Of a DNA stretch of 39,246 nucleotides, positions 1 to 39,246 are shown piece after piece. The notes under the pieces were generated by a model, which saw only the letters and a list, made by a program, of their open reading frames with translations, did no database searches and was not told the origin of the DNA. The stretch's first letter is position 1; each line of letters starts with the position of its first letter. The stretch is taken from positions 1 through 39,246 of the IMG/VR virus record IMGVR_UViG_3300042564_001890, one strand, 5' to 3'. Made by a program: the position numbers and the translations under genes. Source of the DNA: a virus.

Positions 1-770
1 TAGAAAAAATAGAACAGGATAGAGTTATCCCAAGAAGGATAAGGTTATACTGGAAGTCAGAAGGTGTTGTGGATTGGTCAGATGATAAAGAAGGAATGTG
101 GTCTGTTTACGAGATACCTGAAAAGGAGCTTCAAAATAAGAAACTAGACGACAGGAAGATTCCGGCAAACACGCACATATTCTGTAACGGTATTGACCCG
201 TATCGCTCTACGATAATATCAGGAAAGGGGTCTATGGCAGCGGCTTATGTATTTAAGAGATTAGACCCAAACGACCCAGAGAATACTGGAATGGCTGTTG
301 CAGAATTCTATGGTAGACCGAGACAAAAGTCAATGCTACACGAGGAGATGTTAAAGGCTTGTGTTCTATGGGGAATGAAAGCTAATTACGAGAATGACGT
401 AGGTGATGACTATGTTGACTATTTTAGGGATAGAGGATACTCGGAGTATCTATCTAAAACACCGCAAGCTGCGATAGACAGGAACAAGAAGAGGACAGGA
501 AATGTAACATACGGAGTAGCTTCTAGAGACCCATTTGCCCTTGCTAGGCAATTAGAGACATGTATCAACTACATTGAAACTCATTGTCATAAGATATTTT
601 ACAGGGAACTACTAGAGGAGTTATTGAACTATGACCACGAGAATAGAACGCCTTTCGATAAGACTGTTGCTTTTATGATTTCCTTACTAGCAGGGGTTTC
701 TGTAGAAATGAGAAAAGAAGAGATTAAGGTTCGCAAAGTGCCTATAAAATCTTATAAACTAAACCTTTAA
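1..770 (+). CDS. terL: Terminase large subunit, C-terminal nuclease part (5' truncated by window edge)
   Basis: The reading frame is open from base 3 with no start, so the gene begins outside the window; the ATG at 69 is internal. The encoded part matches the RNase H-like nuclease domain of phage TerL, which cuts concatemeric DNA during head filling. Candidate metal-binding acidic residues are the Asp in the GIDPYRST motif (codon at 195), a Glu in NYEND (codon at 390) and the Asp in PFDKTVAF (codon at 657). A segment reading AVAEFYGRP sits between the first two, as in TerL nucleases where the strand before motif II has this form. The ATPase domain must lie upstream and is not visible. The portal gene follows directly, the usual TerL-portal order. 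The call rests on motif layout and context; the family is fairly sure, the exact catalytic residues less so. Confidence 0.85.
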   Translation, partial: EKIEQDRVIPRRIRLYWKSEGVVDWSDDKEGMWSVYEIPEKELQNKKLDDRKIPANTHIFCNGIDPYRSTIISGKGSMAAAYVFKRLDPNDPENTGMAVAEFYGRPRQKSMLHEEMLKACVLWGMKANYENDVGDDYVDYFRDRGYSEYLSKTPQAAIDRNKKRTGNVTYGVASRDPFALARQLETCINYIETHCHKIFYRELLEELLNYDHENRTPFDKTVAFMISLLAGVSVEMRKEEIKVRKVPIKSYKLNL

Positions 771-775
771 CTTTG
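768..775 (+). promoter_or_regulatory. Bacteroidota-type -7 promoter element before portal
   Basis: TAACTTTG matches the TAnnTTTG consensus of Bacteroidota promoters. It overlaps the terL stop codon and ends 15 bases before the portal ATG at 791, so the leader would be only about ten bases. A clear -33 TTTG box is not seen. Nearly the same bases (TTAACTTTGyACAAAT) occur at 7437-7452. Confidence 0.6.
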
Positions 776-790
776 CACAAATACATTTTA

Positions 791-3157
791 ATGAACTTAG
801 ACGATAAAAAGATTCTAAACTTCCATTTGACTAATGGCGCATTGAAGCGTGAGGCCTCTGAAGGACTCAAGGTTGCAAAGATATTAGAAAAGGCATTTAA
901 CGAGGGATTCTTCTCTAGAAGGAATAAAAAGTTCATCAAGAACAGAGCTTTCTCTCGTGGCCGTCAGCCAATGAAAGAATACCTTGACTATCTAAATATT
1001 GATGGTAAAGAGGCTTTCGTTAACCTAGATATGAAGGCTCCGGCTATCGCCCCTAAGTTCATTCAGGTAATGATAGGCGGATTCATGAAGAGGGAAGAGA
1101 AGGTGAGAGCATCTGCCGTAGACCCTGTTTCTACAGAAAGAAAAAAGATAGAAAGAGAGAACGCTGAGTTCAGAATGAATCAGGGAGCTGAAGTAGCTCA
1201 AATGGAGCAGCAGTTCCAGGTTGAGTTAATGCCTAAAGGATTTACCCCTGAAGATGAAGATGAGTTAGAATTATTCTTCTCTGACTACCAAACTCCAGAA
1301 GAGATTATGTTTGAGCAAGGTGTGAGCTTTGTTCTACATCAGAATACATGGCCCGTAATTAAAAGGAAGCTACTTGAAGATTTAATTGAAGTTGGTATAG
1401 CAGGTACTAAAACGTATGTTGCTCCTAATGGTCAAGTAAAGATTAAGAGAGTTGTTCCTGAAAATATGATTTACTCATTTTCTGAGTATGATGATTTTAG
1501 AGACCTATCTTTTATCGGAGAGGTTGTTTCTAAAAAGATTGTAGAAATCAGAAACGAGTATCCTAATATGAGCGAAGATGAATTATTCAAACTAGCCAAA
1601 AGCGGTAAGAATAGAAACTCTTCTTTAGGTTGGCAAGAAAGATATAGATACGAAGTAGACAGACCTTATGATGATTGGACTGTTGAGGTTATTGACTTTG
1701 AGATTAGGACTATTGATTCTTTAATGTATCAAGCTAAAACTAATAAGTTTGGTAACCTAATCGTAGAAAGAAAAGATAAAAGACCTACAAAGGTTTCAGA
1801 GAATAAAGAATTGATTACCAAGGACATGTTCGTTATATACCATGGAGTATATGTGCTAGGAATGGATAAGATGTTGCATTGGGGTATTCAAAAGAATATG
1901 ATTAAGCCTTCTGTTGTTAAAGAAATGGCAGACGCTTATTTCAGTTACTCTCTTTACATGTATGAGAATCTTGATTTAGAGAATATGCCAATACCTGAAA
2001 GAATGGAAACTTCTATTCGTCAGATGACATTGGCTCACTTGAAGATTCAGCAATTAGTTGCTAAAATGAGACCTCCAGGAGTAGCTGTTGATGTAGATGC
2101 TTTAACAGATATGGACTTAGGTCAAGGTAAGAGTTCAACCCCATTAGATGCTCAAGCGGTATATGACCAAACAGGCGTATTATACTACAAGAGCAAGAAC
2201 GAGGAAGGTGAAAGGTCAAATGGTCTTCCATTCCAAGAACTTCCGAATAGTGGTGGTGCAGCTCAATTACAACAATTACAAGCTACTTATAATTTCTATT
2301 TAGATAGACTTAGAGCAGAGATAGGACTGAACGAGGTTGCGGAAGGTGCTTCAGTAAACCCAAGAATGGGTGTAGGTGTAGCACAAGCTCAAATAGCTGT
2401 ATCTAATAACGCAACTGATTTCATATACGAAGGGTACTTATCTATATTTAATCAGACAGCATTTAAAGCAAGTCTTTTAATCTACGATGCTACAATGTAC
2501 GGTGGAGAGCAGTACAGAGAGTATATGGGAGAATCTGTTAAGGATAAGAAGTTTGATATTAAGATTCAAGTTCTTCCTGATGAAAAGGATAAGCAGTATT
2601 TAGAAGCTATGATTCAGACAGCTTTATCTGCTCAACAAATAGAATTTGAAGATGCATTTAAAATAAGACATATAGAGAATGTTAAGTTGGCTGAAATGTA
2701 CCTCACTAAGTCTAAGAAAAGAAGACAAAGAGAGCAGATGGAAATAGCTCAACAAAACTCTCAAATGAACGCACAAGCTCAACAGCAGTCTATTCAGGCT
2801 AAGGGTCAATCTGATGCTCAATTACAGCAGATGCAATCTCAATCAAAGGCTAGTCTTATTCAGATAGAAATGTCTATGAAAGCTGAAATGGCAGAGCAAG
2901 AGTTCGTTCAAAATATATTACTAAAATCATTTGAAACAGGAAGCACATTGAGTCCTGAATTAAGAATGATTGTTGATTCTTATATGGCTAAAAAACAAGC
3001 CAAAGAACAAGCTATTCAGCAACAACAAATGCAGCAGATGCAGGAAATGCAAGCTCAACAAATGGAAGGTCAAGATATGGAAGAAGAAATGCAGGGAGAG
3101 GAAATGGGACAAGAGATGGAAAGTGAAGAGCAGATGAATGAAGGAATGGCTGAATAG
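791..3157 (+). CDS. Portal protein
   Basis: About 788 residues, in the size range of large podovirus/crAss-like portals. The portal is the dodecameric ring at the capsid vertex through which DNA is packaged and ejected. The order TerL-portal-scaffold-capsid is the main evidence, helped by a middle section with the beta/alpha alternation seen in portals (for example VAPNGQVKIKRVVPENMIY). The last 150 residues are very rich in Gln, Met and Glu and look like an extended coiled coil or disordered tail (QQQQMQQMQEMQAQQ region), perhaps lying in the barrel or contacting scaffold. A TTG at 773 opens the same frame but lies inside the promoter's -7 box, so the ATG at 791 (product beginning MNLDDKKI) is preferred. 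No Shine-Dalgarno site is visible; the leader is AT-rich. Confidence 0.82.
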   Translation: MNLDDKKILNFHLTNGALKREASEGLKVAKILEKAFNEGFFSRRNKKFIKNRAFSRGRQPMKEYLDYLNIDGKEAFVNLDMKAPAIAPKFIQVMIGGFMKREEKVRASAVDPVSTERKKIERENAEFRMNQGAEVAQMEQQFQVELMPKGFTPEDEDELELFFSDYQTPEEIMFEQGVSFVLHQNTWPVIKRKLLEDLIEVGIAGTKTYVAPNGQVKIKRVVPENMIYSFSEYDDFRDLSFIGEVVSKKIVEIRNEYPNMSEDELFKLAKSGKNRNSSLGWQERYRYEVDRPYDDWTVEVIDFEIRTIDSLMYQAKTNKFGNLIVERKDKRPTKVSENKELITKDMFVIYHGVYVLGMDKMLHWGIQKNMIKPSVVKEMADAYFSYSLYMYENLDLENMPIPERMETSIRQMTLAHLKIQQLVAKMRPPGVAVDVDALTDMDLGQGKSSTPLDAQAVYDQTGVLYYKSKNEEGERSNGLPFQELPNSGGAAQLQQLQATYNFYLDRLRAEIGLNEVAEGASVNPRMGVGVAQAQIAVSNNATDFIYEGYLSIFNQTAFKASLLIYDATMYGGEQYREYMGESVKDKKFDIKIQVLPDEKDKQYLEAMIQTALSAQQIEFEDAFKIRHIENVKLAEMYLTKSKKRRQREQMEIAQQNSQMNAQAQQQSIQAKGQSDAQLQQMQSQSKASLIQIEMSMKAEMAEQEFVQNILLKSFETGSTLSPELRMIVDSYMAKKQAKEQAIQQQQMQQMQEMQAQQMEGQDMEEEMQGEEMGQEMESEEQMNEGMAE

Positions 3158-3160
3158 TTA

Positions 3161-3168
3161 TACCTTTG
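3161..3168 (+). promoter_or_regulatory. -7 promoter element before scaffold gene
   Basis: TACCTTTG fits TAnnTTTG and ends 16 bases before the ATG at 3185. Bases 3160-3180 (the element plus the A-rich leader) are identical over 21 bases to 6456-6476 in front of another head-region gene, so this looks like a duplicated promoter-leader unit. Confidence 0.65.
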
Positions 3169-3184
3169 CTAAAACAAAAGTAAC

Positions 3185-4330
3185 ATGGATAAAAACATCT
3201 TTGACATTGATGGCTATTCTAGTGAGCCTATGTCAGCAGAATCTATGACAGATAATGCTGAAGGTAGTCAAGAAACTAGTGGCACATCACAAGACCCAAC
3301 ACAAGGCGAAGGAGAAGGAAATCAAACCGCATCAACTGAAGGACAATCATTAGAAGGTCAATCTTCTGATGGACAAGAAGGCTCTACGAGCACAGAAGGA
3401 GATTCAGGAAGTTCGGTTGATTTTGAAACTAAGTCTTTTGAATTTGAATGGGATAATGAAGAATCTAGAGCTATTTATGAAAACCTCATAAGTGGAGATT
3501 ATGCTTCAGTATCCGATATGCTTTATGAGCAGAAGCTGCTATCTAATCTATCAGAAATGAATGATTCAGATGCAGTGATGATGGCATTAGCATATCAGTA
3601 TCCAGATTTAACTCCAGAAGAAATTTACGAGGAGTTTGATTCTAGATACGGTGTACCTAAAGAGGACACAGAATATATGAGCGAAGACGAGCTTTCTGCT
3701 TACAATAAAAAAGTAGAGAAGGAATCTAAGCGAATAGAAAGAGAACTTAAAAAAGATGCTAGAGTTGCTAAAGAAACGCTTTCTTCATATAAGAAAGAAA
3801 TTAGCTTCCCTGACATTCTATCGAAGGCAAAAGAGTTTGCTTCGGTAGTAGACCCAAAGGAGTATGTAAATCAATATATTCAATCTGAGCAAACTAAGTC
3901 AGAACAGACTGCGAAAGCTGAGAGAGAAAAGTACCTATCACAAGTTGATAAAGGGCTAAACGAGTTTAATGGATTTGAAGTTAAGTACAAAGACGAGGAA
4001 GTCTCTATTGACGCCAAATTCTCTATCCCTGATGAGGATAAGACTGCATTAAAGCAGGAGTTAAACGACTTTGACCTTGTTGACTATTTCGGTAACAGAT
4101 ACGTCAAGGATGACCAATATGATACCAGACAGATTGCAGAAGATAAATACTTCTTGCAAAATAGAGATAAGATAATTAACTCTCTTGTAACACAGGCTGT
4201 ATCTAAGGCTAAGTTAGATTGGTTAAAATCAATAAAAGGAATAGACCTATCATCTAAACCTAGCATTGGAGCTAACCCAGCAGCGAATGATGAAGTGAGA
4301 AATGCGTCTCAAAAAATCTTTAATTTTTAA
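3185..4330 (+). CDS. Putative capsid scaffolding protein
   Basis: 381 residues between portal and major capsid gene, where scaffold genes normally lie. The first 80 residues are a low-complexity Ser/Gly/Glu/Gln/Thr stretch; the rest is strongly charged and mostly helical (repeated KKVEKESKRIEREL-type runs around residues 175-210), ending in NASQKIFNF. High charge, low complexity and predicted helix are what scaffolds show; they assemble the procapsid and then leave or are degraded. No protease domain is visible in it. There is no sequence signature that proves the role, so the call is from position and composition. Confidence 0.7.
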   Translation: MDKNIFDIDGYSSEPMSAESMTDNAEGSQETSGTSQDPTQGEGEGNQTASTEGQSLEGQSSDGQEGSTSTEGDSGSSVDFETKSFEFEWDNEESRAIYENLISGDYASVSDMLYEQKLLSNLSEMNDSDAVMMALAYQYPDLTPEEIYEEFDSRYGVPKEDTEYMSEDELSAYNKKVEKESKRIERELKKDARVAKETLSSYKKEISFPDILSKAKEFASVVDPKEYVNQYIQSEQTKSEQTAKAEREKYLSQVDKGLNEFNGFEVKYKDEEVSIDAKFSIPDEDKTALKQELNDFDLVDYFGNRYVKDDQYDTRQIAEDKYFLQNRDKIINSLVTQAVSKAKLDWLKSIKGIDLSSKPSIGANPAANDEVRNASQKIFNF

Positions 4331-4348
4331 TAAATAAAATAATTTAAA

Positions 4349-5737
4349 ATGGCAGTAGCACAACCAGGTGGAGTAGTTCCTCAAGGTGGAGCAGTATCGC
4401 AAGCGTTCGTAACCGCATTGTCTTTATTGAAGCCACAGAACTATGACCAATTTATTGAGGCTTATGGCGCTCAATCTTACACTCAAATCCTAGAAATGCT
4501 AGGTAACAAACAAGTAGTACAAGCTACAGAATTCGGTCACTATGAAAGTCGTGGTAAGCGTCATTTCGCTGTACAGACTACAGGTGCTCCGGCAGAAACT
4601 GCAGCTTATTCTGATGCAGATACTACTATCGAAGCAGGCGAAGGTGTTACAATCACTATTACTGCAGCTTCTCACTTCCCTAACACATCAGGTGCAGAGT
4701 CTCCAATCCGTGTAGGTGAAGTTTATGAAATCGCAGCAACAGGTATTTTAGTAAAATGCGTAGCTGTTAATAAGGGTACTGCAGGTGCTCACACTATGAC
4801 AGTTGTTCCTTTACAAAGCACTTACGTTCTTAACTCAACTAACTTACCTTCAGGTAGCTGGTTATTAGGCCGTGGCGCATCTCTTTCTGGTGAGGCTTCA
4901 ACTAAAGTTGATTCTCAAACAGAATTAGTGAATCGTTACACTAACACGACTACTATGATTCGTGAAGATTTCGAAATCACTGACAAGGCTATGATGCAAG
5001 AGCTTTGGGTTAGCTTTGATGGCGAAGCGAAATATACTCGTAAAGGTGCTAAAGAAGCGGTTAATCGTTTCTTAAACAACAAAGAGTTTACTTTACTTTT
5101 CGGTGTTCAAGCAACTAACAGCCGTGCAGGCGATAACGGTACTAGCGGTCTTATCCCTACTATCGAGTCTCGTGGTCAAACTCATCAGTGGAATTCTGAT
5201 AGCGTATTCGATATCGAAGATTTCCATGCAATTAGCCGTTTAGTAGACTTCAACGGTGGTGCTTCTGAGTATCACTTCTTGATGGATAGCTACTTACGTA
5301 GTAAGATTGACGATGCGTTATTCGCTAAATACCAAAATGGTGCAATCCAGTGGGCTGCAGTAGGTGGTAGCAATGATGTAGCTGTTAAGTATGGTTTTGA
5401 TAGCATCAAGATTGATGGTATTACTTACCACCTTAAGAAGTTCTTAGGATTCAACGCTGAAGCTGTATACGGTGTAGCTCCTGCTACAGAGAAGTATAAG
5501 AACTTCGGTATCTTGGCTCCTATGAAATCTAACAGAGATGCTCGTACAGGCGACAACATCCCTAGCTTACAAGTTGTTTACAACGAAATTGAGCCAGGTA
5601 AAGAGTTGAAAGTATGGGAAACTGGTGGTCTTGCTAAAGTTCCAACTTCTGATAAGTTGAACTTAGTTATCAGCCACGCTTGCTCTGCAGGTCTTCGTAC
5701 ATTCGCAGCTAACCAATTCGTAGTTGTGAAGCCATAA
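4349..5737 (+). CDS. Major capsid protein (HK97-fold expected)
   Basis: 462 residues, after the scaffold gene and before a strong terminator. It would form the icosahedral shell. An early helix-rich part (residues 1-60) is followed by a beta-rich insert (residues 75-165, with TTIEAGEGVTITITAA) and then alpha/beta body segments, which is compatible with an HK97-like capsid but not proof of it. The codon use stands out: arginine is mainly CGT, with many GGT and GCT codons, whereas neighbouring genes use AGA/AGG, the pattern of a very highly translated gene. The ATG follows a purine-free-of-GG, A/T-rich leader (TAAATAAAATAATTTAAA) with no Shine-Dalgarno site. No TAnnTTTG lies in the short gap, so it is probably co-transcribed with scaffold from 3161. 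Confidence 0.82.
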   Translation: MAVAQPGGVVPQGGAVSQAFVTALSLLKPQNYDQFIEAYGAQSYTQILEMLGNKQVVQATEFGHYESRGKRHFAVQTTGAPAETAAYSDADTTIEAGEGVTITITAASHFPNTSGAESPIRVGEVYEIAATGILVKCVAVNKGTAGAHTMTVVPLQSTYVLNSTNLPSGSWLLGRGASLSGEASTKVDSQTELVNRYTNTTTMIREDFEITDKAMMQELWVSFDGEAKYTRKGAKEAVNRFLNNKEFTLLFGVQATNSRAGDNGTSGLIPTIESRGQTHQWNSDSVFDIEDFHAISRLVDFNGGASEYHFLMDSYLRSKIDDALFAKYQNGAIQWAAVGGSNDVAVKYGFDSIKIDGITYHLKKFLGFNAEAVYGVAPATEKYKNFGILAPMKSNRDARTGDNIPSLQVVYNEIEPGKELKVWETGGLAKVPTSDKLNLVISHACSAGLRTFAANQFVVVKP

Positions 5738-5765
5738 TTGATTACTAATCAATAGGTTAAATATA

Positions 5766-5797
5766 AGGGCTCTAGTTAATTCTAGGGCCCTTTTTTT
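5766..5797 (+). terminator. Intrinsic terminator after capsid gene
   Basis: A ten-pair stem (AGGGCTCTAG at 5766-5775 with CTAGGGCCCT at 5782-5791, one G-U pair), a six-base loop TTAATT and a run of seven T. It ends the head-gene transcript, and the next promoter starts six bases later. Confidence 0.9.
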
Positions 5798-5802
5798 GTT
5801 CA

Positions 5803-5810
5803 TAAATTTG
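5803..5810 (+). promoter_or_regulatory. -7 promoter element before metallopeptidase-like gene
   Basis: TAAATTTG, directly after the capsid terminator and 14 bases before the ATG at 5825. With the terminator just upstream this gene needs its own promoter, which makes the match more convincing. Confidence 0.65.
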
Positions 5811-5824
5811 CTGAAATAGTAGCT

Positions 5825-6445
5825 ATGAGAAAAGTGTTAAGTAAGTTTAAGGACAAGAATAGTATAAATTTCATAGAAGAGGTGATAGCTACTTGTAAGC
5901 TGTATGGTGTAAAATGTAGTATAAGAGACGTATCATATGTAAAGCTAGGTGGATTCAAATGTGGAGGATGGTTTGACGGAGAAGATAGAGAGTTAGTATG
6001 TAGTATGAAACATGATAAAGGACTAGCTTTATTAGCTCATGAATTCTCACACTTTCATCAGTGGGCAGAAAATAGCGATATATGGGATTTAGCTGCAAGA
6101 AAGAATTCTCACTCAGCAATGCACGAATGGATAGAAGGGAAGCAAATTAGAGACATTAAAAAGCACATAGCAATATGTAGAGACCTTGAGGTTGATGCCG
6201 AAAAAAGGGCCGTTAAAATGATAAAGAAGTACAATCTTCCTATAGACGTAGACGAGTATATTAGAGGAGCTAATGCTTACATATATTTCTACAACTACAT
6301 ACTTAATATCAGGAGATGGAGCACTCCAAAAAATAGCCCTTATAGAAATAAGATATTAATAGCTAGTATGCCAAAGACCTTTATGAAGGACTACTCTGTT
6401 CTACCTGACAGGCTACTCAAGGTATATCAAGAACAAGGTATATAG
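5825..6445 (+). CDS. HExxH metallopeptidase-like protein
   Basis: 206 residues. A zinc-peptidase motif AHEFSHFHQW gives His72, Glu73 and His76; a downstream helix with DLEVDAEKRA (residues 120-129) could supply the third acidic ligand, as in ImmA/IrrE-like peptidases (M78-type), where an ExxA helix follows. No signal peptide or membrane segment is seen, so it should act in the host cytoplasm or in virions. It is isolated between two terminator/promoter boundaries inside the head-gene region. It could be a prohead maturation protease of unusual class, a host-protein protease, or an enzyme of the ImmA type without a partner repressor here. The fold call is moderately sure; the role is not known. 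Confidence 0.6.
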   Translation: MRKVLSKFKDKNSINFIEEVIATCKLYGVKCSIRDVSYVKLGGFKCGGWFDGEDRELVCSMKHDKGLALLAHEFSHFHQWAENSDIWDLAARKNSHSAMHEWIEGKQIRDIKKHIAICRDLEVDAEKRAVKMIKKYNLPIDVDEYIRGANAYIYFYNYILNIRRWSTPKNSPYRNKILIASMPKTFMKDYSVLPDRLLKVYQEQGI

Positions 6446-6456
6446 TACAAAATACA

Positions 6457-6464
6457 TACCTTTG
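6457..6464 (+). promoter_or_regulatory. -7 promoter element before 6484 gene
   Basis: TACCTTTG, 19 bases before the ATG at 6484. Element and leader repeat those of the scaffold gene exactly (6456-6476 equals 3160-3180), suggesting the two genes are expressed together. Confidence 0.65.
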
Positions 6465-6483
6465 CTAAAACAAAAGAAATAAA

Positions 6484-7362
6484 ATGGCAAAAGCTAAAAG
6501 TATTCTATCTGAAGATGGTGAAATCATCGAAGTAGAACAGCCTGTTGTTAAACAAGAGGTTAAGAAAAAAAGACAACCTTCGGAGTATGTATTCCAGTTG
6601 TTAGTAAATTTCAGAAATCAAGACGGAACCTTATCATTCCCTCCAACATTTGCTCTTAGAAATAAAAGCGTAGTGTTTGATGAGGAAACAGGTAGAGAAA
6701 GAGCTACAAGATACCTTGAGGGTATTTCTACTATCTGGCAAGATGAACAGGATTCGTTACCTGAAAGCATTCAAAACAGAAGACCTAACATTCAGTTTAA
6801 AGATGGATTCTTGAGAGTTCCTTCTACAAAGCCTACATTGGTAGAGTTCTTATTAAAGAATGACCAATACGATAAGAAGAAGAACAAAATGGACAAGTTC
6901 GCTCCTGCAACCTACACAATGATTAATTATGAGGAAGCAGAAGAAGAACAACTTAAGAAGTCTGAAAACAAGCTAGAAGCAATGAAAGTTGCAATGAACG
7001 CTAGTGAAGAAGAGATGTTAGCTCACGCTAAATTCTTGAATGTTAAGTTTAGTTATGAAACAGGAGAGCCAAGGTCTGAAAGTGCAATTAGGTCTGATTA
7101 TGTGACTAAAGCACAGAACAACCCTGATTTATTCTTAAAGACTGTAAATAATCCTGTAGTAAAAGCTAAGTACATGGTAACTAAGGCTATGGAGAATAAC
7201 CTTATTACTATTGCACATATCAAGGGTCAGGCACATTGGAGACAAACAAAACTCCTTATTGCCCAGATTCCTGACGGAGCAGATGCAGCTAAATTCCTAT
7301 CAGAATTTGCCCTTACAGAAAAGGGAGCAGAGTTCTATAACAAATTGAAAGAGTTATCTTAA
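6484..7362 (+). CDS. Unknown head-region protein
   Basis: 292 residues, not recognised. It starts MAKAKSILSEDGEIIEVEQP with a charged disordered N-terminus (to about residue 35), then a mixed alpha/beta part beginning PSEYVFQLLVNFRNQDGTLS, and ends in an Ala/Lys-rich helical part (LIAQIPDGADAAKFLSEFAL). No catalytic motif, signal peptide or membrane segment is seen. It shares the promoter-leader of the scaffold gene and is closed off by a terminator, so it is a single-gene late unit between head and neck genes. A structural, decoration or DNA-binding role in the head is possible; nothing in the sequence decides it. Confidence 0.6.
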   Translation: MAKAKSILSEDGEIIEVEQPVVKQEVKKKRQPSEYVFQLLVNFRNQDGTLSFPPTFALRNKSVVFDEETGRERATRYLEGISTIWQDEQDSLPESIQNRRPNIQFKDGFLRVPSTKPTLVEFLLKNDQYDKKKNKMDKFAPATYTMINYEEAEEEQLKKSENKLEAMKVAMNASEEEMLAHAKFLNVKFSYETGEPRSESAIRSDYVTKAQNNPDLFLKTVNNPVVKAKYMVTKAMENNLITIAHIKGQAHWRQTKLLIAQIPDGADAAKFLSEFALTEKGAEFYNKLKELS

Positions 7363-7393
7363 AATAGGTTTTTGTTTCATTTGCTTTTGGTTT

Positions 7394-7429
7394 ACCCCTC
7401 TACTATTCTTAGTTGGAGGGGTTTCTTTT
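7394..7429 (+). terminator. Intrinsic terminator before neck operon
   Basis: Stem ACCCCTC (7394-7400) with GAGGGGT (7416-7422), 15-base loop partly closed by further pairs, followed by the T-rich TTCTTTTT. It ends the 6484 gene's transcript nine bases before the next -7 element. Confidence 0.8.
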
Positions 7430-7437
7430 TATATGCT

Positions 7438-7445
7438 TAACTTTG
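7438..7445 (+). promoter_or_regulatory. -7 promoter element before neck/tail operon
   Basis: TAACTTTG ends 14 bases before the GTG start at 7460, right after a terminator. The surrounding bases resemble those of the portal promoter at 768 (15 of 16 match across TTAACTTTGyACAAAT). Confidence 0.65.
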
Positions 7446-7459
7446 TACAAATTTGACAC

Positions 7460-8122
7460 GTGAATATAAATGACTGCTTTAAAATTGTAGCCTATCTAGT
7501 AGATAAGTATCAAGGAACAGGCGTATCTCCAGAGGACTTTAATAGGATATTTCCTATGGCAGAAAGGTCTTATTTTGATATGCTTGCAGGTGGTGTTGAG
7601 GATTTTCAACCAGGAAGACCAATATCTAGAATAGGCTTAGGAATGGGTAATAATGTAAATGAGGCATTATCTGCATTTATACAGACATCTACCCTAACTA
7701 TAACTTCAGGAAGTGCCAATGTTCCTGCTAACCTATTTAAGGCTATATCAATGAGAACAACAGGAAATGTTGATATACCTAGAATAGACCACTCAAAACT
7801 TGCTAGTAAATTAAATAGCTCAATAGATGCTCCAACTTTAACAAAGCCATGCTTTAATGAGGTTGGTTCTACTTATAAGTTTTATCCTACAACATTAACA
7901 ACAGCTAATCTAACATTTCTTAGATTGCCAACTCCTCCTGTTTGGGGATACACAACAGTGTCAGGAAGACCTGTTTATGATGCCGGAACTAGTACGCAGT
8001 CAGAGTGGAATGACGCAGATTTAAATAAGATAATAATGAGAGCTGTTGGTCTAATTGGCGTAAGCATTAATGACCAATTAATCATACAGGCTGCAAATCA
8101 AGTTAAAGCTAAAGGAGAATAA
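7460..8122 (+). CDS. Putative neck/head-completion protein
   Basis: 220 residues starting at a GTG (first residues MNINDCFKIVAYLVDKYQGTG); no in-frame ATG precedes the conserved-looking N-terminus and the promoter is too close for an earlier start. The N-terminus, a helix followed by SPEDFNRIFPMAERSYFDML, resembles proteins common after the capsid genes of Bacteroidota podoviruses. It is first in a run of closely spaced genes (3 bases to the next). It would act at the connector between portal and tail. Identification is by position and a remembered family look, not by a catalytic or binding motif. Confidence 0.55.
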   Translation: MNINDCFKIVAYLVDKYQGTGVSPEDFNRIFPMAERSYFDMLAGGVEDFQPGRPISRIGLGMGNNVNEALSAFIQTSTLTITSGSANVPANLFKAISMRTTGNVDIPRIDHSKLASKLNSSIDAPTLTKPCFNEVGSTYKFYPTTLTTANLTFLRLPTPPVWGYTTVSGRPVYDAGTSTQSEWNDADLNKIIMRAVGLIGVSINDQLIIQAANQVKAKGE

Positions 8123-8125
8123 CGC

Positions 8126-8731
8126 ATGAATAGAAGTCAATTTATAGAATTAGTAAGAAGGAATTACTACAATGGTATTCCTAGTTCCGATGCAGAATTA
8201 ACACCGGAAGAAGTTGATTTGTATGTAGATGCTGCCGTAGGTAGAGCTGTTACAATAAACTATAGAGAAGCTATTGAGTTAGATGGTATTGAAACTATTG
8301 GAGATGTATTCTATTCTACATTCAAAGGTTTTACAATAGCTAAAGATAACGATACTGGGTATTATTACTTTGATTTACCTCAAGCACCATTAGCGTCAAA
8401 AAGAGGTTACAATATAGCAACATTAACTTTTCCTGTTAGCTCAGGATTAGCTAAAGCTCCAATCCAAGTATCTGTTAAAGAACTTGATTATATGGACCAA
8501 TTACCTACGCCTCCAAGTAAGATATTCTTCTGGCCTGAAGGTAAAAGATTATACATGAAGAGCTACATTAACTTAATAGGCAAAGCTCCTATTGTAAGAA
8601 TGGTTAGCCCTAAAATAGATGAGATACCTGAAGATTATATTGCTTCAGCTATGGATTGGATTATGGGTCAATTAAGAATTAAAAAACAAACACCTCAAGA
8701 TTTAGCTAATGATGGTGTTGATAAAGCGTAA
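8126..8731 (+). CDS. Putative neck protein
   Basis: 201 residues, not firmly recognised. The N-terminus (NRSQFIELVRRNYYNGIPSSDAELTPEEVDLYVDAAVGRAV) is helical, followed by a beta-rich part with Tyr and Pro (DNDTGYYYFDLPQAPLAS), like small connector or gate proteins. It starts three bases after the previous stop and six bases before the next start, so it is translated as part of the neck operon. No membrane segments or signal peptide. Confidence 0.5.
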   Translation: MNRSQFIELVRRNYYNGIPSSDAELTPEEVDLYVDAAVGRAVTINYREAIELDGIETIGDVFYSTFKGFTIAKDNDTGYYYFDLPQAPLASKRGYNIATLTFPVSSGLAKAPIQVSVKELDYMDQLPTPPSKIFFWPEGKRLYMKSYINLIGKAPIVRMVSPKIDEIPEDYIASAMDWIMGQLRIKKQTPQDLANDGVDKA

Positions 8732-8737
8732 TAAATT

Positions 8738-9508
8738 ATGAGTAAAGCAACAGCACAATGGGTTCCGTTAGCAGAGGTTATATATAACTATATAGACCAG
8801 GCTCATCTAACTAGTGCAGAGTTTAGAAGACTTTGGGCTCTAGGAATTAGAGGTGTTAATGAGTTAGGAATGGATGTGTTCTATACTCCTAAAACAGAGA
8901 AGTTAGTAGTTAAGCCAAACAAAACTGTTGAGTTACCTGCTGATTATTTAGCATATACTAAAATAGGTGTACTAAATGCAGATGGAGAAGTTGCTACTTT
9001 AAAAAGAAATCCAAATAAGACGGCCTACAAGATAGCTGATGCAGATAGAACTAGTAACAATACAGATGAAGGAATAGGTGATGCTTATGATAGCAGATTC
9101 TGGAGTTATGTAAACTATTACAGCGGAGCAGGTTATGTTAACTTATTCGGTAATGGCTCTATGCTAAATGATGCAGGGGAGTTTAATATAGATGAAGAGC
9201 AGGGTTATATCTACCTAGATAACGACTTTGCTTATGATTATATTATATTAGAGTATCTATCAGATGCTTCTAATGACCAAGATTTTAAAATACCAATTCA
9301 GATAGTAGAAGCTACTATTGCTTTTTTAGCATGGAAAGATATAGAGTTTCTTGCTTCTTCTAGAAAAGTTAATATGGGAGAAAAGCAGCTTAGAAAGAGC
9401 AACTACTATAATCAAAAGAGATTAGCTAAACAAAGAGTTAACCCAATAAGACTTTGGGAAGCTAATAGCACTATAAGAGCAGGACAGAAATTGGTTGTTA
9501 AAGGATAA
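8738..9508 (+). CDS. Tail tubular/stabilisation-like protein, crAss-like type
   Basis: 256 residues. The N-terminal part, a helical region ending in FRRLWALGIRGVNELGMDVF followed by VVKPNKTVELPADYLAYTKIGVLNADGEVATL, resembles a tail-tubular/structural protein that follows the capsid genes in crAss-like phages. It would form part of the short tail tube below the portal. A low-complexity Asn/Asp/Gly/Tyr part (residues 100-160) follows. It lies between a neck gene and a very large tail protein. The similarity is recalled from known families and should be tested by profile search. Confidence 0.55.
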   Translation: MSKATAQWVPLAEVIYNYIDQAHLTSAEFRRLWALGIRGVNELGMDVFYTPKTEKLVVKPNKTVELPADYLAYTKIGVLNADGEVATLKRNPNKTAYKIADADRTSNNTDEGIGDAYDSRFWSYVNYYSGAGYVNLFGNGSMLNDAGEFNIDEEQGYIYLDNDFAYDYIILEYLSDASNDQDFKIPIQIVEATIAFLAWKDIEFLASSRKVNMGEKQLRKSNYYNQKRLAKQRVNPIRLWEANSTIRAGQKLVVKG

Positions 9509-9520
9509 AAAAAATAATAA

Positions 9521-12500
9521 ATGCCTCAAGAGAAAAAGCAGTTTCAGGGTATACTAAATCTTCAAGATTCAGAAGATATAATACAGCCAGGTCATCATAT
9601 TGATGCCATGAATATAACCTTCAGAAATGGAATAGCTGAAAATATACTTGGTAATAGAGAGTTAGGTAGCTTATCATTATTACTTCCAAGTACTGGGACT
9701 AACGTATGTATATGCGCTTACAATGACGAGTTAAGAGGTAAGCTGATTATATTCAATGCAAACTCATTAGGGTACGACGGAATATATAAAGTATCCACTT
9801 TGTTTGGAGCTTCTGCAACTAGAATATATCAAGCAGGAACAGCATCGTATCCAAATATATTAAACTTTTTTAATTCAAATAACAAAATTCATTCAGTAAA
9901 TATACTGTACGGTGAGACGGAGGATGAAGATATACTATTATTCATAGACACTTTAGGAAGACCTACTAAAATGAAGATGTCAAGATTCATAGCAAATGAA
10001 TACTCTGCATCTGAAATAAACAGAACATACATAGATGTTCATGTTAATCCCCCTATGTCTCCTATAAAATGTACATACGAGCATGATAATGCAGTTACCG
10101 CAAATAACGTAAGGGACTCATTATTCCAATTTAGATACAGATTTGTTTACGATGATAACGAGAGGAGTACATGGTCTCAAGCAAGTATCACGCCACTTCC
10201 TTTTGATTACCTAAAACAGCAGGGGACAAAGAATAATTCAAGAATTGCTTTATTCATGTCAACAGGTGGAAGTAATGTAAAGAAGATAGAAATCGCAGCA
10301 AAGGAAACAAAGGGAGAAGTTACTTCTGATTATTTTCTAGTTGACTCTATAGACAAGTCAATATCTTCATTATCAGATAATTCGGTTTATAAATACAACT
10401 TCTATAATAATGGAGTTTATGAATTTTTAGACCAAAGAGAGATAGATTTAGTATTCGATAAAGTTCCAGACGAGGCTAATACCCAGGAATTATTGAATGG
10501 CAACGTAATTATATACGGAGGTATTAAGGAAGGATATGATAATCCAACTGTAACAGGTTCATTATCATCTGAATTGAATAACTATCTAACTCAACCAAAT
10601 GGCCTTTTGTTTGTAGCTTCTTCAAGAGGAGAAGATAGTTCTAATACAGCAGGTAATATTGTATTAACGATAGCTGGAACAGGAACTTTAGATGTAAATA
10701 ATAATACATCTATTTTAGATTCAGTAAATGCGACAGGCCATACGTACATAATAAACATGGTAGACTCTTTAGGAGCTGCAGTTAATATTACATACGACGC
10801 AACATCTCAAACAGTAGATACGATACTAGCAGGGATAGGAACAGCAGCTACAGGTTTAGGTTTTACCGTATCTTCAATATCTAATCACTCAATTACTATA
10901 TCTAAATCAGGAGTTAAGTTATTGGGCTCTTCGTTTAGGGCAAATAATCAAAACATAGTCGCTGACTCATTTAATGTTTATAGCGAATTAGCTAAGAACT
11001 CGTTCTACTCTTTTGGATTGGTTTACTTCGATGTAAAAGGTAAAACAAATGGAGTTGTATATCCTATTCAAGCATTTGATAAGAGTACTAGCGAATATGC
11101 TTCATTCCCTCCGCTTCTATATGATTACATAGTAAATTATGTAAAACTATCAATAACTAGCAGACCGCCATCATGGGCTGTTAAGTACTCCGTTGTAAGA
11201 AGCGATAATAAAACAATAGATAAGCAAATAACTTGGGTTACTAATGATGTAGCGACAGGTTCTTCGGATTCTGCTATTTCATCAGATTCGTTAGTAACCT
11301 ATGTTGGAATACAGAACATGGGTGTATATAATGAGATACTTAATTCAGAAAGTGGGATAAACTACGACTTTGTAGAAGGGGATAGAGTTAAGTTCGTATC
11401 AAGATACCAAACAGGAACATTTAACGACCTTAAAGCTGCATATGCTTCTGGTACGTACGATTATGAGATTATAGGAACAGAAATCAATCCTAAAATAGGA
11501 GGGAAAGCTAGAGAAGGAAAGTATTTGAAATTAAGATACTCTGACTTGTCTAGTGATATATCTACTCAATTCAAGGTTGATGGTAGCATGTTTTTTGGTA
11601 ACTACTTGATTGTAATCTATAGACAAAAGAAAAGGTCTTCAAGTGATAAAACATTCTTTTATGAATTTGGGCCTAGTTTAGGCATAGGTGATGCCGGACT
11701 TGCTACAAGATACCACATTGGTAATGGTCAGGCATCTGATGATAATAATGGTAACCAATCAACAAATTTAACATATCCTGCATTAGTAAAATTCCATGCA
11801 GGTGATTGCTATACAAAATACAGGAATAATATACCTATTGTACTTGGTAAGTACGATGGTTCATTAACTTCATATAGTCACTCTGTAAGTGCAGGAGACG
11901 TATATTCTACAATGAAAATGAGTATGCCTAGTCAAGATAATGCATCATTTAGAGTAAGCTCTCAAACAGAGCAACTATCTAATGGATATGCGCTAGGAGA
12001 TTATCCGTTATACGCAAATGACGCAGGTTTCTTCTTTTATAATAAATCTACAACTGAAGAGTTAAAGATAAGGATTAGAGGAACGTTTAGAGCTTACGGA
12101 ACTAAAACTTCATATATGAAATTAGTTCTTAAAAAAGTTCCATCATTAGCTCCTCTTGCTGTTACTACAACAGACTTAACGGATGTTGTAGATATATCAA
12201 ACGCCCCTGTTGCTTCAGGAAGTCCAGGAGCGCCTGTTGAGGTTCAATTTGATAAGGTTATATCAGTTAGACAAACAGATAAGATTTCATTAATGGCAGA
12301 AGGTACAGTTTTTGCACAATCTGTTGTTTTATTCTCTGAATTCAGTATTGAGGTTTATAGAAATGTAGAAAAAATACACGTTACCGAAGAATTAGTATCA
12401 GACTCTAGTAGACTATACTTTAGCGGAAATGGTAGACCTTTCCTTTTTGATAGAACTGCAAAAAGAGGATACTATGGTAGCTTGGTTAGATATGGCCAAA

Positions 12501-13522
12501 ACTTTATAGCAGGAAGCTCAGTAAACGACACAAACAGATTCTACGATAGTAATCAAGATGAATATGACTTACAATACGGAGATATTGAAAGATTTAAGTC
12601 TAGAGATAAGTCACTTAGGGTTTTCCAACAAAGAAACACTGGGGCTGTTCCTGTATTCCAATCATTGATTCAGGATACATCAGGTTCTAGCCTTATAGCT
12701 CAAAGTGACAAGATATTGAACAAGATTCAGTACTACTCTGGTAATTATGGGATAGGTAATCAGCCATGCTCATTAGCATCATCTTCTTTCGTAGACTACT
12801 TTGTAGACACTGTTAACGGTGCTATAGTAAGAGTTAGTTTAGATGGGATTACTGCATTAAGTAAAACATACAAGCTAGATGATTGGGCTGTAAGTAAGTT
12901 ATCTAAATACTATAAGTTTGGATACAAAGACGTTGTATTTGGAGCTTACGATAAATTGAATAACAATTATATAGTCCACCTTCAGTCTGTGGCTAATATA
13001 GAGCCAGACCTGGCAATAACAGACACGTACACATTATCTTTCAATGAGCAAACAAACTCATTTGTTAGTTTTTACAGCTATTATCCTGAAGCTATGGTAT
13101 TCTCTAACGGAGGATTCTATAGCATGAAATCAGGTAAGGCGTATATTCATGATGTAATCACAGCTGGCTCAAGGGCATCATTCTACGGAGTAGCCGGAGC
13201 TTGTTATATTCAGTGTGTATTCAATTCTTCTAGAGACGCTAAAAAGAGATTTAACGCTCTTACTTATCTAGGAGACGGAAGTTGGGAGGTTGTTTCAAAT
13301 ACATCTATAGGACAAGATAGCTCTCTAATAGAGGCCGATTTCAGGAATGTAGAAGACAAGAAGCACGCAACTATGCTGAGAGACTCAAATAGTCCAGGAG
13401 GATTGATTAATGGTGACGTATTAAAGGGAGATTGGATTAAGGTAAAACTATCAGCGAAATCACCACAAAATAAAGTAAATTTGCATTTAGTAGAAGTAAA
13501 CTTGTTAATACAAAATAGATAA
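9521..13522 (+). CDS. Large tail/collar stabilisation protein
   Basis: 1333 residues. The start, PQEKKQFQGILNLQDSEDII followed by AMNITFRNGIAENILGNREL, has the layout of the big stabilisation (tail tubular B-like) proteins of Bacteroidota podoviruses, which open with a short basic stretch, then AMNI and an ENxxGN motif. The rest is beta-rich with many Ser/Thr/Asn/Tyr and no enzyme motif visible, as expected of a multi-domain beta-propeller-like tail hub. The segment near residues 380-470 (TAGNIVLTIAGTGTLDVNNN) looks like an inserted Ig-like or lectin-like domain. It follows the tubular protein by 12 bases and precedes an internal virion gene by 2. An internal -7 element at 13476 may serve the next gene. 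Confidence 0.6.
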   Translation: MPQEKKQFQGILNLQDSEDIIQPGHHIDAMNITFRNGIAENILGNRELGSLSLLLPSTGTNVCICAYNDELRGKLIIFNANSLGYDGIYKVSTLFGASATRIYQAGTASYPNILNFFNSNNKIHSVNILYGETEDEDILLFIDTLGRPTKMKMSRFIANEYSASEINRTYIDVHVNPPMSPIKCTYEHDNAVTANNVRDSLFQFRYRFVYDDNERSTWSQASITPLPFDYLKQQGTKNNSRIALFMSTGGSNVKKIEIAAKETKGEVTSDYFLVDSIDKSISSLSDNSVYKYNFYNNGVYEFLDQREIDLVFDKVPDEANTQELLNGNVIIYGGIKEGYDNPTVTGSLSSELNNYLTQPNGLLFVASSRGEDSSNTAGNIVLTIAGTGTLDVNNNTSILDSVNATGHTYIINMVDSLGAAVNITYDATSQTVDTILAGIGTAATGLGFTVSSISNHSITISKSGVKLLGSSFRANNQNIVADSFNVYSELAKNSFYSFGLVYFDVKGKTNGVVYPIQAFDKSTSEYASFPPLLYDYIVNYVKLSITSRPPSWAVKYSVVRSDNKTIDKQITWVTNDVATGSSDSAISSDSLVTYVGIQNMGVYNEILNSESGINYDFVEGDRVKFVSRYQTGTFNDLKAAYASGTYDYEIIGTEINPKIGGKAREGKYLKLRYSDLSSDISTQFKVDGSMFFGNYLIVIYRQKKRSSSDKTFFYEFGPSLGIGDAGLATRYHIGNGQASDDNNGNQSTNLTYPALVKFHAGDCYTKYRNNIPIVLGKYDGSLTSYSHSVSAGDVYSTMKMSMPSQDNASFRVSSQTEQLSNGYALGDYPLYANDAGFFFYNKSTTEELKIRIRGTFRAYGTKTSYMKLVLKKVPSLAPLAVTTTDLTDVVDISNAPVASGSPGAPVEVQFDKVISVRQTDKISLMAEGTVFAQSVVLFSEFSIEVYRNVEKIHVTEELVSDSSRLYFSGNGRPFLFDRTAKRGYYGSLVRYGQNFIAGSSVNDTNRFYDSNQDEYDLQYGDIERFKSRDKSLRVFQQRNTGAVPVFQSLIQDTSGSSLIAQSDKILNKIQYYSGNYGIGNQPCSLASSSFVDYFVDTVNGAIVRVSLDGITALSKTYKLDDWAVSKLSKYYKFGYKDVVFGAYDKLNNNYIVHLQSVANIEPDLAITDTYTLSFNEQTNSFVSFYSYYPEAMVFSNGGFYSMKSGKAYIHDVITAGSRASFYGVAGACYIQCVFNSSRDAKKRFNALTYLGDGSWEVVSNTSIGQDSSLIEADFRNVEDKKHATMLRDSNSPGGLINGDVLKGDWIKVKLSAKSPQNKVNLHLVEVNLLIQNR
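13476..13483 (+). promoter_or_regulatory. Possible internal -7 promoter element
   Basis: TAAATTTG inside the last codons of the large tail protein, 41 bases before the next ATG (13525). The same TAAATTTGC bases precede the 5825 and 21277 genes. Because it lies in coding sequence the match may be accidental. Confidence 0.3.
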
Positions 13523-13524
13523 TT

Positions 13525-14133
13525 ATGGCAGCAGGAGCAGGAATAGGAACAGCAATAGGCTTAGGTACAGCATTAATAGGCGGTATTAAAGCTAAAAAAG
13601 TAAGGAAAGACATTGAGGGAACTATGGCTAATAGGCCAGGTTTATCAACTCCGGCTGCATTATCTAAAATGGTAGCAACTGCGGAGTCTAGAGAAGGTAT
13701 GGGTATATCCGATGCCGCTAAGAATTTAGCTCAAACAAGTGCTGCTCAAGGAATGTCTACAGGCATATCTGCTTTAACAAAAGGCGGAAGAGGTGCTTTG
13801 GCTTCAGGTGCAACAAGCTTAATTAGGAGCCAACAAGACGCTGCTAATCAAATGGCTCTGCAAGACGAGGCTGCTAGACAGAGAAATTTAGGTGCAGCTC
13901 AACAAGCTAGAAGTATGATGGCTCAGAATCAAATGGCAATACAAAAAGATAGACAAGAAGCATATCAAGAAAAGCTTTCTTTTTTAAATCAGAGATACAA
14001 TCAAATGCAAGGACTAGCTAGTCAAGGACTAGGTATAGCAGGAACACAGGCTGCCAAAATGGAAAAGAATCCATTAGCAGGAGTTGGAAAAGCAATAACT
14101 GGATTATTCAAGAAAAAACCAGCAACACCATAA
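13525..14133 (+). CDS. Putative internal virion / DNA-ejection protein
   Basis: 202 residues, Ala/Gly/Gln-rich. A Gly-rich hydrophobic N-terminus (residues 3-22, AGAGIGTAIGLGTALIGG) is followed by a long helical, Ala/Gln-rich part (QDAANQMALQDEAARQRN) and a Lys/Pro-rich end. That layout resembles T7 gp14- or P22-type ejection proteins, which travel in the head and help form a channel across the host envelope. It starts two bases after the previous stop and lies before two more large internal-type proteins, as in podovirus ejectosome gene blocks. Confidence 0.55.
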   Translation: MAAGAGIGTAIGLGTALIGGIKAKKVRKDIEGTMANRPGLSTPAALSKMVATAESREGMGISDAAKNLAQTSAAQGMSTGISALTKGGRGALASGATSLIRSQQDAANQMALQDEAARQRNLGAAQQARSMMAQNQMAIQKDRQEAYQEKLSFLNQRYNQMQGLASQGLGIAGTQAAKMEKNPLAGVGKAITGLFKKKPATP

Positions 14134-14148
14134 AACCAAAAAGAGACA

Positions 14149-15432
14149 ATGGCAGCATTTAAATTTAATTTACAACAGGTTGATATTTTAGGTGCCTATG
14201 ATAGGTATACTAAAGAACTAGAAGAACAGAAAAAAGAAGAGTTGTATGATAACAAACTAGTAGACCAACAGGTCGACGACTTTAATAGATATTATAATCC
14301 AAAGTCTATTAGAGAGAATGATTTGCCACTATTACAATCTTCTTTTAAAAGCTACGAAACGGCTGCTAAAGCTTTATTTAAAGCTAGAAGAATGGGAAAT
14401 GTAGATGAGATAAACAAGAATAGAGATACGATGCAGAAGGCTGTTGCTGATATGGGTGATGTGTATAATAAATCTGTTATCGCTAAAAAGGTAGCTGCTG
14501 ATATGTCTGTGTTAAAAGACCAAGAAAGAAAAGGCCTAATTGTTATAGACGATAATAATTATAAAAATTACTTCAATTTATTTACAGCAGGAAATTTGAG
14601 TGATATAGAAAGTACTGTTGGTAAGCCTGATACATGGGCTAATGTGATGACAGGAGTAGAGTATAATAATAATAAGTTCAATGAAAGTCTCGGTAAAACA
14701 ATAACAGCGTTTAATTCAAATAAGAATAACTATATAACAAGCACAGCTCCAGTAGAGTACCAAACACAGAAATTAACAAACGGAGACGATTTTAAGATTC
14801 CTGTTTTCGAGAAGACTCCGGACTACAACAAGGCTCTTCAACTTGCTATGGTTCAACCTGAATCAATGAAGAAAAAGATATTTCAACAATTTAATGCAGA
14901 TTTAGCTCAAGGCGGAACAGTTAGTGACATAGCTAGATTAAAGCAAAATAAAATAGCTGCAATATTTAAAAAGACACCTGACCAATTAACAGCAGATGAC
15001 CTACTTGCATATTCTATAGCAGGAGACCCTAGAAAAGAAGCGGACTTCAAACAAGGAAAGGAAACGTGGAAAATAAATATGGAAGAAAGGCAGTTTGAAT
15101 ACAAGAAAAAGCTAGATGAAGAGAAACTAAAGATAGCAAAAATGAGAGCAGCTAATAAAGGTAAAGGTGGTTCAGGCAAAGTAACGGCAATGGAAATCAC
15201 GTTACTTAAGAATTACTATGACTCTTCTAAAGGGGATTTTACTAATACTGGAGGTCAAAACCTTACCAATGATGTTAAATTCCAAGAATTCTTAAACGCT
15301 GTAGACCCTAAGATAATTGGATTTATACATAAGGCGGCTCCTGGGACTAAAACGTCACTAAAAGAAATGAACAGGGTTCTTTATGGTTACATGAAAAATC
15401 CGCAAAGCCTATACGGAGCAATGCAAAATTAG
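14149..15432 (+). CDS. Putative internal virion protein
   Basis: 427 residues, mostly charged helix with no membrane segment or enzyme motif. Two coiled-coil-like stretches are visible: residues 20-45 (RYTKELEEQKKEELYDNKLV) and residues 300-345 (MEERQFEYKKKLDEEKLKIA), the second followed by a GKGGSGK linker. It lies between the Ala/Gln-rich ejection-like protein and a 1917-residue internal protein, so it is probably the middle component of an ejectosome-like set. It is preceded by a short A-rich leader (AAAACCAAAAAGAGACA), with no -7 element. The call is from context and composition. Confidence 0.5.
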   Translation: MAAFKFNLQQVDILGAYDRYTKELEEQKKEELYDNKLVDQQVDDFNRYYNPKSIRENDLPLLQSSFKSYETAAKALFKARRMGNVDEINKNRDTMQKAVADMGDVYNKSVIAKKVAADMSVLKDQERKGLIVIDDNNYKNYFNLFTAGNLSDIESTVGKPDTWANVMTGVEYNNNKFNESLGKTITAFNSNKNNYITSTAPVEYQTQKLTNGDDFKIPVFEKTPDYNKALQLAMVQPESMKKKIFQQFNADLAQGGTVSDIARLKQNKIAAIFKKTPDQLTADDLLAYSIAGDPRKEADFKQGKETWKINMEERQFEYKKKLDEEKLKIAKMRAANKGKGGSGKVTAMEITLLKNYYDSSKGDFTNTGGQNLTNDVKFQEFLNAVDPKIIGFIHKAAPGTKTSLKEMNRVLYGYMKNPQSLYGAMQN

Positions 15433-15456
15433 AGGAACTCCTTAGTATAAAATTGG

Positions 15457-15490
15457 TTAGCTTTGCATATTACTGTAAAGCTAATTTTTT
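15457..15490 (+). terminator. Hairpin terminator overlapping a promoter, just before the 15491 start
   Basis: A perfect eight-pair inverted repeat TTAGCTTT (15457-15464) / AAAGCTAA (15477-15484), 12-base loop, followed by six T that run straight into the ATG at 15491. It would stop transcripts coming from the neck operon. The left arm also contains the -7 element of the next promoter, so transcripts starting there lack that arm and should not form the hairpin. Confidence 0.6.
15458..15465 (+). promoter_or_regulatory. -7 promoter element within terminator arm
   Basis: TAGCTTTG fits TAnnTTTG and lies 25 bases before the ATG at 15491. It is contained in the left arm of the hairpin described at 15457-15490. 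Confidence 0.6.
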
Positions 15491-18400
15491 ATGGCAGATA
15501 CCCAGAATGATAATCAAGGGCAGCAACCTACAGGTGGCTCACCAATAGGACCACCACAGCCAATAAGAGTTCCAAATGTTGGGCTAATAAGACGTATTTT
15601 CGATAGAGGGATTCAAGATGGAACTATTCAATCAGGACCTGTTAGTCCTGCTAGAAAGGTTCAACCATTATTAATGGGAAATACATCAGAGGCTCAACCT
15701 AAACCACTTTCTTTGCAAGGTGCCGGAATGGAGAAGCCAAGAAAAGCAATAGTTCAACCAAAACCAAAATTAGTTGGTAAGGTAGAAAAAGGCGCTCCTG
15801 TACAGGCAATAGCTGTACCTGAAGTTAGCGATATACAATCATTTGCTCCTCAAAGAAAATTAACAGAAGCTGAGATAGAGCAGAATAGAGAAAAGTATGT
15901 TCCTGAAGCTATAGAAAACACAATAATCATAGCAAGAAATAGCGCGTCAGATAAGACGTATTTTGACAATTTCGTTGCCCCTAATTTAAGAAAAACACTA
16001 TCTGAAGATATTAAATCAGGAGAGCTTGATGCAGGGTTAAATAAAGATAGATACCCTGTAGTAACAAGGAGGGTAGATGGTATAATTGAGAATATATTAT
16101 CAGGAGTAAAAGATTCATATAACTTTAGAAAGGGCTTAGATGAATACCCTAGATTAGATGAAGAAGGTAAAATACAGTTTCTTTCAGGCAAAAGTACATT
16201 TAGGATACCTACATTATCTCAAGTTGGTTCCCCAACAAAATACTTGTACTCTGGTCAGACAACGCAAGAGTATCAAGGGGCTGTCCCTACAGAAAGGGGC
16301 ACAGTAGGTGAAGTAGCTTACGGTTTAGGCGGAGTTCTTCCGGACATTGGAGCGGGCCTTGTAGCAGCTCCAATGAATCTATTAGTTCCAGGAGCTAGTT
16401 TACTTACAGTAGGTGCTGTGCAAGGTAGAGTTGGGGCGATAAATGCAGCTCAACAGGCATTTCAGGTAGCTAAAGCAAACGGATTAGATGATAAGGAAGC
16501 ATTGCAGATTGCAAATAAAGCGGAAAAAACAGGTGCTATAACAGGAACATTAGAAGGTGTTGCCAGTCAGTTCTTTGGTACTAAAATCCTTAAAGCATTT
16601 GCTGCCCCTGCTGCTAATAAAGCATTGACAGGGTTCGTTAGTCAAGCTAAACAATTCCTTAAAGGAGCAGTTACGACTACAGGAAAATCAGCAGCTGCTT
16701 TAGCTTCAGATATGGGAGTCGCAGGAACAATGGAAATAGTAAGACAAGAAGGTCTTGCAGACCAAAATTTAGAAAATCCAAATAGAAATAAAGAGATTTT
16801 AGATAATGTGAGAATGGAAGGCTCTGTTGCTTTAGCATTTGCTATCGTTGGTAAATTAACTAAAGTTCCTAAATACCTTCAATCTTATGCAACTAGTACG
16901 CTAGCTGCATTAGACCCAAATGATTTAGTTGACTATGCAACTGAAATGGAGGTAACAGGACAAGCTCCGGCTGGATTTGCAAATACTGTTAGAGATGAGG
17001 TAAAGAGATATAATGATGCAAAGGATGCAGCAGGTGGTGTTGCAGACCCAGAGATAGAGCCAACGGTTGTTGGTTTGATAATCAAGAAGAAGAATCTTCA
17101 AGAAAAATTAAAAGCTGCTGATGATACAATTAAGCCTCAAATACAAGCAGAAATAGATGAATTAAATACAAGAATTACTACTACACTTGATACGAAAGTC
17201 CCTCAAGAAGTAGATGATAAAACACAATCTAAAATAGAACAAGATGCCACTAAAGAAATCGAGCAAGTCTCTACCGTACAAGAAGGCGGTACAGCAGAAC
17301 CTACGGGAGCTATTCCTGGACAACAAGAAGTCGGGCAAGGAGAAGGGAGCCAACGGCAAGCCACGGAGCAGGGCGCAAATATTGGCGATAGCAATATCGG
17401 CGGCCAAGCGGAAGTAGCCCCTACACAAGAGAAGACAAAAAGAGCAGGAGATTCTATCAGGGCGTTTAAAATAGAACAAGCTGCGGGTACTTTAGATACC
17501 AACATCTTTGGTATACCTATTGCAATATACAATGGAGTTCTAGAGACCGCAGCAACAGCCACTGATTTAGGTGCTGATGTAGTAGCTGCTGTTAGAAAGT
17601 ATTTAGCAGAACAGAATCCTGATGATATAGCAGGTATAGATGAGAATGCATTAATAGATGACGTCACTTCTAAACTTCCTAAAAAAGAAAAACCGATTAT
17701 TACAGAAGATGATGTAATTAACTATGAAGCTACTTCTGAAGAAAGAAATAATCAAGAAAAGAAAGCGTCTAGAACTGTTAATAAAACAGTATGGAGAAAA
17801 TTATTAAAGGCTGTTGATGATAATCAGGTTAACGTAATAAAAGAACTTAAAAAGACAGGTAAGTTTTCTGACTTATTGGTTTCTGCACTAGAAGCCATTA
17901 GGCATACTTCAACAGATTCTAATGAAAGGATAAACGCATTTAATAAGAATGTATATGATGGATTAAGCGATAAGCCTACAATTCAATTAGGAAACTCTCA
18001 GTTTAGCGAGAAAGGATTACTTGAAGCTGTTATTAAAGCAAAAAGATTAATAGAAATTCAAAGAATGCTAGGCGATAAGTTCAATAGGTTTCAACAATTT
18101 GATTCTGAATACAATACCGCATTGGCAGAGTATGAAGCAATAGATGAAGCTACAGCAAAAAATAAAAAGAAGCTAGATAAGGTAGCTGAAAAGATAAACG
18201 AATTAAATAAGAGAATCATATCAGCCAATTTAGATGAAAATAATCAAGAAGATTTTGATAAGCTAGTTGAACTTGTTAGAGACCAGCATGATAAAGCTGA
18301 TGCTATAATGGCTGAGATGGAATCTATATCTGAAAAAAACAAGATAGCTGTCGCAAAGATAAGAGAGACTAGAAACAGGAGACAGGCAGCCCTAGAGTAT

Positions 18401-21244
18401 ATAGCAGACAGAGGAGTATTGTCACAAAATCAAGACGGAACATACGCTTTAGGTAATTATAAAATGGGAGCCATAAGAGAAGGTATTCCATATACCGCAA
18501 ATGAAGCTCAAGCATTTTTAAATGCAGCTTCTAAATCAGATAAGTTCGGTGATATTGATGCTAGGTCAGAAGAAGCGTTCTCTGCATTTAAATCAATATT
18601 AGATGAGCAATATGATGCAGGATTAATATCTCAAGAACAATATGATGATTTATCTAAATATAAGTACGTTCCGATTAGATATATATCAAGTGTATTAATG
18701 GATGGCAATAGCGCATTTATGAAAAGTAGAGGCGGAGCTAATATAAAATCACTAACAGGAGGTTCTGATGGCTCTCAAATAACAGACTATTCTACTTTAT
18801 TCAATATATACGCTACAACTGCTCTCAAGAATATAGCTACAAATAAAACACTTCAGTTGCTAGAACAAGCTATTAAGTCAGACCTTCCTACAATGAAGTC
18901 TACTAATATATATAATCAAGATATAGTAGTAAAATTAGCGGAAACTGAAAAGAAAAAAGACGGAACAGATAAAACTGATAAATTTGGTAATAAGGTGTAC
19001 GCAAAGCCAAAAGAAGGATTTACAAATATCAAAGTTTACAATAAAGACGGCGTAACAATGTTATCTGCTCCTACATGGTTTGCAGATGAGTTTTACGGAA
19101 ACTCAGAATATAATAGGACATTAAGCATGTTATCTTCGGTGCTTGGAGTTAACTTACTTAGGAAATCTGTTACTATTGCAAACCCTGCATTTGGTATGGC
19201 ACAGTTAGTAACACTAGACCCTATCCAGGCTATACTAACAGCTAAAGGTTTTAATCCAATACTTCCTGTTGCTTATGCAGAAGTAGTAGCTCAATGGCCT
19301 TCTGTTTACAAGAGTATAAATAGGAAGGATGCTATTTATAAAGAAGCTGTTAAGAATGGAGTATTTGGTGACATGGCTGCGAGGTCTGGAATAGACAAAT
19401 TCTATGATAATGCAATATTTACAGGAATAAAATATATAGATGATAAAGTGTCTGACAAGAATTTATTTGAAAAAGTTTTATTTGGCGCTGACATATCTAG
19501 GATTCCTGGCATAAAACAATCTTTACAATATGGAGAATCTATTGTTGGTACTTCAGAAAAAATGACAAGGCTTATAGTTTATAAGAAGTCTAAGAAATAT
19601 TTCATGGATAAGGGCTACTCTGCAGAAGAAGCAGGTCAATTAGCGGCATCTGAAGCTAGGAATACTGCAAATTTCTCTAGAGCAGGAGATATTATAAAAC
19701 AAGCTAACCATGTAATTCCATACCTATCTGCGGCATACGCTACTAAAAGAGCTGTTGTTAAGTCGTTCAAGAGAGACCCTCTAAAAGCATCTTTAGTAGT
19801 ATCTCAAATGGCGCTTGGTGGTTTAGCTGCAACACTATGGTCAGCCGGATTGATTTTTAGTGACGAAAAAGAGAAAGAGTATTGGGGCGAAATGTACAAG
19901 GCTCTTCCTGATTATTACAAGAAGAATTACGTTGTAATAAGAAACCCTTCTCATAACGTAGGGGATGATATTACAAATGCATTCATTAGAATACCTCTTC
20001 CATTTGGGGCAAAAGAAATGTACAGTGGTGTTATGAGTGCTAGTATGGGAGAGTATATGGATGAAGAAACAACTACAAAAGAAGCTATCGTATCTTCAAT
20101 ATTATCTACACTTGACATGGTTGGACTAGAAGATGTATCACTTCCTCCGGCATTAAGTGCTATGGTTAAGTATAAATTAAACATAGACCCTTATACAGGG
20201 AATAAGATAGTTTATGACGAGTCAACAGGAGACTACAAATACCTTGAAGAGAAACAAGGAACGCTGCCTATGATTCAAGCAGCAGCACAGAAAACTAAAG
20301 CATTCTCTGCTCCTAGATTACAGTCTGCTATAGAATCATTTACTGGGAAATTCGATAGAAATCCTATAACTCAAATAATAACAAACTCGCTAAACTCTAT
20401 ATATGAAGCAGCTGCAAGAAAGGATAACTCTATTATTAAGTCAATAAAAGATGACCCAAATAAATTAATAGAAGCTCCCTTATCATCTGTTTCAAGTAGA
20501 TTCTACGCAACACCTACGAAGTATTATCAAAATAAATTCGTAAGTATTCTAACCGATTATATTTACTCTAAACTTACTAGCGATTTTAATCCAACATTGT
20601 ACGATAAGGCTACCGAAAGAATGAAAGAACTAGGACTAGCAGGTATGGCATCTAATGACCAGTTGGAATTCTTTGTTAAGGATGCTGAAAAATTCCTAAA
20701 AGACGTAGAGAGAGACCTTGGTAAAAAAGAGGCTTTGAAATATGAGAGAAAATTGAAAGATGCTAGAATAGGTAGTATTAAAGACCTTCTTAAGTTAAAT
20801 ATAATAGAAGATGACTCTTTAAAAAAATTATCAAAAGAAGGAACCCCCGTTATAAAAGGAAGAGCTGCTTATGATATACTAAAAGGACTTGATAAAGAAG
20901 AAAACAGAAAATTCCTAGTAGCAACAGCATTAAAAGCAACAGAAGAATGGAATACCCCTCAAATGAAAGAAGGATATATCGAAAGGGGATTAGAGGATAT
21001 GTTCGGCACAGATTATAGAGAGAAGTTTAAAAATACTTTAAAGGGGAGCAGGTCGATTGCCATAGATGATATGTACAGAGCTTCAAAAGAATTTAATACT
21101 GATTCCAAAGAAGTAAAGGATAAGAAGCTAGGATTTATAAATTTAATGAAATTCTATATCGATAGTAGAAATCCGGATGCTTCAGGAATAAAAGGAGATA
21201 ACATAACAGACTCTCTATTTGGCTTCTACTACCCTCGGAAGTAA
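15491..21244 (+). CDS. Giant internal virion protein (polyvalent, LPD38-like region)
   Basis: 1917 residues. Residues 1-110 are Pro/Gln-rich and disordered. Around 275-315 lies a Gly/Ala-rich hydrophobic stretch (GLGGVLPDIGAGLVAAPMNL), around 580-660 a second low-complexity Gln/Gly/Glu region, and 850-960 a long coiled coil. Near residue 1393 a region reading NFSRAGDIIKQANHVIPYLS, followed by a hydrophobic segment (VVSQMALGGLAATLWSAGLI), resembles the LPD38-type domain of phage polyvalent proteins, which are injected with DNA. Such giant proteins are the large ejectosome component (compare T7 gp16 or crAss-like cargo proteins). No lytic transglycosylase or polymerase motif is visible. It is the sole gene of its transcription unit, with a terminator/promoter in front and a new promoter behind. 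Confidence 0.65.
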   Translation: MADTQNDNQGQQPTGGSPIGPPQPIRVPNVGLIRRIFDRGIQDGTIQSGPVSPARKVQPLLMGNTSEAQPKPLSLQGAGMEKPRKAIVQPKPKLVGKVEKGAPVQAIAVPEVSDIQSFAPQRKLTEAEIEQNREKYVPEAIENTIIIARNSASDKTYFDNFVAPNLRKTLSEDIKSGELDAGLNKDRYPVVTRRVDGIIENILSGVKDSYNFRKGLDEYPRLDEEGKIQFLSGKSTFRIPTLSQVGSPTKYLYSGQTTQEYQGAVPTERGTVGEVAYGLGGVLPDIGAGLVAAPMNLLVPGASLLTVGAVQGRVGAINAAQQAFQVAKANGLDDKEALQIANKAEKTGAITGTLEGVASQFFGTKILKAFAAPAANKALTGFVSQAKQFLKGAVTTTGKSAAALASDMGVAGTMEIVRQEGLADQNLENPNRNKEILDNVRMEGSVALAFAIVGKLTKVPKYLQSYATSTLAALDPNDLVDYATEMEVTGQAPAGFANTVRDEVKRYNDAKDAAGGVADPEIEPTVVGLIIKKKNLQEKLKAADDTIKPQIQAEIDELNTRITTTLDTKVPQEVDDKTQSKIEQDATKEIEQVSTVQEGGTAEPTGAIPGQQEVGQGEGSQRQATEQGANIGDSNIGGQAEVAPTQEKTKRAGDSIRAFKIEQAAGTLDTNIFGIPIAIYNGVLETAATATDLGADVVAAVRKYLAEQNPDDIAGIDENALIDDVTSKLPKKEKPIITEDDVINYEATSEERNNQEKKASRTVNKTVWRKLLKAVDDNQVNVIKELKKTGKFSDLLVSALEAIRHTSTDSNERINAFNKNVYDGLSDKPTIQLGNSQFSEKGLLEAVIKAKRLIEIQRMLGDKFNRFQQFDSEYNTALAEYEAIDEATAKNKKKLDKVAEKINELNKRIISANLDENNQEDFDKLVELVRDQHDKADAIMAEMESISEKNKIAVAKIRETRNRRQAALEYIADRGVLSQNQDGTYALGNYKMGAIREGIPYTANEAQAFLNAASKSDKFGDIDARSEEAFSAFKSILDEQYDAGLISQEQYDDLSKYKYVPIRYISSVLMDGNSAFMKSRGGANIKSLTGGSDGSQITDYSTLFNIYATTALKNIATNKTLQLLEQAIKSDLPTMKSTNIYNQDIVVKLAETEKKKDGTDKTDKFGNKVYAKPKEGFTNIKVYNKDGVTMLSAPTWFADEFYGNSEYNRTLSMLSSVLGVNLLRKSVTIANPAFGMAQLVTLDPIQAILTAKGFNPILPVAYAEVVAQWPSVYKSINRKDAIYKEAVKNGVFGDMAARSGIDKFYDNAIFTGIKYIDDKVSDKNLFEKVLFGADISRIPGIKQSLQYGESIVGTSEKMTRLIVYKKSKKYFMDKGYSAEEAGQLAASEARNTANFSRAGDIIKQANHVIPYLSAAYATKRAVVKSFKRDPLKASLVVSQMALGGLAATLWSAGLIFSDEKEKEYWGEMYKALPDYYKKNYVVIRNPSHNVGDDITNAFIRIPLPFGAKEMYSGVMSASMGEYMDEETTTKEAIVSSILSTLDMVGLEDVSLPPALSAMVKYKLNIDPYTGNKIVYDESTGDYKYLEEKQGTLPMIQAAAQKTKAFSAPRLQSAIESFTGKFDRNPITQIITNSLNSIYEAAARKDNSIIKSIKDDPNKLIEAPLSSVSSRFYATPTKYYQNKFVSILTDYIYSKLTSDFNPTLYDKATERMKELGLAGMASNDQLEFFVKDAEKFLKDVERDLGKKEALKYERKLKDARIGSIKDLLKLNIIEDDSLKKLSKEGTPVIKGRAAYDILKGLDKEENRKFLVATALKATEEWNTPQMKEGYIERGLEDMFGTDYREKFKNTLKGSRSIAIDDMYRASKEFNTDSKEVKDKKLGFINLMKFYIDSRNPDASGIKGDNITDSLFGFYYPRK

Positions 21245-21252
21245 AAATAGCT

Positions 21253-21260
21253 TAAATTTG
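21253..21260 (+). promoter_or_regulatory. -7 promoter element before tail-appendage operon
   Basis: TAAATTTG, 16 bases before the ATG at 21277, in the only gap between the giant internal protein and the tail-appendage genes. Confidence 0.65.
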
Positions 21261-21276
21261 CATAAAATAATAACTT

Positions 21277-21807
21277 ATGCCTTTTGAAGCAATAATAACA
21301 CCGTCTCAAGGCTCAAACTGTGCTAGATTTACGGTTGCCGATACTTCTACATACACAGTAGAAGCAAAGGGGACATTCACATCTAGAAAGCTAACCTTAC
21401 AGAAATCAGATGGTTCTTACGTAACCGTAGGTACTACTGTTTATAATGAATATGTATGGCCATATGCTGCCGGAGATTCTATTGAAATTACCGGTCTTAC
21501 ATGGGATTTAGCTATTACAGCTGTACTTCAATTAACATCAAGCTCCCCTCAATCAGGAAGTGTATATAATGACACTCAAGTGTTTAGCTTAACATGTTTT
21601 ACTAATTCAGCATACTTTAGTAATACTAGCCTTATGGCTACCAATCAATCATTAGAGAAGAACCCTAAGTTCGTAAGAGACGTGATTAGGCTTTTCATAG
21701 AGCAATCTGCTGCCGTAAAAGCTGCCGCAGAAGGTAATATGTCTAGTGCACAAGCTTCTTTAGACAGGGCTGAATACATAACGAACGACCTTAAAACAGG
21801 GTACTAA
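21277..21807 (+). CDS. Unknown tail-region protein
   Basis: 176 residues, not recognised. The first 110 residues are beta-rich (SNCARFTVADTSTYTVEAKG, then LTLQKSDGSYVTVGTTVY), like a small immunoglobulin-like or baseplate domain. The last 55 are helical with Ala (AAVKAAAEGNMSSAQASLDR). First gene of the appendage operon; its stop overlaps the next ATG by one base (TAATG), so the two are translationally coupled. A collar or fibre-attachment role is possible but not shown by any motif. Confidence 0.5.
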   Translation: MPFEAIITPSQGSNCARFTVADTSTYTVEAKGTFTSRKLTLQKSDGSYVTVGTTVYNEYVWPYAAGDSIEITGLTWDLAITAVLQLTSSSPQSGSVYNDTQVFSLTCFTNSAYFSNTSLMATNQSLEKNPKFVRDVIRLFIEQSAAVKAAAEGNMSSAQASLDRAEYITNDLKTGY

Positions 21808-22499
21808 TGGGATATACTTTAACTCAAATTAATACAGTTTTATTCAAGGCTGATAGGTCTATCCACATCCTTGGTAGCGTAGCTTACAATAAAAAGTTTG
21901 CCGAGCTAGATGAAACGTATTGGTATGATAGGGATATTATCTTCATATATAAGACGGCTGTAGAATGGGGTAAAGTAAACGACAGGGTTGGAGACCCTAG
22001 GATGGACTTTATCGTAGAGAGATTAGAGGCTATGATGGAGATATATGACTATGGAACTTTGACTCCAATTTACAGTCAGGTAGCTTCATTATTTGGAATC
22101 ACGACGGTAAACTACATCACAGAAGAGGAGGACCCAACAGTCCCTGAATATGTTAAAAACATAACAGAAAGCAATATTACTCATTGGGAGTCTGCTTATG
22201 ATGAGAAAATTAACTCTGGTTCTGTTTCAACTACTCCAGGAGTTAACCAAAATACGCTGATACTTAATCAGCAAAATGGAGATACGATTAATATAACATG
22301 GGCGGATACGAATTATGTACATGACCAACAAGTGGCATCAGCTACTTGGGTTATCAACCATAATTTAGGTAAATTTGCATCAATTCATATTGTAGATACG
22401 GCAGGGGATGAAATAATAGGAGAGGTTAGGTATAACAGTATAAATCAAATGACGGTAACATTCACATCACTAGTAAGTGGTAAAGCATATATAAACTAA
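21807..22499 (+). CDS. Tail-appendage protein with HNLG C-terminal domain
   Basis: 230 residues. The N-terminal 100 residues are helical (FAELDETYWYDRDIIFIYKT) and probably bind the tail. The C-terminal 48 residues form a small beta domain, TWVINHNLGKFASIHIVDTA ... NQMTVTFTSLVSGKAYIN, that is also at the end of the next protein (YVVTHNLGTIDVIVMLKDNL ... NNVTVSFASVPAFWAY). This HNLG module is common at the ends of phage fibre and head-fibre proteins. It lies between a small unknown gene and a fibre gene in one operon, with start overlapping the previous stop. Confidence 0.6.
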   Translation: MGYTLTQINTVLFKADRSIHILGSVAYNKKFAELDETYWYDRDIIFIYKTAVEWGKVNDRVGDPRMDFIVERLEAMMEIYDYGTLTPIYSQVASLFGITTVNYITEEEDPTVPEYVKNITESNITHWESAYDEKINSGSVSTTPGVNQNTLILNQQNGDTINITWADTNYVHDQQVASATWVINHNLGKFASIHIVDTAGDEIIGEVRYNSINQMTVTFTSLVSGKAYIN

Positions 22500-22504
22500 T
22501 TACA

Positions 22505-23614
22505 ATGGCTAAAAAAATGTTGGTCAATTTAGACCTCTCAAAAAATCAGATACTTAACGTAGCGTTACAGAATCTAAGTTCACCTCCTAGCTCACCTGTT
22601 CAAGGTCAGATTTACTATAACACAGGAGACAAGGCTATCTACTATTGGGATGGTACTGTTTGGGTTAATGTATCAGGAGATATTAGTGCCGTTGTAGCAG
22701 GTTCAGGTCTAACAGGTGGCGGAACTAGTGGTTCTGTTACTTTAGATGTGAATGTAGATAACGCAACTATTGAAGTTGATAACGATATAGTTCGTGTTAA
22801 AGACCTAGGTATCACTACCGGAAAGTTGAATGACGGTGCCGTAACTACTATTAAGATTGGTGACAACCAAGTTACACTTGGTAAACTTGCGCAGATTGCT
22901 AATAACACTGTTATTGGTAACACATCTGGCGGTACAGCAAATCCTTCTGAAGTTACAATCGTAACTGATTTAGCTAGTGCTAGTTCTACTACACTTGCTA
23001 CATCTAGCTCAATTAAAACATATATTGATGCTTTAGTTGGAGGATTAGGTAATCTAGAGGGTGGATGGGATGTAGCTGTATGGTCTTCTTTTCCTCAAGT
23101 AACATCTCCGGCTGTTATTAAGAAGGGGGATTATTGGTACGCTACAACTGCTGGCTTAATCAATACAAATACATTTACTCAAGTTAAAGTAAACATTGGA
23201 GATGTATTCGTAGCTAAAATTGACAATGCACAATCTGTAACAGAAGCAGATTGGATAGTATTAGAGACAAATAGAGACCAAGCAACAGAAACTGTTTTGG
23301 GTGTTGCTGCGATAGCTACTGACGCTGAATTAACTACAGGAACTAATGATACTGATATCGTTACACCTTTAAAGTTAAAAACTTACTTAGATAATAGAAC
23401 AGGCGGATACGCTACAAATATCGGAGATGGTTCATCGAGCTCTTACGTAGTTACACATAACTTAGGAACAATTGATGTTATAGTAATGTTGAAAGATAAT
23501 CTTACGAATGAAGAAGTGTTTGCAGATGTAGTCATAACTGATTTAAATAATGTAACAGTTAGTTTTGCTTCTGTTCCAGCATTTTGGGCGTATAGAGTTA
23601 TCATAAAGAAATAA
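22505..23614 (+). CDS. Tail fibre-like protein with HNLG C-terminal domain
   Basis: 369 residues. N-terminus LVNLDLSKNQILNVALQNLS followed by QGQIYYNTGDKAIYYWDGTV is a fibre-head layout frequent in Bacteroidota phages. A Gly/Thr-rich stretch (SGLTGGGTSGSVTLDVNV) and a carbohydrate-module-like middle part (KGDYWYATTAGLI, then VGDVFVAKIDNAQSVTEADW-like text, a fibre domain that often precedes a chaperone or knob) follow. The end is the HNLG beta domain shared with the preceding gene. No signal or membrane segment. It should be an attached short fibre; it starts five bases after the previous stop and five bases before the long-fibre gene. Confidence 0.65.
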   Translation: MAKKMLVNLDLSKNQILNVALQNLSSPPSSPVQGQIYYNTGDKAIYYWDGTVWVNVSGDISAVVAGSGLTGGGTSGSVTLDVNVDNATIEVDNDIVRVKDLGITTGKLNDGAVTTIKIGDNQVTLGKLAQIANNTVIGNTSGGTANPSEVTIVTDLASASSTTLATSSSIKTYIDALVGGLGNLEGGWDVAVWSSFPQVTSPAVIKKGDYWYATTAGLINTNTFTQVKVNIGDVFVAKIDNAQSVTEADWIVLETNRDQATETVLGVAAIATDAELTTGTNDTDIVTPLKLKTYLDNRTGGYATNIGDGSSSSYVVTHNLGTIDVIVMLKDNLTNEEVFADVVITDLNNVTVSFASVPAFWAYRVIIKK

Positions 23615-23619
23615 AATAA

Positions 23620-26600
23620 ATGAAAGTACTATCTAATTTATCCTTATACGGAACATTAGGACTAAACTCAGTAGTTGATGCTAATACTGATACTGACAAG
23701 TTTCTTGTCATAGATTCTAGTGGAATAGTAAAATATAGAACTGGTCAAGAGTTATACAATGATATTGGAGCAGGAGGAGCTGCGGCTTATACATCAACAC
23801 TTCAACATGAAGTTAAAGCAGGTGTAGCTCTTACTAAAGGTCAGGCTGTATATGTTACTAGTGCAGATGGTACTAATATGATAGTGAGTAAGGCTTCAAA
23901 TGCATCAGAAGCTACATCAAGTAAAACATTAGGATTAATAGCACAAGACCTTGCTATAAATGGAAAAGGTTTTGTTATTACAGAGGGATTACTATCTGGA
24001 TTAAATACAATGGCTGCAGGAACAGAAGGTGACCCTGTATGGCTAGGAACAGATGGCAATTTAATATATGGATTAGGTTCTAAACCTTATGCTCCTGACC
24101 ATCTAGTTTTCATTGGTATCGTTACTAGAAGAAATGCTAATAACGGAGAAATATTTGTTAAGGTGCAGAATGGATTTGAGCTCCAAGAGCTTCATAACGT
24201 TCAAATAACATCTACTCCTTCTGACAATGCAGTTTTAGCATATGAGACATCTACATCTTTGTACAAGATGAAGTCAATTCCTACATTGTTAGGGTATACT
24301 CCAGCTAACGTATCTAGAACATTAAGCATAAATGGAATATCATATGATTTAAGTGCAGATAGAAGTTGGTCAGTAGGTACTACAACAGGTAGTGGCTCTG
24401 CAGGACAAGTTGCATATTGGGATGGCTCATCTTCTCAAACAGGTAGCAATAACTTGTTTTGGGATACTTCAAGTAATAGATTAGGTATTGGATTAACAAA
24501 CCCACAAAGAAGATTAGAAATATACAGCTCTACTGCAGATAGTCATTTAAGGATATCTGGTAGCGCTCCTTCAGTTTCTCTAGGAGAAGCTATTACAAGC
24601 TCTATATATCAAGCAAAGTTTGGTTTAGCTACAGCTAGTGGTCAATATTCTACTAGTTCCGCAGCAGGTGACTTTGTGATTATATCGCAAACAGGTTCTA
24701 CAATATGGGTTACAGGAACTACTGATAGATTAAAGTTATTCTACGGAGGAAACTTTGCAGTTGGTAGTAGCTCAGATAGCGGATTAGCTAAATTACAGGT
24801 AGCAGGTTCTATACAGCAATCAAGCGTTACTAGCTCAATGCTCAAGGTAGATGCGAATGGTGTGTTAGTAGCTGCTACATCAGGAACTGACTTCTTAGCT
24901 CCAGGTGCTTTATCTTCTTATGTTCCTACTTCAAGAACAATAACTATTAATGGAACAACATATGACTTATCTGCAAATAGGTCTTGGTCTGTATCTGCTG
25001 GTGTAGCAACTGCAACCGCAGGTAACGGAATATCTATAGGAGGTACATCATCGAATATTATAATCACGAACACAGGAGTTTTAACTGCGACTGCTAGTAA
25101 TGGTATATTAATAGGTGGAACCTCTTCAAATATAACAATTGCAAATACAGGTGTCTTAACCGCTGCGGCAGGTAACGGTATATTAATAGGAGGCACTACT
25201 TCAAATATAACAATTTCAAACACGGGTGTCTTAACTGCTACCGCAAGCAATGGTATTTCTATAGGAGGTACTTCTTCAAATATAACAATTGCAAATACAG
25301 GGATACTGACTGCGACTGCTGGTAATGGAATTAGTGTATCTGTAGTTAGCGGTGGTTTAACTATTACAAATACAATTACAAATAATAATCAGCTTACCAA
25401 TGGTGCAGGATATTTGACAGGGATTACTTCTAGTCAGGTAACTACAGCATTAGGTTATACTCCTTACAATAGCTCTAACCCTAGTGGATATATCACATCA
25501 TCTGCGTTAAGTTCATACCTACCACTTTCAGGAGGTACAATGACAGGTCAAATTTATGGACCTACAATTGGCACAGGTGTATATGATGGTTTTATTCAAG
25601 TACGTGAATACGGGTATGTTGGTAGTGGTCAAAGTTCATGGGCGTACGCTCCTGCAATAACTTACCATTGGGGGAATAGAACAGTAGTTAAGGTCGGTGT
25701 AAGAGCAGATGGTTTATTTGCTATTGATGACCAACCTTTTGCACTTCGTAGTTGGGTTACTTCACAAGGATATATAACAGGATATTCTGAAACAGATACG
25801 TTAGCTACAGTCACAGCCCGTGGAGCTAGCACAACAGCAGGTATTAATGTTAATGGAAGGCTTACTGCAGCAGGTGGTGGAACATATGCCGTGACAGGTT
25901 CTTCTACTCAAAGATATATAATGCAAGCGTTAAACACTTCCAATAGTGTAAATGCTGCATATGGTTGGTGGTGGTACCATAATGCCAATGGTGACATGGG
26001 CTTTCATGCTGATGCGGTTGGTGATATATTAAATATTACTAGAGGAGGTGGAGCCAGTCTTAATGGCAATACTATTTTAACTTCTGGAAATTATTCCAGT
26101 ACTCTAGATAGCAGGTACTTGTATGGTACAACTAGCCCTAATAACTCAGGAAACTTTACTATATCTATTGGCAATAATGGTTCATATTCTTATGTTCAAT
26201 CTCACTCTGGTCAACCATTGAGATTAAACCCTGTAGGTAATTTAATTTATTTAGACTCTACTACATATGCTGGCACCATGTATGCCAACATCATTTATGA
26301 TGGTAATGATAGTAATTACTATTTAGACCCTAACAGTACATCAAGACTAGAATCTGTATGGGTAAGAGGTGCGAACTTTTATGATGGCAGATTGTATGTC
26401 GGTGGCTCTTCGGCAGGAAGCGGATTAACAATGAACTATGACCAAATTTGGACAGGCTCAGGAAACCTGCATTTACAATATAGCAGTAGCGGTAACATTG
26501 ATATGAACTATGGTGGTGGTTATACATTTAGTAGAACATCACTTCGTGCTCCTATATTCTATGATTATGAAGATACTTCGTATTATGTAGACCCTAACGG

Positions 26601-28716
26601 TCTTTCTAGGATATATAGACTTCAGGTAATTGGAGACTGGGCTGGTGGAAATCCTAATGAAGGTGCTATTAATATTAGAGGAGCTTACCCTTCAATGACT
26701 TTCAGAAATACCGTTTCTGGTAATATGTGGTTAAGGCACATGGACGGCAGTGGAGACATACAACATTACTTTGCTCCAAGTGGAGTAGATGCTAATAACT
26801 GGAGTATAAAACATACAATGTTTACTAATGGTACTTTCTTTTCTGCTGGAAGTATGCGTTCGCCAATATTTTATGATTCAGATGATACTTCTTATTATCT
26901 TGACCCAAATAGTACCAGTAGACTTTATTACGTTAATGCTCCGCAAGGATATGTGAGTATTGGTAATCCATGGGGTACATCTAACTCTGCATTTTTCCCT
27001 AATGGTATTACTACAGCTGGCGGTACTAACTGGGTATATGGACTAACATATCTTGGAAACGCTCCTGCTAATGGTTCGGGAGCTGAAGTTAGAGCTAATG
27101 GTAGCTCGTATTTTAGAAGTAGTAACACTTCAGGAACGTGGGGTTATGCCGGTCTATTTGTAGATAGAAGTAATGCTGCAAATAACTATGTTCCTTGGTC
27201 TTTTGAAAGTGAATATGGCAATCACTCATGGGGTCTTGTAGCAAGAATTCATATACAGCAATCAGGAGCTGATAAGCCTTCTTTGCAATTTACAGCAACA
27301 GGTAGTAATGAGAGATGGAGTATTGGGTATGTTACTGGTAGTGACTATAATTTCCGTATTACTCAAAACCATGGATATAGAACAGACAACTCTACCAACG
27401 ATGGGTGGGGCACAGAAAGATTTAGAATAGATAATTCAGGAAATACTTATACTGGTATTGGCGCAACAACATATGCAAACTATTTTCAGACAGGTTCAGT
27501 ATGGATAAACAATGGTTCCGATTACAATGCTTATAACGAGAACATTCGTTTGTTCAATGCGCCTAATGGAGTATCAGTAATAGCCTTTAGTGCATCAGGT
27601 ACAAGTGGTCAGCCTACCACATCAATTCTTGGCTATAGTGATAGGCTAGAGCTTAGATATAGTAGTTCTGCAAAATTCAGGATGTATACCAACTATGTAT
27701 GGACTGCCGATTCCTTTTACACAGATGGACTTATCTATACCAATAATAACATGAGGATGGGTGAGATGTGGGGGTATGGTGGTTTGTATAGAAGCTCTGG
27801 AGACATGATGTTTGGTGTTGAGTCTGGCGGATGGAGATTCCATTATCAAAATGTTCAAAAAGTTTATATAGGAACAGATGGTAATATTTGGATGGCATGG
27901 GCTGGGGATTATATGTCCAACTTATTGGCAGCTAAACAAAATGCATCTACTGCTATTAATACATCTAACATAGGCTCTCAATCTGTAAATTATGCTAATA
28001 GTGCAGGGAGCGTATCTTGGGGTAATGTATCTGGAAGACCTACAACCGTTTCTAGTTTTTCGAATGATAGTGGTTATATAACCAGCGGAAGTAATGTTGT
28101 AGGATTGTATAGCTCAGGCTGGGGTGGTGGCAACTTTACATGGTATCAAAGCCCAGGAGGCTTAGCGCCTTATGGAGGCAGTTGGGCAAGTTTCTTAATT
28201 AGTAACCATGGCGATGGGGCTACCTATTATAACCAAACTATCATCATGCCTTTCTGGGGACCTCCTCAATATAGTAGAAAAGAAGGCGGAACAAATAAAG
28301 GACCATACACTTTCTGGACTACAGAAAATTTAGACCCAAACAGTATAAGTGGAAATTTTTATGCCAGTGGTAGTATTACTGCTGGTGGAGACGTTACAGC
28401 ATACTCTGATGCTCGAGTTAAAACAAATGTACATACCATCGAGAATGCTCTTGAAAAGGTATTAGCGTTACGAGGCGTTTCTTACACTAGAACAGATTCT
28501 GAAGACAAGAAAACCAAGATTGGTGTAATCGCTCAAGAAACATTACCTATTGTCCCAGAGGTTGTTAATCAGGACAACGATGGCATGTACAATGTTTCTT
28601 ATGGAAACTTTGGTGGATTGTTTATAGAGGCGTTTAAAGAGCAACAACAACAGATAAAGGCTCAAGCAGAACAGATTAGTGAACTCAAATCTATAATCGA
28701 TGGCCTTACCAAGTAG
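23620..28716 (+). CDS. Long tail fibre with C-terminal peptidase S74 self-cleaving chaperone
   Basis: 1698 residues. The N-terminus (residues 1-200) has the fibre-head form VLSNLSLYGTLGLNSVVDAN and a paired LSINGISYDLSADRSWSV / ITINGTTYDLSANRSWSV motif. Residues 464-586 carry a 25-residue tandem repeat. Further on, three copies of a YYLDPN motif with a downstream SRL (residues ~902, ~987, ~1093) mark beta-fibre units. The last ~103 residues are a peptidase S74 intramolecular chaperone: it starts at SDARVKTN, Ser1596 being the predicted cleavage residue with a nearby Lys as partner, then ALRGVSYTR, KIGVIAQE, and a coiled-coil end EQQQQIKAQAEQISELKSII. Trimer assembly is followed by autocleavage. 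The gene's last 17 bases overlap the next gene. Confidence 0.85.
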   Translation: MKVLSNLSLYGTLGLNSVVDANTDTDKFLVIDSSGIVKYRTGQELYNDIGAGGAAAYTSTLQHEVKAGVALTKGQAVYVTSADGTNMIVSKASNASEATSSKTLGLIAQDLAINGKGFVITEGLLSGLNTMAAGTEGDPVWLGTDGNLIYGLGSKPYAPDHLVFIGIVTRRNANNGEIFVKVQNGFELQELHNVQITSTPSDNAVLAYETSTSLYKMKSIPTLLGYTPANVSRTLSINGISYDLSADRSWSVGTTTGSGSAGQVAYWDGSSSQTGSNNLFWDTSSNRLGIGLTNPQRRLEIYSSTADSHLRISGSAPSVSLGEAITSSIYQAKFGLATASGQYSTSSAAGDFVIISQTGSTIWVTGTTDRLKLFYGGNFAVGSSSDSGLAKLQVAGSIQQSSVTSSMLKVDANGVLVAATSGTDFLAPGALSSYVPTSRTITINGTTYDLSANRSWSVSAGVATATAGNGISIGGTSSNIIITNTGVLTATASNGILIGGTSSNITIANTGVLTAAAGNGILIGGTTSNITISNTGVLTATASNGISIGGTSSNITIANTGILTATAGNGISVSVVSGGLTITNTITNNNQLTNGAGYLTGITSSQVTTALGYTPYNSSNPSGYITSSALSSYLPLSGGTMTGQIYGPTIGTGVYDGFIQVREYGYVGSGQSSWAYAPAITYHWGNRTVVKVGVRADGLFAIDDQPFALRSWVTSQGYITGYSETDTLATVTARGASTTAGINVNGRLTAAGGGTYAVTGSSTQRYIMQALNTSNSVNAAYGWWWYHNANGDMGFHADAVGDILNITRGGGASLNGNTILTSGNYSSTLDSRYLYGTTSPNNSGNFTISIGNNGSYSYVQSHSGQPLRLNPVGNLIYLDSTTYAGTMYANIIYDGNDSNYYLDPNSTSRLESVWVRGANFYDGRLYVGGSSAGSGLTMNYDQIWTGSGNLHLQYSSSGNIDMNYGGGYTFSRTSLRAPIFYDYEDTSYYVDPNGLSRIYRLQVIGDWAGGNPNEGAINIRGAYPSMTFRNTVSGNMWLRHMDGSGDIQHYFAPSGVDANNWSIKHTMFTNGTFFSAGSMRSPIFYDSDDTSYYLDPNSTSRLYYVNAPQGYVSIGNPWGTSNSAFFPNGITTAGGTNWVYGLTYLGNAPANGSGAEVRANGSSYFRSSNTSGTWGYAGLFVDRSNAANNYVPWSFESEYGNHSWGLVARIHIQQSGADKPSLQFTATGSNERWSIGYVTGSDYNFRITQNHGYRTDNSTNDGWGTERFRIDNSGNTYTGIGATTYANYFQTGSVWINNGSDYNAYNENIRLFNAPNGVSVIAFSASGTSGQPTTSILGYSDRLELRYSSSAKFRMYTNYVWTADSFYTDGLIYTNNNMRMGEMWGYGGLYRSSGDMMFGVESGGWRFHYQNVQKVYIGTDGNIWMAWAGDYMSNLLAAKQNASTAINTSNIGSQSVNYANSAGSVSWGNVSGRPTTVSSFSNDSGYITSGSNVVGLYSSGWGGGNFTWYQSPGGLAPYGGSWASFLISNHGDGATYYNQTIIMPFWGPPQYSRKEGGTNKGPYTFWTTENLDPNSISGNFYASGSITAGGDVTAYSDARVKTNVHTIENALEKVLALRGVSYTRTDSEDKKTKIGVIAQETLPIVPEVVNQDNDGMYNVSYGNFGGLFIEAFKEQQQQIKAQAEQISELKSIIDGLTK
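25009..25377 (+). repeat. Tandem 75-base repeat coding for 25-residue fibre units
   Basis: Five consecutive units of 75 bases (starting 25009, 25084, 25159, 25234 and 25309, the last degenerate), each encoding the pattern TAxAxNGIxIGGTSSNIxIx then NTGVL. The DNA differs between units mainly at codon third positions, so the conservation is at protein level. This is a beta-structural fibre repeat that can change length by recombination. Confidence 0.85.
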
Positions 28717-29104
28717 TGGACCTATAAGCATAAGTCAGATTCAGACAGAGCTCAGTAATGGCAATAATAGCTTGAGAGCGTTAAGTGCTGCGGTAGGTTT
28801 TTCTACGCCTGATGCGATGAGTGAGTTCTATGGCTATAGCGCAGCTGCTCAATATTACAGCTATTATGTAGAGGTGTATACTTGTTACTATGGTAGTTGC
28901 GTTGGGTCTTCGTATAGTCCACCTGACGGATTATTATCTTCTTCTAGTCCGCTAGATGTAGGAAGATACTATCCTGACGCTAGTGGTTACCTTTTTTTAG
29001 TAACAGGATACTATGGATACGGAACAACATATGGTCAAATATTTAATCAAATTGGTCCTAGTAGCCCAGTATGTTACTATGTATGTGAAGCACTTGGATT
29101 GTAA
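28700..29104 (+). CDS. Small Tyr/Cys-rich tail tip candidate (ALPSSG type)
   Basis: 134 residues, starting inside the last 17 bases of the fibre gene in another frame. The N-terminus MALPSSGPISISQIQTELSN is a signature of small Bacteroidota phage tail proteins that are often fused to or follow fibre genes. From residue 50 it becomes very rich in Tyr, Ser and Gly with four Cys (YYSYYVEVYTCYYGSCVGSS ... VCYYVCEALGL), giving two spaced Cys pairs and a repeat-like aromatic surface. Such a tip could bind a surface glycan or protein on the host. No reverse transcriptase lies in this window, so diversification by a retroelement is not supported. The tail location is likely; receptor binding is inference. 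Confidence 0.6.
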   Translation: MALPSSGPISISQIQTELSNGNNSLRALSAAVGFSTPDAMSEFYGYSAAAQYYSYYVEVYTCYYGSCVGSSYSPPDGLLSSSSPLDVGRYYPDASGYLFLVTGYYGYGTTYGQIFNQIGPSSPVCYYVCEALGL

Positions 29105-29115
29105 ATAAATTATAT

Positions 29116-29340
29116 ATGACAAAGTATTTTAAAGTAGAAGGAATCTATCATTCAAAAGTAAACACAGAAACATTCGAGTTTGAGACGTTTGCTACAAAGC
29201 TTGGTAGGGTATTGTATAAAAAGGCTATAGAAGACGAGGCTTTTATATCCTTATGTATAAATAGTAAAGAATATAATAGAGTTGAAATAACAGAAACAGA
29301 GTATAACCAAGCAAAAGCATTATTCATAAGTAATATATAA
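29116..29340 (+). CDS. Unknown small protein
   Basis: 74 residues, not recognised. It reads TKYFKVEGIYHSKVNTETFEFETFATKLGR, a mixed alpha/beta part, then a helical end with YNRVEITETEYNQAKALFIS. No cysteines beyond one and no membrane segment. It starts eleven bases after the preceding tail gene and ends before a promoter, so it shares the tail-operon transcript. It may be a small tail-assembly factor; nothing proves this. Confidence 0.45.
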   Translation: MTKYFKVEGIYHSKVNTETFEFETFATKLGRVLYKKAIEDEAFISLCINSKEYNRVEITETEYNQAKALFISNI

Positions 29341-29344
29341 AAAG

Positions 29345-29352
29345 TATATTTG
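29345..29352 (+). promoter_or_regulatory. -7 promoter element
   Basis: TATATTTG ends 18 bases before the ATG at 29371, with the A-rich leader TAAATTAAAATTAAAATA. The same core TATATTTGTAA occurs at 30066. Confidence 0.6.
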
Positions 29353-29370
29353 TAAATTAAAATTAAAATA

Positions 29371-29835
29371 ATGGGACTAAAAATCACAACACAAATCGGA
29401 ACTGATAAAGGTGTCACTTCTGAAGCCTATGTAAGAATCGCTGACTATCAAGTAAATAAGTATGGTTCAGCTAATTTTCGTTTAGAATTATTCCAATCTC
29501 AAGAAGATTCTACTCAACCATTAACAGGACCAGCTCCTATGCCTTTTATGCCACAGGCAAGAAATCAGCAAATTGGAGACTTTTTAAGCGTTCCATTGAC
29601 TAAAGAAGTTGAAAAGACTAGGACTGTTAAAAAAAATGTAGAAGTTGATGTAGAAACTACAGATGATACTCCTGCTAGTAAAACATGGATTATGCAAGAT
29701 GTAGAAGAAACATATACAACTACAGTTCCGGATTTAACTCCATTAGAAGGTATTGATATCTTTGAATTTGCTTATGGTAAATTAAAGGCTAAATTAGAAG
29801 GATTATTTGGAGCTGATAGCGTAGTAGACTGCTAA
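29371..29835 (+). CDS. Unknown protein, virion-type family
   Basis: 154 residues starting MGLKITTQIGTDKGVTSEAY, a start form seen in uncharacterised proteins next to tail or lysis genes of Bacteroidota phages. A beta-rich first part (EAYVRIADYQVNKYGSANFR) is followed by a Pro-rich loop (residues 48-62) and a charged Val/Glu/Thr stretch (KEVEKTRTVKKNVEVDVETT), ending in a helix with a single terminal Cys. No enzyme motif. It has its own promoter and lies between tail genes and the zinc-ribbon gene, so it is a late gene of unknown role. Confidence 0.5.
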   Translation: MGLKITTQIGTDKGVTSEAYVRIADYQVNKYGSANFRLELFQSQEDSTQPLTGPAPMPFMPQARNQQIGDFLSVPLTKEVEKTRTVKKNVEVDVETTDDTPASKTWIMQDVEETYTTTVPDLTPLEGIDIFEFAYGKLKAKLEGLFGADSVVDC

Positions 29836-29840
29836 TATTT

Positions 29841-30053
29841 ATGAATAAAATAGAAGAGATTGTAAAATCTTGGGCTATTTCATTTAACCCTACAGAAGAA
29901 CAGCAAGAAAATGCAGTAAACAGACTTAATATATGCCACTCATGTGAACATATGGAAAGAGGTGTTTTTGATAAGTGCGGACTTTGCGGATGCTTTTTAA
30001 AAGGAAAAGTATTTAGCCCAAGAGAAAAAGCTTGCCCAGATGGGAGGTTTTAA
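29841..30053 (+). CDS. Small zinc-ribbon protein
   Basis: 70 residues. After a helical N-terminus it has Cys32-x2-Cys35, Cys46-x2-Cys49 (with Cys51) and Cys65, in ICHSCEH ... KCGLCGCFLKGKVFSPREKACP. Two CxxC pairs indicate a zinc ribbon, and the CGLCGCFL ... KACPDG pattern is shared with small phage proteins of the DUF6171 type as I recall it. Function is unknown; zinc ribbons of this size often bind nucleic acid or protein. It starts six bases after the preceding stop, so translation is probably coupled. Confidence 0.65.
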   Translation: MNKIEEIVKSWAISFNPTEEQQENAVNRLNICHSCEHMERGVFDKCGLCGCFLKGKVFSPREKACPDGRF

Positions 30054-30065
30054 TGGAAGTTATCA

Positions 30066-30073
30066 TATATTTG
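30066..30073 (+). promoter_or_regulatory. -7 promoter element
   Basis: TATATTTG ends 18 bases before the ATG at 30092, followed by the A-rich leader TAAGACAAACCAAAAAAC. Confidence 0.6.
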
Positions 30074-30091
30074 TAAGACAAACCAAAAAAC

Positions 30092-30544
30092 ATGGCAAAA
30101 GTTAAAAAAACGTACCAAGAGTTACTTAACGTAGTTAGAGCTATCAATGTTCTTGCTAACAATAAAGAGCATGCTGACGCAAATACTAAAGGCGTTAAGA
30201 AGTTAACTAAAATAGGCGAAAAGATGAAAAGTCATCTAGAAGCTTATAATGATAAACTTGATGATATCCGTTTAGAGCATGCTAATACAGACAAAGATGG
30301 TTCTTTGTTATTAGATGAGAATGGAGGATACAAGTACACAAAAGACCAGTTAAAAGAACTTAACAAGAAGGTTAAGGTTTTATTAGCTGAAGAGTTTGAA
30401 TTCTATCAGTTCACATTCTCTACAGAAGGCCTTGAAAAGTACGGCTTTTTAGATGGATTTGTAGAAGGATTAGAGTTCCCTGAACTAGCGGAAACTGAAG
30501 ATGATGAGGATACTGCTGAAGCTCAGGTTGTAGAAATGGTATAG
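30092..30544 (+). CDS. Unknown acidic helical protein
   Basis: 150 residues, not recognised. A strongly basic start (MAKVKKTYQELLNVVRAINV) leads into amphipathic helices (residues 30-120, KIGEKMKSHLEAYNDKLDDI, then KDQLKELNKKVKVLLAEEFE) and a very acidic tail (ETEDDEDTAEAQVVEMV). No cysteine or membrane segment. It is a one-gene transcription unit with its own promoter and terminator, so it is regulated apart from both tail and lysis genes. A protein-interaction or DNA-mimic role is conceivable given the acidic tail, but no evidence supports one. Confidence 0.5.
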   Translation: MAKVKKTYQELLNVVRAINVLANNKEHADANTKGVKKLTKIGEKMKSHLEAYNDKLDDIRLEHANTDKDGSLLLDENGGYKYTKDQLKELNKKVKVLLAEEFEFYQFTFSTEGLEKYGFLDGFVEGLEFPELAETEDDEDTAEAQVVEMV

Positions 30545-30565
30545 TAAAATAAACTATAATATTAG

Positions 30566-30593
30566 AAGGGTGGCCAATAGGCTGCCCTTTTTT
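30566..30593 (+). terminator. Intrinsic terminator before lysis cassette
   Basis: Ten-pair stem AAGGGTGGCC (30566-30575) / GGCTGCCCTT (30580-30589) with two G-U pairs, four-base loop AATA and six T. It separates the lysis cassette from the upstream late genes. Confidence 0.9.
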
Positions 30594-30614
30594 ATTTACA
30601 TAATTATAATTAAG

Positions 30615-30622
30615 TAATTTTG
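30615..30622 (+). promoter_or_regulatory. -7 promoter element of lysis cassette
   Basis: TAATTTTG fits TAnnTTTG and lies 13 bases before the ATG at 30636, about 20 bases after the terminator. It is the probable main promoter for the holin-like and endolysin genes. Confidence 0.6.
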
Positions 30623-30635
30623 TATAAAATTTATT

Positions 30636-30896
30636 ATGAAGAAGTTATTCACATGGATATCAGGTTTTTTCTCTTCTGAAAGCAATAATTCTAGTAAGAG
30701 ACTAGTGGGTATAGTAGGTGCAGGATTCCTTTATTGGACACTTTATACTAACTCTATGTCTGAAGCTCATGTAGTACCTGCTGAATCGCTTGTATGGGCA
30801 ACTACAGCCCTTATAATGGTTTCTCTAGGTCTAACTACCATTGAGTCAGTTACGGGTCTTATTAAGGGTTTTAAACAAGATAAAACAGAAGAATAA
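30636..30896 (+). CDS. Two-helix membrane protein, holin-like candidate
   Basis: 86 residues with two likely transmembrane segments, about residues 23-39 (LVGIVGAGFLYWTLYTN) and 52-70 (LVWATTALIMVSLGLTTIE), after a Lys/Phe amphipathic start (MKKLFTWISGFFSS) and before a charged tail. That is the size and topology of class II holins, which make holes in the inner membrane for the endolysin. It is the first gene of the cassette containing a GH19 endolysin 1.4 kb downstream. It could equally be an antiholin or unrelated membrane protein; the family is not recognised. Its stop lies directly against the next start. Confidence 0.5.
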   Translation: MKKLFTWISGFFSSESNNSSKRLVGIVGAGFLYWTLYTNSMSEAHVVPAESLVWATTALIMVSLGLTTIESVTGLIKGFKQDKTEE

Positions 30897-31232
30897 TTGG
30901 ATAATTTTATAGCTCATTTTTTAGATGGTGGGTGGGTAGTGCTATTAATTGGAGCTGCAGGAATGGTAGCTAGGCTTGTAACTACAAACGAAGAGCAATC
31001 TAGTTCCGATGTAGTTAAGAAGATGATTAGTTCTATGATTGCCTCACTAATTGCATGGTTTGTAATGGAGCAGTTTGAAGTCGACTCTATGTACAAGGCT
31101 GTTGCTTATGGGTTAGTTGGATTAAATAGTCCAGAAATAATACAAGGGGTGCTTAAAATAAGTGGTCAGTTTGCTGCTGACCCTATGTCATTTATGAAAA
31201 AAGAACAACCAAAAACAAAAAGAAAACGATGA
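30897..31232 (+). CDS. Holin candidate (LydA/phage_holin_3-like look)
   Basis: 111 residues. It starts at TTG, right after the previous stop, because the next in-frame ATG (30963) would cut the first membrane segment. Membrane segments lie near residues 12-28 (WVVLLIGAAGMVARLVT), 43-59 (MISSMIASLIAWFVMEQ) and 66-76; the third, YKAVAYGLVGLNSPEIIQGV, resembles the glycine-rich end of LydA-type holins, which have the same three-segment plan. The tail is Lys-rich. It overlaps the next gene by four bases (ATGA), so it is coupled. Of the two small membrane proteins this one looks the better holin; function is inferred from position and topology. Confidence 0.5.
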   Translation: MDNFIAHFLDGGWVVLLIGAAGMVARLVTTNEEQSSSDVVKKMISSMIASLIAWFVMEQFEVDSMYKAVAYGLVGLNSPEIIQGVLKISGQFAADPMSFMKKEQPKTKRKR

Positions 31233-31888
31233 AAAACATTTTATTAATCATACTAACAGCGATTATCCTGTCTGTTGCTGGGTTCGGTAAGTATGTAGAA
31301 TACACTATTAAAAAGACAGCAATAAGTGTTTACGAAGATAGATTAGTTCCTCAGCCTTATTTGAGCAGAAAGTTTGATTACTATGGCTCAACAATACAGG
31401 ACCAAATTAAGGTTATTAAAGGGGGGAAGATAGATTTAGTTGCAATACAAAAAGAGAAGGATATAACAGATACAATGTGGTCTGCATACCTTAAGACCTA
31501 TCAGACAGAAGAAGAGAGGGAAGTTAGTAGCAAAGCTCAAATGTTCATTGATACAGCAGATGCTTATTTTGAAAAGATTTCAGCAGATGGCGTCGTTACA
31601 GATGAGGAAGCCAAGGAGATGGACAAGAAGATATACCCTGTTTTAGAGTACGTAAACGACTTAATAGACATTCAAACTACTATTGGAGCAAAAGATACCA
31701 AGGGTATGATAACCTTATTAGATAAGTTTTCAAACTTTATGATAGGAGCTATTGCTTTGGCTATCGCTCTTTTTGGTTCCATCTTGTATGATATGTTTAA
31801 AAATAGAAAACAGGTTGTAAAACAGGTTGTGAAAAAAGCAGCTAAAAAGCCAATTAAAAAAGCAGCTACTAAAAATAAAAAGAAATGA
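31229..31888 (+). CDS. Two-ended inner-membrane protein, unknown
   Basis: 219 residues. An N-terminal hydrophobic segment (residues 4-20, ILLIILTAIILSVAGFG) and a C-terminal one (about 168-190, NFMIGAIALAIALFGSILYD) bracket a mostly helical, charged middle (residues 30-165). The tail after the second segment is very basic (KKAAKKPIKKAATKNKKK). Both ends are probably anchored in the inner membrane with the middle part in the periplasm. It starts four bases inside the preceding gene and overlaps the next by four, so it is part of the coupled lysis block. It may be an envelope-spanning or antiholin-type protein; no family is recognised. Confidence 0.5.
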   Translation: MKNILLIILTAIILSVAGFGKYVEYTIKKTAISVYEDRLVPQPYLSRKFDYYGSTIQDQIKVIKGGKIDLVAIQKEKDITDTMWSAYLKTYQTEEEREVSSKAQMFIDTADAYFEKISADGVVTDEEAKEMDKKIYPVLEYVNDLIDIQTTIGAKDTKGMITLLDKFSNFMIGAIALAIALFGSILYDMFKNRKQVVKQVVKKAAKKPIKKAATKNKKK

Positions 31889-32319
31889 GATTTATAGCAG
31901 TTATATGTTTATTGTTTGCAATGAAGAGTAATGCCCAGTATTATGTTATGGCAGCTCCTAATGTTGCATTTAATACCCCATTAAGTGACACTAAAAATTT
32001 AATAGGTGCAACAGTAGAGGTAGGTAGATATTTTGGCAAAACAGCAGTAGGAATTAATAGTGGTTGGTGGACTTTAGATAGCAAAGACTTTTATCAAGAG
32101 GTTATGGCTACATTCCCGATTTATGAAAACTTTAGTGTAAGTGCAGCAATAGGGTACTTATATCATCATAAAGATATAACCATGGAGTATGACTTTAACT
32201 ACGCCATACCGATGAAAAAAGATTACTCATTTGTATTAAGTTATGGCGCTCAAAGTGCCTTTGGTGGAACTTATGCAGCATATTCAATAGGAATTAATAA
32301 AGATTTTAAAATAAAATAA
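31885..32319 (+). CDS. Secreted small beta-barrel-like outer-membrane protein
   Basis: 144 residues. A signal peptide, MRFIAVICLLFAMKSNA with cleavage near QYY, is followed by a chain of short beta-strands with alternating Gly and aromatic residues (ATVEVGRYFGKTAVGINSGW; PIYENFSVSAAIGYLYHHKD; YSFVLSYGAQSAFGGTYAAY) and a last strand ending GINKDFKIK. Counting strands suggests about eight, as in OmpA/OmpX-like barrels. Such proteins sit in the outer membrane. A gene of this kind between the membrane proteins and the endolysin is unusual; it may help the last, outer-membrane step of lysis, block re-infection, or both. It overlaps the upstream gene by four bases. Confidence 0.55.
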   Translation: MRFIAVICLLFAMKSNAQYYVMAAPNVAFNTPLSDTKNLIGATVEVGRYFGKTAVGINSGWWTLDSKDFYQEVMATFPIYENFSVSAAIGYLYHHKDITMEYDFNYAIPMKKDYSFVLSYGAQSAFGGTYAAYSIGINKDFKIK

Positions 32320-32320
32320 C

Positions 32321-32920
32321 ATGAAACTAGACGCATTAGCTACGAAGATTCCAGCTCAGGTATTATCAGAAATACCATCAGTAATAGAGAAGTTTTCTAT
32401 AACAAGCCCGCTTAGATTGGCTCATTTCTTGTCTCAATGTGCTCACGAGAGCGGTAACTTTAAGGCTGTTACTGAAAACCTTAATTATGGTGCAGCAGGA
32501 CTGCGTTCTATATTTGGGAAATACTTTAAAGATGATGTGTCAGCTAAGGCTTTTGAAAGAAAACCTGAAAAAATAGCTAATAAAGTATATGCTTCTAGAA
32601 TGGGTAATGGAGATGAAGCTAGTGGAGATGGTTGGAAGTTTAGAGGAAGAGGATATATTCAATTAACCGGTAAGGATAATTACAGCCAATTTGATAAGGT
32701 TGTAGAAGATGATATCCTGGCTAATCCTGAATTAGTGGCTACAAAGTATCCATTAATGTCTGCAGCCTTCTTTTTTGAGAAGAATAATCTATGGAAAATC
32801 TGTGATGGAGGAGCCGATAAAGACGATGTAATTGCTGTTACAAAACGTGTAAATGGCGGTACGCATGGGCTTGAGGATAGATTAGCTAAATTCAGCCTAT
32901 TCAACTCATTACTAAGTTAA
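32321..32920 (+). CDS. GH19 endolysin (chitinase-fold muramidase)
   Basis: 199 residues. GH19-type endolysins cleave peptidoglycan. Motifs are FLSQCAHESGNF with catalytic Glu43, then TENLNYG with Glu52 as the second acid, YASRMGNGDEASGDGWKFRG, and RGRGYIQLTGKDNYSQF, all in the usual order. Length fits a single-domain GH19 endolysin without a binding domain. No signal peptide or membrane segment is visible, so it needs a holin to reach the wall. It starts one base after the preceding stop and is the enzymatic core of the cassette. The enzyme class is certain, the bond cut less so. Confidence 0.92.
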   Translation: MKLDALATKIPAQVLSEIPSVIEKFSITSPLRLAHFLSQCAHESGNFKAVTENLNYGAAGLRSIFGKYFKDDVSAKAFERKPEKIANKVYASRMGNGDEASGDGWKFRGRGYIQLTGKDNYSQFDKVVEDDILANPELVATKYPLMSAAFFFEKNNLWKICDGGADKDDVIAVTKRVNGGTHGLEDRLAKFSLFNSLLS

Positions 32921-32941
32921 TCACATATCCGAATACCTTCA

Positions 32942-32949
32942 TATATTTG
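32942..32949 (+). promoter_or_regulatory. -7 promoter element giving a near-leaderless start
   Basis: TATATTTG ends only five bases before the ATG at 32955, so the transcript start would lie at or beside the start codon. Lies between the endolysin and the spanin-like genes. Confidence 0.5.
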
Positions 32950-32954
32950 CACTA

Positions 32955-33212
32955 ATGAAAGACAATGTAGTAGATAAAGTTAAAGCGTGGCTGATGCCAC
33001 TTTTACTAAGCGGATTCTGCTATATCTTCTATAGCGACATAAGAGAGATGAAGTCTGACATTAAGATACTACTAGGACAGAGTAGAGAATACTCAATAAG
33101 AATAACAACAGCGGAAAGAGACATATCAGAACTAAAAGGTAAAATAGCAATATATGAAAGATACCCTGCAAAGCATGAGGAGTTTTATGACACCAAAAAG
33201 AATCTTAGGTAG
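32955..33212 (+). CDS. Small membrane-anchored coiled-coil protein, spanin region
   Basis: 85 residues: a short amphipathic start, one membrane segment (residues 12-26, WLMPLLLSGFCYIFY) and a charged, heptad-like helix (KSDIKILLGQSREYSIRITT, then SELKGKIAIYERY). The plan resembles XhlA-like or small spanin-type proteins next to Bacteroidota phage endolysins. Its last 26 bases overlap the following spanin-like gene in another frame. If transcribed from 32942 it would be almost leaderless. It probably works with the next two proteins to bridge the envelope, but the exact role is not shown. Confidence 0.55.
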   Translation: MKDNVVDKVKAWLMPLLLSGFCYIFYSDIREMKSDIKILLGQSREYSIRITTAERDISELKGKIAIYERYPAKHEEFYDTKKNLR

Positions 33213-33486
33213 TCTAGTTGCAGTTGTATTTATCTTAATGGTCGTTTTTGTGAAAAAATCACAAAAAGAAATCAAATTAGACCTAATAAAGTACGATTCA
33301 GCCATAAATAGTGCTAAAATTGAGATAAAATCTCTAGAATTAGAATCAAAGGAGAAAGAGAAGAAAGTAGCATCTAAAGAATATTCAGTTAAAGAAATAT
33401 ACATTCAGTATGAAAAAGATACTACTTATGTCAATAGTATGTCTATTGACTCTATCCAAAGCTGGTTCTCAGACCGTTACAAATAA
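33187..33486 (+). CDS. Inner-membrane spanin-like protein (Rz type)
   Basis: 99 residues from the ATG at 33187. This start is preferred over ATGs at 33154 and 33175 because the product begins MTPKRILGSLVAVVFILMVV, with a Lys/Arg then a membrane segment, and because a GAGGAG site lies four bases upstream (33177-33182), unusual in this genome. A periplasmic coiled coil follows (KLDLIKYDSAINSAKIEIKS, then LESKEKEKKVASKEYSVKE). It ends SIDSIQSWFSDRY, a tail seen in Bacteroidota spanin-like proteins. The plan matches Rz/i-spanins, which join inner and outer membranes at the last stage of lysis. It overlaps both neighbours, as Rz/Rz1 genes typically do. Confidence 0.6.
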   Translation: MTPKRILGSLVAVVFILMVVFVKKSQKEIKLDLIKYDSAINSAKIEIKSLELESKEKEKKVASKEYSVKEIYIQYEKDTTYVNSMSIDSIQSWFSDRYK

Positions 33487-33808
33487 CGATACAGTAAAAA
33501 TACACGTAGACATAGCAAAGAAGGTCATTAAGGACCTTTTATTATTAGATGCTACAAAGAAGCACAATGACACATTGGTGTCAATTTTGAGCCTTAAAAA
33601 CGACATTATTGCTAATAAGGACCTACAGATAGAGAACTATAAGAAAATAGGCTTAAATCAAGAGATAAAGCAAGCTATTTATGATAGTGAATTATCCAAG
33701 AAGACTATGGAGTTGCGTAATGTTAACAGAAAGCTATCCATACAATCTAAGCTTAAGTGGGTATATCTAGCGGTTGGAATAGTAACAACAGCATTAATAC
33801 TCAAATAG
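33410..33808 (+). CDS. Secreted coiled-coil partner of spanin, C-terminal membrane segment
   Basis: 132 residues. A signal peptide (MKKILLMSIVCLLTLSKAGS, cut near GSQ) is followed by a coiled coil (KDLLLLDATKKHNDTLVSIL, then NKDLQIENYKKIGLNQEI) and a C-terminal membrane segment (WVYLAVGIVTTALILK). There is no lipobox: Cys11 lies in the middle of the hydrophobic core without the LxxC context, so it is not an Rz1 lipoprotein. Its first 77 bases overlap the i-spanin gene in another frame. It likely pairs with that protein, though having membrane contacts at both ends is odd. Such N-signal, coiled coil, C-anchor proteins are frequent in these phages but not functionally studied as far as I know. 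Confidence 0.55.
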   Translation: MKKILLMSIVCLLTLSKAGSQTVTNNDTVKIHVDIAKKVIKDLLLLDATKKHNDTLVSILSLKNDIIANKDLQIENYKKIGLNQEIKQAIYDSELSKKTMELRNVNRKLSIQSKLKWVYLAVGIVTTALILK

Positions 33809-33982
33809 CTATCTTGATGGCTTCTCTTTCTTAGAGAAGTCTATTTTAACCTTATCGTACTTGTATACCAACTTTCTTCTTTCTTTAATTCTAACTTCTA
33901 GCATTTCATTTAGCTTATTTATCTCTGAGTTTAGAAGTTCTACTCTTTCGTTATCTTGCAGCGATTCGTAAAGTGGTATCAT
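33809..33982 (-). CDS. Small basic coiled-coil ORF, 57 residues
   Basis: An ATG on the lower strand (complement of 33980-33982) opens a 57-residue frame starting MIPLYESLQDNERVELLNSE, a Glu/Lys/Arg-rich helix, ending DFSKKEKPSR and stopping right beside the end of the + strand lysis genes (tail to tail, no gap). Codons look like those of the other lower-strand genes and the heptad pattern is plausible. It is downstream of, and could be co-transcribed with, the lower-strand run that ends at 34204. No homolog is recalled; a chance ORF cannot be excluded. Confidence 0.45.
   Translation of the reverse strand: MIPLYESLQDNERVELLNSEINKLNEMLEVRIKERRKLVYKYDKVKIDFSKKEKPSR
33821..33848 (+). terminator. 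Weak hairpin at end of lysis cassette
   Basis: Perfect seven-pair stem CTTCTCT (33821-33827) / AGAGAAG (33833-33839), five-base loop, then TCTATTTTA. Position right after the 33808 stop fits a terminator for the lysis transcript. It lies within a small gene on the other strand and its T tract is broken, so strength is uncertain. Confidence 0.45.
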
Positions 33983-34000
33983 TGTATTAAATATTTAGGG

Positions 34001-34207
34001 ATGCAATATAGAACATATAATCTAATCATGGAAGGCGAAATTGACAACTCTGAAAAGATTGTTGTTAAGTCGTTTGTTATATCTAAATCTACTGACTTAG
34101 ATGAGGTTCTAGACATGGCAGAACTAGCTGGCTCAGTGTCTATAACAAAAAATGGAACGAGCCATGAAAATGACCCGTTCCTTATTAAGACAGTTAGAAT
34201 GAATTAA
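34001..34207 (+). CDS. Small unknown protein, lone + strand gene at the convergence
   Basis: 68 residues from the ATG at 34001 (a TTG at 33956 opens the frame earlier but would read through the lower-strand gene). It reads MQYRTYNLIMEGEIDNSEKI, then VVKSFVISKSTDLDEVLDMA, and ends ITKNGTSHENDPFLIKTVRM, a small alpha/beta protein with beta ends. No motif recognised. It overlaps the end of the metallophosphoesterase gene by four bases, tail to tail. It faces the opposite way from all neighbours except the lysis genes and could be a late gene; a clear promoter is not seen. Confidence 0.45.
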   Translation: MQYRTYNLIMEGEIDNSEKIVVKSFVISKSTDLDEVLDMAELAGSVSITKNGTSHENDPFLIKTVRMN

Positions 34208-35244
34208 AATATGTGAACAAATCTTGCTATCTGACCATGCAGTTTATGATGCAAGAATCCTTCAACAGCTTTAGGGGCATGAGTATAACCATTACGGTGA
34301 TGCCAACTATCTGTTCCTGATGGACTTCTTAGTGTCTCAACATTAACACCCATATAATCTTTAGAGCGTTTGTGATGCAGGTGATGTACATAGAAGTACT
34401 TATGCTTACACTCTGACCAATCTAATCCAGCCTCATGAGCCATTAGCATAGGTAAATCAGCCTCTTTTGCTCCGTCTCCATGAGTTGTACCTATTAGGTT
34501 ATTATGGTATCTAAAATACTTTCTATGAGCTATTGAGCAGTTGAATACAACAGCCTTATCTTTTGAGAACCAACTGTTTATTGTATCTGCCAGGAAGAAA
34601 CCATTAGTATAGTCGTGATTTGATGGGTCATACTGAACGTATACGTCAGCAATCTCTCTAAGAACTTCTATGATTTCTATGTGCATTTGCTTTGCAATCA
34701 AGAAGTTGTCATACCACATGCCATCTGTATCTTGTGGAGTACCTGATGTAGTTTGTCTCTTTGGGGTATCTACGTGTAAAATATCGTTTCCTATTACGTA
34801 AAGGATTCTATCTTTTTTGAAACCACTAGATTTCTCTATGATTCCATACACACCTTCCATAACTCTTTTTACAGCTATATCTACGTTGTAATCTTCTCCT
34901 GTCTCAAATGCACTAGATAATTTACCTATGTGAATATCTGCTGGGTCAACAACTAACAAATGATAGTCGTCTTGTTTTAGAACTCTGTCTCTTGTTGGGT
35001 ATTTATACTGAGGAGCATACTTAGTCATAGAATCGATAATCTCGTCTCTAACTTCCATATAACCCTTTCCTCTGTTTGCTACATTAATAGAGAAGTGGTC
35101 TCCCTTGAACCAATAATGTTTTACATCTTGTATGGGGATTCCGTTTAACTCGCACTCGTTAGCTAGAGCTTCGTGTCTAGTTCTAATGTCTTTTAGAATC
35201 TCGAATTCCTCTTGCGTAATGCGAGGTCTGATTTGGTTGTTCAT
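34204..35244 (-). CDS. Calcineurin-like metallophosphoesterase
   Basis: 346 residues. All five family motifs are present in order: D103-x-H105 in ADIHIG, G152-N-D in IGNDIL, a PSNHD (208-211) in place of GNHD, THGDG (H255) and HHLHHK (H288-H291), which coordinate two metal ions. Family members act on phosphodiester bonds in DNA, RNA or small nucleotides. The N-terminal 95 residues are helical and charged and may bind DNA. It is the last gene of the lower-strand replication cluster, 21 bases after a nuclease gene, so a DNA end- or RNA-processing role is likely. Similar genes occur in other Bacteroidota phages. The enzyme class is certain, substrate not. Confidence 0.85.
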   Translation of the reverse strand: MNNQIRPRITQEEFEILKDIRTRHEALANECELNGIPIQDVKHYWFKGDHFSINVANRGKGYMEVRDEIIDSMTKYAPQYKYPTRDRVLKQDDYHLLVVDPADIHIGKLSSAFETGEDYNVDIAVKRVMEGVYGIIEKSSGFKKDRILYVIGNDILHVDTPKRQTTSGTPQDTDGMWYDNFLIAKQMHIEIIEVLREIADVYVQYDPSNHDYTNGFFLADTINSWFSKDKAVVFNCSIAHRKYFRYHNNLIGTTHGDGAKEADLPMLMAHEAGLDWSECKHKYFYVHHLHHKRSKDYMGVNVETLRSPSGTDSWHHRNGYTHAPKAVEGFLHHKLHGQIARFVHIF

Positions 35245-35265
35245 TGTTTATTTGCTTTATTGGGT

Positions 35266-35676
35266 TTAGTTTTTTCTCCTACCCCTTTTCGCACTTTTCT
35301 TTACAGCAGATAGGTCATTTGCTTTTAGCTTGGCTATTAGCTCTATGCATTCTGTTTGAGATGAAGGGAAGAATATCTCCGGAGTGAACTCTTCCCTAGA
35401 AGACAAGAAGTATTTAAATAACTTCCATCTTAATTTATTCTCGGGTCTAAAAAAACCCTTGGTATCAACGATGACTGGAAAGTCTTTTGGATACACTACA
35501 AAGTCGACTGTTAAAGTCATTTTCCTTAACGTCTCACTATTGTATTTTATTTTATCAAAGAGTACATATTCTACTTGAAACTCGAACCTTAACTTACTTT
35601 TAACAAGTAGCTCATACATATAGAGCTCTAATTTAGAGTCGAATTTAAGTCCATGCTTATGTACCTTTTTTATCAT
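35266..35676 (-). CDS. PD-(D/E)xK endonuclease, DUF1064/T7 endonuclease I-like
   Basis: 136 residues. A nuclease core is visible: SKLELYMYELL (Glu17 or Glu22 in the first helix), the strand TLTVDFVVYP with Asp58, and the motif PVIVDTKGFFRPENKLRWKL with Asp71-x-Lys73, the PD-(D/E)xK signature followed by the Trp-Lys helix seen in DUF1064 and T7 gp3-like Holliday-junction resolvases. Such an enzyme would cut branched DNA during recombination or packaging. A basic C-terminus (KKSAKRGRRKN) follows. It shares four bases with the next upstream gene (ATGA) and precedes the phosphoesterase. Nuclease type is likely; junction specificity is inferred from family. Confidence 0.75.
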   Translation of the reverse strand: MIKKVHKHGLKFDSKLELYMYELLVKSKLRFEFQVEYVLFDKIKYNSETLRKMTLTVDFVVYPKDFPVIVDTKGFFRPENKLRWKLFKYFLSSREEFTPEIFFPSSQTECIELIAKLKANDLSAVKKSAKRGRRKN

Positions 35677-35942
35677 TTCTTGCCTCTAGCTCTTTTGTCT
35701 CCAGGTTGGTCTGACTTTGAGCCACGGTTAGCTGATTCTGACTTAACCTTTAAGCCTGACTTGGTATGAGCCATGTCTTTCTTATCTCCGTTACCATAGG
35801 TTCCGGCTTTTCTATTGGCTTTATTAAGTTCAGTACGCTTTTCTACTTGCTCTTTCTTTTTATTGAAAGCCTTGTCATAGTCAGCCTTTTTCTTTTTAGA
35901 TTCAGGGTTCTTGTCGTAGAACTCTTGTGTTTTACCTTTCAT
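35673..35942 (-). CDS. Lys-rich small protein with a degenerate HNH-like end
   Basis: 89 residues, about one third Lys or Arg. The middle part (KRTELNKANRKAGTYGNGDK, then KDMAHTKSGLKVKSESANRG) resembles the zinc-free HNH-like text 'GDxKDxxH ... NxRxxSxxxNR' that I recall from small phage proteins next to virion or DNA genes, with His but lacking the usual second His and Asn. It may bind DNA. The gene is bracketed by the nuclease gene (four-base overlap) and an unknown gene (1-base gap). Low-complexity and basic, so it could also be a structural DNA-binding protein. The family match is tentative. Confidence 0.5.
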   Translation of the reverse strand: MKGKTQEFYDKNPESKKKKADYDKAFNKKKEQVEKRTELNKANRKAGTYGNGDKKDMAHTKSGLKVKSESANRGSKSDQPGDKRARGKK

Positions 35943-35943
35943 A

Positions 35944-36345
35944 TTATAATTTTTCTATTTCAGATTTAAGATATGATAATGAACTTCTAAGTATCTCCAC
36001 CTGATAGTGCATCTCTTTGATTAACAGCTCCATTACTTCATCATAAAAAAGCACATCTCCCATCTCTGCATTGAGTATATATTTCTTCTCATTTGCATTC
36101 TTACCACTCTCTTGGTCTAACAAAGGTAGCTTTTGTAGTGCATATTTGTTGCATAAATATGTAAAAGATGCTTTTGTATGGGCAGCTAGGGCCTGAACTG
36201 ACTGAATACTCTCCATCTGCTTTAGTACTGCTGTTGGGTTATCCATATCTACGTTATTGGCTATAACCTTACGAACAGCGTCGTAGTTATTAACAGCCGC
36301 TTCAAACTTTCTGTTAAGAATATCATCTTTAAAAATCTCTCTCAT
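35944..36345 (-). CDS. Unknown helical protein
   Basis: 133 residues, almost entirely helical: MREIFKDDILNRKFEAAVNN, then DAVRKVIANNVDMDNPTAVL, then MESIQSVQALAAHTKASFTY, ending HYQVEILRSSLSYLKSEIEK. One Cys, no membrane segment, no catalytic motif. It lies in the tight lower-strand run between the Lys-rich protein and a nuclease-like gene, with only 1- and 3-base gaps, so it is probably made with the replication proteins. A helper of primase-helicase or nuclease is possible; nothing indicates which. Confidence 0.45.
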   Translation of the reverse strand: MREIFKDDILNRKFEAAVNNYDAVRKVIANNVDMDNPTAVLKQMESIQSVQALAAHTKASFTYLCNKYALQKLPLLDQESGKNANEKKYILNAEMGDVLFYDEVMELLIKEMHYQVEILRSSLSYLKSEIEKL

Positions 36346-36348
36346 ATA

Positions 36349-36711
36349 TTATTGTTTAAATAGTTCGTGTATTGGTATTAAAAAACCTTTAGATGTATCA
36401 TTGTCTCCGCCATTCATTAAGTATCTACCTTCCTTATGAAACTTCCTTAGTTTATCTTTAAGGATAGTAACATCTAGTATGATGGCTGATTTAGATTCAT
36501 CTATAATGTATATCCAATAATGAGCATCTGATGTAGATACTCCCGAAGGTTTTCCTCTTGACTCGTATTCTATAAATACATTGCCTGTTTTGTGAGCCAA
36601 CCTATCAGTCTTTACTTCTACCTTCTTACCACTAGTAAATATATCATTTACCCAATCCTCTCCAACAGTTCCAAAGTCTAAGTCGTGCGTGAAGCTAGAT
36701 GAGTATTTCAT
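36349..36711 (-). CDS. PD-(D/E)xK-like nuclease
   Basis: 120 residues. GEDWVNDIFTSGKKVEVKTD gives Glu18 in the first helix and Glu32-x-Lys34 (EVKTD), then KTGNVFIEYESRGKPSGVST and HYWIYIID complete a small restriction-like fold. This set, an EVKTD strand followed by FIEYESRGKPSGxS, recurs in phage proteins of Bacteroidota and cyanophages as I recall. The usual separate Asp in the second strand is not obvious, so it may be degenerate. It overlaps the next gene by four bases (ATGA) and follows the helicase gene cluster, so it acts on DNA. Specificity unknown. Confidence 0.6.
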   Translation of the reverse strand: MKYSSSFTHDLDFGTVGEDWVNDIFTSGKKVEVKTDRLAHKTGNVFIEYESRGKPSGVSTSDAHYWIYIIDESKSAIILDVTILKDKLRKFHKEGRYLMNGGDNDTSKGFLIPIHELFKQ

Positions 36712-36965
36712 TTTTTATTTTCTTTTAAATACTTCTCGTAATCAATGTGCCTTATTGCGTAAGGCTTACCGTTTCTATCTGTTATCTTACCATTACCTCT
36801 TAGCTTTGAATAAGAGAATTTACCTTGACTTGCACCTAAAAACTTTAAGCAGTCACTAACTCTCCTAAATACTATTTTATTCTTTGCTCTCTCCTCTATT
36901 GGAAGTGTTAAATCATATAGAGCAATGGGTGTGCTCTCGAAAACATTTTCAATATTTACTTTCAT
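36708..36965 (-). CDS. Small protein with NUMOD1-like DNA-binding helix
   Basis: 85 residues. After a beta/alpha start (KVNIENVFESTPIALYDLTL) the text FRRVSDCLKFLGASQGKFSY, then SKLRGNGKITDRNGKPYAIR, resembles the NUMOD1 helix-turn-helix found beside homing endonucleases. That would let it bind a specific DNA site, maybe near the origin. No nuclease motif is present, so it is not a homing endonuclease itself. It starts two bases after the primase-helicase stop and overlaps the nuclease-like gene, so the three are one unit. The match is from memory and weak. Confidence 0.45.
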   Translation of the reverse strand: MKVNIENVFESTPIALYDLTLPIEERAKNKIVFRRVSDCLKFLGASQGKFSYSKLRGNGKITDRNGKPYAIRHIDYEKYLKENKK

Positions 36966-36967
36966 AC

Positions 36968-38770
36968 TTAGAACGGGATATTTTTTGATGTTGGTTTAGG
37001 AATTCTTTTAATAGGCGTGTCTCCATATAAGTCAACGAACTCAACACCTCCTCTTAATTTTAAGATGACAGGGTTCTTTGACTGCGTAGGATTTCCGCCA
37101 GTGTCTTTGTTTCTAATCTTGTGCACGTAGATTTCCGTGTTCATCCATGTAGCTGCATCATATATATTTCTATGAATAGTTATGAAGTTGTCCGTCTTAT
37201 TCATTAAGACAGAGCCACCCTCAGCATCTGCTGCCCTTGGTGGAAGTTGGTTACCATCCTTGTCAACAGTCCTTTGTGCATTAGTATTAGTATGAACAGA
37301 TAGGAATGTGCTGATGTTATGCTTCTTAGTGAATAGTAATATTTCTGAGTATGCTCTAACATTGTAATCATATTGCGTTGCTCTACCTAACTCCATACTT
37401 AGTGAGTTGTATGGGTCTATAAGCAATCCTTTTATTGAACGATATTTAGCTGTGGTAATGACGTTATTTAATATGTCTTTATATGTTACCATATCTAGAT
37501 TGTTCATAATAAAAAATCTATCATTTACCCATTTCATAGCTACTTCAAAAATATCTTGTGGTACATCTTTAATCTTGTACCCTGTATAATATTCTATGAG
37601 CCTCATTTTTATTGATGCGGTCTTGTTCTCTCCCGAGAATATAAACCAACCCCAATCGTATTTATGTGCAGCAAGAAAAGCTAACCATAAGTTGATAGTT
37701 GTCTTGCCGGTATTAGCGTGAGAAAGTATTCCATAGAACTCTCCTTCTTTTAAAAGCAAGTGTTCATCTAGGTCTTTATATCCATATGGCATACCCATTG
37801 GAATCATGCCATGCTTAAACTTATAAATATAATCTTCATCAGCTATGTTATCTGAAAGAAACGATAACTCTTGGTCTATAATACCAAGGTCATGCTCTAC
37901 ATTTAACAGTTCAGAATTAACCTCTGTTAAAGGTCTTGTCATACCGAATCTTAAACCGTCTTCGATAGTTTTCTTTGCTAATGATATATCATCTACATTT
38001 CTTTTTGAAATCTCATGTATCAATGTTTCTCTTGCCACATCATACTCCATGATTCCGGCAGAAACATATCCACCCATAAGGTTTGATGCAGACAATAAAA
38101 CTTTATGCTTTTCCCCATCAGGAGCCTTCCTAATCATACGAGCAGCTACATCTAGCTTTCTATAATCGGTAGATATTTGCGATAGGTTTATTGCATCTCC
38201 AAAAGAAACAGCTTCTTCTTGTTCTAGTTCGTAAAAAGGAACAGCAATCTCATTGATGTAAATATCTGGGTCATACGATAGGAATAAAATACGACTCTCG
38301 TTTTGTGCAGTAGTATCCAGGAATGGAAATTTCTTACATAGTGCTCTATAATGCTCTCTATGTTTATTGCCGTCAGATATTCTAACTAGACCATGAAGAC
38401 CTCTACCTGATGATGATGTCCACAATGCGTATACATAAGGCTCATGCATTAATGCTTCCTTTAACTCTTCAACATTGTCTATTGAATCAACATCAATAGG
38501 TACTAATGAGCTGTGTTTTGTAAGCGACCTATCATTTCTATATGACTCTCTTCCAGAGTCAGCTATCGGCCTTCTAAACTCTCCTGCGAAGCATACACAT
38601 GGTAACTCCTTTTTGAGTTCTGTTCTCTCGGATTTGTCTTCCGAGTTCCTAATCTTGTTTATAAGTTCTAAATTCTTGCCACCTGTCTTGATGGAATGCA
38701 ATACGTTATCAACGGATGTGTAAATTGGATTACCTACATCCGAGTAATGTTTAAATACTGTGACGTTCAT
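36968..38770 (-). CDS. Primase-helicase fusion (AEP-like N-terminus, DnaB-like RecA ATPase)
   Basis: 600 residues. Residues 60-180 form a BT4734/VirE-N type archaeo-eukaryotic primase domain: PIDVD with Asp93 and Asp95, SSSGRGLHGLV with His126, and ESRILFLSYDPD. Residues 330-560 are a RecA-fold helicase: the Walker A HANTGKT (GKT at 355-357; Ser350 stands where DnaB has Ala, so the first Gly is not conserved), Walker B GLLIDPYN with Asp452, and a DnaB-like motif H3 TFLSVHTNTNAQR. The fusion fits a phage that primes and unwinds with one protein, as T7 gp4 does with a different primase. It follows the tRNA-like element and heads the leftward operon, so it should be early or middle-expressed. 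No TAnnTTTG is seen in front of it. Confidence 0.82.
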   Translation of the reverse strand: MNVTVFKHYSDVGNPIYTSVDNVLHSIKTGGKNLELINKIRNSEDKSERTELKKELPCVCFAGEFRRPIADSGRESYRNDRSLTKHSSLVPIDVDSIDNVEELKEALMHEPYVYALWTSSSGRGLHGLVRISDGNKHREHYRALCKKFPFLDTTAQNESRILFLSYDPDIYINEIAVPFYELEQEEAVSFGDAINLSQISTDYRKLDVAARMIRKAPDGEKHKVLLSASNLMGGYVSAGIMEYDVARETLIHEISKRNVDDISLAKKTIEDGLRFGMTRPLTEVNSELLNVEHDLGIIDQELSFLSDNIADEDYIYKFKHGMIPMGMPYGYKDLDEHLLLKEGEFYGILSHANTGKTTINLWLAFLAAHKYDWGWFIFSGENKTASIKMRLIEYYTGYKIKDVPQDIFEVAMKWVNDRFFIMNNLDMVTYKDILNNVITTAKYRSIKGLLIDPYNSLSMELGRATQYDYNVRAYSEILLFTKKHNISTFLSVHTNTNAQRTVDKDGNQLPPRAADAEGGSVLMNKTDNFITIHRNIYDAATWMNTEIYVHKIRNKDTGGNPTQSKNPVILKLRGGVEFVDLYGDTPIKRIPKPTSKNIPF

Positions 38771-38786
38771 AGCTTAAAGTTGAGAG

Positions 38787-38853
38787 AATCCGGTATTGGA
38801 ATCGAACCAATATCTTATCCGTACGAATAGTTTTACCATTAAACTAACCGGAT
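38787..38853 (-). tRNA. tRNA-like element with undersized anticodon arm (possible degenerate tRNA)
   Basis: On the lower strand: a seven-pair acceptor stem (ATCCGGT with ACCGGAT, extendable to 8), positions TA, a D arm GTTT-AATGGTA-AAAC with the usual GG, and a T arm ATTGG-TTCGATT-CCAAT. Between D and T arms only 18 bases remain, of which TATTC-GTAC-GGATA can form a five-pair stem with a four-base loop. A normal tRNA has a seven-base loop and an anticodon, so none can be assigned. There is no encoded CCA. It lies between the primase-helicase gene and the inverted repeat. It could be a decayed tRNA or a structural mimic of one. Confidence 0.5.
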
Positions 38854-38854
38854 T

Positions 38855-38939
38855 ACCAACTAGATGCAGTTCCCATTAAATAATTCGCGATTAATAATTT
38901 AATTAATTTAGATTGATTATTTACTGCAACTAGTGTGGT
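38855..38939. repeat. Imperfect inverted repeat with AT-rich loop
   Basis: Left arm 38855-38870 (ACCAACTAGATGCAGT) pairs with right arm 38923-38939 (ACTGCAACTAGTGTGGT): 15 pairs, one mismatch and one bulge. The 52-base loop is nearly all A and T apart from a TCGCGA palindrome (38885-38890) and holds a TTAATTAA-type palindrome. Eight T follow the right arm. It sits between the SSB-like gene and the tRNA-like element, so it could be an origin, a regulatory or processing hairpin, or an attachment site. Confidence 0.7.
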
Positions 38940-38948
38940 CTTTTTTTT

Positions 38949-39218
38949 CTAGAATGGTAGGTCGTCATCTGCTTCCTTAACAGGAACTCTTTCTTGAGTT
39001 GCAGACTTTGTTGGAACCCATGTGTCTTGAACAGCGAACATGTTAGAGCCGAACTTATCCGGACTCTTTCTATTCTTTAATTCAACTTTTACAGAGCCCT
39101 TCTCATCTTGAAGTTTAGCTAACTCTTCGGTTAACAACTTAACATCAATAAGGAACTTAACGCCATACTGACTAGACTTGGCAAACTTGATGCCATTAAT
39201 GTAATTGGTTTGTGACAT
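38949..39218 (-). CDS. Small protein with SSB-like acidic C-terminal tip
   Basis: 89 residues. The body (YINGIKFAKSSQYGVKFLID, then KGSVKVELKNRKSPDKFGSN, then MFAVQDTWVP) reads like a small beta domain, perhaps an OB-type fold. It ends EADDDLPF, the acidic tip with terminal DDxPF that in bacterial SSB recruits helicase, primase and repair proteins. Similar small proteins with the same end are frequent in Flavobacterium-type phages as I recall. Located first in the lower-strand direction upstream of the primase-helicase, it is probably the phage's ssDNA-binding or helicase-recruiting protein. Leader AAACCAAAAGCAA has no Shine-Dalgarno site. Fold and binding are inferred. Confidence 0.65.
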   Translation of the reverse strand: MSQTNYINGIKFAKSSQYGVKFLIDVKLLTEELAKLQDEKGSVKVELKNRKSPDKFGSNMFAVQDTWVPTKSATQERVPVKEADDDLPF

Positions 39219-39246
39219 TTGCTTTTGGTTTACTTTTTTGTTACAT

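Follow-up and report, generated by a model that had tools for sequence, protein, structure and literature searches.

Can a promoter, a terminator-like hairpin and a start codon share the same few bases, and could such a junction set the expression of one large phage gene apart from that of its upstream neighbors? We address this question at the junction between a 427-aa gene and a 1917-aa gene in a 39,246-base virus record, analyzed over its full length and referred to here as the window. The window is part of a Bacteroidota-type phage, because its portal, capsid and primase/helicase proteins match PHROGs, its capsid is distantly like those of Flavobacterium and Cellulophaga phages (76 records, ~24% identity among the matches listed), and its gaps carry a Bacteroidota promoter box. 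The 1917-aa product is, from its position and size, probably a giant virion protein. Elsewhere in the window, positions 32321-32920 match glycoside hydrolase family 19 (Pfam), perhaps an endolysin, and Rfam places a tRNA on the minus strand at 38787-38853 (48.7 bits; gathering threshold 29), while ARAGORN finds none in the window.

The junction and its hairpin

The elements of the junction overlap almost completely (Table 1). A preliminary description of this DNA had pointed to a perfect 8-pair hairpin with a T tract before the ATG, and to a left arm that overlaps the -7 box of a promoter. Both points are borne out when 15457-15490 is read directly: the perfect inverted repeat inside 15457-15484 spans 8 bp, TAGCTTTG shares seven of the eight bases of the left arm TTAGCTTT, and the ATG (15491-15493) comes right after the T6 run. 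RNA folding lengthens the stem to 13 pairs, counting G-U, between 15455-15467 and 15474-15486, with a 6-nt loop and an energy of about -13.5 kcal/mol. These pairs are mostly A-U. The junction has no Rfam match at gathering thresholds.

Table 1. Features of the giant-gene junction and of the sites compared with it.
Feature	Coordinates	Strand	Remark
Upstream 427-aa gene	14149-15432	+	No family match above cut-off
Intergenic gap, 58 nt, between the 427-aa and 1917-aa genes	15433-15490	+	51/58 aligned columns identical in five genomes
TATAAAA	15446-15452	+	Predicted partner of 15487-15493 (TTTTATG, start codon inside) in read-through RNA
Invariant block, 41 nt	15454-15494	+	Identical in all five genomes
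Hairpin 5' strand	15455-15467	+	Core left arm TTAGCTTT, 15457-15464
TAGCTTTG, predicted sigma-A -7 box	15458-15465	+	Class enriched in upstream gaps; published consensus
Hairpin loop	15468-15473	+	Contains predicted transcription start 15470
Hairpin 3' strand	15474-15486	+	Core right arm AAAGCTAA, 15477-15484; carries A-12 and A-13, two positions of the translation start region
T6, U tract of predicted terminator	15485-15490	+	Directly abuts ATG
1917-aa gene	15491-21244	+	LPD38 domain
Comparison: promoter-only junction (TAAATTTG)	21245-21276	+	Also invariant
Comparison: predicted terminator, then TAAATTTG promoter	5738-5824	+	
Comparison: predicted terminator, then TAACTTTG promoter	7363-7459	+	
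Comparison: predicted terminator, then TAATTTTG promoter	30545-30635	+	

The hairpin by itself is not rare in AT-rich DNA. No other perfect 8-bp stem with a loop of 3-20 and at least five T in the next six bases occurs on either strand of the window. Dinucleotide-shuffled windows, scanned on the plus strand, yield a mean of 0.17 such sites, with one or more in 29 of the 200. Shuffling the 58-nt gap in place gives a perfect 8-bp stem with any tail in 184/5000 cases and a fold at least as stable in 41/5000 (z -2.9). Furthermore, terminator-like sites overall are not above chance (12 in 8000-27900 vs 9.6, sd 3.3, after shuffling). What is unusual is the placement of the hairpin, in a promoter gap and with T6 against the ATG.

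This placement bears on a reading in which the junction is a promoter only. In that case, the box, the start region and the leader are selected, the inverted repeat is a by-product of a T-rich box and an A-rich leader, and read-through RNA is unaffected. The shuffle rate for perfect 8-bp stems fits this account, which we nevertheless consider unlikely. The giant gene is the only one of 37 listed starts (one of which, 794, is placed 3 bases off) with T6 immediately 5' of its start codon, whereas the other starts most often have A at -1 to -5. In F. johnsoniae, A at -3, -6, -12 and -13 favors translation (PMC6847099). By these rules the T6 run is a poor start context. Since A at -3 and -6 aids translation there, a T run before the ATG is a translational cost that a terminator would explain.

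A promoter class and a marginal predicted terminator

The TAnnTTTG boxes are a non-chance promoter class in the window. We found this box in 10/14 upstream gaps, where shuffles lead us to expect 0.5; the maximum in 2000 shuffles is 4, and the opposite strand has 1. Gaps of at least 10 bases were counted, each over no more than its final 60 bases. The box agrees with the published sigma-A -7 consensus of Bacteroidota (PMC6847099, PMC9723704, PMC7366714), which for F. johnsoniae is reported as TTTG/TANNTTTG (PMC6847099). A TTG at the -33 spacing of 17-23 is absent upstream of TAGCTTTG; such a TTG accompanies 1/11 TAnnTTTG boxes in the window, the same as the background of 0.11. Two other promoters, at 3161-3180 and 6457-6476, are identical in box and leader (TACCTTTGCTAAAACAAAAG), as though one had been duplicated from the other.

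Transcription from the giant-gene box is predicted to begin inside the hairpin loop. In F. psychrophilum the box lies at -12 to -5, with a median leader of 24 bp (PMC9723704), and this offset puts +1 at 15470. The predicted leader of the local mRNA is 21 nt, and 25 nt separate the box from the start codon; in scored gaps, the nine remaining boxes lie at distances of 5-19 nt. The same offset gives A at the predicted +1 in 9/11 TAnnTTTG boxes of the window; position 15470, unlike these, is T. A start in the loop would leave local transcripts without the left arm, so that this part of the preliminary description is supported as far as the start position, itself a prediction, allows.

The hairpin would be a marginal terminator in a telling place. 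We scored stems with T tracts on both strands by a terminator score, d. The value for the giant-gene site depends on the stem boundary: stems of 28, 30 and 32 bases give 5.2, -2.1 and -13.2, and a 26-base stem, with an A between it and the T tract, gives -28.0. It ranks fourth in the window on both strands, which the promoter-only reading leaves unaccounted for; the next site scores -12.6. Sites scoring at least -2.1 occur at 0.58 per window in forty shuffled windows, both strands included. The preliminary description had upstream transcripts stopping at the ATG. A complete stop is unlikely, because the predicted terminator is marginal, and the statement that no other promoter supplies the giant protein goes too far if termination is the sole mechanism.

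A TAnnTTTG promoter lies 12-28 nt beyond each of the three higher-scoring predicted terminators (40.3, 39.9 and 13.9, at 5767, 30568 and 7395). The top four sites by this score are thus all promoter-linked, and terminator plus promoter is a recurrent layout, fused at the giant gene. By eye, the tandem form is also present in other gaps of Elemovirus, phi38:1 and the deeper relative G005. Identical arms with T5 occur in 11 stretches of bacterial genomes. In 5/9 loci examined (L057, L058, L060, L062, which is Flavobacterium, and L064), they begin 16-57 nt past a same-strand ORF, called mechanically, which is a terminator-like placement. Two Brachyspira pilosicoli contigs carry a near-identical hairpin and T tract between genes (L058 4127-4166 and L060 811-847).

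A hairpin on the box is not general among the Bacteroidota phage promoters sampled. The comparison took in 116 candidate promoters, drawn from the window, from G005 and from portions of nine named phages. A general rule that -7 boxes pair with their leaders was rejected: stems of at least 5, 6, 7 and 8 bp number 36, 12, 4 and 3, vs shuffled means of 32.7, 12.6, 4.3 and 1.25. The excess at 8 bp is doubtful, as 11/100 shuffles reach 3. Stems of 4 bp are slightly more frequent (72 vs 64.7; 2/100 shuffles reach 72), an excess too weak for use. The promoter-only reading is consistent with these counts, but it is at odds with the T runs: among the 25 strongest-stem candidates listed, one other has at least four T against its right arm (G005a 2576, six pairs, TTTT). 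In Cellulophaga phage phi38:1, a short hairpin over the -7 box before gp092 (L044 13103-13163; ACTATCTTTGTAAGGTAGTTT; by eye) is a weak look-alike.

Conservation among related phages

The junction is far more conserved than its surroundings. Protein scans of IMG/VR recovered four relatives that include it (L004-L007), which share 66-83% identity along the whole giant protein and 56-80% in the upstream protein. The 41-nt block is 100% identical in all four, while the 300-nt flanks are 40.4-65.0% identical upstream and 59.7-67.9% downstream (MAFFT, gap columns counted). Across the five genomes, identical columns number 41/41 in the block, 64/332 upstream and 146/363 downstream. In BLAST columns, with unaligned bases taken as differences, the flanks have 0-0.75 and 0.69-0.80. 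Selection on the block is thus well supported by these alignments. Selection on pairing is a separate claim, with no covariation behind it, as the stem is identical in all five copies.

Block invariance is no proof of a hairpin, because the promoter-only junction at 21245-21276, which lacks such a hairpin, is equally invariant in the four relatives and has similar upstream flanks. Several other promoter junctions sit in longer invariant runs, with better conserved surroundings. These comparisons are what a promoter-only junction would produce. The invariance extends to the loop, and the inverted repeat is centered close to the predicted start, as would suit a protein that binds the palindrome over the -7 box in DNA and represses or activates the promoter. 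The T6 run adjoins one arm only, and we consider such a DNA-level role very unlikely.

The alignment to relative G004 is interrupted and resumes at 15439 and 21237, at the promoters flanking the giant gene. This suggests that the giant gene may have been exchanged as a module. Recombination at the module borders of mosaic phages might then keep the block identical as a conserved linker, and the two restarts do bracket the gene. Both borders are also promoters, however, which is enough for invariance, and the hairpin is left unexplained; a linker of this kind is highly improbable.

More distant copies with compensating changes were not found, as a pattern search of viral contigs and the protein scans gave the same four relatives. 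A match to the junction pattern in L008 was discarded as an unrelated stretch that reads as coding by eye. A fifth contig (L026, 6.8 kb, capsid 99% identical) ends before the junction, as do three with capsids of 51-54% identity (L030, L031 and L033). In named phages, the upstream 427-aa gene has no protein match, the giant gene has 6 weak partial matches (21-24% identity), and the junction DNA has chance-level matches only (3 records, E 2 or more). A capsid scan of bacterial genomes gave no relative.

G005, with a capsid 53% identical, is alone among the deeper relatives in including the junction. Here, TAACTTTG ends 4 nt before the giant-gene ATG (L032 19936-19950), and the promoter is present without such a hairpin, as the promoter-only reading would have it. 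By the same offset, the predicted start is the A of the ATG, and the giant-gene message would be leaderless. The stretches of Elemovirus, phi38:1 and phi18:3 that we examined have no TAnnTTTG directly before the giant gene. The promoter looks older than the hairpin, which appears to have arisen in the window's genus, although one deeper genome is thin evidence for this order.

Predicted folding of the start region and known switches

In RNA read through from upstream, the translation start of the giant gene is predicted to be closed. Unpaired probabilities are at most 0.31 at -13, -12, -6, -3 and the AUG in 5/5 genomes. The AUG would be closed because 15446-15452 is predicted to pair with 15487-15493 (one relative differs at 15446), and the TTT of the -7 box is predicted to pair with A-12 to A-14. 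In 4/5 genomes, positions -13, -12 and -3 are predicted to be at least half open in local RNA, with unpaired probabilities of 0.45-0.96 at -13 and -12 and of 0.53-0.94 at -3; L005 is the exception at -12 and at -3 (0.09 each). Within the AUG itself, U and G are predicted to stay mostly paired in local RNA in 5/5 genomes (0.03-0.14 unpaired). None of five other window starts compared is closed throughout in read-through RNA. An attenuator-like hairpin of the right arm and the T tract in local RNA was set aside, at only -1.7 kcal/mol. Occlusion of the translation start by the same hairpin in read-through RNA is a predicted effect that goes beyond the preliminary description.

On balance, and by a narrow measure, we favor a promoter-in-hairpin module in which weak termination and occlusion of the start site together lower read-through expression. 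RNA polymerase with the host primary sigma factor would use TAGCTTTG and start near 15470 in the loop, giving a local mRNA with a leader of ~21 nt and no 5' strand, in which the A-rich start region is more accessible. Upstream RNA would contain both strands and fold, with part of it ending at the T tract that precedes the ATG. In RNA that escapes, the extended stem would bury the T tract and the AUG together with the signals A-12 and A-13, and the giant protein would be made mostly from local transcripts. Such an arrangement may serve to set the dosage or timing of this protein independently of the structural genes upstream.

The hairpin could instead act solely by burying the start region in read-through RNA, as a translational switch of the T4 type without termination. 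The predicted closure from -13 to the AUG in every genome and the low terminator score are in keeping with this, and T4 e and I-TevI offer a precedent (PMC3014915, PMC2988022). The T6 run and the recurrent predicted terminators before promoters fit termination better, however, and the folding is a prediction; we regard a purely translational switch as quite unlikely.

A more elaborate possibility is that the 34 bp act as promoter, terminator and translational gate at once. A precedent is terminator-coupled reinitiation, in which polymerase, once its RNA is released, can diffuse on DNA and restart at a nearby promoter (PMC6978380). At the giant-gene junction, upstream polymerases would terminate at the T tract, stay DNA-bound and initiate anew from the -7 box ~20-30 bases back, swapping a long RNA for a short translatable one. 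The pairing of TTT with A-12 to A-14 would be eased by the promoter and translation signals of Bacteroidota. We hold this reading, taken as a whole, to be decidedly improbable. The published system was studied in vitro with E. coli polymerase and has separate elements, whereas they are fused at the junction (PMC6978380).

If the favored module is real, a compact Bacteroidota phage genome isolates one large structural gene without extra DNA, and the logic of T4 gene e extends to a phylum without Shine-Dalgarno sequences. The junction would also be a candidate for a small natural insulator suited to Flavobacterium. A limited keyword search of open papers turned up no Bacteroidota phage for which such a fused promoter-terminator is described.

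Among known systems, the tandem layout of an intrinsic terminator followed by a promoter, with three predicted pairs in the window, likewise separates two transcription units. The giant-gene site differs in fusing both in 34 bases and in its much lower hairpin score. In IS10 and IS50, an inverted repeat folds in read-through RNA and masks the transposase start, while an internal promoter starts inside it; this fold-back protects the mobile element from outside transcription. The junction resembles it in start hiding and the internal promoter but differs in role and in its T tract, which is not known to be part of the IS10/IS50 fold-back. In T4 e and I-TevI, the promoter lies within the DNA for the 5' strand of an inhibitory hairpin, which long upstream transcripts fold and local ones, without that strand, do not (PMC3014915, PMC2988022). 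The late-promoter hairpins of T4 gene e (lysozyme), soc and I-TevI are alike in that the promoter encodes the 5' strand, as the box does here. They sequester the Shine-Dalgarno sequence and/or the AUG, separating early from late expression. The giant-gene junction has no Shine-Dalgarno sequence in the 20 bases 5' of 15491 (TACTGTAAAGCTAATTTTTT), and we therefore do not file it as a member of the T4 type but propose that it merely works alike. Furthermore, its T6 run hints at termination too, and its promoter is a Bacteroidota -7 box. We predict a compact version of the switch known from T4 in a group of viruses of Bacteroidota-type bacteria.
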